Below are positions 1-64,000 of a stretch of 64,000 nt of DNA, in pieces. Each line of letters starts with the position of its first letter. Position 1 is the stretch's first letter. This DNA comes from Sphagnum magellanicum (lineage: Eukaryota; Streptophyta; Sphagnopsida; Sphagnales; Sphagnaceae), in NCBI GenBank assembly GCA_021904315.1, contig CM038916.1:17567897-17631896 (forward strand). Direction: 5' to 3'. A program made the translations under genes and the position numbers. Below the pieces are notes generated by a model that had not been told where the DNA came from, made no database searches, and was given only the letters and a program-made list of their open reading frames with translations.

Positions 1-887
1 GAATAAGGAATCGGGGCACACTCCCTGGCTCGAAGCATTTTGAGGGGGTAGAAGGGCGTGCTGGAGCTCCGGGATGGGATTAGGAAGAGCGATAAGCATC
101 AACTACTCACACGAACTTGCACAAGACCAACACAAGGTGGTTAGTGCATAGTTGGAGCACTTTTGGTGTTAGGACGAGCCACGGGCAATTCGAATTCATA
201 AGACTCACCACAGCCCGGACTTGGGGGAAGCCACCACCTTCCCCTTTATAGTATACTTTGTGCCTCTCCACGAGGCCCACATCCAAATGGCTTTTTGTCA
301 CGGGACTCCCAAGTGGGAGTCTCGAAATTGCCAAAGTTGGGACTCTTGCAACTTTGGGGCCCCATAACTTTGTGTGAAGACTTTCGATTGGGATGACATT
401 TAAAACAAAGTTGTAGCCCTCGTCAAGAGCTTTCCAACGATATGTCGCACGCCACTTGCATGCAAGGAAATCGGGGTGATTCTTAACTTTTAGTGGTTGA
501 GAGTCAAATTGCCAATTTGACTCTCAACCCTTCTTTTGGCCATAACTTGTGTTTTAGATGTCCAAATGGGTCATGTGAGCTTATTTTAAACATCTATGTT
601 TCAATAACTTTCCAATGGTATGAAGAATTCCTTGAACCATTGAGTTTTGACTAATAATAGTTGAACCAAGGAAGTTATGAATTTCAAAATGACAAGACTC
701 ATAACTTTGTAATTTCAAGACTCACACTTGAAAATACAAGGACAAAGTTTTATTCTTATTTACAAGCTAGGGAACATGTCAATGCATCCAAGTTCCTTAA
801 ATTTTTTTCAACCTACAAAGGATTAAGTTTCCCATATTGTGACCCAACACCCACCAACACACCATATATGATGGATGATGTGTGACA
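1..887 (+). mobile_element. Solo LTR copy 1, left end cut by window edge
   Basis: This is the 5'-truncated member of an LTR family also present at 35339-36159, 36413-37398 (reverse) and 52787-53588. Shared blocks, in the same order, are the stretch around 170-230 ending in a gggggaagccaccacctt-like run, a TATA-like site near 245-257, a gggactccc...gggagtc palindrome near 303-322, a strong hairpin at 495-529, and the 'cataactt' block after it. The 3' end is placed at 887 because tgtgaca there matches the gcgaca/gtgaca ends of the other copies. The last 250 bp are more diverged. The target duplication cannot be checked because the left end is outside the window. Apparent short ORFs here are not genes. 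Confidence 0.7.
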
Positions 888-1560
888 AAAAAAAACATTT
901 TTTCATTATATCATGTTTCTATGGCTAACCATGGTGGTCACCTATGTAATAATCATCCATATACATTAACCTTCCTAGAAATCACCAAATAGTTTACATG
1001 TTAATGTAAAAATCTCCACCTAGAAAAACAATCAATGTGGATGCACACTTATTCAATGTAATGTAATGCAATGTGCATCACACATAGGTGTTTTGAAAAA
1101 CGCAATGTTAAAAAAATCAAATGTTTCATTTTTCAAAATGTTCATGATACTTGTTTAAAAATAATTATGATACCCCAAACAACACATGGCCAAATATCAT
1201 AATAAAAAATAAAAATGATGCATCAATTTTTGTGTCATGTAATGCTTTCAACCACCAGCATTACTTAAATCAAGCACGACTTGAGTCCACCTTGCACATG
1301 CCCTTATTCCAATAATGCCCATGGCCTTAGGTGTTGCATTACACATATCACCATAGTAACCGTTTACATATAACACTTACCCATTTATATAGATAATTAA
1401 TTACGAAGGTAGGGGAACATCTCCACTCACTCATATAGATACTTTTAATTACCAAGGTAGGGGAAGGGGGGAAGTAAGAAGGTTTTCAATGGATGATGCA
1501 TTGGTGGGTGTTGGGGCACATAATTGCTTGATAGTTGCCTCCTTGTGAAAAGGCTCCCAT
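888..1560. repeat. Diverged dispersed TIR-repeat copy in AT-rich DNA
   Basis: No gene is seen. The segment shares word blocks with repeats at 19059-19413, 56820-57215 and 58550-58900: 'gctaaccatggtgg' near 924, 'acttacccatttatata' near 1376, 'ttaccaaggtaggg' near 1449, and a 'ggatgatgcattggtggg' block near 1491-1510. It is the most diverged copy and its limits are uncertain. Confidence 0.5.
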
Positions 1561-1595
1561 CCCTGGGCCTCCCCCTCCTTACATGTTTTATAAAT

Positions 1596-1806
1596 GGTGC
1601 ATTCACACTTGATGTTAAATCATTATTAAATGAAAATCTAGGTGGCATCCTAGGTGTCAACCAATGTTAAATGGGTGAGAGCTTAATGCTAAGTGAATGT
1701 TAGCTTAACATAACATGATCATGGTAAGTAGGTGCAAGTCCTAAATGACTAGCATGGTGTTAGGGGATTCAACACTAGAGTCTCTAACACCAAGTGTGAA
1801 TGCACC
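1596..1806. mobile_element. MITE-like TIR element, tandem unit 1
   Basis: This 211-bp unit begins ggtgcattcacactt and ends aagtgtgaatgcacc, so its ends are inverted repeats of about 22 bp (the next bases, gatgtta and taacacc, still pair with one mismatch). It has no coding capacity. A second unit of the same length follows after 8 bp. This fits a non-autonomous DNA transposon. The superfamily is not assigned because a clean target duplication could not be identified. Confidence 0.75.
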
Positions 1807-1814
1807 TTTAAAAT

Positions 1815-2025
1815 GGTGCATTCACACTTGATGTTAAGTCATTGTTAAATGAAAATCTAGGTGGCATCGTAGGTGTCAGCCAATGTTAAATGGGTGAGAG
1901 CTGAATGCTAAGTGAATGTTAGCTTAACATAAAATGATAATGGTAAGTAGGTGCAAGTCCTAAATGACTAGCATGGTGTTAGGGGATTCAACACTAGAGT
2001 CCCTAACACCAGGTGTGAATGCACC
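1815..2025. mobile_element. MITE-like TIR element, tandem unit 2
   Basis: A second 211-bp copy of the preceding unit in direct orientation. By eye it differs at only about ten positions, for example gtcatt for tcatt variants near the left end and 'aggtgtg' for 'aagtgtg' at the right TIR. The near identity suggests recent duplication or nested insertion into a sibling's end. Confidence 0.75.
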
Positions 2026-2029
2026 TTTA

Positions 2030-3151
2030 TTAAAGTTAGCTTGTTTTTATTAAGGAAAGGATTTTTCCAACCTATTATTTGTCGGGCGCCCAGTTATCAC
2101 CTGATATGATTGGATGGTATTGAATCCGACATAGCGAATAAAAATCCATCTATCCTGATTCCAGCCCTCGATGGTCACCGTTTCCAACGGGCCAGATTTG
2201 TGTTTGGTCGCACCCTTCATCTTAGTGTGGCCAATAGGACCAAGCTCCATCACAAACTCTTTTCTTCTGTCGCCACCAGCAGCAGTGGCGGCAGATGATA
2301 GACGATGATGATCGAAGCTAGCTCTTCACACTAAAATTTCTACGCTCTCTCTCACACATAACATTCCCTGATCGATTGTTGTCGTAAATTTGCGGTGCAG
2401 ACATCCCGTGTGAAGTTGGAATTTGGGATTCTAAGTCTTTGAATAAGTGTCTCTGCATCATCACCGATTCGCATTACCAGCATCACTCATGTGCGGTCGG
2501 AAATCTGAACTCTAGTATGCGTGTGATCAAAACCAAATTTTGACAAGGCGCAGCAGAGGAACGAGATCATACTGAACCCGTGAACAAGAATCCGTCAGCT
2601 GCTGCTCTACCATGCACATGCTGGTAGTTGTGTGTCTTTTTTTTTCTGGGTTTTTTCTTTCATGTGTGTCGAACAAAGATGAGTGGAGAGTGTCAGTTTC
2701 CTTTGTTCCAATGGCAGGTGATATCCTCCTAATGGAGTTGTAATGAGTGAAAGACGAAACAGGCTAGCGATCTAGAGGAAGAAAGGAATGAAAAAGTGCT
2801 ATTGTGCTTAGGGTTTAGGAAGCTCATCTCAGTCTCGTGTAGGTGTACAGCTCTGCCTGGAGAAGGGAAGGAAAGGGGGGGAGAAGAGACGAGGGTAAGT
2901 GGCACTGTTGCGCCGAGTCGTCTCGTTCCGTTTTCGTCTCATTAGGTTTCTGTCTCAAGTTGTTCTTGCATCAGGCACTGGCCATTGGGAGCCTGAATAC
3001 CTACCATGGTTGATGTTATTCCCAATTCTTTTCTCGTTTCTTGCTCTGGGTGACATCTTCTCGGTTGCCATTCAGAGCTCTCGCTGCTCCCTTGGTCTTC
3101 AATTTGGATGTCGAGCGCTGCCCCGATTCTCAGCATTCACCTGGACTGTAG
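2030..3151 (+). promoter_or_regulatory. Upstream and 5' leader region of the COQ10/START-like gene
   Basis: GC content rises here relative to the left flank. A telo-box-like TTAGGGTTT lies at 2808-2816, a motif known from plant promoters. A consensus splice donor, gag|ggtaagt, near 2894 suggests an intron in the 5' leader, with possible acceptors such as cttgcatcag near 2970 and gattctcag near 3131. The transcription start cannot be placed from sequence alone. Confidence 0.45.
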
Positions 3152-6100
3152 ATGGTTAGTCCTCTGAATGTCCTTCATGTGTCGTCTCCCGCTGTCCTCC
3201 TCCACCCTTGGCCGCCGCCATGGTTGCTTAGAAGAAAGCTTGCCGCCCAAGATTCGGAAGAGGCGATGGTTTCAGCTTGGTTCACCACCTCTCTTTCAAA
3301 GGTGCCTCGTTCATCATGTCCTTCTGCAAGCAGGTAAGCAATTCTTGCCTTTCCGGACACCACAATGGAACTCCTTTTTCCCTCATCTGGACTCCTAGAA
3401 GAATTGGTGGCAGACAAGAAGAATCGGTTGCAGACTGACTGGGCTTACTGTGCTTTCCTACTGCATATATTTTATTTCTTTTGTTTCTGCTTGTCTACGC
3501 ATTTCATACTTTTCTGTCCTCTTTCTATTGGTCTGTCTCATCCCATCCCTGCTGAAGAACAGATCGAGGGCCTTTGTGTATCATTGTGAGTTGGTAAGTA
3601 TCATGTAGGATTGTCTGTTTTCTGTTGCTTTTGCCATGGGTCCTTGCTTCTGAAATTGTGCAATTTGCATCTATATTCAGTGCTAGGGCCTTGAATCAAC
3701 ACCTGACATAGATCAGCATCAGAATAAACGGTGCTTTGTGGTCATGAAGGTTTTCCTGTGTTCTCTCTTTTAACGTATGTGGTTAATGTAAAGCTCAAAG
3801 CTGAAGGTGTTAAAGCAGCTTGCTTGGCCTGATGTATTCCTTCTGCACACCAGACATCTTACCTCGTGGAGAGTGATATGTGAAATATTGCAGGCCTGCA
3901 ACATGCCAAGCATATTGCAATTTTTCACATGTTCATAGGCATGACACAGTGTTCTTCTTCTGGGCACTTTCTTTGCATACTCTTAGGTTTGTGAAGCCAG
4001 GAACTTGACTGTGCTTTGTTGCATTGGCCGCATCAAATTTCAAGTGTACATTCTACTGGGTGTTGCTTTTGAGAGATCATCACACTCATGCAGCATGGCC
4101 AATCTGCAAGCTATCTTGTGCCCTCTTACCAGGCATTATGCTGAGAGTTCTGGGTAGGGTGTATTTCTGCATCCACTGTGTGTTCTGGCACTGAAGAATA
4201 GACAATGGGCATTGATGAACTTGGGCAGATTCAAGTCACAGATGTCCAGTGCCTTGATGGTGGAACTTCTCACAACCAAATCACAATATTTTCCTGAGGT
4301 AATGTTTGTAGCATTTTTATGAGTATCTGTTGCTTTTTCTCCTTGGATCCCATGTAGGAAACGAGGAAACATATTTCTCTGGGTAGTTGAGCCTTGAACT
4401 CTTGAATATTGTATCTTTGGGTGAGACTGCAGTTGGTATGGATCATGCAGACAGGAAGAAGAAGATAGTTTTTTTCTGGGATGTTGACTTTGTCAATTTC
4501 TTATAACTTTTTCTCTCTCTTCTTTCCAGGGAGGGGGAATCGAGAGCAAAATAGGTCAAAAGGTTTTGAAATCAATACAACACAAGTTGCGTCACACAAT
4601 GCGGAAATCAGACTCCACTGCACATTCTATGGTTGAGAGGGATTCTGTGCAACAGCCTGCTGAATCATCAAGTGATGCAAAGGAAACAGAAGTGAGTGGA
4701 GATCCAAATTCACTAGAACGGGAAGTTCAGTGCCAGGTTGAGGCAGTATCTTGGCGAGAGCGGCACATTAGTGCATCTGTACATATCGCGGCCAGTGAGG
4801 CACATGTGTGGAAGGTTCTTACAGATTATGAGCGCCTTGCAGAATTTGTGCCCAACCTCATCCGCAGGTGAGCAGTCTTCAATACATATCAACCTGTAAT
4901 GCATTGTAATGCTGTTGATCTTGATTCAATATTGACATTGCTAAATGACTAGGCTAGCAAAGAACTATTATAGCATGTCATGAGGTTAGGATTCTTAAAT
5001 GTTATGAAAGAACTTCAAGAGGACGGAAGCAGTCAGTTCCCCAAAGGTTCAACTGTGGAATGTCCTGAGACATTGTGGGTGTTATGTTGGAAGGGTTCAG
5101 TGAGCGAATTCCATGTCCCCATCCAGGTCGGATATGGCTGCTCCAGGTAGGCAGGCAGGCAGCCATGTACTGGCACATTGAAGCTCGTGTGGTTCTCGAC
5201 CTGCTGGAGCTTCCTTATGCAGTCAGTATCCTCCACTACCAAATCTGTGAACTTTAGCAAATTGACCAGCCTATTGTGTGTTTTTGATAGCTGCAAGTAC
5301 TGGACAAAAACCTGTGTTAGGTTGACATTACTGACAGTATGACTCTAACCTGGTGGTAGGTTAGGGGTTAGGATGTTTCACAATGTCACCAGTACAGAGA
5401 AAATTGTCATCACTGGGAAATTACCTGAATGTGCTTTCATGTTGTCCAGAAAGATGGGAAGGAGCTTTGCTTTTCAATGGTTGATGGTGATTTCAAGCGG
5501 TATGTCGGAAGATGGTATCTTCGTCCTGGCCCCAGGTTTGATGATTCCATAGAACCAAACTTTCTTTTTCCATGTGCTTTTAATTGTCTTTCATGCATTC
5601 TTTGCTTGCTGTCTGGATGGCTCATTCCAGTTTTGATGGCAGGCCTGGCAGTACAGTCCTGCACTATGAAGTTAATGTTGCCCCAAAGCTACTTTTCCCT
5701 GCTCCCCTTGTTGAAAGAATAATAAGGGCAGACCTTCCTGTCAATCTGCGGGCCATGGCAGAGAGAGCTGAAGCTGATTCTGCAACATTGTCCAACATCC
5801 CAACTTTTTTGGCCCCCAGCTTGAAAGGGGCATCACTCACCTTCCAAAGCTTCCTCAAGAATCTTGGAGCAGGCAAACCAACATCAAAAACATTGTCTGC
5901 CACTGCAATGGCAGGCTTTACATTGGATCCACAAAGTTTGGAAAAGGAGTTGGCAAGTTCAAGGGATGGGCTCTCTGTGCCAGTGGGGTTGAAAGAGCTG
6001 ACAAGATGGGTTGACAGGGACCATCAATGGGGTGTGTTTGGAAGGGCTTGTAAAGCTGGGAGGCCATGCACTGTTGATGAAGTCCATTTGAGACGCTTTG

Positions 6101-8773
6101 ATGATCTGCTGGTGAGTATATTTAACTAGTGTGTGTTTGGCATGTAACCAGATTGAAGAATGCCTCAGGAATTCATGGGCCTCCTTTTCTTTTTCAAATA
6201 AAACCTTGTCATAGCTAAAGGTTTTTAAATGCAGAAGAATGTCATAGGTCATGAATGCTTGTGAGTTATTAAGATACCTGCCCTCATGAATACTGAGACA
6301 AGAGCTTGAAGTAAAGATGTTGCTAGTGCATACAAATATCTATGCTTGAAAAGTGTCCTTCTGTCTTGGAAGTGTCCTGTTGCATAGTTTCCTTGTTGCA
6401 GATCAAGCCATTTTACATTGGTGGGGAGGGAGGGGAGGATAACAGAGACTATCCGTGTTATGCAGGAAAATGGTGGTGTTCATCGGCGGGTAGTGGCAGC
6501 TATCACAGTGGAGGCCCCAATTGAGAACCTTTGGTCTGTTCTTACTTCCTATAAACAATTACCTGAGTAAGTGCTTCCCCTCTCCTCCCCACCCTCCCCA
6601 CCTCCCTTTAGTTTGACAATCTTGTTTGAAGCTACAATTCTTCATCCCTTTATGCACTGTGGTTTGAGCAAAAGCTGAGGTTTAGATTCCATTGTAGTTT
6701 CATGCTGCTAAACATGTGCACTGTGTTTCTGCAAGAGGATTGTTCGTCCCCTGGTCTGTATCACTACTCTAAATAGGATTGGACTTTACCTTCTGGTAGT
6801 TGAAGTTGGATAGTACCATTGAGGTCAGTCTATTATTGGGAAATGCTGCTGGATGAACAGGATATCTCTATTCTCTTGGAATGAGATTTTTCACCCACTG
6901 GCATGTATACAGATTTATTCCCAACTTGGCCATCAGCCAAGTTTTGTCTCGAGACAAGAACAAAGTGCGCCTTCTTCAGGTATTTGTTCAAGGTTTCCTG
7001 TCTGAACCATTTAATATAGATGTTGTGTCTCTCAACAGAGGATCACATTGCTCACATGTCACATTAGGGGATGCATTTCTCTTATTTGAGATTGTAACCT
7101 GCACAGGAGGGATGCAAATGTCTACTTTACATGGTGCTGCATGCCCGAGTCATTCTTGACCTGTGGGAGAGACCTCTGTGTGAGATTGTGTTTAAGCAAG
7201 TGGAGGGTGATTTTGATCTGTTTCAAGGCAAATGGACCCTAAAGCCACTGGGGCCACAGCACACCCTTCTTAAATATGTTGTTGACACCAAAATGCGCAA
7301 AGGCTCTCTACTTGCTGAGGCTTTAGTTGAGGAGGTATGCTGGATCACAACTGCATTGGTGTTATGTCCCTTTCCTTTCCATCAGTGTGCCTGTTAATCT
7401 CAATAACTATCTTGCAATGGTTGCAAACAGGTAATATATGAAGATCTGCCTGCTAATCTTTGTGCTATCCGAGACCGGGTTGAGCTTGGTGAGCAACAAT
7501 CACCACAAGACTTGGACTACTTGGCTCAACTCCAGAAAGAAATTGACATGGAAAATAGCAGCAAAGGGGATACTGTTTCACAAGGAGATCACTCAGTGAC
7601 TACATCAAAGCCTGTAAAAGGTGCTTCCAGTAAAGTGAAAAGTGCACCACTTACCCAAAACCTGCGATCTCTATCTGGGGGACGAAGGAGACCTTTAGTA
7701 TCAGGCCTTCAGCAAGATATTAAAGTTTTGGATAGAGAGCTCTTGAAGTTTATTTCTGAGAAGGTAGATTTTCATCACCTTGTTGCTTGCTCCTGCTGCT
7801 TGTTGTTGGGGTTATCATTTGTAGAGGCATGTGCAATGTTGTGGGTGGGACTAATGTTCTAAGACTTGCTGATCAGAGTCCTTTCTGGGGGACAGGGAAA
7901 AAAGGGTGTGATGCCAATGCGGTGTGAATTGAGGGAGAGTGGACGTGTTGACTTGGAGAAAGCCATTGCACGTATGGGTGGGTTTGGGCCCACAGCTGCT
8001 CGCCTGAATTTATGCTTGGCCTACAAGCAACGTAAGCCTCGGGGCTACTGGGATGACTTGCAAAACATCCACAAGGAGGTTTCTCCCATTGATGCCTGGT
8101 CCATTTTAAATCTTCATTGTTAGCCTGATGTCCTAATGCAGTGAGATTCAAACAATTGCATCGTTGCCTATACCAACATTCACCTGTTTAAGCATGTAAG
8201 TTGTGGCACTGGGATATCATGCAATTGCAGTCTGGCATATCCCACATTATAAATGCTGGATAGATGTCATGTGGTACTTAAATAAAAGCATTTTGGGGTG
8301 GTTTCAGATTGCTTTGTTTCAGAAAGAGCATGGGAAAGACAGTACATTCATGCCAACGAGAAAATCCTTAGAAAGGGCTGGTAAGTCTTGACATTATTAG
8401 AGCTTCCAAACTGTAGCTGTCTTTGGGTGATGGGTTCAACTTCAGAAGAACAAAATTGTCAGGAGAATCGTTTTGGTCAGATCTCATGTTGTTCTAATGC
8501 CAGGGGCATGGGTGGGTTATGGCAGGCCGATATGACCTAGCTCGCTCTTTAGAGAAATGGGGGGGGCTGCAAGAAGTTGCTCGTGTATTAGGCCTCAAAG
8601 TTAGAAAGCGACAAAAGAGTCAGTGCTCTGAAAGACAGCCTCCACAATTCCAGAAGCCCACTGTAGAGGATGAGACTAGTCTACAACTTCCACGGAAAAC
8701 CTCCCTCCCCTTGAAATCCACAAAGTGGATTATGATGTGGCGGGGATCCAGATCTGAGGGGACTGATCTATAG
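3152..8773 (+). CDS. Plastid-type protein with two COQ10/START-like (polyketide cyclase/lipid transport) domains
   Basis: Exons: 3152-3333, 4229-4298, 4530-4867, 5101-5221, 5450-5535, 5631-6111, 6466-6566, 6913-6979, 7107-7334, 7431-7763, 7896-8078, 8308-8380, 8526-8773. All joins keep one frame, giving 836 residues and stop TAG. Domain 1 (about 164-330) starts near ISASVHIAASEAHVWKVLTD and contains IPCPHPGRIW and YWHIEARVVLDL. Domain 2 (about 433-580) contains VVAAITVEAPIENLWSVL and LYMVLHARVILDL. The C-terminus (670-836) has two related motifs, GRVDLEKAIARMGGF and GRYDLARSLEKWGGL. From memory this order resembles Arabidopsis At5g08720. COQ10/START folds bind hydrophobic ligands such as quinones or lipids; no catalytic claim is made. 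The Ser/Arg-rich N-terminus suggests a transit peptide. The first two exons are the weak part: the intron 3334-4228 has a poor acceptor, with AG after 4249 also in frame, and ATG at 4215 or 4242 is an alternative start. Confidence 0.9.
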
Positions 8774-9962
8774 AGAGTTGCTGCAAAGTTCACATGTAAT
8801 CTTTATTTAATGATCTAGAAATTTCACTCTGCAACTGTGTGTGTCCTGTGCACATTGATGTTAAACCATGTAAGAAAATCACAGGTTCCAAAGGAAATGA
8901 GAGTAATAAGTGATAGTACATACTGAGAAAATGGGGTGGAATTGATTTACATTTAACCATATTGAAGTAACAAAGAAGGTGCATCAAATTTAGTAACAAA
9001 GACTAAACAAAGTTGATTCAATGTTTTTGAACTCTTTAAAGCAGAAAACAGTTTTAGTTTCAACATGCAAGTCAGGACTTTATATAGAGGTGGGGCTCCC
9101 ACCATTCAACAATAGTTGTTACAGGGGATGGAGTCGCAGCCAAGCATCCAACCAAAAAATGCAGAAGTCTCATAAGATGGAGGTTGAAATTGGGCTGTTT
9201 GTTTGACCCTAGGCTAGTGGCCATCATAGATATTCTTTTCCATAAACTTAATTTGTCTTCAGCTATTTCAGCAACTCTTATTGGATTACATGTCATTGCC
9301 AGCTACAAATCCAAATAGAGATTCAGAGAAAACTAATAATTTTGTCAATAAAACAAATTTTACATCTGGGTCCAATGTTTCTCAGAGGTCAGAATTGTCC
9401 CTTTTAAGCTCAAGCTTCTTTGATCTCCAATCAAGCATTTGCTAAGGACCACTACTGGGTCTAAGTCTTTGTTTAAAGTTGTCATAAGTATCACACTAAG
9501 TCAAGGAATGTCTCACCTGAATACAAATTGTGTGGCATTCAAAAGAGTTCTCACATGTTGATTGTCCCTGGGAACTGGACTACAAACTACTGTCACAGCC
9601 ATCATAAGCTCAGAACGTACTGAAGATGAGACAGACTCCATGCCAAGGAAAATTGAACCTCATGAGAAACAATTTATACACTCCATGCCAAAATGACTAG
9701 TGACAAACAAGGGGTTTGGCTGATATGAGAGGTGAATCAGGAAACTAAGAAACTGAAAAGAAGCCTAACAAACTGAGGTACTCAATGAAAATCCTCTTTT
9801 AAAATCATCACTTGCAGTCAAAACTTAACCAAAAATCTAAAGCTTTTACACAAGCCTTTAGATCCGAACACCCTTACCTAGTGAATTAGAGAGGACTGAC
9901 CCCAAGCCTAGCAGAATTTCTATAAACTAACCCAAACTTCATTTGGCTCTAGAGATCAACAC
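8774..9962. other. 3' flank of the COQ10/START-like gene
   Basis: No coding exon is seen. The 3' UTR of the upstream gene should lie here; an AATAAA-type site near 9348-9353 is a possible polyadenylation signal. No repeat is recognised. Confidence 0.4.
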
Positions 9963-10226
9963 CTACACACAATATGCATATATTGAGCTGCAGACTTGAA
10001 AACCTTTTTCTAAAACTTTGCCAGTTGCCATTTTTCCTCTTGGCCTTGACATTTGTGCTTCAACCTCCAGCAGAGTAAGGCCAGAACTGGTCTTCACAGT
10101 GATAAATTGTGTATACCAGATTTCCTTGGACAAGAACAGAGGATCATTCGACCAAGGTGGGATCCCAGTGACCTCACCTACATTGCACTTCAAATCAACG
10201 AAGTGCTCTGTGGTGTAAGAAAACAT
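9963..10226 (-). other. Candidate unrecognised exon on the minus strand
   Basis: An open frame of 87 codons on the minus strand has balanced amino acid composition, including stretches such as HFVDLKCNVGEVTGIPPW and LTLLEVEAQMSRPRGKMA, and an acceptor-like cttacaccacag at its upstream end. It lies downstream of the polygalacturonase stop codon. It could be part of that gene's 3' UTR, an alternative exon or a separate small gene. I do not recognise the peptide. Confidence 0.25.
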
Positions 10227-10674
10227 CTAACAAGATATAAGGAGGAGAGGGAACCAAGGTACACAGGAGTTAAAACAGTGCTCTGCATCAAAGCCTTGAT
10301 GAGAGGGGTGAAGCTGTATGGAAGTTGATAACATCAAAGAGAAGGGCTTGGGAGTGAAAACCTACCAAGAAGGGGATGCATAGACTGCTAATGAAATCTC
10401 AAAAGAGGGGCAGAGACAGGGTACAGGAAAGGCTATCCATGCCTGCTCTTGCTCCAGCTTGTGCATGTGATATGAGACCTCAGGAAGCACTGCTGTGAAA
10501 ATCTTGAATGTGAGAAGTGGAAATTCTGACCGTGCAAGGGCTAGAGAAAGACTGTAGGTTTTCAGCATCTTCAACTCATTTGAGTTGTATCAAATATGGT
10601 GGAAGTACCATGGCTTTGACAATCCAAAAAGAGGCAAGGCAAATGGGGAAATCAAAGTTATTCATGATCCCTCT

Positions 10675-13600
10675 TCACCTTCTGCTTGATGAAAGTTCAG
10701 GATCTTGAAGCTCAGGACATGGTTTAGGTAGAACAAAGGAGGAAGAACCAGCTACTTCTGAGCAATTCCAGCAGGGTGAACCTGGAAGGACATCAAGTGC
10801 AATATTAATGAGGCAAATGTGTCGGAAAGGGGCCTCCTGTAAGCCTAAAAGCTCACCAGCCTGCACGATGTTTTCACCAACCACATTTTGTATCAATATC
10901 CTCTCCACAAGGGGATAGGCGTGGCGATCCCAGTGATCATCTGGGTGCTCTCCAGAAAACCCTGAAAAGACTATGGCCTTCTCTGTGTTGTGCATCTCAA
11001 CTTCTGATATTGAAACATTTGTTATGTAGCCTCCACGACCTGCTGTTGTCTTCATCCTGATGCCTGATTTGGCATTAGATATGACCAAACCTTCTACCTG
11101 CAATCCCCCAGGAGGTTACTCCCTTCATCTTCTCAGGAACAACTACAAGCACATGAAGTAGACCTCACAACTTGTCAAAGGTGATCTCATAGCCTTGGAC
11201 CTTGCATGACACTTTTCTGGCCCTGCAGGAAGCAGAATACATCCATGACATTGCAGAGAAATCTCCACATCAATGCTTTGAAGATAATATGACAATGAGT
11301 GTGGTCATAACCGTATGAGAGTCATCACAAAGTGTAAGCACTTCATGTTCATCACAAACAGCATGAAAGCAGAACATGACCAAATTGCCAAAGTCTCTTC
11401 CATAAGTGAAAATGTTCAATCTACTGGTTTGTATTGAAATGGCAGATAAAAGCTCAATCATTTAGCTTCATTACTGTAAACAAACACAAGGAGGTCGGAA
11501 GAAACTCCTCAGGGATTTCCCAAAGCCAGGCATGGTGAAAACCAACCTTGATATTTGAGACTCCACCAGACATTTCACTTCCAATGGCAAACCCAGCACC
11601 GGTTGGAGCTGATGAGACAACTCGTCGAATCCAAATGTTGGAGCTGGGTGACTTGTATGCTATTCCATACTCATCCCATCCACTTTTTATAGAGATGGCA
11701 TCACCACCTGTGCTGATATTGCAGTCCTCAATACACACATTTGTGCAGGAGTCTGTCATAAGCATTCAGATGATCACAATTTGATAAGAACCTTTGTCTG
11801 CAGATACAAACAGGAGAGCATGACAGTCCTGATACTTCACACTTCTGCAAAGCAGTTAAGGTTGTTGATTGTAGTAGCCTAGAACTGAAAACAAGTCATC
11901 GCAAAGACAGCATCTAACTGTCTTAAAATTGTGCTGATGGAAAACCTATGTATCAAATTATCAAAAGCAAATCACTTGCAAGAAGCTACCAAGAGTATCT
12001 GCTACATACCAGGAACAATCCCATCTGTGTTTGGAGAGTCTCCTGGAGCCCGTATGGTCAAATTCCTAATTGTCAGATTGCTGAAAACACATCCAATGAC
12101 CAAGAAGGAATATCAGGACAGGCAAGTGGTTCTGCTCATGGGGAAACTTCACACAATCGCAGGAAACTAACATATTCAAGGTTGAACAATATCAAAAAAA
12201 TAACATGTCCCAGAAGGATTCTGGCCAACTCAAAAAATCTGGTAAAAACCCAAATTGTAAAAATATACTAATCCATGAATTAACACTCAACCAACAATCA
12301 GCTTATTGATACCAACAATTGCAGTCTTCATGGAGACTGAAAAAGCAATCAGAAAAGAAGGGACTGAGGCAGCTTCAAATTAATCTCAGAGAGCATGCAT
12401 AGCAAAAGCCACTGCTAACACAAGTAACAACTCTTATTGGAGCCAGTAAGTAAGCCTGACAGCCTAGAGCAGCAGACAGAAAAGAAAAAGCTCTACAAAA
12501 TCTGGGTAAGGGTCTATTTGTCAGACTACCTGCAATAGACAGGATGTAATGTCCAGAATGGGGAGTTCAGGAAAGTGAGGTTTGAAATAAGGATGTTTGT
12601 GGAGTTTATCAGCTCCACCAGGTGGCCACGTGTGTAGTCCAGTGTTTGATTGTGCAAGATATCCCACCAGACCCATCCCTGCCCGTCAATGGTCCCATTC
12701 TCACCTGTGAAGGCAGGGCAACAGAAGGCAAAACTGAGCCCCATCCGTACCGCAGCCCACCGCAGAATTCCAAAGTGTGTTAGTTGCAGTTATCCATGCC
12801 AGCTGGGATTTCCAAATTTGTCAGATAAGGCCTCCCCCAACCAGACGTTTCTCCTCTATCAGAATCTAAGATAACTCCATAAAAGAGTTATATCCCCCAC
12901 TTGACAATTGTCATCTCTCTTAGTTGCTGACCGCAACAAGGTCTCTGACTTGATCCTTCTTGGGTATGTAATTAATGAATGATGTCAACTTCCAAGCGCC
13001 TAAACCCTTATCGAGACATCCCTTCCAAATACTCTACAATCATTCACTAGATCCAATCCCTAATTCTCCTCTGGTTTACCACAATGTTATCTTTAGATAG
13101 TGAACAAATTGCCCATGACCACCAGAGCAATAACTTCCATGTCCAATGTCAATCTCTTAAATTTGACTACACTGCATGTCTTATACACAGAACCTTTACC
13201 ACCAATTAGGAACAAATGTTGTACTTCTGTTTGACAGGTAAAAGCTTGTAGACATACTTCAACAGAAATATGGGACCTCCAAGGTCTTACACAAGGTGTG
13301 GGTGACCTGGATTCAAAGTCAACTTCAAATGAGAAGACAGCAACAAACATACGAGGCATTTAAGGGCTTGATACTAGCAATTCAAGCCCCCCCTCTCTTG
13401 TGGTATGCACACATGCCAAGGGAAAATTCAGGGTTTGAGAACAAAGTTTGGAATTCCCCTGATCAGCTTGGTATAGTGTCAGTGATCAAGGGAGGGTTGC
13501 CACAACCTATCTTACAAGCAAAGAAAAGAGTACCATGCCCAACGCACCACCACTGCAAAGTCTACTTACACCCTCAAAATCTGATGGTGTAGTGTGGGAA

Positions 13601-15478
13601 GTAGTCAATACACCACTGGATCAGTGAGCTGAATTTTGTCACCTGTGATAACGACATCGACAAGGTTCTCTCCATGGATAACACTACTGTGTCGTCCACC
13701 TGGAAGCTCACGGCCCCGACCATATGAAGGCAAACCATCAATTACAGGGAATGTCTTTGGATCCTGACATGTGAAAGTTTTTGGACAAGAATCAGAAAAC
13801 ATGACACTTCCATAAAGGTCTTCACACAGACTGTAAGCAATCAATTGAAGACAAGCCCTTCTACTCAACAACACAATTTTGCAGGTGTACTAGTCCACCG
13901 TGGTGAAATATGGCGCCACAACCTCACATTACTCCTTAAGACATTCCTGAGAGTCTCATCAATCATGACATACATAGAATCTCTTTTGAGACAAATGCTA
14001 CATAATCATAAAGGGTCAAAGTTTCTGATTCTTTAACAAAGTGCTTGGTGAGAAGGACAGCAACAAAATCAACAACAATCTGCTAAGAGATGTTGAAGTT
14101 ACAAGTGGCAGTTACATGCAAGGAAGCATCATTGAACTGTTGTTTGCAGAGAGCATTCTTCTTTAGTTTCAGAATGAATGACTGTACTGACAGAAACCAT
14201 CAGCCTGTTGATGCCAACAAGGGAAGCTCACAGGAGCAACTTAGACAGACTTCCATACTGTGGAAATCCTTACAGCTATAACAGGCATTGCTAAAAAACA
14301 TGGACTGTACAATCTGATTGGCATGAATGAGATCACTGATTTTCAACAATATTACACGAACCATCAACAACTTCCTACACACCTGTGGAAAAAATCATCA
14401 GTAGGAGATGCAGCAGACATGCCTGAGATGCTAAAATTGTAGCTCCTTGGTCTAAGTACAAAGTAAGATGGCTGATTAGACTGATGCTTCCTGTAAGCCA
14501 CTGCCCCGGAGGAATGTATAGCTGTGCTCCTCCTTTATCAGCAAATGTGCGCAGATAGAATATTGCATTCTCAAATGCATGAGTGTTCAGGAACTTGCCA
14601 TCACCAATGGCACCAAATTCTGTGATAGAGACAGTGTGTGGCCGGGCCTCTTTGGCCCTAACACCCACCGTACAACTTTCCTACATCAACCAACATCAAT
14701 GCAATTAGAGTAACAGGGGAAGGAACAGCTGGTTGGTGCATCTAGGAGTCCACAGCAATGCAAAAACCTTGATTAACTTATTGGGTTAGCACCTGCCAGA
14801 TCTCTAAAACCTTTCTTCAGCGCACAAAGTATTACCAAGGAACCAGACTTCTTTCATCTAAAATTTCTGATTGGTAAACAAAAGCATTGTAGCCATGCAA
14901 AGTCATATGATTGACTAAGTCTCTCGCCAGACCTCCCCTGTCAAAAATTTCCCACTTTGCAGATGTGTTGAAAGGTGAGCAATTGGACATCTCTAAGTGT
15001 GTCAGGCAAGGGAAGACCTTTCTGCCTGGTTGCAGATGCCTCTGAAAGTCAATCACAGCACCTCTCAAGATGGGAGTGCTGCAAATGGTTTATCTCTGAG
15101 ATCCTCACAACTCCATCTGCACCTTCAGATGCTTGGTTTTAATTGCGAGACATACTCCTCTTTTTTTTCCAGCATGAAGTTTTATCACTCTTGCCCTCAG
15201 ATATTGATCTCGGAATGATTTCATCAAAAAGTGCTGCACTAATTGTATTGCTTTCATAGAGCCAAAACAGAGTAACAAGAATGTTTATTTTACATACTTA
15301 CATTGGTGAGGGACATATCATCCTCGGAATCTGAAATCATCATCAGATCCCTTGCTGAATCCTCTGAAGCATGTCTGTACATCCATTCCTGCCTACCCAT
15401 CACAGGGTTCAGGCAGCTAAGCACCAGCACCAGCACCAGAGTGAGTAAGAAAGCCTGGGGCACCTGGTTGCCCCACAT
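10675..15478 (-). CDS. GH28 polygalacturonase-like (pectin-lyase fold) secreted protein
   Basis: Minus-strand exons, 5' to 3': 15478-15302, 14680-14423, 13763-13643, 12704-12530, 12080-12010, 11752-11547, 11097-10675. They total 1431 nt, one frame, 476 residues, stop TGA. The N-terminus is a typical signal peptide (AFLLTLVLVLVL core), so the product should enter the secretory pathway and reach the cell wall. Family blocks in order: SITEFGAIGDG, GGAQLYIPPGQWLTGS, LPSYGRGRE, NGTIDGQGWVWW, NTDGIVPDSCTN, KSGWDEYGIAY, AIGSEMSGGV, GIRMKTTAGRGG, PCWNCSEV. Plant GH28 enzymes hydrolyse homogalacturonan. Here the usual GDD motif reads GGD (codons 11708-11700), losing one catalytic aspartate, and RIK is RMK. 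The third intron has a canonical donor and acceptor, but the second (14422-13764) starts with GC. ATG 15478 was chosen because it places the signal peptide first; an in-frame ATG at 15724 would bury it. Confidence 0.9.
13764..14422 (-). other. GC-AG intron in the GH28 gene
   Basis: The upstream exon ends ...TLYLDQGATILASQ at cag|gcatgt and the next begins gatccaaag after atgtcag. Joining them restores the family order ILASQ-DPKTFPVIDGLPSYGRGR in frame. The nearest GT donor downstream (cacag|gtgtgt, about 14382) would shift the frame. Confidence 0.75.
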
Positions 15479-18200
15479 CTCCAACCTGCCTCCTTGATGA
15501 AATAGCAACCTCTTCCTAACATACAGAATGCTTCTCCCTCCAGAAACCTGCCCTATCCTAACCCTGACACGAGTTCCAGTCCCCCCTTTTGCTTCTATGT
15601 TCTGTGGTTTCTGAGTGGAAGAGTCATGGAAGCTAGACTGTGTGCCTTTGGTCAGAGAGGAGCCAACACACCGAGAAAGGAGTGACAAGTGGACGTAGAG
15701 TATGAGCAACTCCACCTGCAACACAAAAAGTTGCTTCTCTCAGATACTGCTAATCCTCCCATCTTCATTCTTGCTCTGTGCGCCAATGGTCCATTGCACT
15801 AACGAGGTCATCTGTTTCCAGTAACTCTGCCAAGCAAGAACGAAGCAATGTCTTACAAGCTCAAAGCACTAAAATCGTCGCAAATCCTCAGGAAGCAAAA
15901 CCTCTCGATCCTCCAAGTGACAGCGCATGCCCGCATATAAAAGCAAATCAAATTTTTAAGTGAGAAGAAGAAGAAGGCTTTTCTATTCAAGCGAAGGATC
16001 AACTCGGGACTTTCGCCGCAATCCTGGGGGGGGGGGGGGGGGGGGGGGGGAAAGGCCAAGAAGCCAGCGGAAAAACTCCAATCTTTCTCACAAACTCCAA
16101 AACGGGGTTTTCTACATACTTCCACTGCTCGTCCAGTTTGGCTCCTGCTTTCCTACAATCTGCAGAAGAGATTTCTAAGATGGATGTCAGACCCCTCCAA
16201 GGTCTGATCCACTGGAGCAACAAAATGTACCAAAACAGTGATCGCGAATAGCCTCTCTTCAAGCCTTCAATCCTCCTCCTCTTCCCGCATCCATAGTTCC
16301 AATACGCTGCTTTCGCAAGACCCTCCCCTCTTATGAGACAATGTACAAAAGCTATAGGACAAGGGCTTGCCGAGTTGAGTCGGGGGTGTACGAGAAGGTA
16401 GTAGAGGGGACAGTCAAAGTCGCAAGAGCAGTAGTCCAAGGCAGGGGGTTCAGTGTGACAGAAGTAGAAGAAGAAAGGGAATGGTGGAGGAGGAGGCCCC
16501 TCGCATCGGTGGCGAGAGAGCCACGGACATCACTCTCCTTCTGTTGCCGACTGGCGCTTCTTCTGGGCCCTGCCCAGCTGTTGTTGATGGGGCTACAGAA
16601 AGAAGTGGCAGCAGGACAGACCAGCAGCTGCAGCAGCACAATTACAATAGATCTTACAGAGCGCATCAAAACCAGCAGATGTGCCAGAAGAGCTTATTTC
16701 TCTCCTCACCATCGTTCATTCATTCATTCCTTCTCTCCCTCCTTCCCTCCCTCCCTCCCGCGCCCTCCTCTCTCCCCGTCAGTTTTTGTTTTTGTTTTTT
16801 TGTCTTTCCAAAAAAAAAAATCTTCCCTGTTCCTTCTTTCTCCCTCCTCCTAAAAGACCCACTTTCGAAAGTAAAACCACCGGCGCGGTCAAAAAATCCG
16901 GCTTCAGATTTTCTTACTGCCTGCCTGCCTTACGGAGGCCTTACTCCCAAGACATCCATCGCCTCCTGCACATAAAACGACAAACCTTAACTTCCTCCGC
17001 TAAAACATTCCCAAACACACACAGTCTGCATTGCTATAAATATATCTTCTCATGATTTCCAAACTCCTCCACTTGCAAATTCTTTGCCTTCTTTTTTTTC
17101 CTTCCTTCCTCCCTCCTTTTTTCTCTAATAACTAACACACATATTGAAGCAAGATGACCCATCTCTTCCGCTTATTCAATTGAAGCCTTTCCACCCCTGC
17201 CCCCACAAAAAAAAAACACCTTGCAAACAAGCTGACAACGGGCTCTCCTTTCACTAAACCGACACGAGTACTTACAGAACCTAATCATCTCAAATTTGCA
17301 TTACGGCTCGCAGACAACAATTTGGTCCTCCTCGTCTTCCCTCCTCCCCCTTCGCCCCTCCCTCGAAGGACCCGCTGAATAAAACACCCAGAAAAAAGGT
17401 CTCCTCCCCCCAACCCGGGCCACTATTCCAGACAAATATTCACGCTCTTGTTTTCCCTGATAGATGCCACTTTTTTCTTCCCATGTGGGCCCCAGTGACT
17501 GACACAGACTGTTCACTCCTGACACACACAACACCTTCTCAATCCTTCGCTGGCCATCACCAAAACCGTGTACAACAATTCTTTTACACAGCCTACAACT
17601 TACCTTCTGACACGATGAACTTCAGCTCCGACCTACCTACAGATTTGTTTTCCCTTTTCTTTACCACAGTCCACCACCCTCTCTCCTCCCTCCGTCCCTC
17701 CCTCTCTCTCTCTCTCTCTCTCATCTCCCCCTTTTTCCTTTTGGCCCCGAAGCACAGACCCAAAAATAAATAAAATCGACGGAGTCTGAGCAGCAAAACC
17801 TACAGTACAAAAAACAGAGAACCTGCTGCAAATATCACAGCCCATCTTTTCTCGCTCGCCACCCCCATTTGGCGCTCCAAATCCTTTTTTTCCTTTTTTC
17901 TCTCTCTCTCTCTTCCTTCTTTCCGCCTCTCAGGGAGGCGAGTTCCAGGGGGCAAAAGGAATTTTTAAAAACCCCAATTATTGCCAGGAAAACAAGGAAA
18001 AGCTCCACTTCTTCTTCTCTCTCTCTCTGACACCCACCCAGTTCCGCAATAAAACAGCCTCATAATTTGCGGCAATAGCCTACATCAACAACGAATTCGC
18101 TTCGCTTGGCTGCTAATTTTCTGCGCGGTGAAAACAAACGCCCATAATAAGCTTCACACCGTCATCTAGGTATTGGTCGGCGAATCAATCCCAGCTTCCC
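15479..18200 (-). promoter_or_regulatory. CT/GA-rich upstream region of the GH28 gene
   Basis: On the minus strand the leader probably has an intron ending at tgtgttgcag (acceptor near 15718). Further upstream lie a run of 25 G (16026-16050), pyrimidine-rich blocks (16680-16860, 17090-17130), a CT dinucleotide run near 17701-17722 and another near 17898-17914. GA/CT repeats are common in plant promoters and are known binding sites for BASIC PENTACYSTEINE-type factors. Several 60-170 codon open frames here arise from low-complexity sequence and have no protein-like features. Confidence 0.5.
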
Positions 18201-18269
18201 TGTGTTAATTATGCAGGCTATTAGGCTACCACTAGCTGCGCGGGCAGAGGTTCCAGGCCTACGCGGCAT

Positions 18270-18640
18270 GAGTTTCCTTTATTTAGGAAAGAATTGGAGG
18301 GTACATGACACCTGCCTAGGTACCTAAGTATCTGGGCCCATAGGATGACGGTAGGCATCCTAAGGGCAATTAAAAAAGAAAATAGAAAGTTTAGCCAGCC
18401 CGACTTTGCGGGACCCTGAGGAGGGCTATGAACCCAACTAATATTTGTACCCCCACCATCTGTTCCCTCTGCACCTACGCTGCATGATTATCACTTTCTT
18501 TATTTAGCAAAGAAAGGAAGGGTACCTACGACTTGCCTACCTCATATATGGGGTCCTTACATAGCATCATCCTAAGGGCAATTTTAAAAGTTTAGCCAGA
18601 GTTTGTGGGACCCTGTGGAATCCAGAGCCTCTTCTTCCCT
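18270..18640 (+). repeat. Diverged direct repeat pair
   Basis: Two blocks, about 18270-18415 and 18485-18622, share the same order of words: 'ctttatttag.aaag', 'gggtac', 'catcctaagggcaatt', 'agtttagccag', 'gggaccctg'. No coding potential is seen. The origin is unknown. Confidence 0.55.
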
Positions 18641-19058
18641 ATTATATATATCACAGGAAATGATAAATTGTTAAGAGTCCAGAAAAAAGTAATTAAATTT
18701 GACTACTGTCATGTGACAGGCTGCTGACATGAAAGCTCGCCAACCTTGCAGGTAACTGGCTCATCAAAACGCATTTGCCTTTCCAAGGAACAATAATGAA
18801 TGCCAGATGGATGAAATAATAGAATCAATAGGTTGGAGTCTGGAGTCTGGAACTACTTATAGAATACATCTTATTGTTAGAATGGCATCAAAAACACATC
18901 ATATGGTGCAAATGAAGATATTAACTGGCGGAGGAAGACGAGGGGAGGTAAGTAGAATCAATACTACATCCCCTAAAACATAGCCTCCGCAGAAGCAGAA
19001 GATGATGCTCACAACAAGAATCATTCACCTGGTTCTTTATGGTGTATGTTCAAGCCAG

Positions 19059-19413
19059 TGTGAACCAGCACCCACTCGCTCACCATGGATGTGAATGGTG
19101 TGCAGACAGGATACACTTTTTATGTTGTGTTCCTGTCCCATAGCTAACACAGTGGTTGGCACTGGGTTAGCTATGTACTAACTGCGAACCCACATGCACC
19201 TACCTATTAGTAACCAACCACTTACATTCCCTCCATCACACTTACCCACTTATATAGGTCGTCACTTAGGTAGTGTGTGTGTGTGTGTGTGTGGGGTGGT
19301 GGAGGGAGTGGTTACCAAGGTGCACGATGTTAGGGATTGGTTACCAAGGTGGAACCACAACTGAATCATATTGGGTTTCTAATGGATGGTGCACTGATGG
19401 ATGCTGGGTCACA
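19059..19413. mobile_element. TIR repeat with ACCTA-rich interior
   Basis: The left end (19059-19086, tgtgaaccagcacccact...) and right end (19386-19413, ...gatgctgggtcaca) form an imperfect inverted repeat of about 28 bp. The interior carries 'accta' runs, a GT dinucleotide run (about 19273-19293) and two 'ttaccaaggt' words. Related copies lie at 888-1560, 56820-57215 and 58550-58900. It is non-coding and MITE-like; no target duplication was found. Confidence 0.6.
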
Positions 19414-19719
19414 TAATCACTACATAATGGGGACATTTTAGCCTTTGTCGAAGGACAAGACCCATCCTAAAATCATATTGCCGAATACATTTAGACTCTA
19501 GGGTAATTGGCACTCAATAGAAACTACCCTGCAGAAAAGGAAACTACAAACTACCCAAAATGTTTTCAGATGCACTCTACATTTGAACTCCAAACCAGCC
19601 TCTTGTTTTTGCAAGAAATTTTGCAATGTTTTGAAATTTAGGAAATTTTATCTTGCACATTCAATATTTTTTTAAGTAATTCGAAAAATTCAAAAAGATT
19701 ATTTTAAAATTCCCAGATT

Positions 19720-19820
19720 TTATACACAGTTCAAGTTGGTAGTCAAAAAAATATAAGTAAGTAGCCAATAAAATTCATTTTGGTTCCTTTTTTTTGGCTA
19801 CCAACTTGAACTGTGTATAA
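19720..19820. repeat. Perfect-stem inverted repeat (32-bp arms)
   Basis: Arms at 19720-19751 and 19789-19820 are reverse complements with one mismatch, separated by 37 bp. An RNA from either strand would fold into a long hairpin. It could be a tiny foldback element or a small-RNA precursor; nothing identifies a product. Confidence 0.7.
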
Positions 19821-19829
19821 CTAATACAT

Positions 19830-21000
19830 TCACTTTAGATCTACAACAACTTAACACTAGAAGAAGATTGAACCTCATGTACACAACTAGGAGATATGCA
19901 AACAAACCTATATAACATACCTAATAACTTAGAAATAATTAAAAGATTGAAGTACTTTAGACTTAAAACACTAGAAGTAAGTAAGGGGAGGCAAATTGGA
20001 TATTCCACTTATTTCAAAGACCATGTCTAATTTTATCCATCTCATTCTGCCTTGTTTTATTTTGTTCACATGCAATTTTGGCTCATATGAGTTTTCAATC
20101 TTATGTTAAGGGATATAAATTGTTATGGATAAAGTAAGATGAGATAATCTGAAGTGCAATTTTTTGTTTGTTATAAAACTAAGTCAAATTAATTTAAGTC
20201 ATGGCATGGATCTCGTGTAGTTTTACAAAGCATATTTTGTCTGCCACATAAGGGGGGGGAGGGAGGGGGGGGGTGACTTTCTCCATTCATTTGATACGTT
20301 CAAATTTGTTTTATGTGGCTGTTGACAGCTCATATCTTACTTTGTACCCAATTTTCACACTGGTTCAGAGTTAGCTTAACTGAGAGGGTCTTCTTCTTCC
20401 ACTAGGCTACTTACTACCTACACAGACTGCTGCTGGTGCCTATGCTACTTCATTGAGAGGCAGAATGGCCACTTGTGCTGAGTCGCATTAAGTTATAAGT
20501 ATTATTGATTCTGCTTCTAGACCCTTTTACATGGAGAGCTGGTGGTATCATGGTACATGCCCAATTATGCCAGGTGCTCTCTCCTTCATTACGCTTGTCC
20601 TCCTCAAGTGAAAAACCTGGCAGTGACAGAGTGTTTTTTTTTGGGGGGTGAAATTTCGGCAAATTTCGACCTGAGGAATATGATTTCGACCTATACAACG
20701 GATTTTCCATGAAAAAAAAATGGCCCAAATTCGCCAGATTCTTATGCTAAGCTCCAATAGGTAGCCAATAATATTTTTTTTCGACTTTGATATTTATACT
20801 ATAGCCAAATCTGGCAAAATCGTCTTACGGATGATCGCCCCTTCAGCTACATCAGAAAATTTATAAAAATAAAAATAAAGATACCACCCTGCCTGGCACA
20901 GCCTCACCAGCAACAGCGGCTTCCCTAGATACACACTACATTGTACAACTGGCTACTGTTTCCTCTGAAAGCCACTAGATTTCGGTTTTTGAGGTTCAGG
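19830..21000. other. Intergenic, no gene seen
   Basis: AT-rich DNA with a G-run cluster at 20252-20273. Open frames on the minus strand near 20450-20757 have no recognisable motifs. Confidence 0.4.
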
Positions 21001-21010
21001 GTTTTTCTTA

Positions 21011-21539
21011 TTGGTGCAAAGTGGATGATATGCCAATCTTTGTGTCTAATTTTATTTTATTTTTGCTTTCCCCCTTTTATGAGCAAGTTTGTGAGGTGAA
21101 CTCAACTCCTGTCACATGTTCTGATTTTTTTTAATATTTTTTTTAGTCAGAAATTAGTGCAGGGGGGCCAAGGATGGTTCATATGGGAATGTTCTTGTGG
21201 TGGGTATTGACTATGGATTAATCATGGCCTACCCAATTAAGGTTATGAACCACCCAATTTTTTTGTGGGATTTCTTTAATAAAAACGAATTTTCCTTTTT
21301 TTGTTTGCACCTTTCTCTCTTTCCCGCAAGTGTCACTATATTCCAATGCGTCATGTTTCACATGCTCAAAAAGTGTGGGACGAATCTTTTCTTCTGTTTT
21401 TTTGCATGTGGTTTTGGGACAAAATCCCTCTGTCATGAAACTTGAATTGGGAACTGTGATGGTGAATCCAAGCACAACCAAAAAGGTATGGTTGGGAAGT
21501 CATCTTTTTGTTTCAAATGAAGAAATTGGGTTTCAAATC

Positions 21540-21570
<31 letters not shown>

Positions 21571-21613
21571 GGGTTTTTAAAAAAAGATTGGCATATCATC
21601 CACTTTGCACCAA
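21011..21613. mobile_element. 603-bp element bounded by a perfect 31-bp inverted repeat
   Basis: The left arm 21011-21041 (ttggtgcaaagtggatgata...) is the exact reverse complement of 21583-21613. The interior holds a 29-T tract (about 21542-21570) and no convincing gene. Long perfect arms suggest a recent non-autonomous TIR element. No target duplication is obvious at either side, so a simple foldback duplication is possible. Confidence 0.65.
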
Positions 21614-21619
21614 TGAGGA

Positions 21620-22560
21620 TTTTCATTCCAATCGATTCAATTTAGTTGAAGACAACGTAGACTTGGCGGGTACGGGGGCAGGGAGAGTGAGGCTTAGGGT
21701 TGTGGACAAATGTCATAATGACTGTTGGCCAGCAGTTAGTGAGAAATGAAACGGTTATTAACCAGGGTTTTGGTACGAGATAAACCTACTTCAAGATTTC
21801 GAAATTGGGATACCCAATCAAAACCTTACCTGGTCCTTTGTTAAAATTTTAGATAATGCGCAATATCCTTTTGGCACGGGGCAGGGTAGTATATTCAGGA
21901 AAAGTAATACCCTATTTATGTCCCTTTGATGAAATCACCTATGTCAATTAATCATACTTATCTGCATCCAAAAACTTTTTCCTTTTTAATCCATTTCTTC
22001 ATCCTTTTTTTTAAAAATCCATTTAGGTTTTCGTTTTTCACCTAAAATCCCAAAGCTTGTGAATAGACTTCACAAAAGTATGCTTCCACTCTTGGCTTTT
22101 TATTCAAAGAGATTCTTTCTTCAATGGCCACCATCTAAAGATACACTTGTTTGTATGCTTGAATTACTTGGCATGATAGTTTTCAACACCTAGAATAGTA
22201 TAGAATGTTTACGTGTTTGACATCTTAGTTGGAGCCATTGTTCTCCACTTTGATTGTGCTTTAAATAACAAGTTCTCAATAACCAAAACCCAAATTTCTC
22301 CTGTTGACTGCATTTGTGTGCTTGAGTTCATGTAGGGTAACTAGTGAAATTCTTTTTTCTCAAGCTTTATGTTCAAATGGTAAAATTTGCAACACATTTT
22401 GTAGATGAAAGGTTTATGCAACTTTTTGACAATGATGTTGTTGATGATATGGCCATGGGGTTAGCCATTCAATATCAAGATTAGTGCTTGTTTCCATTTC
22501 AACACATAACACACAAACTAGTTTTAAAACATCATAATCTCAGGCATTGTAAACCCAAAG
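21620..22560. other. Intergenic, no gene seen
   Basis: AT-rich DNA with short scattered open frames. Nothing recognisable. Confidence 0.4.
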
Positions 22561-22574
22561 CCATGGGTCTTTGT

Positions 22575-23090
22575 TGTTTGCTACCATATCAACACCTACA
22601 CTATCATTGTCCACACATTCATAAACTAAATAACATAAAATCACTCTAAATGGCACATCGCCTCCAAATCAAAACATGACTCACTTACAAAACCCACGTG
22701 ATTTCAAGCCCAAAACATACAATAGAATTCACACCACAATGTGGCACAATTGAATTTGATAAAACACAAACAAACCTTTAACAACAAACTTGTATGGTGT
22801 TTCAAAAATTCAAATCCCCAAAAAGTGATTTGAGAACACACAACTTGAGATTATATTCCAAACTCAAAATAACTCAAACCCCATTCACACTTGAACAAGT
22901 TCCAACATAAACACAATTAATTACATTAACTCAATTTAACATTGACATATTTTTAATTGGGTAGTTAAATTAACCCTATTGACAATTGTCATGCACTACC
23001 ATATCAACACCTATAATTATTGTTATATGCACACGTATAAATTAAATAACATAAAATCACCTTAAATGATACATCACTTCCAAACCGCCC
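22575..23090 (+). repeat. Direct repeat pair of about 95 bp
   Basis: Blocks starting near 22581 and 22996 share 'ctaccatatcaacaccta', 'aaataacataaaatcac', 'aaatg.acatc.c.tccaaa' in the same order. Confidence 0.6.
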
Positions 23091-23399
23091 CTTTATTTGG
23101 GGCTAAAGTCTGTAAACCATATAACAAATTTTATTTTATTTTAACCAACAATGAAAATTTTGGTTTAAAGTGAAAAAATTCATAAGGCAAGTGCAAATGT
23201 GAACCCCATTATTAATCACCTAACTACAATCCCCCCCCAAAATCTTCAATGTTCACTTTGTAATTAATTTACATATAAATAAAATTTTATGATCAATGAT
23301 AATTGATTTTTTATTTAACTTTTGATTTTTGAATTTCAATGTAATCATGCACATGATATAATTTATCCATTGGCATGAAAAAAACAATTCAAACTTTTG

Positions 23400-23960
23400 T
23401 GTACAACCTCACTCTACTAAAGATTTTAAAAAATGGTCATGTTCAATTCTTTAGTTTTTCCATTGGTCTTTTAAAATTTTCACAAACCTACTAAACCTTA
23501 TTACACATTTAATTATTTTTTCATTCAAGATAGTTAAAAAAAACATTCAAACTATGAAAATTTAAATGCAATAGCCCCATTAGCCCTTTTTTTAAAAAAT
23601 TCAGCCTTACATACAACCTTATTAAATATTGCCATTTAAAAAATGGAAATGATGGAAAATTACCCAAATGATATTTTTCCATCATTCCCATTCTAGAGTT
23701 CTCACAAACCTACCAAACACTATTACATATTTAATTATTGTTTCATCCAAGATAACAAAGAAAATATATTCAAACCACCAAATGCAACAACCCCATTAGC
23801 TGAAAATTTTAATTTCGAGCCTACACACAACTATGTTATGTTGACCATTTTAAAAAGCAATTCTCCTTTAACATTTCCATTGGTCTTTTAGAGTTCTCGC
23901 AAACCTACCAAATCCTATTACACATTTAACTTTTATTTCACTCAAAATAACTTAATTTTG
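23400..23960 (+). repeat. Satellite-like tandem array, about three units near 200-230 bp
   Basis: Three successive blocks repeat 'tttccattggtctttta..', 'ttctcacaaacctaccaaa', 'tattacacatttaa', 'tttcattcaagata', 'gcaa.a.ccccattagc', with about 70-80 percent identity by eye. The array is degenerate and non-coding. Confidence 0.65.
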
Positions 23961-26740
23961 TTGAATGCAATTGTTTATAAATTTGTTAACTAGGTAGCAA
24001 GTACATGTTAGCACTATTGCACCTTTTTTACAATAAAAAAATGTTAGGGAAGTAAAAAAAACATTTTCCCATTGTTACATCAACAAAAATTGAAAATGCA
24101 ATATGCAATAATATTGCACAATCACATTCCTATAATTAGAGCTAATTGGAAGAATCTACAACCACATAACCCAAATGCACCAAGCAATGCATTATATGTA
24201 TATAGAAGAAATATAAACAAATAAAATTGAATATAGCAAAAATTGCACACAAGATGCAAATTATTTTGAAGTTGTTAAATTTTTTTTTGGTCACATCAAA
24301 AACTTGAAATCTCAACAAACAACCAACACATCATGGTATGTGCCTTATTGTATGTTCAAAAATGACAAAAAAACTCATAAATATTCCAATTTAATTGCAA
24401 TAAAAAAATGACTCTTATCACACAAAAAAATCACAACTCATCACATGTGTTTGAAGTAAACACAAGTGTGGTTTTGTCAATTTTACAATGTATAATATGT
24501 GGTGTTTATTAGGGCATATAACACAAAAAAATTTCAATTTGACACTAGGTAATGGCCAATGTATTGGATCTTTTTAAATGCATGTACATCAATGTTGCAA
24601 ATTCTGATTTTAAATGTTTTTAATGACTATAATAGTTTTCAAATTTTTGATCATGGATAAAAGAAAAGTTGTACATTTAGTTATAATGTAGGGGTTTGAT
24701 GCAAAATATGAGTTAGATTTGGTATTAATGTCAATATATAATCCAAAACATATTTTTAAAAGGTAAAAAAAAGTATTTAAAAGGTAATTTTGGTAATTAA
24801 TAAACCAAATACACAAAGGCCACATGTACATTGTAGTCATTGGTAAAGATTCTAACCTTGTTATTAATGGTTCCTCTTCTTGTGATTGCACCTTATAAGC
24901 ATCAAGACTCATAACCAACTTCATGTAATTTGAAATATATATATAATGGTCCCATGCATAATAATTAGAAGCAAACAATTTAATTATATCCATTCGTTGT
25001 CATTGATAACTTTGCATTCTTATTCATGATGAAGTTGTTTTAGGACCTTCAAAATTAACATGTTTTTCAAATTCATATCCAAATTATTCCAATTTGTCAA
25101 CATTGAAATAACCAAATGTGGCTAACATAATATCATTATCATCAATAAAACTTCTTCAATTAAGAAATCATCAATGGATTGCTTTTCTTCTCAGCAATCT
25201 ACCCTTACATTACTTGACCAAATATTTTAAATAATCATGACAAGCTTGTTTAAATTTTCAACTCTTAGCCTATTTGAATTATAGGCCTGTCAATGTTTTA
25301 GTTATATCAAATATGCATTCATTCTCAATATGAAACATGGGAATGTCAATAGTCAAAGGAATGCCACCAATTTGTCATGCAACAAAAAAAATGTTTGGAA
25401 CCCTTCATTTGGTGGTGTTTTCCACCAAGTTAGGGGCAATGACAATCGTTGGGCTTCACATGTAGGTGGCACAATAAAGATAGTTCATTTCTTAACAATG
25501 TTTGCAAAGTATTTTCATTTGAAACCATTGCTCCAAAAATATAATTTTTGTTGGGGTGAAAGCACATTAAAGTGGTCAAAAAATGTTGTCATGAATATTT
25601 TTTTAAAAATTATGTGACTTTCAACTTCCACCAGCCCAATATAAATTTTTTTTTCATATTTTATATTCAAAATAAAATAATTCAACTACCAAATAATGCA
25701 ATTGTCAAAAGAAACTACATTTTTTCATTGATAATAAATGATTAAATAGTATATTGTGAAAAATTAATACATGTAATCAATATACTACAAAATGAAAATA
25801 TATTCTTAGAATAATTCAAATAATTTTAACACTTGATGGAGTACTTAATCATATATTGAATATGAGTTGATTATACCATTTCAATTCCATATGAAAAGTT
25901 CCACTAATGTGATTTCACAAAAAAATATCGACAAGGTTTTCGATTCAAACAAACATAATTATGTTGGGAAAAAAATTGTTGAAAAATTACTTTCATTTGA
26001 AAGATAACAAGAATTATGTTAGAGGCATTTGTATCAAAATCCATTTTACTTGTTTATCAAAACACTAAATGAAATCAAAGAAATCCTACCCCCAAAATAA
26101 TACTAAATATACTAAAAATAAAGTACATTTTCATGCTTAAAATGGCCCCTTGTAGTGTGGTTTCACCCAATGGCAAGTGTTGGTGGTTCAATAAGATTAA
26201 TAATAGCAACATCAAGGAATTGAAAACAATCATTAAAAGTGGCATCAAAGTCGTATTGTTGTATTTTAATGCCATTATTTGTACCATGGTTCACCTTCAT
26301 GTACCTTTCCTATGAATATCACTTTGAAGCTATTAAAACATCGGTTTAATATTAATGTAAGCATGTTATTATTTTTTTGGCATTATAAACAATTGTATAT
26401 AATAGAAATGGAATCAAGATTGCCAAATCTTTTGCCTTCATGTGCATGCACAATGCTTGTCATTTTGACTCAAAATCCCACACTTCACAAATATGATGGT
26501 GTTAATTTTCTATTACTAAATTTCATGTTATCCATCCACACACTTATTGAAAATGCAATGTTTAAGGCATCAAAGAGTAGCTAATAAGCTTGGATTTGAT
26601 TCAAAATACATTGTTTCATTATGGGAAACATAATTTTGGTGATTGTTCTGCAAACTACCCATGCAAATGTGCATTCAATTCATTACATTGTACAATCCTA
26701 AGGTTTCTTGCCTTCCCATAGATTAAGGCCATGTCAATAT
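23961..26740. other. AT-rich region, no recognised gene
   Basis: The longest open frame is 127 codons on the minus strand (24610-24993). It contains short protein-like runs (NYYAWDHYIYISNYMKL) weakly reminiscent of a transposon gag, but not enough to call. A 95-codon plus-strand frame at 25330-25617 is also unrecognised. The region is probably decayed transposon DNA. Confidence 0.35.
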
Positions 26741-26754
26741 TCTAGGGTTCTTTC

Positions 26755-26910
26755 ACTACTATAAAATGTTGGTGCAATTCATTAGTCCATGTTCAATGGA
26801 CCGGTGAATTTTCTACATCCCCATTAGGTCCCATCCATTGGGACGAATGGAATTCACTCAAAATCTAGTGAAATCACTTGGTCTACATGGACATAGTTTG
26901 TTGTAGTGTT
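26755..26910 (+). repeat. Dispersed repeat, copy 1 of a pair
   Basis: About 145 bp shared with 29338-29485: 'gtgcaattcattagtcc', 'ttcaatggaccggtgaatt', 'cattaggtccca', 'gtgaaatcacttgg', 'tacatggacata'. Internal complementary words (ggaccggtgaatt / aattcac) suggest a foldback. Confidence 0.6.
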
Positions 26911-27784
26911 TGAAACATAATTCCATTATTAGCAACTTTGATTTTTGACTAGGGATTTCAATTTCCAATGACAAAGCTTGAATCACTTAGCATGCCTTCT
27001 TCATTATGTCCTTGCTTGATTTTTTCATCCATGTAAAATTATTTATTTTACAAAACAAATTGCATGGTTTTTAAACTAACCTCCCAAAAGCCAACACATA
27101 CATTTATATCATTGTAGACATATTGGCATGCCTTGCTAACTACATCACCAAAACATGTCCTTCAAGCCAAGGACTTGCAATTGTGAAAAGAACACATCTA
27201 TCTATAAATAAATAAATCAATGCAAGGGTGGACATATTGCCATCTTTATCTTTCACATAGGTAATCAACTTGTTTAACAAATTGTAAGATACCAATAAAT
27301 CCTTGACTTGTGTTATGATCATCACTTTTGCCATATCAATAGTTTCAAAAAGTGTCATGTAATCACATGGCAAGTTGCCCATCATGAATTGATGATTTAT
27401 TTATTGAACAAATGAGTCATGCCCAGATCTAGACATCCATATATCAAAAGATGTAGTTCTTAAGCATCCGAAGTAGGAAACATAGATTGTTCCATGGTTG
27501 TGGCCACTAATGAAAGGATGGCATGTTGAACTAGTTACTTTCAATTTGGAAGCATGACTTGACATTCTAACACATGATTAGGCACCTCAACCAATGACAC
27601 TCCACAATGGAAATCACCATATAACATTTGGAAACAAATAACAACTATTTGTTATTTGTCCTCCATGAAATCTTTTGCCCCACATCCTCCTTGTAAGGAA
27701 TATTACCCCTTATAAAGTGATTGATGATGGCCCTACATCACAAATTAATAAGCTTCATGGGTTCATTCCAAATTTGTGCAAGTT

Positions 27785-27985
27785 TTATTATTTAAACACA
27801 GACGTCATGCATTATTTAAACACATAAGTCATGTGCACAACTTTCATGTGTAAAAAACACAAATAAACATACAACATCTATGTCTAAACAATATGAGTAG
27901 GTATATGACATTTGTGTTTAAACAATGTGCATAACATCAATGTTCAAACAATATAAGTAGATGAATGACATATGTGTCTATTTCA
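27785..27985 (+). repeat. Degenerate tandem repeat
   Basis: Words such as 'ttatttaaacacat', 'gtcatgtg', 'ctaaacaatatgagtagg' and 'gacatttgtgt' recur at roughly 60-bp spacing. Confidence 0.45.
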
Positions 27986-28599
27986 TACAAACTTATGAAA
28001 AGAAATTTTCACATGATTATTATTGCCAAATTGTGACCCATGAAGTTTGTGATGTATACCTAGGATTGGTCTAATGTTTAAACTTTTCTTGCCACCCTTC
28101 TTTTGTTATAACATTTAAACATTGGGTATTTTCCACCTTGCCCAAACATCTACATGCTCAACCATCACATTTTTTTCATAGTAGTCCCATGGTCTTTACA
28201 TTTTATGTGATCACATTATCCTTTTCCTTATTAAACCACCGGAATGGTAGGCTAGGGCTTAATGGATCAATGGCTTGCATAGTTTAAGGAATTATAAACA
28301 ATATTGTATTTTTATTTATGGTAGACTTGTGTTATTATTGTAACATAAAGGGCAAGAAGGGTGTTGTCATTGTAAGATAGAATGAGGCTCGATTGGTTAT
28401 GATTAAAAAAAAGGGCAATTAAAATTAATTTAAGGTGTGAAAACTAGGACTGAACTTTGGAGGAGTTTTGATTTTGGATCATTAAAAGTTGTAATTTCTT
28501 TAAAGAAGTTCATGCTAGAATTAGGAGAAGATACTTGATGGAAAAAGACCATTTTTTATGACTTTCCTACTTGTTTTTTATTTATGTTTTCAATTTGAT

Positions 28600-28790
28600 A
28601 CTTTGAGCTCTTTTTTCAATTCATTACAAATATGGATTTTTATCATTTTGATATGTTTGTTCTTTATTTTTGTAAATTTTTTGTTGTTATAGATGTGATA
28701 GTGTCAATGACAATATGTTACAATACAAAACATGAATTAAAACATCATAAGAAAATTAATATTTACCATTTGACAACCATTGTTGGAAAT
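28600..28790 (+). repeat. Dispersed repeat, copy 1 (partner at 44560-44745)
   Basis: Shared order: 'caattcattacaaatatg', 'ttttgatcattttgatatgtttg', 'gatagtgtcaatga', 'caaaacatgaattaaaac', 'cataagaaaattaa'. Probably part of a decayed transposon; the open frame here (28632-28832) is not convincing. Confidence 0.6.
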
Positions 28791-28899
28791 GAATTTGGGG
28801 GTAAGAAATTCAGATTTTACAATGTTATTTAATTTTTTTCTTTTTTTGTTGTAAATATAAAAAATTTGTTGTGTGAATTTTCTTTCTTAATTATACGTA

Positions 28900-29340
28900 T
28901 TTAGAATTGGTTGAAAGGTTGTTAGGATTGAAAATCTGAACAAAACAATTGTTGTAAAAATTTGAATCTACAACAATCTATTGACCAGAGAAGAGTAATG
29001 GAATGGGGATGAATGTGAATCACATGGTGACTTGAAGTCTACAAAGACAATTAAATCAAATTCTAATTCAATTGAATGAAAAAGAAGATGTAGAAGCTGA
29101 ACCACAATTGTTGGATGATGTAACATAGTTTCAAATTTTAGAAAAAGTACAAAATATAATGTCAAAAATACCCAAGAGAAAAGAACACCTTGCAAGGTAC
29201 ATATGTCATCTATAACATTCATGGAACCTAGGGAAACATTTATTGGTAGAGCAATGAAATGACCCAATATCCAAAAGAGATTATCATTGAGGGTAATACG
29301 TTCCAAAGTTGAACCAAAATGATGGCTTGATACAAAACGT
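28900..29340. other. Unidentified region with a 126-codon minus-strand frame
   Basis: The frame 29348-28968 is long for DNA this AT-rich but is hydrophobic and has no recognised motif. It could be antisense to a decayed transposon gene on the plus strand. Confidence 0.25.
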
Positions 29341-29485
29341 GGGTGCAATTCATTAATCCTTATTCATTAGACCAATGAATTCACAATATACACATTAGGT
29401 CTTATTCACTAGGACTAATGAATCCACTTGAAATTCAATGAAATCACTTGGCATACAAGGACACATTTTATTGTAATGGTTACCC
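29338..29485 (+). repeat. Dispersed repeat, copy 2 of a pair
   Basis: Direct-orientation partner of 26755-26910, about 75 percent identical by eye. Confidence 0.6.
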
Positions 29486-29489
29486 TTAT

Positions 29490-31380
29490 AAACATGCAAC
29501 ATTGGGTACATCAAAAAACAAATATGAATCTGTCTTCTTGAGGACATGGTAATTTGTATAGATTTGAAGAGGTACTATGTGTTCATGAGGAAGTACATGA
29601 AGGGTTGGAGATAAGGTCAACATATAAAGGTTTGGTTGGTAATTTGTTTCACTTTAATACAATTAACCACTTGATGAATGGGAAGAAAAATTGGACAACA
29701 AGGAGGTTGAACAAGCGATACCACAATATGCAAATATTATATTTTAAACAAAATACAATAGTAGAAAAAACCCATTTTGCAACTTGTCCAATGCAACTAA
29801 AAATGTCATTTGCAACTACGTGTATGTTCAATACATATAATTTATTATTTTTATGTAGATCAAATTTTAGTTTACAACATATCAAGTAATGATACATACT
29901 TGATGAATTTGCATAAGTCTAATGTTTATTCATTCTTTTACATATGATGTTTTAATTTATTTTTAAAACTACAATAAAAAGTCATTAATTATTAAGCTAC
30001 ATGTAAATTTTATATATATAAATGAATGGTCATGTATGATGAATTTTTTTGTGCATATAAATATTAAAATCGAATTTGAAAATAGAATTTAATGAAAATT
30101 TGAAATGTAAGTCAAATTAATTACCTGTATGTTTAATACAAGAATAATTTATAATTTTTATGTAGATTTAATTTTTTTTTACACATATCAAGTAAGGATA
30201 CATAATTATTATTTTTGGAATTCTAATGTTTATCCTAATGTTGGATATTAGTTCTAATAATTTTTATAACTTTAATTTTACTAGCAAGATTTATATATTT
30301 ATTATTATATTATAATATAATTGGAATAATTAGTAAGGATATTTAATAAATGATTATATAATTGCAGCCATTATTATTATTTAAACATTACTATACTTAC
30401 AATTTTATTTTTCATGTATTTTTATTATTTAATGTTTATTACATTAATTCATAATAGTTATAACAAGTTAGGTAAATACAAACAATAATGGTTACATAAC
30501 TAGTCTAACCTAGCTACTACCTATAATATTATTAATAATGGTGTTGTTTTTATTCTAGCCAATTATTATATCGCTACATTATAATGATTATTGTAATACA
30601 AGTACCATTAAAAAAATCGAATTACTATATTTTAGTTAATTATTTGTTTTATGAAATCTTAATAAGAAGTTATAACATATTAATAAATTTTAAATATTGA
30701 ATAATTATTAGTAATTAACTATTTAATAGATAATAATAGTTAATCGCTCAAAATTTAAAATTTCAAAACTAATTTAAATTTCAAAAAACATTCAATCCTA
30801 ATTAATGTTAAATTAAATCAAATAGGATTTCATTTGTTAAGTGTCATGCAACCTAGGTCTAGCCTTAATATAAGCCTAAATTAAATGGCATATGTTTAGG
30901 GTTAGCTTAGGTTCCTAGGTTTAGACCAAACCTATGTTTAGGCTAGGTGGCCAATGTTTAATCACCACATGGCCTAACCTATGGATGTGAATGTGCCATG
31001 TGTCAACATTGTGACTATGCCATGTATCAACAAACCATTAGCTAGATGTTCAACTTACATAATTACAACTTAGTTAAAATTGCAATTGGATTTTTTGTTG
31101 ACATCATGCCCAATTAATAGATGAAGTTCATCCAATAGTTGAGAATAATTGAAAACAATTCTCGACTATAATGGTATGTAGTTTGGAACTAAAATGGTAA
31201 ATAGTGATTATTCTTGTGGTGTTGATACACTATTGACCATTTGAACTAGAATGTCATTTTTGACTTGTACTTGTCAACTTTTTTGGTTTACAGTTGGAAA
31301 AAACATTTCCCAGTTGCAAAAGAAACTTCGCAACTACACTTGTTCCTTTTAACTATGTTTTATAATTAAAATGTAGTTGG
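29490..31380. other. Very AT-rich region, no gene seen
   Basis: Composition is close to 75-80 percent AT between 29940 and 30800. 'cctaggtttag' words recur at 30850-30980. Nothing recognisable. Confidence 0.4.
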
Positions 31381-32869
31381 AAATGTAGTTGCAAATAAAA
31401 GGTTTTTCTACTAATGCAACTAGTTTTGTACCAACAAAATTTGTAGTGGTAAAACCTCATGAAGATGTACCTATACAATTAACCATAGGAATATTGTCAC
31501 ATGCAATAGTTATACCACACTGGTACCACCATATCCTAGAAGAGACCTTCTTAAACCCCTACGAGGTGCTACAATAACATTTGTGCAACTTGTAATATCA
31601 TATTTTAGGCCTTACAAGAGACCTCTAAAATATCATGAATATAAGAAAGATTCTGATATGGATGTTCATGTTAAAGTATTTAAAGTTACCATTGAAATTA
31701 ATAGTGAAATGATAAATGAGGAAATAACAAATATATTTAATTTCAAATTGAAGGATAATGCATCAGATTGGTGTAACAATTACATGAGAAATCATCCACA
31801 CTATAAATTTGTAGATCTAGAACATGCCTTTTGTAAACATTACATGATAGTACATAATGATGAACAAATGTACTTGCAACTCAAGAATTTAAAGCATGAG
31901 ACAACAAAAAGGGTGGAGGTGTACTATGAAAGATTATTAAAGCTAACAAATAGTTTATAACACAATTGATAGTTTCTTGACAATAATGTTTAGATTTGGA
32001 CTCCAATCTTATCTACGTATTGTTACAACATGGATGTAAAAGGACACTTTGCAACAACATAAGGAATCTACACTTTTGTGTGAAGAAGGTCTAGTTTTAC
32101 TTGAAGCACATAGTTCGTTATTAATACCACATACATCAATAACATGAGTGGTGGTCGTGGGGAACCAAGTAGTTGTGAAGCCTAACATGTACTATACAAA
32201 TTGCCATCATACAAACCATAACATGAGATGTGTAGGAATAAAAGAAGGAAGAACCCATTGTAGTTATTACTAAAGTGAATGCACAAGCTATTAAACCCCC
32301 AAGACCATTAAATTATCCTTGCCACATTTGTTGGATAGTAGGCAACAAATTAACCCAACTATCCCAAGTTTGGAAAAAATGCAAATTGTGTTCAAGGACA
32401 AAGGTGGAAAATTTGTGGAAAGCAAACCTATAGCCGAGGTAAAAGTGATTACTACCTTGGTTAACATGGTTGATGTCCATTTTGCAACTATTCAAAATAA
32501 GGCCATTGAAGAACATGTGTTCAAAGATTGAGAACCAAGGAAAAACAAAAATACAATAGACTAGGAAGTGGAAGAAAAGTTGAAAAAGTCCATCGTGGAA
32601 ACCATACAATAGATGCAAATAGTCACTCCACCATTGGAATTAATACCTTTTACTATAGTTGGAGAATGGACTACCAGTTGGGCAATGATGCCAAGTTTAG
32701 TTGATTTCAGAAAACCAACCAAGTCATAGGAAGTACTTTCTACCTCCCCAAACAAGTTCATATTTGCAGAACAGATCTTTCATGATGTCAATAAACATAT
32801 GTTAAAAACCAGTTACACATTGAATTATGGATAGCTATTCAAAATTGCACATGAACTCAAGACATTATG

Positions 32870-33060
32870 ATAAAAAATGTGTTTTGTAACTGGCCTTGCA
32901 ACTCAATTTCACAACGGACACTTGCAACTCACTATATTTATACTTCATGAGTTCTAACGGACAAGTTGCATGAGTTGCAAAGTTGCAACTCATCATATAT
33001 ACGGTGCAACTCATTGTAACTCAATTGCAATTTAGTTAAAATGATTCATTTTCCACTACT
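32870..33060 (+). repeat. Degenerate short repeat of the form (t)gcaactca
   Basis: 'ttgcaactca' and close variants recur at least eight times in 190 bp, inside the interruption of retroelement A. No product. Confidence 0.5.
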
Positions 33061-33274
33061 ATTCAACTCCATTATAACTACACCCATGATGTCATGTTGA
33101 TGTCATTAATTATCATCCATCTATTAAAATTTGACATGTGGCATTATGAAGATTTTTTGACATAAAAATTTTGAAATATTGATCTACATTGTCCATTATG
33201 ATTGTTAATAACGGTCCAAAATTGCGACACATGGCATAATAAAAATTTGCCACGTGGCATATTAATTGTATTTT

Positions 33275-33400
33275 GGATATATATATATATATATATATGG
33301 TAGGTCAAATGTAACCATACCTAGGACCTACCTACCTACCTAGGTAGAAAAATAAACTGTACTTACTTACCTAAGTAGGTAAGTAGGTAGGAAAACACAA
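33275..33400. repeat. AT dinucleotide run and ACCTA/TAGGT palindrome
   Basis: A TA/AT dinucleotide run (about 33278-33298) is followed by 'acctacctacctaggtag' and then 'cttacctaagtaggtaagtaggtagg', giving self-complementary arms. Confidence 0.6.
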
Positions 33401-35338
33401 GACTAAATGCATTCAAGAATAACCATGAAATTTTATTTTATGTTTTGCTTTTAGGTTAAACATTTTTCAACTCATCCCAAAATGGCACATGTATTTTAAT
33501 TTGAAAACATAAGAGAACAAACCTTCTTTATATAGTTTGTAACATGGGGTTCGAAGATAAAACATATAGGTTAAATCTTTTAGTTGTTCATTAGTTGCAA
33601 TTGAGTTGCAACTATAACACTTAAGCATTCAAGGCAAGCCAAATCCAAGGGGAGGGCTCCATATTTTTTCTATGTTTAAACAAAACTTGAACCTTTTTTG
33701 TTAGCACATCTAGTGCACTAAAAATCGTCAAAAATGGAATAAAATTAAGAAAGTTATGGCCTCTCAAAATAGAAGGGTTTATAATTCAAAAAACAAACCA
33801 CCAAATGTTACAAAAGCTGGTTCCCAAACGCCCATAGATTCCTTGTATGTTGTTTGTTTGTTATTAAAGTTTAAAGATAATTTGTAGAATTTTAGGTGGT
33901 GTTCCTATAACATTTTAAATTGCTTAGAATTAAAAAGAAATAAGAAAATTATGAAGTTTGAAAGTAGGAAGGGTCCAAAGAAAAAAAAAGGAAATAGAAT
34001 GTCTTTTGTAAGTTGGAAAACTTATTTATCTTATTATTATTCTTTCATTACTCATTTTCCTTTACACTTCAAAGATGATTAGAATTTGAAGTAGCGCTCT
34101 CACAACATTTTAAATCACTCAAAATGAAACACATATGATGAAGATATAAATAATTAATGAATATGTATCCTTATTAAGTTATAAGTAGTTGTTTTATAGT
34201 CATAACATAGTTGAACAATAGTACTTTAGTAGTGGTGCATTAATGGCCATACTAATCATATCAATGGGAATCATAATTAAAAACTAGATGCAAATGTATC
34301 CCATAATGGTTGGTGGAAATGTGGACATGTGGCATAATCAACATGTATGTGCATTGTACACTAATTGCAACATAGTTGTTATTTTAATGACACATTTATA
34401 ATAATTATAAAGTAGTTGCCACATATAACTACAATGCAACTCATAAAAAAATCAAACATGGTTGACTACATATGTATATATGATGTGTATAAATTACCAT
34501 ATAAAATACCTATTTTCAATTCACTTACAACTATAATACAACTAATTGATTTTTTGACGTGGCAATTTATTTATTAATGCATTGTATTTCTAAGGGGATA
34601 ATTGCATAGTAATTGTAATACTTAAGGGACAATTGCATAATAGTTGTATATGAATTGGTTTTTTAGTTTTAGTTGTAAGGTAATGTGGTTTTGGTAGATG
34701 CGATTTCTCATAGTGAGAAATACTTGTGGTAGAAATTAAACTTATAGATAGACCATAAATCTTTACTAAGACCATTATAGACAAAATAGTTAGCCTTGTA
34801 GTACCCAATATTGGCACTTTAATAGTTGTTATAAATAATCATATGGATGTTATACATGTGCAAATTGGGAAGAACACTATTGAGGATGCATTCTTAGATG
34901 GTGGGTCATGGACGAACATCATTATTGATTAATTGAAAATTAATCTACCTAAATTTAGACCTACACCCTATAATGTGTGGGATGGCATATCAAACTACAA
35001 TAGAACCAATAGGATTAATCATAGATCCAAAGATGTATGTGCATGGAATACCATACATAGTTACATTCATGGTCTTACACAACACTATTATAGATATTAA
35101 TTATTCCATGTTGTTGGGTAGACTATGGCTCAGGGATGATAAAATAACACATGATTGGGGAAATAACATGATTAAAATATAGGGAAATGGTAATGTCAAA
35201 ACCATAACAATGAAAAAACATTTGATGTGAAGAGACCAAAAGTATTACTTAGTTTTGACTATCAAAATGGCATCACATGGATAGGAGGAATGCACATATG
35301 AAAAAGAAAGATGAGGAAAAATATTTGATGTTTATTAA

Positions 35339-36159
35339 TGACGTGCTCCCAAGTCACGGGGTGAAACCCACTTGAGGGTTTCACAAAGTCAAGTTGCGGA
35401 AAGTTGAGACTTGGAGGCACGCTCCCGGCTTCCAACTCTAAAAAGGGGTAGAGGGTCGAGTTGGGAGCCCAGGGATTAGACTAGGAAAAGGGACTAACTT
35501 ATCTTGTGTGAATCTGCATCCAAAAACCAACCAAATCGGGTTAGTTTAGCATTCGGGACACCCTTGGGTGTTGGGACTTGCCACGGGCACTTGGACACAC
35601 AAGACTCACCACGGCCTGGACTCGGGGGAAGCCACCACCTTCCCCCATATAATATTCTCTGCGGCTGGTCGCCGAGGCTACATCCAAATGGCACATTTTG
35701 TTGGGACTCCCGAAATGGAGTCCCGGAACTGTCCCGGCTGCACTCCCGGAACTTTGAACGGCCATAACTCCTCGCCCCAAGCTCGGATCGGGACGAGTCT
35801 TGAATCAAAGTTGTAGCTCTCGTCAAGAGCTTTCCAACGCCATGTTGCACTCTACAAGGAGACGTCAGGAAAAGGTCGATTCCCGACTTTTAGTGGTCGG
35901 GAGTCAAATTGCTAGTTTGACTCCCGACCTTTCTTTTGCCCATAACTTGGGCTACAAATGTCCGAATGGCCAATGCGAGGCCATTTTCGATATCTACGTT
36001 TCAAGACCTTTTCAATGACACCAAGAACGCTTCAATGCGAGGTGTTTTGAGCCTTGCTGTCGAGCCCTAAACATTCGGGAGTCCCAGAGGACTCCAAACC
36101 TCCAACTTTTCCAAATGTTGGGCTTCACCCCCACACTTGGCCAAAGTGGGGTTGCGACA
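35339..36159 (+). mobile_element. Solo LTR copy 2 (TG...CA, TSD attaa)
   Basis: 821 bp from tgacgtgctccc to gttgcgaca, flanked by attaa at 35334-35338 and 36160-36164. The ends and the 5-bp duplication are what LTR retrotransposon integration leaves, and the absence of an internal region marks it as a solo LTR. It contains a TATA-like ccatataata near 35645 and a 14-bp-stem hairpin at 35895-35929. GC content is well above the flanks. The many open frames on both strands inside it are not genes. Confidence 0.92.
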
Positions 36160-36289
36160 ATTAATGAAATTGAAGTATTTTTTATCAATACCATTCATTA
36201 TCCCAAAAAATTGTAAACTCATTTGTAGTGAATATAATTTACAATGAGAGAAGGATACAAAGACCAATCTAGTCACCTTGGTGTGACTA

Positions 36290-38270
36290 ATAATGCCAGT
36301 TTGGAACCCCATAACCCTTTCTCTTTCTTCTAGGCTTGGTTCATCCCATGTGGTTGAAGCATGACGATACACCAGGCCTGGTCCATTTCCCTAAAAGGCG
36401 TGTGCTCCTGGGTGTTGCAACCCTAGCTTTGGGCCCGAGACCAAAGACAAAGGGGTTGTAAGGTTGCGGGCCAAGAAGAAGCCCGGGAGCTAATGTAAGA
36501 GGAAGCCCGAGAACTAAGGCAAGAGCAAGCCCGAGAGTCACATCACACTCCCGGGAGTGTAAGAAAGTGTGAGGGAGTGTGAGGGAGTGAACACTCACAC
36601 TCCCAAGGCAATTCCCACTTTGGGAGATGGAGTCCTGGTGGACTCCCGAAACTTTAGAGAGCAATTGCAGGGGTCAAACCTCAATGTCTTGTGGCGTTCT
36701 TTATATCATTAGAAAGCTCTTGAAGTGTAAATATCTAGAATGGGCTTACATTGTTCATTTGAATATATGAAACACAAGTTATGGCCAAAAGAAGGGTCGG
36801 GAGTCGAATTCCCGGGAGTCTGCCAGTTTTGACTCCCGACCACTAAAAGTCAGGAATCGACCTGAAATACTTAGCTGCAGAGAACATGCGACATACCATT
36901 GGAAAGTTCTCGACGAGATCTACAACTTTGCTTCAGACCGCATCGCGATCCGAGGTCTACTCGCAAAGTTATGGGGCTCCAAAATTTTGGGAGTCCCATT
37001 TGGTGCGATTTCGGGACTCCCACTCGGGAGTCCCGGGAAAAATAGCCATTTGGATGTAGCCTCCATGGAGAGCTACAGAGTATACTATAAGGGGGAAGGT
37101 GGTGGCTTCCCCCAAGTCCGGGCCGTGGGGAGTCTTGTGTGTCCGTGTTGCCCGTGGCTCGTCTTAGCACCAAGGGTGCTCCAACTTTGCACTAACCACT
37201 TTGTGTGGGTTGTGTGCAGGCCCGTGTGAGTGACTAAAGCTTGTCAACTCTTCCTAGTCTATCCCGAGACTTCTAGCACACCCCTCTCACCCCCCTCTAG
37301 TGCTAGAAGTCGGAAACGTGCTCCAAGTTCCAATTCCTTCCGCATTGCCACATACTTGGACCCTAAAGTGGGTCCACTAGGAACTTGGGAGCGCGTCACT
37401 GGGAAGGAAATAAAGGTGGGCCAACCACCTCCTGGTTTTCCTATTGTATTCGCAAAAAACCAAGGAGGTTTTTTTTTACCTTGTAACTGGTTAGTAGGAG
37501 CTTTGATCATCCAATATATGAGAAACCTACAGGTTGGGGTCTTTGATGGTGTATCTTAGAGCCAATTACAGAACTAATAATGGTGCAAGGTTGGTCCACC
37601 AGTTGCGCATGTAGTGCACATAGGAATTACGTTGTGTTGCATCGAATAGAAATGGTTATTTAAGGTAATGTTTGACTAGCGTGTAGTGTTCTTGGACTTT
37701 CTCTCTTTGGTTAAGCTGAGAAAGGGTGTTATCAATTACATAACCAAGTGTAGGAGAAATGGATTGAGCCTAAGTGATCAACTGTACCATGTCCGTGAAG
37801 AGACCAGATCTTGTGTCATTCAAGCCTTTTCCAAATCCAGTTACTGAAAATCCTTAACACTCCCAACTCGAAATGATGAGGTCCACGGGGCCAAGTACTT
37901 CCATATGCTTCTTCTGAATTAGTTGTATGTTAAAGAGAAAAAAAGTGAAATTGGCCTTCCGTGCGGTGGTTGCAAATTGTTGTGGAAATCTGGCTATGAG
38001 CTCCATCATTTTTTATGTCGCCACTTGCTTTGCAATAGGATCAATGGCTACATAGAAATACTTTCAAACCACCATCCCTGATTGTAGTAGGGCTTTAAGA
38101 CCTGTACCAATACCACCAAAGAGCTCTAGTAAAGTATTCCCCTCCTTAGGCGGTGTCCATGTGATTAGTTAACGAAATATTGGTTTAATCGATTCACCAT
38201 GGCTTTCCATGTTCTCAAAATTAGACAAAGTTTTGACCAAGGGCTCGTGGGTTACTTTGAACTTTTGTAA
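36290..38270 (-). pseudogene. C5 cytosine-DNA methyltransferase domain within retroelement B
   Basis: The minus strand shows conserved C5-MTase motifs in order. Motif I (SAM binding) is LLELFGGIGTGLKALL at about 38130-38085. Motif IV is GPVDLIISSWEC, whose catalytic cysteine codon is 37859-37857; the next codon, where CQG is expected, is TAA. It is followed by GFGKGLNDTRSGLFTDMV. Motif VI is seen as GYVIDN (about 37745-37728), E replaced by D. A C-terminal block beyond the inserted LTR reads EPSLEERERVMGFQTG (about 36345-36302). At least six in-frame stops mean the copy is dead. C5-MTases transfer methyl groups from SAM to cytosine. The subfamily (DNMT3-, CMT- or DNMT1-like) is not settled. 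Confidence 0.85.
36413..37398 (-). mobile_element. Solo LTR copy 3, reverse orientation (TSD ctggg)
   Basis: 986 bp whose plus-strand ends are tgttgcaaccc and gggagcgcgtca, the reverse complements of the family termini. Target duplication ctggg at 36408-36412 and 37399-37403. It sits inside the methyltransferase region of retroelement B: the coding pattern resumes on the other side without loss. It carries the family hairpin (36795-36841) and the TATA-like site near 37080-37095. It is longer than its siblings, mostly through extra sequence at 36440-36620. Confidence 0.92.
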
Positions 38271-41230
38271 AACCTCTCGTCCATGTTGAATGTTAGTAGG
38301 ACCACCCTCAAGGTTTCAATAGTTTAGGCGTAAGTTGTCTCCTCTTCATCTCTTTTTATCCACTCGTGGCTAACTTGTTAAATGTAGGAAATAATGTGTG
38401 CTTCCTTAACCATACAATGGTGAGCCACAGGACTATGGTTCCCATGTAAATCAAGGGGTATGTATCCCAGGTGGTGACCATTAGTCTCCCAATCTATTCG
38501 GTAGTTTGCATGCTTAAACTAGTTGTCAATTGTGAAATTTGGTGGAAACATGGCCTCTTGCCTAATGAACACATCGTAACTGGTGGCATTGGTGACTAAA
38601 CATTTAACATAAAGGCAAAGCTCTTGATCTGTACTTTCATTAAAATTAAGTGCAATCAAATCCAAGTTTTTCCCAAGTACCTCCTCTACATTCCCACTAG
38701 AGATGTGAATTTGCCACATAGATTTCCATAATTTGGAGTCGAACATGCCCATCTTCTTGGCAAATTGAACTCCAAGAATCACTGGTCGGGCACCTATATC
38801 AAGAAGTACCATTCTGGGTGTATGTCCTTCCACCTGGATTGCTGACTTAATATTATTGATAATGGCAACTCCGGTGGCGATAGAAGTTTTCTCACTAGGC
38901 ACCACCTTCAAAAATGAGTGGGAGACTTTGTGGAAAAAATAGTTATCCACAAGGCCTTTGCTAAATAACAAATCCACAAGTGAGGTGTTCTTAGTTCCCT
39001 TTTGATATGTGAATGTAGAATAAAAAATAAGAGAGCCCATTAGTTTAGCCATGCTAGAACTAGTGACCAAATTATAAACGCCATCTACAACATGTGAGCC
39101 AATCGAGTGTTTCTCCAAGGTGTTGGATGGGACCCCTGTAGCATGTGGATTAGGGATTGGTAGAGGACTTGATGTAGTGTTCATGGTATCTTTTAGTATT
39201 GCAATTATGTCCCTGGTGTTTAGTTTCAAATCTTGAAAATTAAATAACGGTGTACTCACAAGCTTTTGCGCCACTTCACGCATTTAAAGTTGACACTCCA
39301 TAAGTTAATTAGTGGAAAATTGTGTGTTTTCCTAATGTACATGTATTCCTAGGACATAAGAATTGATGCCCTAACAACTTGTGGTGTTGTAATTACCTCC
39401 CCCCTCACTAACAAGGTGTGTTTTTCTTCTGTGTTGAGAAGATGAAAAGATTGTGGCATGATTGCTCGAACTCCTCTAGCCTTAGTAATAGGGCTTAGAT
39501 TAGATACGAGTCCATCAGTCTGAATTACCAGCCTAGTGGCAAAAACTTTAGGTGCCACATTACCCTCTTGTGCCGTGAAATAGGAAGGGCAAAAAGAAGT
39601 GGCAAATTCTAGTGTGAGCCTAAAATTGTTTGCACTAGAAAAAACATACTCCCCAACCATGGCATCATGTGAGAGGCCATAAAACAACCTAGGAGGTCCT
39701 TTTCGTGATCCCAAACCCTATATTGTTGGGCATGATTAGCTGGTTGGGAAGACTTGCCTTTTAAATTAGCAAGTTAGGCCTCAATGATTCGAGTTTATTT
39801 TGTAGAGTTTGAACTTGAGCAGCATGGGCTTGAAGCACCTCGCTTTTGTTAGCATTGTGCTCTTTCTTCTTAACATTCTTACTAGAATTACCTTTGGTGG
39901 GGAAAGCCTGAGTGGAAGCTTGAGGTGCCTTGGCAAAACAATAATCCTTTGGTTGAGGGGCAGTGGAAGATGTTGGCAAATTTTGGCATGGTAATTGAAG
40001 TTGCTTTTGTTACGGGAACTTAGCAAAACAAATCGCTTCCTGATGTCCCTTTTTCCCACAATAATCACAAAAGATTTCCTCTAAAGGAATATTGCATTCA
40101 CTAGCTTTATGGGCAAGATTGCCACAATAGTTGCAAGAAGGTAGGATGGGTGAAGGTAAGTGCACCATTTTAGCCCTTGAAGAAGAATGTGATGATATGG
40201 TTAGCGTAGCTGGTGGAGGCTGAGGCCTTGAACATGATGGAGGCCTCATAGTACTAACCTCATAGTGTGCATGAACCAGTTCCAACTTTTCAAAAATGTT
40301 GTACACATCCAACAAAGTGTACAAGTTTCCAAATTCAGCAAAAACCCGTTATAAAACTTGCGGATGGAGTGTTGGAGTACCTTCCAATGAATGAAGATAT
40401 CGATGGGCAACTTTCAAGTCTATGATGCTTTGATTATCCTCTTTAAGCTTGAAAAACCTCTTGAAAAACATCTTGAAGGTTTCATCCTTATGCCGAATGA
40501 AAGTGGGGAGTTGCAAAAAAATTTTAGAACTCTTGACCAAAAATTCTAGCTCAAGAAATTGAAAGAACTCCCCCAGTGGATCAGTAAAAGCTAGTGCATC
40601 GATGGTGGGAGGAATGTTTGCGGCAGTAACAATGAATTGTTGAAGAGAAAAGTTTACTCAAGTAGGTACTAGATCTAGATTATTGGGCATAATCCCATGA
40701 TGTGCAGTGGCAGCTTGTAGTGCAACTTGAAAGGTGATGGTGATGGCGATGTCTGTGACATAAACTAGATTAGGGATCTAGGTGACGCCCAAAATCCTCG
40801 GAGAATGTTGCTCGTAGACATCCAGTGTTTCATAATGCACATAACGAGCTAGTTATTTGAATGCGAACGCTTCGAAATAATTAGCGCCATACTTGAGCTC
40901 CAATTCACAAACCACAATTGAGAAAGTTGCCTTGAACTCCTTCAACAAAATGGTATTTGGCCTTCCGTTGAATTTTTCAATTCTTCCAAAGGAATTATTG
41001 ACCTCCATGGTATATATGGGTGTAAAGGTCAAAGCTTGCAGCGGAATATATGGTGATGGTGTGAAAGCAAGTGTGGCAGTAAGTGTACCCCACTGATTAA
41101 CCCTTCAAATGGACTTTGATGTACTATTGATGAAATGTAACTTGAACTTAAATTCCTAGTAGGAGTTGTACTAATTGACAGTAATGTTATAGACATTTGA
41201 TGGTATTGTCGTGAAGATCGTGAATTCAAA

Positions 41231-42760
41231 GAAATCGGCTCAAATGATTATGTGTTGCTTCATAGCTACTACCTTCGTTCTGGGTAAACGGTAGTGCTCT
41301 CATCATCCGAGGACATGGTGTTGTCCCATGCCCTAAAATTTTGTAGCAATACAAAACACTAACTATAAAGTTTTAACACAATTTATAGTTTGAAGAATAA
41401 GGTGCGTTAACGAAAATGAACAATAACGGATGGACGTTGGTGGATGGACAGAAAGGGCTAGACGAACGAAAGTCAAATGAATGATCGTCCATTGGACGGA
41501 TGTTGAACAAATAGATGTTGAACAGACATATGTCAAATGGACATATGTTGAACATAGCGTTGCAAATTGCCCAAAAACTCTACAACGATGGCATGCAGAA
41601 TTTTTTTTTTTGTTTTTACTTAACATTACAATTGGTTGTTGCAATTTCAAGAGTCTTCAAAGTTTCCTCCACCGCCTCCTATGTTTTTATGAAAGAAAAA
41701 AAAAAAGGAAAAAAAAAAAACTTCATTTACTCCAGGATACATCACTCCCCCATTTGGTTTTGCTTTTCCCAGCTCCTTCGATCTTGACTTTGTTGGTTAG
41801 CATAGGTGTAATAGCACAAACTCCCTTCAACAGTAGTAACATTAACAACAACAACAACACCAACAACAAAAGAAACCCAATAACTTAAAACCAAAAAAAA
41901 TTGGCACTTTCAACATTAAATGATAAAGAAATTTTTTTTAAGAATTAAATTGCAAAGAAGGAAATAAAACATAGTGTATGTAAATGGTGGCCGTGTAATA
42001 ACCACTATCAGCATCTAAAAATCCAGTTTAACTATGGAAGAAACTCTCCCTAACAAAGGAGTTTTAGAAAAACTAACAAGAGAAGGGAGGAGCTTGGCCT
42101 TTTATACAACCATCAACAAGTTGAAATTTAACAAGCCATAACCCTAAAACATCTAATAGCGTACATTAATCTAAGAACGTACATTAACCCTAAAAGACAT
42201 GATTAGCATGCCCATAAATGGTCGTCATGTATGAGACCATGCATACGGGCATGACAATACCCAATTCATATTGGAATTTATAATTAGCCTTTTTAACTAA
42301 GCCATTGGCCATTTTGACCAAGCTTACTTAATTAGCCCTATTGATTGAGTGTAATGAGTGGCCTTATTAACCTAGGCATTTGCCAATTTGACTAGGTGGC
42401 ATTTTAAAATCCAATTTGACAAAATGTCCGATTTGATTAATTGTCAGATTAATCACTCTAGTCAAATTTATTAATCAAAAGATATTCATTATGTACTGTG
42501 TGTACCTTGCCCTCAATTTGAAACTTTGAGATATCAAAAGTACCACGGATGCCCCTAAAAAACCACACTGATAATCTCGCACTCATGTTTTCACCCGTGA
42601 TAAATTGCAGGAGTGTCTCCAACACCTAAATCCATTACCCAAAAACAACACCAACAATGACAACAAAACAAGGTTCAGAAAGTTTGAGACAGTTTAGAGC
42701 GCTTATAATTTCTTGAATCAGAGCTCAAATGCACATTAGTTTCTGTAAGTGGTTGCAAAT
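41231..42760. other. Flank of retroelement B, no gene seen
   Basis: Mixed AT-rich sequence with an A-rich tract (about 41694-41720) and short 'atgttgaaca' repeats at 41500-41555. It may include the element's upstream untranslated part or a worn LTR; no TG...CA pair with a target duplication was found. Confidence 0.35.
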
Positions 42761-42849
42761 TTTCCCAAAGCTTGCTTCTTCAGCTCTTCTTCACAAGCCT
42801 TTGGCCTCTAGTAAAAAGTACATGTCCTCTAATAAAAAAAACCTATTTA

Positions 42850-44310
42850 GTCAACATGGTTAGTTTTGAAAAAATAGGAATTCTAGTAGTGGATGCTCCA
42901 AAAACAAGCAGATCACATGCATCACAATTTGAATCCATAGTGGAGCCACATGTTAAACGTGAAAAAAAATAATCTTCATTTCCAAAACTAGAAGTTCATG
43001 TGTGGTCCTCACCTAGAGCACAATTTCTAGTAGCATAATAACATGTAAATACACAACATGTGCAAGCAATTGAAGGAGAGGAAAATCCATCATCATCCAT
43101 GGGCTTTAATGAAGGAGCCTAGTTTGGCTTTTTTAGGAATGTTGTATTATCCATTAATACATCTAGAGGAAGTACTCCTATAATTAAAATTCCATACACT
43201 TTTGGATCTTTGAGTTAGAAGGCAAAAGAACATTTAAAGTAGCTAGAATGTTTTAGCACATAGCACATTACAACAAAAACATGGAGAAGATGATGATTGA
43301 GATGTTAGGATTCAAATCATAGCAACAACATGAAATTATATATGACTAAAAGATGTCAATATGTAATATAGGAGATGAAGAGTCTAAAACATAAGTTGTG
43401 ATCTCATGAGATATAGACCAAAAAGTTGTCAAGTAGACCAAGGAACAATAACTAAACAAGCTATAGATGGAATTCTTTTAAGTAGGTTAGAGGAAACACA
43501 TTATGGAATAGTAGTTGATTCCATGGATAAGATAAGGGTGCAAAGAGACTTGTTGAAGCAAAATCAATAGAAGGAGGATTTAAAATATTGGGTTTTGAAG
43601 AACAAGAAGATGGTTTTGAAGCCCAATGTGTAGCATTGCAATGGGACAAAAACAACTTTGATCATAGCATGGTGGAGTAGGAAACAAAAAGTTTGTGACT
43701 AAAAGTTATCCAGATTGTTGTAAACGAGGAAAATGAGGCATTGCTCTCAAAGTATTAGACTTGGGCTAATTACAACCAAACAATCTAGGGACTCCAACAT
43801 GATGCCAAATGAATGCAAATAGTCATGGATAATTTAAAAAGCATGCAACCATACGCTTCAAAACACATGCTTAAAAAGTATGATAGTTTACTAATGTATA
43901 ATACTATCATTGAGACTAAACATTAATCTATGGAACTTGTGGCATCAAACATCAATGTTTGGTGGCATTTACATGATGTTTTGTAAAAGGATGTATAGAC
44001 TTTGTTTGACAAACACAAAGCTTATGAAACAAGGTACATGAGAAAGTTCAAAGCATACAAGGAAGTTTTTCCTAATTTTGTTTATGAATACCTTATTCTA
44101 ACCCCAGAAGATAGTCTAATAGAGTCAAACAAGGGGTAATATCAAGCAGGTCGTAATGGAAAAACACTATAAGTATAATCACATGCACTTGAAGAAATGA
44201 AGGGTGTAGGTGGATTAGAAGATGTTTTTGCTAAGTAAGAAGATGTAGAGACAATAGACCAATCTATAGACGTATCCATAATGGTTCATGAGTAATTGCA
44301 AAAAAAAAAA
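42850..44310 (+). pseudogene. Decayed coding region of unknown family, stops only
   Basis: From about 43561 to 44140 a single frame reads through roughly 190 codons interrupted by eight or so stops but no frameshift. Protein-like runs include ILGFEEQEDGFEAQCVALQW, IVVNEENEALLSKY, SMELVASNINVWWHLHDV and EVFPNFVYEYLILTPEDSL. The upstream part (about 42850-43240) shows the same pattern (IIKIPYTFGSL). Nearly every stop is explained by one C-to-T or G-to-A change from CAA, CAG, CGA or TGG. I do not recognise the family; a transposon-encoded protein is most likely. Confidence 0.55.
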
Positions 44311-44559
44311 AAACCCAACTTAAAGTATAACTTTTATTAAGTACATGACAACTTATATTTCATTTCAATTTGCCGATTATGATATGACCATTGCAATAAG
44401 GGGGATTTTTATAAAAAGAAAGTGATAATGGTCATATAAAAACCATTAAGGAAGCATAACAATAATTGCATTAGCAAATTCCACAATTTTAGCCTCATAC
44501 TAAGACATTACCTATAATAAATGTGGAATAATCAACATGTAGTTGTTTGTTATTTATTT

Positions 44560-44745
44560 TTTCAATTCTAGATTGTTTTGAATTATATTTTCAATTCATT
44601 ATAGATATGATTTTGATCATTTTGATATGTTTGATTATCTATTTTTGTAGATTTGTTGTTGTTACAAATATGATAGTGTCAATGAAAATATGTTAAAATA
44701 TAAAGTATGAATTAAAACGACATAAGAAAATTAACATTTACTATA
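44560..44745 (+). repeat. Dispersed repeat, copy 2 (partner at 28600-28790)
   Basis: Same orientation and word order as the partner, about 80 percent identical by eye. Confidence 0.6.
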
Positions 44746-46300
44746 AGTAATAGTCAAAGAATGATTTTTCCCATGATGCACTATGTAAATATAGTATATT
44801 TCCTATAGTTAGATAGTAAGAGTATCCTAAAATTTTCCTCAAAATTAATCACTTTTGGTTCACACATTATAGATTACATTGTGGAATTATTCAAAACATT
44901 GGCAAAATGCTAGTTAATAAACCCAAGGCCCAAAAATAATGGACGACACAATTTGTTTAAATATGACTTAGGAAAAATTATAATAACATAATCTACACAA
45001 CTATTGATTTAAAATGTCAACCTATGATTGGCAATCAAATAGCCTATTATGAGTCATGATTCATTTGAATTTGTCTCAAATTCATGGGATTTAGTTGTTT
45101 TCTTTGTTATTGATAGTTATTGGTTTGGTGGGCAACACCTTCAAATCCAATAGTCTCTAATCCTAACCTTGTTATATTAAGCTTGGAACTCTACAATGTT
45201 TTTCAAAAATGACGGTAAGCCGATATATGTTCACCACTTGTGTCAAAGTAATGGCCCAATGGGTGGAGCCCTCCCTAGCTAGAGGTCATGGGCTTCGATC
45301 ACACCAACAATTAAACTATCGAGCCATGTGGGGATAAATATATTTTGGAATGGAGTCAATGACCCAATTGAAGTTTGCAATGTTTCTAGGCTCTTAGTTG
45401 ATTTGTGGACCACTTGTTGTCCATGAAATGGTTGTTCGATTAGTAAATGGTGTCCATTTTTGCCAACCAATGTTTTCATACCAACATGGATAGAATAGAG
45501 TGTGGCATGTGCAACAACTTGTGTGTGTCATTGATAGTTGAAGAAGACATTTGAGATGGTGATGATGTTTACAATTAAATACCCAATTGGTAAAGTCTTT
45601 CATGCCCACATGTTTTCTAACATATGGCACACAATTCCTTACTTTTAATGAAATTGAGTACTTCCAAATAAGTAGCTACACTCTTTGGTGATTTCGTACC
45701 CCACATGAAGTTGGTTTTAAAAAAATTCCTCCAAATCCACCGTAAGCCATTATTCCCATCAATGGCCATTTAAAATCCCTTGTCCACCCATGTGGCAATC
45801 AACATATCTAGTAAGTTAATAACGAAAACAATGAGTTAAACATTCCATTTTGTCCTTGGTCAACTTCAATTTGTGAATTTCTTCATATATTGGTTCAAAA
45901 ATCTAACTTTTCAAACATTAATTGATGTAATTGTGGTGACAATGGGTTCAAAGAGATTGTTTGGGAATGCAATTTGTGTCCCCCCCCTATTGCTCCCCTT
46001 TTGATTGGATTAATGGAAGGTTTGGTGATAGGACAATGTAAATTTAATGCCTTTGTTGGATGAGCACCTTCATCACGTCCATATCAAGTTGGACTTATGG
46101 TTTCACAATTGTGGCTCTTGGAGTTGGTTGTGCACTAGGACTAAAATTACTAATTAGGTCATGAAAACATTTTCATTTTGGTTGTTCCATACAATGGGAA
46201 ATTATTTGCAAGACCAAGGTATGCAAATTATTATTCCATTTTTACAAGTTGATGAATATTGTGCTTGATGAAGTTCATTTGTAGAACTTAAAATTTCAAG
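44746..46300. other. AT-rich region, possible upstream part of a hAT remnant
   Basis: No frame here matches a known protein by eye. Two overlapping minus-strand frames (45279-45630) are unrecognised. The hAT transposase tail downstream implies that earlier transposase exons once lay here. Confidence 0.35.
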
Positions 46301-46399
46301 TGCAAAGATTTGTTTCAGATTATAAAAGTTAATGTAGGAAATTTGAAACAATTTATTGCACATGAATTTGATGCATTTCATCACTGTCATGTTGTTATG

Positions 46400-46640
46400 A
46401 AAAATTGCAAGTGTGCCTTAACTAATTGGTGGCACATAGAGGAGCACAAGTTTCCAACCATTGTTCAATTGGCTTGATAAGTTTTTAAGATTATAACAAA
46501 CCAAATTGAAACAAATGAAATTCTATCAGTTGTTGGAAACTTCATTGCACATTGTAAGCATTAGTTCCAAATTGACCACCTTTATAACAATTTGATTTTC
46601 ATTAGCAAAAATTGGCCATGCAATCCGAGTTATGTGTTCC
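46400..46640 (+). pseudogene. hAT transposase C-terminal dimerisation domain remnant
   Basis: One plus-strand frame reads ALTNWWHIEEHKFPTIVQLA, two stops, then ITNQIETNEILSVVGN and later NLIFISKNWP. This is the hAT dimerisation pattern W..h....FP.l..lA...l.i..s..e.E..fS..g, with ISKNWP as the usual tail. The SxxxERxFS core is altered (IETNEILSVV) and three stops lie in the domain, so the copy is inactive. hAT transposases move DNA transposons with 8-bp target duplications; the terminal repeats of this element were not found. Confidence 0.75.
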
Positions 46641-46649
46641 AAACCTTTT

Positions 46650-49600
46650 GACCTTGTAAGTGCATGTGAGGCAAACTCATAGCTAATAAAAAAGTTTAAT
46701 TATGAGTTTGAAAATGAGGTTGAATGCAAAGAATACCTTAGACCTTTATGATGTTCCTTTTTGAAGGAAGTGCACAAAGTATAACTTGTTGCATCCATTT
46801 GCAATCCCCCTCGGACATTGAAGTAATTTGACATTTGTAGTTTGTAGCATTAACAATGTCAAGTAATATAGTTAGACATTTGGAGTAAATTGGCAAGTTA
46901 TGTGCCGTTCCTTTTGACATTTCTAACTTTTGAAGTGTGCACATCTATAGGTGTTTGTAATTGTTTGTTTTCATAATTCCAAATTCAAATCTTAAGTCTA
47001 AAACTTACTTGTTATGTGGTCTTTGGTCTTGTGTCCTTTTCAATCTATCACTTGAACAATAAAAAACTAGTCTTATGAGCTTGGGATCTTTTGTCTTTTC
47101 CAATGTGTGAGTTCATCAAAAGAGAAACTTATGATTTGTCAAATGTATATGTATAAGGTGCAAATTAGAAATTGAAGAAGTTTCGAAAGGTTTGTGGTTT
47201 TTATCTTTTCAATTTGTGTGTTGTGAATTAATTATAAGTTCATTGAAAGAAAAACATTCAAAGTGGTTCCAATGAAAGTTTTAATTATTCTTAAGTCACA
47301 AGAAGAAATCTTGTTTTTTTCCACTACCCAAATTCACTAGGCCTTTAGTGAAATAAAACAAAATTGACTAATATGCAACTTGTATGGTTTTGGTAAAAAA
47401 AAGACTAGTTGATTAAGACATTTTTAGTGAAATTTTTAAAAATCATTTTGGATAGTCACATGTTGAACTAAATATTTTTAAATTTTAAATGACATGGATA
47501 CATGAGGTCCCAAATTAATGTGATGTGGAATACCATGCCACGTCATCATACCAATTTTTTTAAAAAAAAGATCATGGAATCACATATTGCATTTTTGTCA
47601 TGGCACACCGTGATAAAAATAGGTGTTGTGAAAAAAAAATAATGTTTTTTTTTGTTCCAAAATTTTCAACAAAAAGGTTTTGACACCATTTGCCATGATG
47701 TAAATGTTTATAAATACCATTTGTACAAGATAAATTAATGAACACATCCATTAAGGATTGAATTCAAAGTCTCATGGAGGCACATCAAGGTCTTAACCAC
47801 CAAACCACTTAATGACTTTATTAACAAAGAAGAAAAAATTAACTTTATTGTGTTTGGAATGAAATTGTTTAGGGAATTCAAATTTTGACATAGGTTTTCT
47901 TTTTCAAAATTTATTCAAATGCTACAAATGAAAATATGATTTTGAAGCTTATTCAATAATGTATTCAAAAAATTAACTATAATTTTTTAAAAATCAACTT
48001 AAAAGGTAAAAGAAACTTGAAATTGCATGTCATGAATAATTTTACAAATATTTTTTTGTTTAAATTGACCTAGAATCTTTGTAAATTCAATGTCAATTAA
48101 AAAATGCATTCATTAAGCCTTTTACAATTTTATTGTCATTACATAGAATATGTCCAATTTTTTGTAAAATTAAAATTAAAATTTTTTCCCCCATATGATT
48201 AGGTACAAATTATTTATTTATTTTTGTGATGTTGTTAAAATGATAATCATTTGGATAAGAAGATTGCCACATTTGGTTATAAACAAGTAGTGTAGTTGGA
48301 AACTTGATTAAGTCCTTCAATATTATGATTATTTCCAATATTTTATATAAAAATAGAAAATATGTATTTTATATTTGACAAAAAAATTTATTTTCTTAAT
48401 GTTGTTGGCCCCTTACATTGGTAGAAATTAACCATAAGAAGAAACATTAATAGTCAATATAACCATTTAATTATTAAGACCATATTTGTTTAATAAAATG
48501 AATCATACAATAATACAAATGATTCTTGCATAATTTTGAAAAAGATTGAAACAATTTTTTTTAATGATGTAATAATATATTTTACATGTTTTTCCTTTTA
48601 AAAAGTAAAAGCAATTTAGTTTGGTGATATTATGTGGTTAAATAGTTGGATTGCCCCCCCGCCCCCCTCCCCCAACAAGCAACATATTTCTTTGGTTTCA
48701 AAATTTCTTAATCTGGCCATTCTTGTTGGGGAAAAAATGGAAAAAAATAGTGCAAATTCAAGAAAAAATTAAATGACAAAAAGTTGCCAAAAAATTAAAA
48801 TCACAGTTTTCAAAGAAAAAAGTTTTATTCCCAATGAATAAAAGTTTGAAAGTAATTATAATAATTCCAATATTAAACACATAAAAAATTCCAACATCAA
48901 ATTTATTTGAAAATTTGAAAATTTAATCTTTGAAATCATCATAAACCTTATCCAATTTTTTTGAAAATTTAAAATAAATATTAATGAAGTAACTTTTTTT
49001 TTTGTGTGGTGAATTTCCAGCATTTTGCAAACATAAGAAAGGCCATCAACATCAAAAAAAGATTTTTAATTTTTTCCTACATTTTTATTATTTATTAAAT
49101 GATAAAATTTTGCAATGGGTTCTAAGATTTGTCACCAAAATATTAAAATATTTTTATAAAATTATATTTCCATATATGGCTTATAACCTAAACATGGTCA
49201 AATTTTATTATGGATGATCTTGAAAAAGATTACAAAATTGAAAAAAAAAAGATAAAAAAATCATTGATGTCATTATTATGGTCACCATTTATAATTCATT
49301 CATTTATCTTTTTATTTTAAATGATGTTTTAAAATTCATCTTTAAATATTTAAGCATAAACATGTAACAAAACACACTTTAAAAATTTGATAAACCATAT
49401 TTAAAGTAAAAATAATATGTATAATTTTTTATAATAATAAGAAAATAATAAGAATTAATTAAAAATAATAATCATTGTTTTTTAACATGGATTTTTTTTT
49501 CATACACTAATCTTAAAAATGGGGCAAAAATTAGGGATTTTTTTGGGGTGCTTTTGGTGTGGCATCATGAACATTCATAATAATAAACTTATACATGATG

Positions 49601-52600
49601 CTTAAAACAAAGTAGAGAAAAAACATACATTCTAATTTACATAAATGTACAAGAATCTAATATATGAAAATATTATAAAGTAGAGGTTTACATGCATCCT
49701 AGACTTTGCATTCATGAACATTTTGACTTAATCACTTATCCATTCAAATATAAATGTGAAGCATTAAGTTGTTATGTGTGTTCCAATATATATTAATTAG
49801 TGCAATATGCAATGTTTGAATAGTGGTTTCATTAAGCTCAAGGTGAATGATTCAACTCATGTAAAAATGTTGATAATTAAAAAAATGTGAAAAAATTCAT
49901 TAAACCATTCAAGTATAATTATAACATATAAAGTTGCATGTATTTTGGTATATTATAATAAATGCAAAATGAAAATTTTGAATAATGGTTTTTAAATATT
50001 AAAAATGAATGATTTAACTTTGATAATTGAAGAGAAGTGAAAAAATCATTAATTCATTCCAATATAAATGTGGGGTTTCAAATTATTACATGTGTTTTAA
50101 TAAATTATGGTAAGTTTAAAAAGAAACTTTTAAATAATGGTTTCAACATGTTAAAAGTTGATGGTTCAACTCATATACTATGTTAATAGTTGAAAAAATG
50201 TTAAAATTTACTAACCCATTATAATGCATTGTGTAAATAAAGTTAAAAGCTACCTCAATTTTCACATCAATAATTTAAAATTATTAAAATATAAAATAAG
50301 GTTCAAATTATACTCACAAGTGAATAATATTGACCATTAATTAGTATAACAAGTTACTTGCAAACTTAAGATGGCTGAATGTAGTTGAAATGTAGTCAAA
50401 CCAAACAATAGTTGCAATGTGTGAAGGTGGAAAAAAACAAGATTTATTTTTATAAATATACATAACATATGTAGAATAGTTTTAAAATTCCATGAATGTT
50501 TTAAATAATCAATAGGGTATAACTCAATTACAAGTTATTTGGCAAAAAAACATTTAATTGAATTGGCTAATTTTCTCTCAAAAAATTGACATATAGATCT
50601 ACCTTCCAAAAGTACCCACCATACCAAATTAATTCCATCAAATTTCAAAAACTCAAACACTTGAACCCAACCATTTCTTTCAAAATGACTTTTTCTAAAG
50701 AACTAAACTTAGTAGATTTCTTGAATTTTTTTGAAAATGCTAGTTCAATTGGTTGTTATTAAAAAATAAAAATAAACACCAATCATTATAATTAACATCA
50801 CAATGGCAGTAGTAGGAAACAAGGGTGTAGTTCAGTAATTTAATTGACTATGGAGCCCTAAAAGTGAACCAAATCATCACAACCTTATGCTATTTCACCT
50901 TGTAATTGGGTGAAACTTAATCACTAAATAATAATCATCATGTGCGTTTCTAATAGTCAAAGTAACTCATTAGGTACTTTTTTTTGTATTACTTAAATTA
51001 TTAGTTTAATCTTGGATACAAATTATAAAATGAAAATATCTTTTAAGAAGCAAAAGAAGATGAAAATTCAATATTTGTTGTGTGAAATCAAATAGTTTTT
51101 ATATTACACATGTCTTATACATAATATACTTAACATACCTAACAACAATTTTGTATACATTAAATGAATATAATGGTAATACATTATATAACATTGAAAA
51201 GTTTATATATATATGTTATTGTATTGTTGATACATTATATTGAATACATTTAGTAATTAACATGTAATAACTAGTATATTACAAGTTAATATGATTAAAA
51301 CATAATATAGTTGGTTGTTGACATAATATAATATTGACATTGAAATTTATTATTTTAAAATAATAAAAAGTTTCTATGGGGAATTACAATATAAACCTTT
51401 TATTATGTTGGCCTTAAATTAATCTTGCACAAAAAAGTGAAATTTTCCAAAGTTTATTTTAAAGAGACATGATGTTTTTGTGAAAAAATATGTTTTGAGG
51501 TGTTATTGAACAATGGAATTCAAATGCGTTTTCCTTCAAATGATGTGAGATTTTGTTTCTTTTATTATACATTTGAAACCTTTGAATGAATGAAATTTCA
51601 TTTGGGCAAATATGAAAAAGAAAACACATGTTATTTAATCTAAAATTGGAAAATGATTTTGATATTAACATGATATATCTAATCATTAACATTGTTTATG
51701 GGAATGTCATGTGGTAGTTGGTTGGCAAAAAACAATAAATGGTTTCCAAGGAGACCAAGGTTTAAACCAATGTTGACTATTTTTTATTTTTAAGAACTAT
51801 TGAGTCCAAGTCTAGATTTCAAATAAAATTCAAGACATTTTGGTTCTAGGTCTAAAGATTATTCTCAAAAACTAAAACCCATTAGTCTTGGGTCCATGAT
51901 GAATTCTTTTAAACCAATGGTTATGGGTTTGATAGGTTCAATTTTTATGAATTTTCAATTTTAAAACACGTCCAATTCTTTATTGTTGAATTGTGGGGGG
52001 ATGTATCCAAAAGTTCAATTTTCTCACAACAAGTTATTCTTATGAACCCATCACAATTTTTTTTAAAACATTTTAGAAACCCCATGAATTCACATTTTCC
52101 CTTCCAATTTAAATTGCCTAGTCTCTTGTCACTTCCTTTTGTGTAGAGTCAAAAAATGGAAAATTGAAAATGTGGCATATGCAACCATGATTCAGTTTGT
52201 GGTCATAAGCAACCATTACATATACACATACCTATAACCAAATTATATTCATCATTTTAAAACCACTATTTGTATTATAATCCTAAGTCATGAATGTCAT
52301 GACTACAATGGTAAGTACCACATGACTATAATTGTATTTGGCATGAATTAATTATCATTTTGTGCATTTTGGATTGTTATATTTCATTTAAAATTTTATA
52401 AAATATAGGTAGGTAGGGTAAGCTAGGTGGTCTAAATGGTTTAGACTAAACTACTTTAGGTTGAAAGTGTTAGGGTATGATCCTTTCATCTTCACATTGA
52501 AAGACAAAATCCTTATCATTGCATCACAATTGCTTTTATAATATATCATGTCACCACATTACAATAAACATTTTTAAAAACCTATTTAAACAACCTAGCC

Positions 52601-52780
52601 TATTTAACGTAAGTAAGTTAACTTAACTTAAGGCATACCAACTAGGTTCACTTACATCTACCTAGACCTACCTAAAGGCTACTTAGGATTATAGGGGCTA
52701 CCTTGGTTTACATGGTTTCACCTAGGGCCTATGTTCAAAAGTTGTTTTGGCATTTTGTCTCCCAACTTTTCAAACACCAC
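46650..52780. other. Long AT-rich gene desert
   Basis: About 6 kb with no recognisable gene, a C-run cluster at 48654-48673, and repeated phrases near 49740-50230 ('cattcaaatataaatgtg', 'aataatggttt', 'aatgattcaact') suggesting a degenerate repeat of about 130-150 bp. The block at 52405-52735 is rich in 'taggtagg' and 'acctaccta' words. Confidence 0.45.
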
Positions 52781-52786
52781 AAATTA

Positions 52787-53588
52787 TGACGCACTCCCAA
52801 GTTTCTAGTTAGACCCAAAATGGGTCTAAATTACTCACACAGCAGAATTGTGAGGAACTCGGGGCATGTTCTCAACTCTCAACACTAGAAAGGGTAAAGG
52901 GGCGTGTTGAAGCTCTGAGATGGGACTAGGAAGAGTGACAAGCTTTAAATATTTATTTGAACCTGCATCAAACCAACCAACAAGTTGGTTAATTCATTTT
53001 CTAAAGCACCTTTGGTGCTAGGACAAGCCATGGGCAACTCTAGACTCACACAATTCACCACGGCTGGGATTCGGGGGAAGCCACCACTTTCCCCCATATA
53101 ATATTCTCTACGTTTCTTTGCGGCACCTACATCCGAATGGCTTTTTGTCCTGGGACTCTCAAGGAGGAGTCCTGAAACTTTGCGAGTTCATAGTTTTTTG
53201 TTCAAACCTCCGATCAGGATGAAGTCTAAAGTAAACTTGTAGCTCTCCTCGAGAGCTTTCCAATAGTGTATTGCACTCCACTTGCATGCACCAGGGTCGG
53301 GTTGATTCTCGACTCTATGTGGTCGGAAGTTAAACTGCTAGTTTGATTATCGGCCCTTCTTTTTGCCATAACTTGTGTTGCAAATGTTTAAATGGTTCAT
53401 GCGAGCCCTTTTCAACATCTACACTTCTTCGATAGCTTTCCACTGATATAAAGAACACCCCAATGCGAGGTGTTTTGACCCTTACAATCGAACTCTAAAG
53501 TTTCAGGAGTTCTAGAGGACTACAAGTCCCAATTTCGAGAGTGTGAGTTTCATCCTCACACACACTCTCTCAAAGTAGGGTTGTGACA
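52787..53588 (+). mobile_element. Solo LTR copy 4 (TG...CA, TSD aatta)
   Basis: 802 bp from tgacgcactccc to gttgtgaca, flanked by aatta at 52782-52786 and 53589-53593. It aligns with copy 2 along its length. It contains the TATA-like ccatataata near 53093 and a weakened version of the family hairpin (53321-53355). It is isolated in AT-rich DNA. Confidence 0.92.
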
Positions 53589-53593
53589 AATTA

Positions 53594-54960
53594 TTTAAAA
53601 TAGTTTTTTTTTGGGAAGATAGGAAACAATGATTTTTTTAATAATAAAAAAAATGAATTTTCCCAAAATGGATTTAACATTAGATGGTGACAACTTTTAG
53701 AACATGCCTAATTAGTAAAAAACCTAGTTATAAAATGCTACCAAACTAAAATTAACCAAAAAAATTGAGAATAATATTGTGACATGATAGTTGTGTTTTA
53801 CTTTAATTTTCCCAATAACATGAATCATCTTATAGCTTTGATTGACATATTTCCAATAATACAAAATTTGTTGACTGTATACATGTTTTCATCCCTCAAA
53901 TTTCAATTGAAAAATCAAAACTCTTTAAGGGTTTTGTAAGTTTTACCTTTTTCTTCCCCACACATTTCCCATTGGGTTTGGTGTGTGTTTCATTTCATTT
54001 GGCTCATGCCCCCACACTTTGGGCTTGAATTTGACCCCTTTTGGGGGGGGCGGGGGGAGGGGGATGATCCCAAGACTAAAGTTGCAAATGTAAAAACGCT
54101 CAAAGCTATTTTAGAAATTGTCAACATGATTTCATGAAGTGAGACCTAATATGAGCCCCAAAAACAATGTGTCGTGTTGTGCAAAACCTTCATTTGAGAA
54201 GACTCTTGATTTAAAAATATTTTTGATGTGGATGACCTCACTATGTGGCTTAACATTAGTACCTTATTAATTAAAGGTGCATTAAAAAGTGGAATTAAAT
54301 ACAAGTAATGGCATAATAAGAAATGAATTTTATTGGAATTTGAAATTGTGAAGGCCATCTCCTTGATAGATCATTTTTGACCAATGGTATAACTAACTCA
54401 TGAATGAATTCTAAGTATTTGAAATCTGAAATTCTTATCAAAATTTGAATTTGTAAGACCAACTCTTTGAGAGGCCCCACCTTTGACATAGGTAGGGTTA
54501 GTTTAAGAAACATTTATTTTACTGTTTTTGCATATGTCATTGTGGTTTTAGTAAATTTGTTTGGCTATACCAAAGACTTAATGAAAATTTAAGGTTCTTG
54601 AATCACAATTCATTAATGGGCAATCGTATCGTGATTTTTAAAAAAAAAACCATGATTATTATTTTTTTAATTCAAAAAACATGATTCCACTAGGATTGAG
54701 TTTTAATATACATTTTCTTTTTTAAAAAAATGAGTATAGAGAAATCAGACCTTATTTTAAATCATATTGCTTATTTCAATAGTTATGGTGCATCTACCTT
54801 ACATGAATTGTTGAATTGTCTCCTGAAAGAAATCAGGGCATCATATGGTGTTGATGTGTTTATTGATTAAAAATGGACTTACAATACCATATACATGATA
54901 TTTTGTCAACTAGCACAATAAGATGTTTGCAATTTATATTCATTCTCATATTGGAGATAG
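53594..54960. other. AT-rich region, no gene seen
   Basis: Contains a G-run cluster at 54043-54063. The short minus-strand frames 54146-54513 contain a duplicated phrase ('tttgaaattgtgaaggccatctccttga' / 'tttgaatttgtaagaccaactctttga') and are probably non-coding. Confidence 0.4.
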
Positions 54961-54989
54961 GGGCTTAAGTAGTATGTTTATTTAGTGCA

Positions 54990-57600
54990 TAATTTTGTTT
55001 GGGGAGCCTGTAAGCTGGTCTGTATGTTTTTGAAAGAGTAAGGTTTTTGTCTTGGGTAATGGCCTTAGAGTAGTGTGTTCCTGAAATAAGCACCTGCTCA
55101 AAGGTGCAGAAACCCCTCAGAGAACACCCCATTCTGAGGGCATTATTACCTGGTGTAAAGCACAAGCAGAATTTTTGTTCATTGTCTTGTGACACCCAGT
55201 GTGTATCTTCTGAGTAGCAGGAGAAACAAAGAAAGAAAGAAAATGCGGCAAATCATTTCAAAGGGTGGAATGCTTCCTCTTTTCAAAATGCCCCAGCTTT
55301 TTTTGCAAAGGGAAAATTCCCCTTGATCAGCTGCCTTCCAGATACACTAGGAATTTTGAGCTGGTGCTTTATGAGGAAATGAGTAGACTTGCTGGAAGGA
55401 GCATTTAGACAAATTGCCCACACAGTAGCCTCTGTGAGGACTGTCAGATGGCCTTTTTTTGGGGCGTAGTGGATATCTGCCTTTCTTTGCATGTTGGCAG
55501 GCCTTCTTCTCTCTCAGTTGAAGAACACAATTCACAGTCCAGGGCTGAAACCAGTCTCGACAGACTACATTGAGTGAGCCAACATCCAACAAAAAACAAG
55601 CCCTTCACATGCCCCAAACCCAGCTTCAAATCTGATAACTTTGTCCAAACTCACTTGTGTGACTTAGCTGGTTCTCCCTGGGTTTCTGTCAGCTTAGGAG
55701 GACCAAAGCCTGCTACAACCTCTCTGTCCCCTCTCCCATCCTCCCAGTCCCAAAGCTTTTGGTAGAATCAACATCTGACAAAACATAAACTGTAATAACA
55801 ACAATAAGAAAAGGTGTGCATAATTGAGAGGAGGAGATATCATGGATGTAAGAGCATTGCCCAGCTGCAGCAGTCCTCTAGCGGTCTTTACCACATCCAG
55901 TGTGCATTGCTTCATTTCTGCCCCCAATCCCCACCCTTGAACCTGAAAACATGGACTGTACCAAGTGAGAGACTGACTATTTAACTCTCACCACCTGGGC
56001 CAATCATTTTAGTTGGCCAATGAGAAACAATCATTTATTGCTGAGAAGCAGTCAGTTCTTGCGAAGTGCACTTCCAGGGCACTGTGAAAGTGTCCACTCT
56101 TACCACCCCAAAGAAGAAGATTCAGAGTGTTTTTCTTCATCCAAAAAGTACTCTAAAGGCCAATGTACTGCTGCTGCTGTTGGGCAGGCTCGAAAGGACC
56201 ACAAGTGTGAGCCTATATAATACAACAGCTGCACATGAGAGTATTAGCAGGTCAAACATGATTGTCACATGCATATATAATGGATAATAGGTCAAACATG
56301 TGACACATATTATATACATCCCACATAAAAACAAATAATGAGTAGGCAGCTACTTTACCAATGCGTTATTATCTCTATGGATGTTAAGTATTTTTTTCAA
56401 GTAACTAGTTCCAATTGCTAATAATGTTCGTCATCACAAAGGTGAGTTCATCACTACTGATCATACATGAAGGAAGTAAGGAAGGAAGGAAAGAATACAG
56501 GTTGGAATCCTTTAACTTTCTAGGGGGAGTTTCCTAGCACGAGTGGGTTCTCATAAGGAAGGGCTACCCAACGGTGTGAGCTTGAGGGTGTTCCCGAACC
56601 TCAAGAGAACCCATGAGTGCAGGAACTTCCACTTACATCAACCACTCTCTTTTCATGGGAACACAGGAACATATAAAACCAAGAGGATGTCCCCCAACAT
56701 AATGTCCTAGGGTTCTTCTTGTGGGGAAGATCCCTTGAAATACACACAAATATGAAAAAGAGAGTCATTTGCGTCAGGTAACAAGTGCCTTGCCCGTCCC
56801 GCCTTATTATGAAGCCAGAGTGACACAGCACACCATGCAAGATGTATAAGTATGTGGACATGAAACACTTTTTCACTGTGTTCATGTCCCATAGCTATGT
56901 ACATGATGGTTAGCTATGTACTAACTACTAACTATGCAAATGCAACTACCTACCTAGTACTTACCAAGTGCTTTGCCTAATTACCAACCTACATATTAGA
57001 CTACATTCCCTACCTACTTACCTACCATGACTATCCACTTACATAGGTAATTTATCTGGGTAGCGTGATGGGGAAGTAGGAGGGTTGACAGGAAAGGTTA
57101 CCAAGGTGGGAACTCCATTGCTACCTTGGAAACTCAGTTGTGGTTGGTTATGATGAATAATGGGTTTTCATTAACGGATGGTGCTCTGGTAGGTGCTGAT
57201 CTCTTTCATGGTAGGTGAGAGTTCCCAGTTGGACTTGCACTGGTAACCCACACCACACCGGGCGCTCTTACACACCATAATGGACAGTGAGGCACCTGTT
57301 CTGTAGTACAAAACATTCACACATTAGTTACTTAGTGATCACAAGGAAGAAAACATGGTTGCCAGTCTACTTCCTTTTACACTTTCCAGTGGCAGGTTTT
57401 TTCATCTCCACTCCACGGTCTCATTTGCTTGCACCATGGGTTATGGCCGGTCATCAAAAGCCGCTTTTGCTATTCCATAGCTTTCTCACAACTGGGGAGT
57501 TCATCACCCGGGCAAGAAGCAGGGTGGGTGAGGATTGGTATTTGCTCAATGATAATGGGTGTTTCACTTGCCACAGAAGGATTTCAACCTAAGAAACAAT
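54990..57600. other. GC-richer island of unknown content
   Basis: Base composition resembles the gene region in the first 16 kb rather than the AT-rich surroundings. Open frames of 60-100 codons occur on both strands, overlapping, and none shows a family motif or a convincing exon chain. A TATA-like 'cctatataata' lies near 56213. It could hold a non-coding transcript, the end of an unseen gene or an old repeat. Confidence 0.35.
56820..57215. repeat. TIR-repeat family copy with ACCTA runs
   Basis: Shares 'atagctatgta', 'gctatgtactaact', 'ctacctacct', 'ttaccaaggtggga' and 'ggatggtgctctggt' with 19059-19413 in the same order. The left end gtgacacagcacaccat is roughly complementary to the right end. 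Confidence 0.55.
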
Positions 57601-57639
57601 CCGCTGATGAATAGCACAGCTCTTGAAAGTATATATAGA

Positions 57640-58250
57640 TACATACAATTATGTAGGTAGGTTGTTGGTAACCAAGGCATTTGGGTAGCCAAAGCTTTTT
57701 TTTGACAATTTCATAGATATCTTCCTAGAAATCTGGTTAAATTTTGAATTTGTTTCGAAAGAGCCTTTGACCATGTTGTAAGTGGGTCGGTACACTATAT
57801 AAGTGAGTAGGTAGGTAGCCTAAGCAAGCAAGTAGTCAGGTTGATACACTAGATAGGAGGGTAGGTTGCGAATTGAAGCCCCTTCTCACCCCCACATCCC
57901 CACCCAGCAAACGCTGCCCAAAGCGAAAGGAACCAAAATGAAAAGTTTCCACAGCCAAGGAATAAACCTCAGGAATTGGGCAGCACACAAAATAAAGTTG
58001 ACTTGAAAAGTTAGCAATGTAACAACAACACTGGTGATGCTGAGTAGACAATTTGACAATGTGAAGTAGGCAATGTGGAGTTGGCAATGTAATATTGGTG
58101 ATGTGGAGTTGGCAATTTGGCAATGTGTGAACTTGATATCTTAACAAAGTCGACTAGGCATTGCTAGCAATGTGGACTTGGCAAACAAGAAATGTCCACT
58201 TGGCAAAATAGCAAAAATGAGAAATTCAACTCAACAAAATATATGTAACA
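57640..58250 (+). repeat. ACCTA-type words and degenerate 'gtggagttggcaatg' tandem repeat
   Basis: 'gtaggtaggtt' and 'gtgggtcggtacac' words (57640-57850) are followed by repeated 'gcaatgtggagttggcaatg' variants (58010-58200). Non-coding. Confidence 0.45.
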
Positions 58251-58549
58251 TTTGGTATTCCATAGAGACGAATGAATTGGTGTGTGAATATGCGATACAT
58301 CCTTGACACTCACATACTTGACACCCAAGTTGTCATACAGGTACAACTTACTAGAACAGCTATGAATTTGTTATCATGTGTTTGCTCCAGTGCTTTCATG
58401 TCCCTACACTTCATATCTGGTTCACAGCTAGTGAGATTAAGCTGAGTTGCCCTTGAATTTGCTGAACACAGCTAGGCTATACAAGCTGGTCCATAACTGC
58501 ATGTTTTGTAGGAATACTTTGTTGCTTGCCTGCACAGCGATTTGGTCGG

Positions 58550-58900
58550 TGTGAGTGCACCATGAAGGATGGATGGATGGTGAGTGGTCAGGAAACAATT
58601 TTCTGTTGGGTTTCAGTTCTCTAGCTAACCATGGTGGTTAGCTCAGTTAACCCTAAACCCTAAACCCTTACCTCTTACTCAAGAATGTGTAACTGGGTTG
58701 CTAGTTGGTATTGAAATCAGTCCTTACCTATGTATAAACTGTCTACTTTGATGGTAGTCACCTATTTTCCTACCCATTTACCTATATATAGGCCTTACTT
58801 ATTACAGAATGGGCTACCAAGGTTAGATTAGATATTAACTCAGTTGAAAATCATCCACAACCAGCATCCAGTGGATGGTGCACGCTGGTGGGTAATGCTT
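58550..58900. repeat. TIR-repeat family copy containing a telomere-like block
   Basis: 'gctaaccatggtggtta', 'acctatatatagg', 'ctaccaaggtta' and 'ggatggtgcacgctggtggg' match the family. Inside it, 58651-58670 is ccctaaaccctaaaccctta, nearly three units of the plant telomere repeat. Confidence 0.55.
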
Positions 58901-59269
58901 AACTCTGGCCTAACTATTCTTCTCCAAGTTTGATTTGTGTGGTTTCTTCTCTGGTTTATGTAAGGTTTGTTATTGACATGAGTTCCGATTGAGCATTGTG
59001 TGTTGATAGCTGATTTATTAGCTAATATTTTGTCTGTTCTTCTGGGCAAGTTTCATGTTTCATTGCTGGTAAGTTAGTAAAGTTATCCATATTACTTGTT
59101 GGGCACACCACTTTCACTCCTTTTGCTCCCTCATCCATTACTTGATGTTATTCATTAAATCACCAGATAGAGTGCAAATTGGGAAAACTAGGATCAGATT
59201 GTCCAAATTGGGTACATCAAGTTTTTTTTTTCCCACCCTTGGGCTAGAGCCCTTGCTATGGGGAAATAG

Positions 59270-59545
59270 GTACATGGGCTAGGAGGCTATGGGTTTAAGG
59301 TGCTAGGGGGCTATTGCCTATGGCTATTGGCCATTAGCTATTGGCTATGGATCTTTACACTAGGCCTATTATGGCTATGACTATTGGCCATTGGCCATTG
59401 GTGATTGGCCATTATTGGTTATGGATATTTTCATTATGGATATTGGTTGTTGCCTATGGCCATTGGCTATTGGTTATTTCCTTATGCTATTAGCTATTTC
59501 CCTATGTTGTTTCCCTTTGTTATTGGCTATTTCTTTTGGCTATTG
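59270..59545 (+). repeat. Degenerate GGCTATT / GGCCATT simple repeat
   Basis: More than twenty variants of ggctat(t/g) or ggccatt occur in 275 bp. A 66-codon frame through it is a low-complexity artefact. Confidence 0.7.
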
Positions 59546-59905
59546 CTTATTTTAGGGTTAAACTTTTCAGATTTAAGGATTGGGTTTTCAAAAGTTAAGT
59601 ACTAGGATATTTAAGTTTTGAGGTTTTAAATTGGCTTTTTTAAGGGTTTCAAGTTTAGTGGTAGATGTTTTGGGGTTTGTGGTTTAGAGTTAGGGTTTTA
59701 AACTTGCAATTTAGGGTTTAATCTTTTAGGGTCTAAAATTTAGGGATTTTCTTAGGGTTGAAGAGTTGAAATTTTAGGGTTTAACATTTAGGACTTGACT
59801 TTAAGGCTTTGTTTGAAATGTTGATGTGTGGGCTTTGTAAGGACTAAAATTTGGGTTTAGGGGTTAGTTATGAAGTTAGGGTTTTTAAAGTTTCTAAGTT
59901 TGTTT
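59546..59905 (+). repeat. Degenerate TTTAGGG-rich block (interstitial telomere-like)
   Basis: 'tttagggtt', 'ttagggttt', 'tttagggtc' and variants recur about every 20-40 bp, many drifted. This fits worn plant-type telomere repeats or a telobox-rich satellite. Confidence 0.55.
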
Positions 59906-61060
59906 TGTTGAAAGTTCAAGCTTGTGATTGGGTTAAATTTCAAAGGTTCATCCAATTTTGCAAGTGGAACTTAAGGTTGAAATTTCAAGTTATGTCATGA
60001 CCCTTGATTTTTCAAATTTGCATCAAATTGTTTCCAATTTTGTTTGATTAATTGTTTCCAACTTTGCATTTGTAGCCATAGTGCACAAGTTTGCCATCCA
60101 AACTCCTCTAGAATGTGACATTTCTAGGAAGCTCTTTTAGGATTTCACCACAATGGATTGAGATCATCATGGTCCCTTCCCACCAAGAGGGTGTCATTAA
60201 CAATTCATCTATAAATCCTCTTGTAAATAATTGTTGAATAAACCTTATTTGCATTGATGATTCCATTGTATCAAAAATCAAATTGGACAATGTATTAACC
60301 ACTTTGAATTCAAATAAAACAAACCTTACCAAACAACTTGGGTGTGATGAGTTTTGGAACAATAATAGGGATGTTATTTAGTGAGCATGTGAGTGTGAGC
60401 ATGAACGAATGTTTTTTGGAATATTTTGTTGATGTTGACGATAGATTTGAAAATTATTATTTAACACATGGGACTTAATATTTGGTGACATGGAAGAATA
60501 TTTTACCACGTGTTCATTGATGAAAGATATTCAAGGATGACAATTTGTATGACAAATGAAAATGGATGAACTTTTTCATGAACATTGGCAACGTAAAAAA
60601 AAAATTCAAAAAATTTAACAAAAAAACAATGTGAATTTTTTTTTATGTTTGTTTATTTTGAAAAATTCAACACATGAAATGCTCAAATCATATTTCATAT
60701 TTTCTTAATATGAAATATATTAAGCTCTACAAGATCTAAACCATATAGAATGTTAAATTAAATCCAATTCAATGGCATATAAACCTATTGACCCACCAAG
60801 AGGTATGTGCCCATTAGGAATTGAAACAATATGAAGTAGCCCATGACATTTGACATTGTTTATACCATTTAAAATTATTTTTTATTTTCATTCACTCTTT
60901 CAACCTCTTGCATCTAGGACCATTCTTACCACTTATATAATCAAATTGCATTCCCCACCCCCCCTCTATAGCTAATTTTCATGATCTATACCTTAATTTG
61001 CATTGTCTCCACTTGTACTACCTACTTGCATTCTTTCTACCTTTACCACATGTTTGTAAT
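59906..61060. other. AT-rich region, no gene seen
   Basis: An 84-codon minus-strand frame (60362-60108) includes a tryptophan-containing run (TPSWWEGTMM) but is not recognised. Confidence 0.35.
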
Positions 61061-61080
61061 CATTAAACCTCTATTTTATA

Positions 61081-61612
61081 ATGGCAAGAAGAAAATTGAC
61101 ACCAATTGTCACACCAAACACCTTGGAATCTATGATTGAATCTACATTAATCTCAAGCATACTAGATAGAATATGTGAGATGACAAAAAAACCTTTGGAA
61201 TATCTAAAAGTTGACACTTGGCTAATCTCCCTCTGACATTTGTTATAAATTACAACATGGGGAACAAAATGGAAAAATGCAATTGACAAAATAGATGAAT
61301 GGGCATGGTGACGGACGAATGTTAAAATAAACAAAGAAAGTTTTGCATTACTCGAACAAACTATAAACATTTCCAAGGAGGATATAGAAGACTACAATTG
61401 GATGATGTTTACATATGCCATGGATTTTTTCAAAGAACGCACAAATTTGAAAAAGTCAATTCCAAAACATTTTTTCACATGCAAACTTATTGAATGATTT
61501 GTTGATAAAGGATTTGGTAACCCTTGGCAACTTGCTACCAACAAAATTCATGAAACCCCAAAAATGACCCTATGCAACTTCAAGCAAGCAAGCAAACAAG
61601 TTTAGGTGTCAC
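61081..61612 (+). pseudogene. Decayed coding region of unknown family
   Basis: One plus-strand frame from ATG 61081 to TAG 61612 reads about 176 codons with four internal stops and no frameshift. Runs include LESMIESTLISSILDRICEM, ISKEDIEDYNWMMFTYAMDF and FVDKGFGNPWQLATNKI. The composition is protein-like. The stops fit single transitions. I do not recognise the family; a transposon or retroelement protein is likely. Confidence 0.5.
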
Positions 61613-62397
61613 AAGATTTAAAAACAAAGTGTTAAAACGTTTGGTGAATCATCAGATGATAAGGTTGGCCCCAAAACCACGAAACATGTATGATAATAAA
61701 AAACAACGACATGCTGATAAATGAAAGAAAAACCAAAATCCCATTGTTTGCATTAAATTGTGGTTTAGTAGACATGTTAACATGAATATTTGTTCAAAGT
61801 ATGTGATTTAAAAAAGAAACATTCAACTATGAAAAAACAAAATAAAATGGTCGCAACCAAATGGCCCAATCAAAACCAATGGTTGTCATGTTAGATTTAA
61901 ATGTAGAATTTGAGTGACAACTACAAATATGTCACCAACCCTCCATGTTCCCAAACATGGGTTATTTTGTGCATTCAATTAATTTATTTTAAGGTTGAAA
62001 GGTTTAATCAAAGTAACCTAGGATAAAGCTTCTCATTTGCATCATGTCATGGTATCCATATCCACGGCACTCTTATCGAACACCACTAGATTTGGATTCG
62101 TACTAGTCTATAAATTTTTTTAAAAATAAAACTAAAAAGTGTAAATGTAGAGTTTTAGGCAAAGGTTGGATATTGGGCATCTATTAATCACTTGTAAGAG
62201 TACAAGGTATATGGGACAATGATCAAAATGTTTATTTTGAAATTTTTGAATAGCTTGCCACAACCACCTAAAAACGATCCATGGCCAACATATCAAAATT
62301 TCAAAACATGATTTCATTGATAATGTGATTACATGCTAGGATTATAAGCACCCAAAAAAAAAACTCAATCCTAAAAAAGAAATGGCCAAAAAAATAT

Positions 62398-62631
62398 TTG
62401 AATGCAAAGGATGATCCATATGAAGCATTAATATTTGGTTACAACAAGGAAATGGACCAACTAGTGGAGGCCAATATAATTAGCAGTGAGGTGGAGGAAG
62501 AGGATTTCGTAGCATGCCCAGATGGTGGAATGACAGAATCAAATGACGAAGAAGAAAGCATGGTGCTAGAGATAACATGCTTGGAAGATACCATGATGAA
62601 TTTTGAGGAAGAAAAGAAGGCACGAAACTAA
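62398..62631 (+). pseudogene. Acidic open frame, possibly downstream part of the same decayed gene
   Basis: 77 codons, strongly acidic (VEEEDFVACPD, SNDEEES), in the same strand as the decayed region 800 bp upstream. Such acidic linkers occur in retroelement polyproteins between domains. The frame starts without a clear context and no motif identifies it. Confidence 0.3.
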
Positions 62632-62639
62632 TGACACCA

Positions 62640-64000
62640 AGGTTAGAAATGGGTTCTAGTGATGTGCGCAACACACCCATAGAAATTGGCTTTGCTCAGT
62701 ATGCCTAACACAAAGACATATGATATTGTTCATATTCAGAAAAAGTAGAAACAAGATGCCTAAAACAATTTACAATCCAAAATACGTAGTTGTAAAAAAA
62801 CTCCATTTGGACATAGAACTTTGTTGATTGGAAAGAACAATTTCAAAAGTTTCAGAATTGGGTTTTTTGAGCATTAAACATAGATTGAACTATTGAAAGC
62901 AAGGGCTTGAAACATCACAAAGTTTGTATGTAGTCAAAGTTAATTTTGATATATGTAAATTTTTTTTTGAACAAAACAATGGAAGTTATTGCCATAAAAC
63001 TCCAATAAGATAGAATCAATTGGCTCCAAGCATGCAAAATATAGCAAAAATTCATTCATTTGCTAACACAAATTTCTTAAAAAGAGGACAATGTCTTGAA
63101 CTCTTTTCATTACGTGTGAAAAACATTATGCAATGGTGGTGAGTGGAGAGAACAAGAGTTTTCATGGAAGCCCAAGTGGTGTGTGCTAGGCTGATACTTA
63201 CCTACCCACTTACAAACCTACCTATAATTACCTATTATTCTTTAATTATTTAATTCTAAAAGTAACATTCAATCATACTTCATATTTTCCACTAACTAAT
63301 CAATTCATTCATAATAATAGTTCACCAACAATACATAATTATTTTATGAAACTAATTATGGAATTTTTAATTCAATAATTCATAATTTTTAAAAAAATTT
63401 ATGAAATGAATTAACTGATTATTATTTTATTTTTCAATTTAACCAATTATGTAATAATAATATTTTAAAAAAATTTAACATTTAACATTTTCAATGTTAA
63501 TCATCAACTAAATAAATAATAAATATCAAATATTTGATATTAACTAATAAAATATAAAATTATTCACTTATTTATTGATAATCAATGTTAATTAATCATT
63601 AATATCATTTAAATAATTTAACTCATTAATATCTAATTAATAATTATTTAATAGGTTTAAAATATTTAATTTAATAGTTATTAACCATAAATCTTGATAA
63701 CAAAACATTAATTATCAGATAACTCATTGAATATTAATTAAATTTTAATCGATTCTAAACCCATAATTAATTAGTAATTCTGAAATTTTAAAAAAGAAAT
63801 AAATTAAGTTGTTAATTTTTAAAAGTAGATAATTAGATTTTTGAATTTTGAATTAATACTTATTAGTTATTTACCATAACTCTTGATTAGTAAATAATAA
63901 TGATGAGATAATTAGCTAATTAGTATTTAATTTATTCAATAATTATTTATAGCTTACAGATTCAATAATCGTTTAAAAAGAAAAAATTGTCAAATAAATC
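62640..64000. other. AT-rich terminal region, no gene seen
   Basis: From about 63220 the sequence is roughly 80-85 percent AT, with many 'attaatt' and 'aataatt' words. No coding potential. Confidence 0.5.

What the first reader, a model, noticed from the sequence alone, without database searches (positions are those of the whole stretch)
36290..41230. A gypsy-like retroelement that carries its own C5 cytosine methyltransferase
The minus strand shows gag, two intact CCHC knuckles, a retropepsin-like block and then C5-MTase motifs I, IV and VI plus a C-terminal block, all in one orientation. Seen directly: LLELFGGIGTGLKALL, GPVDLIISSWEC, GYVIDN, EERERVMGFQTG. From memory, de Mendoza and colleagues (2018) reported methyltransferases captured by retrotransposons in charophytes and dinoflagellates; this may be the same or a further lineage. 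Inference: the enzyme was translated as part of the polyprotein and could mark element copies.
Basis: partly seen in the sequence, partly recalled or inferred. Interest (0 to 1): 0.92.

Follow-up and report, generated by a model that had tools for sequence, protein, structure and literature searches.

The report
Moss jumping gene carrying DNA methyltransferase
A decayed copy of a retrotransposon in a peat-moss genome belongs to a large family whose open-frame members carry, in one polyprotein, a DNMT3-like DNA methyltransferase and a PHD finger (usually a histone reader); relatives turn up in liverworts and green algae, so land plants do have such elements.

Summary
Window 42256-36264 (minus) is a dead, 3'-truncated copy of a Gypsy-type element: gag with two CCHC knuckles, aspartic protease, then a C5 methyltransferase (PF00145, E 8.5e-6) split by a 986-bp TG..CA insert. 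RT and integrase are gone from this copy. The window's genome (439 Mb; by size Sphagnum divinum, inferred) gives 124 PF00145 matches, host genes included. Twelve fetched siblings keep the MTase joined to RT; one shows the full plan in a 2379-aa frame: gag, CCHC x2, protease, MTase, RT, RNase H, integrase, PHD finger. The enzyme is DNMT3-type by profile and predicted fold, keeps its catalytic Cys, and has dN/dS 0.14. A second family (MTase 42% alike) has the same plan plus a UAG CAA CUA stop between MTase and RT. Relatives occur in liverworts and chlorophyte algae; in the algae the MTase lies after RT. Terminal repeats are split (A-body-B-GC-A-B, or A-body-B), with 4-bp target duplications in 9 of 10 copies. 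This is the kind described as KnitGypsy-Dnmt3 in Klebsormidium (2018), here extended to bryophytes, with a PHD finger and an integration model. Methylation activity is untested.

The parts
41942..42256 (-). 5' terminal segment A of the element (starts TGTCATGCCCGTATGC at 42256, TATAAAA inside); 5' end of this copy
   Evidence: 74% identity over 318 columns to segment A of sibling L015; start matches sibling starts that carry target-site duplications
41009..41941 (-). 5' untranslated leader, partly decayed (41036-41408 alignable); the gag start at 41008 is placed by eye
   Evidence: 82% identity over 374 columns to the leader of L015
39757..41008 (-). gag, decayed; nine stops between 39757 and 41230 in the gag frame
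   Evidence: alignment to sibling gag; translation; stop count
40094..40135 (-). first CCHC knuckle CNYCGNLAHKASEC
   Evidence: read in translation
40028..40069 (-). second CCHC knuckle CDYCGKKGHQEAIC
   Evidence: zf-CCHC E 0.28, below cut-off; read in translation
38519..39283 (-). open frame of 254 aa holding the aspartic protease remnant (LLDIGARPVILG)
   Evidence: homologous stretch of L009 matches gag-asp_proteas, E 2.9e-6
37399..38150 (-). C5 methyltransferase, first part (motifs I, IV, VI, VIII); nine stops
   Evidence: PF00145 E 8.5e-6; DNMT3A E 3.4e-5; 67-76% identity to P0001-P0004; nests in family 1 of the tree
36413..37398 (.). 986-bp insert with TG..CA ends (solo-LTR-like) inside the methyltransferase; CCCAG at 37399-37403 and 36408-36412
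36264..36412 (-). C5 methyltransferase, second part (EERERVMGF, motif IX/X side); copy ends here, RT-RNaseH-IN-PHD missing
   Evidence: 90.6-92.6% nucleotide identity to the eight siblings L009-L016; no Pfam match further downstream

Best explanation
SHOWN: the window holds a dead, 3'-truncated copy of a Gypsy-type retrotransposon whose siblings encode gag, two CCHC knuckles, protease, a DNMT3-type C5 methyltransferase, RT, RNase H, DDE integrase and a C-terminal PHD finger as one polyprotein. The enzyme domain has been kept by purifying selection. Copies end in TGTC..GACA with 4-bp target duplications and have split repeats. INFERRED: reverse transcription makes an LTR equal to B-GC-A (from the polypurine tract to the end of A). 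The A|B junction is where two such LTRs meet in a circle, and integrase cuts at the palindrome GACA-GC-TGTC inside the LTR, giving A-body-B-GC-A-B from two-LTR circles and perhaps A-body-B from one-LTR circles. INFERRED: the methyltransferase, made with Gag and protease (in family 2 upstream of a possibly leaky UAG), methylates the element's own new cDNA, so that it enters the nucleus in the host's methylated state. The PHD finger ties integrase and/or methyltransferase to histone H3 tails, a role like that of the ADD domain in DNMT3 (recalled). My likelihoods: anatomy 0.95; selected DNA-modifying function 0.7; self-methylation of cDNA in particular 0.4; circle-cut integration 0.45.
Against: No enzyme assay; de Mendoza et al. 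saw no activity of the Klebsormidium enzyme in yeast and called that inconclusive. Family 1 has Glu instead of Pro before the catalytic Cys (15 of 15 copies read), which could weaken catalysis. A-body-B copies can equally arise by B x B recombination after insertion. One of ten copies (L028) lacks a duplication. No tRNA-type primer site (TGG..) directly follows A. The CG/CHG/CHH decay is what ordinary plant silencing would also give. PHD is a poor discriminator of function: the finger's ligand is unknown.
Confidence: 0.8

Rival explanations
1. The MTase is kept for a non-catalytic job (nucleic-acid binding in the particle, or a scaffold in the polyprotein), and methylation of copies is done by the host alone.
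For: Family 1 carries ECQ instead of PCQ in 15 of 15 copies; decay of the window copy is CG 56/176, CHG 115/306, CHH 218/1542, contexts that plant host enzymes use; the Klebsormidium enzyme showed no activity in yeast.
Against: Catalytic Cys and the motif VI Glu and Asn are kept in 64, 64 and 65 of 65 rows. The residue before Cys is Pro 34, Glu 28, Asp 2, Ala 1, and Glu/Pro need at least six changes on the tree (54 rows), which is not how a dead site drifts. Family 2 keeps PCQ.
Confidence: 0.3
2. MTase, gag and protease pieces are unrelated neighbours brought together by nested insertions.
For: The window region is nested and broken (insert 36413-37398; related repeat at 35339-36160).
Against: MTase joined to RT in 12 of 12 fetched family-1 loci, same plan in family 2, in metagenome proteins and in L042.
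Confidence: 0.01
3. The split repeats reflect a DIRS/PAT-like cycle (RNA ends bridged by an internal B1-A2 region) with DDE integrase in place of tyrosine recombinase, rather than circle cutting of ordinary LTRs.
For: A-body-B-A-B is the DIRS arrangement named by de Mendoza et al., who describe it for Klebsormidium.
Against: B1 starts right after a G-rich tract (CTGGGGGGGG) and A ends where the leader begins, as LTR borders set by a polypurine tract and a primer site would; ends are TG..CA with 4-bp duplications; rve and no tyrosine recombinase.
Confidence: 0.3
4. A-body-B copies are B x B recombination products of A-body-B-A-B copies and not a second integration product.
For: Direct repeats of 178 bp lie 490 bp apart and target duplications would be kept.
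Against: Half of the family-1 copies (6 of 12) and one of three family-2 copies (L018) have this form, L024 with the longest open frame among them.
Confidence: 0.5

Closest known systems
KnitGypsy-Dnmt3 of Klebsormidium nitens (de Mendoza et al. 2018, PMC5890265; parts 1-4 of 7 of the text read, and passages)
   Same: Gypsy Pol polyprotein with an unrearranged Dnmt3-type domain under purifying selection; repeats in DIRS-like order A-coding-B-A-B
   Different: Moss, not alga; PHD finger (the word PHD is not in that main text, but the figure with its domains is not held, so its absence there is not shown); two families; 4-bp duplications and palindromic junction shown here; UAG between MTase and RT in family 2. 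I held no K. nitens sequence to compare
SymbioDIRS-Dnmt3 and SymbioLINE-Dnmt (same paper)
   Same: Retroelement with a C5 methyltransferase; domain order also varies between the two SymbioDIRS forms
   Different: DIRS tyrosine recombinase or LINE machinery; here rve integrase
DNMT3A/3B/3C
   Same: Best profile and fold match; motif order I to X not rearranged
   Different: About 18-24% identity in structure alignments; CQ rather than CN after the catalytic Cys; PHD instead of ADD (recalled), and in cis only through the polyprotein
Chlorophyte MTase-Gypsy polyproteins (Haematococcus lacustris P0143/P0155, Monoraphidium neglectum P0150, Chrzof1 model P0144)
   Same: RNase H, MTase, integrase and PHD in one protein in P0143, P0144, P0150, with RT and protease too in P0143 and P0150
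   Different: MTase lies between RNase H and integrase instead of between protease and RT; separate from the bryophyte type in the MTase tree
Chromoviruses (Gypsy with chromodomain; recalled)
   Same: Chromatin-reader-like domain at the C end after the integrase
   Different: PHD finger; no chromodomain reported by Pfam at E 0.05 in L009 or L010

Membership tests
Ty3/Gypsy retrotransposon | Pol order PR-RT-RNaseH-IN with rve integrase | tested here: met
   In siblings L009 and L010 and over the pieces of L017 (protease there below Pfam report level); the window copy itself has lost RT and IN
Ty3/Gypsy retrotransposon | Identical LTR at each end of the inserted copy | tested here: not met
   A-body-B-GC-A-B or A-body-B
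Ty3/Gypsy retrotransposon | TG..CA ends and 4-6 bp target duplication | tested here: met
   Exactly 4 bp in 9 of 10 copies
Ty3/Gypsy retrotransposon | tRNA primer-binding site after the 5' LTR | tested here: inconclusive
   No TGG directly after A; no other primer searched
KnitGypsy-Dnmt3 type | Dnmt3-type domain in a Gypsy polyprotein | tested here: met
KnitGypsy-Dnmt3 type | DIRS-like split repeats | tested here: met
   description
KnitGypsy-Dnmt3 type | Common descent with the Klebsormidium sequences | not tested
   No K. nitens sequence was among the listed hits
DIRS | Tyrosine recombinase | tested here: not met
   rve and H2C2 found, no PF00589 at E <= 0.05, in L009, L010 and L017
DNMT3 methyltransferase | Unrearranged motifs with catalytic Cys and best match to DNMT3 | tested here: met
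   the residue before Cys is E in family 1
DNMT3 methyltransferase | Methylates DNA | not testable with these tools
   No assay possible
PHD finger | PF00628 above the Pfam cut-off | tested here: met
   42.8 and 44.8 bits, 35.2, cut-off 24; nearest solved relatives include KMT2D/KMT2C, KDM5, ATXR5, CHD4

The most novel reading that the evidence does not exclude
A green-lineage-wide group of Gypsy elements carries a complete epigenetic writer-reader pair (DNMT3-type methyltransferase plus PHD finger) and inserts from circular DNA: integrase cuts a palindrome in the middle of the reverse-transcription-made LTR, so that inserted copies are circularly permuted (A-body-B-GC-A-B). The methyltransferase writes methylation onto the element's own cDNA before insertion.
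Probability: 0.3. Interest if true: 0.9.

Novelty: new variant of a known kind. Interest (0 to 1): 0.78.

Why it matters
Retroelements that carry the host's type of silencing enzyme are described from one charophyte and from dinoflagellates. Here the same kind occurs in a moss genome with 124 PF00145 matches (host genes among them), in liverworts and in chlorophytes, against a printed statement that such transposons are not present in land plants, such as tracheophytes (PMC6338049, passage). The frequent pairing of writer and PHD finger (28 of 33 long relatives), and the two positions of the writer in the polyprotein, make the question what the methylation is for testable by comparison. The split repeats with true 4-bp duplications give a concrete, checkable model for a puzzle left open in 2018.

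Tried and rejected
Chance neighbourhood of MTase and gag: rejected. RT or integrase further along the window: not found. Bacterial origin of the MTase: a GTDB scan gave two loci; one (L042, titled as a cyanobacterial MAG contig, 9209 bp with 51-bp overlapping ends) is itself an MTase retroelement, presumably mis-binned, and one is a weak 35% hit in Streptomyces. Viral origin: two IMG/VR scans gave no relative for the window MTase and for P0002, a third one 29% hit over part of the domain for A1 (L044, not followed). Rfam, tRNA: nothing. I could not test whether MTase-less sisters of the element exist in the genome: the genome search answered twice only. The genome-wide count of the A|B junction was not obtained. 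Closeness to a host Dnmt3 of the moss was not tested; the host loci with a profile match (L021, L022) look DRM-like by eye. In the VIA-align listing no DRM, DNMT1 or CMT row appears among the 50 shown, which excludes nothing. The E/P count on the tree leaves out 11 of 65 rows (ten without the simple motif, one Ala). The 12 family-1 loci were picked for open frames, so they are no random sample of the 124 matches; of the 92 further places listed, four were fetched at 10 kb and three seen as 3.2-kb loci (L006-L008). Only a few of the 156 proteins have an organism name, so the labels bryophyte type and algal type rest on those few.
Full report
WHAT IS IN THE WINDOW. Pfam gives PF00145 (DNA_methylase) at E 8.5e-6, 25.9 bits against a cut-off of 22, in one of nine frame-pieces searched; the zinc knuckles are below cut-off (E 0.28) and gag and protease get no Pfam match in this decayed copy. 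The best solved relatives of the MTase piece are DNMT3A and DNMT3B (E 3.4e-5 and 2e-4). No Pfam family at E <= 1 is seen on the same strand at 22000-36200 or 41230-46000. Comparison with siblings moves the 5' end to 42256, where a segment that I call A begins (TGTCATGCCCG), and sets the 3' break at 36264. Insert 36413-37398 is 986 bp with TG..CA ends between two CCCAG copies. The copy is dead: nine stops in 38150-37399 alone, and gag/protease and MTase in different frames.

WHERE IT IS. The window lies in an assembly of 438,994,042 bases in 31 contigs. Healey et al. 2023 give 439 Mb for Sphagnum divinum (PMC9946827, passage) and describe a chr. 20 that is a short sex chromosome (passages); contig C20 here is 4.7 Mb. 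That the genome is S. divinum is an inference from size. That paper's main text has no occurrence of methyltransferase, retrotransposon, methylation, Gypsy or DNMT, and its annotation removed gene models with more than 30% in TE domains (passage).

SIBLINGS. PF00145 has 124 matches in this genome, a lower bound that includes host genes (123 of 387 candidates were scored). I fetched 12 family-1 loci of about 10 kb, picked for open frames. In 12 of 12 the MTase runs on into the RT part; L031 lacks most of gag and protease. L009 has one open frame of 2379 codons: gag, two CCHC (pattern), protease (728-824), MTase (1025-1112), RT (1487-1641), RNase H, H2C2, rve (2027-2120) and, at the C end, a PHD finger (2330-2374, E 5.4e-11); L010 has protease to PHD in one frame.

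A SECOND FAMILY. Three loci (L017, L018, L019) form a second family, whose MTase is 42% identical to family 1 over 324 residues. Over its four open pieces L017 has a CCHC knuckle, MTase, RT, RNase H, rve and a PHD finger (E 1.2e-8). Its MTase keeps GWPCQGHS, whereas family 1 has ECQ in 15 of 15 copies read, 14 of them GWECQ and one (L006) with a stop for W. Between MTase and RT, three of three family-2 copies have TAG CAA CTA. In L042, a 9.2-kb contig titled as a cyanobacterial MAG but carrying the element from within gag to PHD (46% identical to family 2), a single stop separates the same two parts and reads TAG CAA TCA. CAR-YYA after UAG is the leaky context of tobamoviruses (recalled, from no call). 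If it is read through, the MTase is made with Gag and protease, in excess of RT and integrase (inference). L017 also has two further stops in the same frame that I take for ordinary damage.

ENDS AND REPEATS. Family-1 copies have the form A-body-(CTGGGGGGGG)-B-GC-A-B (6 of 12) or A-body-B (6 of 12) at the 3' side. The B-GC-A junction reads GACAGCTGTC in family 1, family 2 and L042; its 18-base family-1 form occurs 27 times in the genome and 0 times reversed. Where both flanks could be read, 9 of 10 copies have an exact 4-bp duplication (L012, L014, L015, L017 of the B-A-B form; L018, L024, L026, L027, L030 of the single-B form; L028 fails), against 2 of 90 when flanks of different copies are paired. 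In none of the ten is the start of A preceded by the end of B. My reading: B starts at the polypurine tract and A ends where the leader starts, so B-GC-A is the LTR that reverse transcription makes; A|B is the joint of two such LTRs in a circle; integrase cuts at the GC inside. Single-B copies may come from one-LTR circles or from later B x B recombination.

WHO ELSE. A profile search gives 375 relatives at E <= 0.001 with 120 listed; organisms named are Calypogeia fissa, Sphagnum troendelagicum, S. compactum, Marchantia polymorpha and one Obscuribacterales MAG. Calypogeia P0040 has protease plus MTase with the family-1 motif WECQGFS. A search with the long polyprotein gives 33 proteins of 1330-3109 aa; 28 of 33 have PHD and 10 of 33 PF00145 in the precomputed Pfam list, while the A1 profile matches 33 of 33. 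Named ones are Haematococcus lacustris, Monoraphidium neglectum and a Chrzof1 model (Chromochloris zofingiensis, name recalled). In 27 of 27 with a readable RT motif the RT comes before the MTase (Pfam on P0125, P0143, P0150, and RNase H before MTase in P0144). In L009, L010, L017, L042 and P0004 the MTase comes before RT. In the MTase tree (65 rows, quick method) 31 rows with both moss families, Calypogeia and P0124 are set off at SH-aLRT 100 from the other 34 (31 polyproteins and three short proteins), and the window copy falls in family 1. One capture with relocation or two captures are both open.

DECAY. Against L024 the window copy shows C-to-T change at 56 of 176 CG, 115 of 306 CHG and 218 of 1542 CHH sites, and A-to-G at 149 of 2380, both strands counted. 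This fits long methylation in plant-type contexts. It does not say by which enzyme.

LITERATURE. de Mendoza et al. 2018 (PMC5890265; abstract, introduction, results and discussion read in parts 1-4 of 7) describe KnitGypsy-Dnmt3 with DIRS-like repeats. Morozov et al. [quoted passage not shown] Nine library searches by term showed, by titles and starts of abstracts in capped lists, no other paper on MTase-bearing retroelements of bryophytes or chlorophytes, or on PHD-bearing ones of this kind; most listed papers were not opened. only identified the host paper. The library lacks most subscription papers and all preprints, so this is no proof of novelty.

VERDICT.

Noticed in passing
window 35339-36160, 36413-37398, 45-617, 52880-53590: Four copies of one repeat family (69-88% to a copy in L011:1763-2595), one inside the MTase with TG..CA ends, one inverted next to the truncated end.
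   Followed up: partly
window 4488-6129 (+) and 10675-11115 (-): Exon-like open frames that look by eye like a START/cyclase-type protein and a polygalacturonase-like glycoside hydrolase of plants (recalled, no profile search).
   Followed up: no
window 31463-31960 (+): 165-aa open frame that looks by eye like the gag of another retroelement (no profile search).
   Followed up: no
L017:5827, L018, L019, L042:3489: UAG followed by CAA CTA or CAA TCA between the MTase and RT parts, in 3 of 3 family-2 copies and in L042: possible programmed readthrough.
   Followed up: partly
L042 1-9209: MTase retroelement as a contig with overlapping ends, filed under an uncultured Synechococcales MAG in GTDB: probably contamination; 46% identical to family 2.
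   Followed up: partly
P0125-P0156: In algal-type polyproteins the MTase lies after RT/RNase H, in bryophyte-type ones between protease and RT, while PHD stays towards the C end in both.
   Followed up: partly
P0150 residues 2352-2407; P0144 residues 737-780: Extra domains in single algal polyproteins: a Tudor-like domain (PF21743, below its cut-off) in Monoraphidium and a G-patch in the Chrzof1 model.
   Followed up: no
L044 8001-8375: IMG/VR contig with a 29% partial match to the MTase alignment.
   Followed up: no
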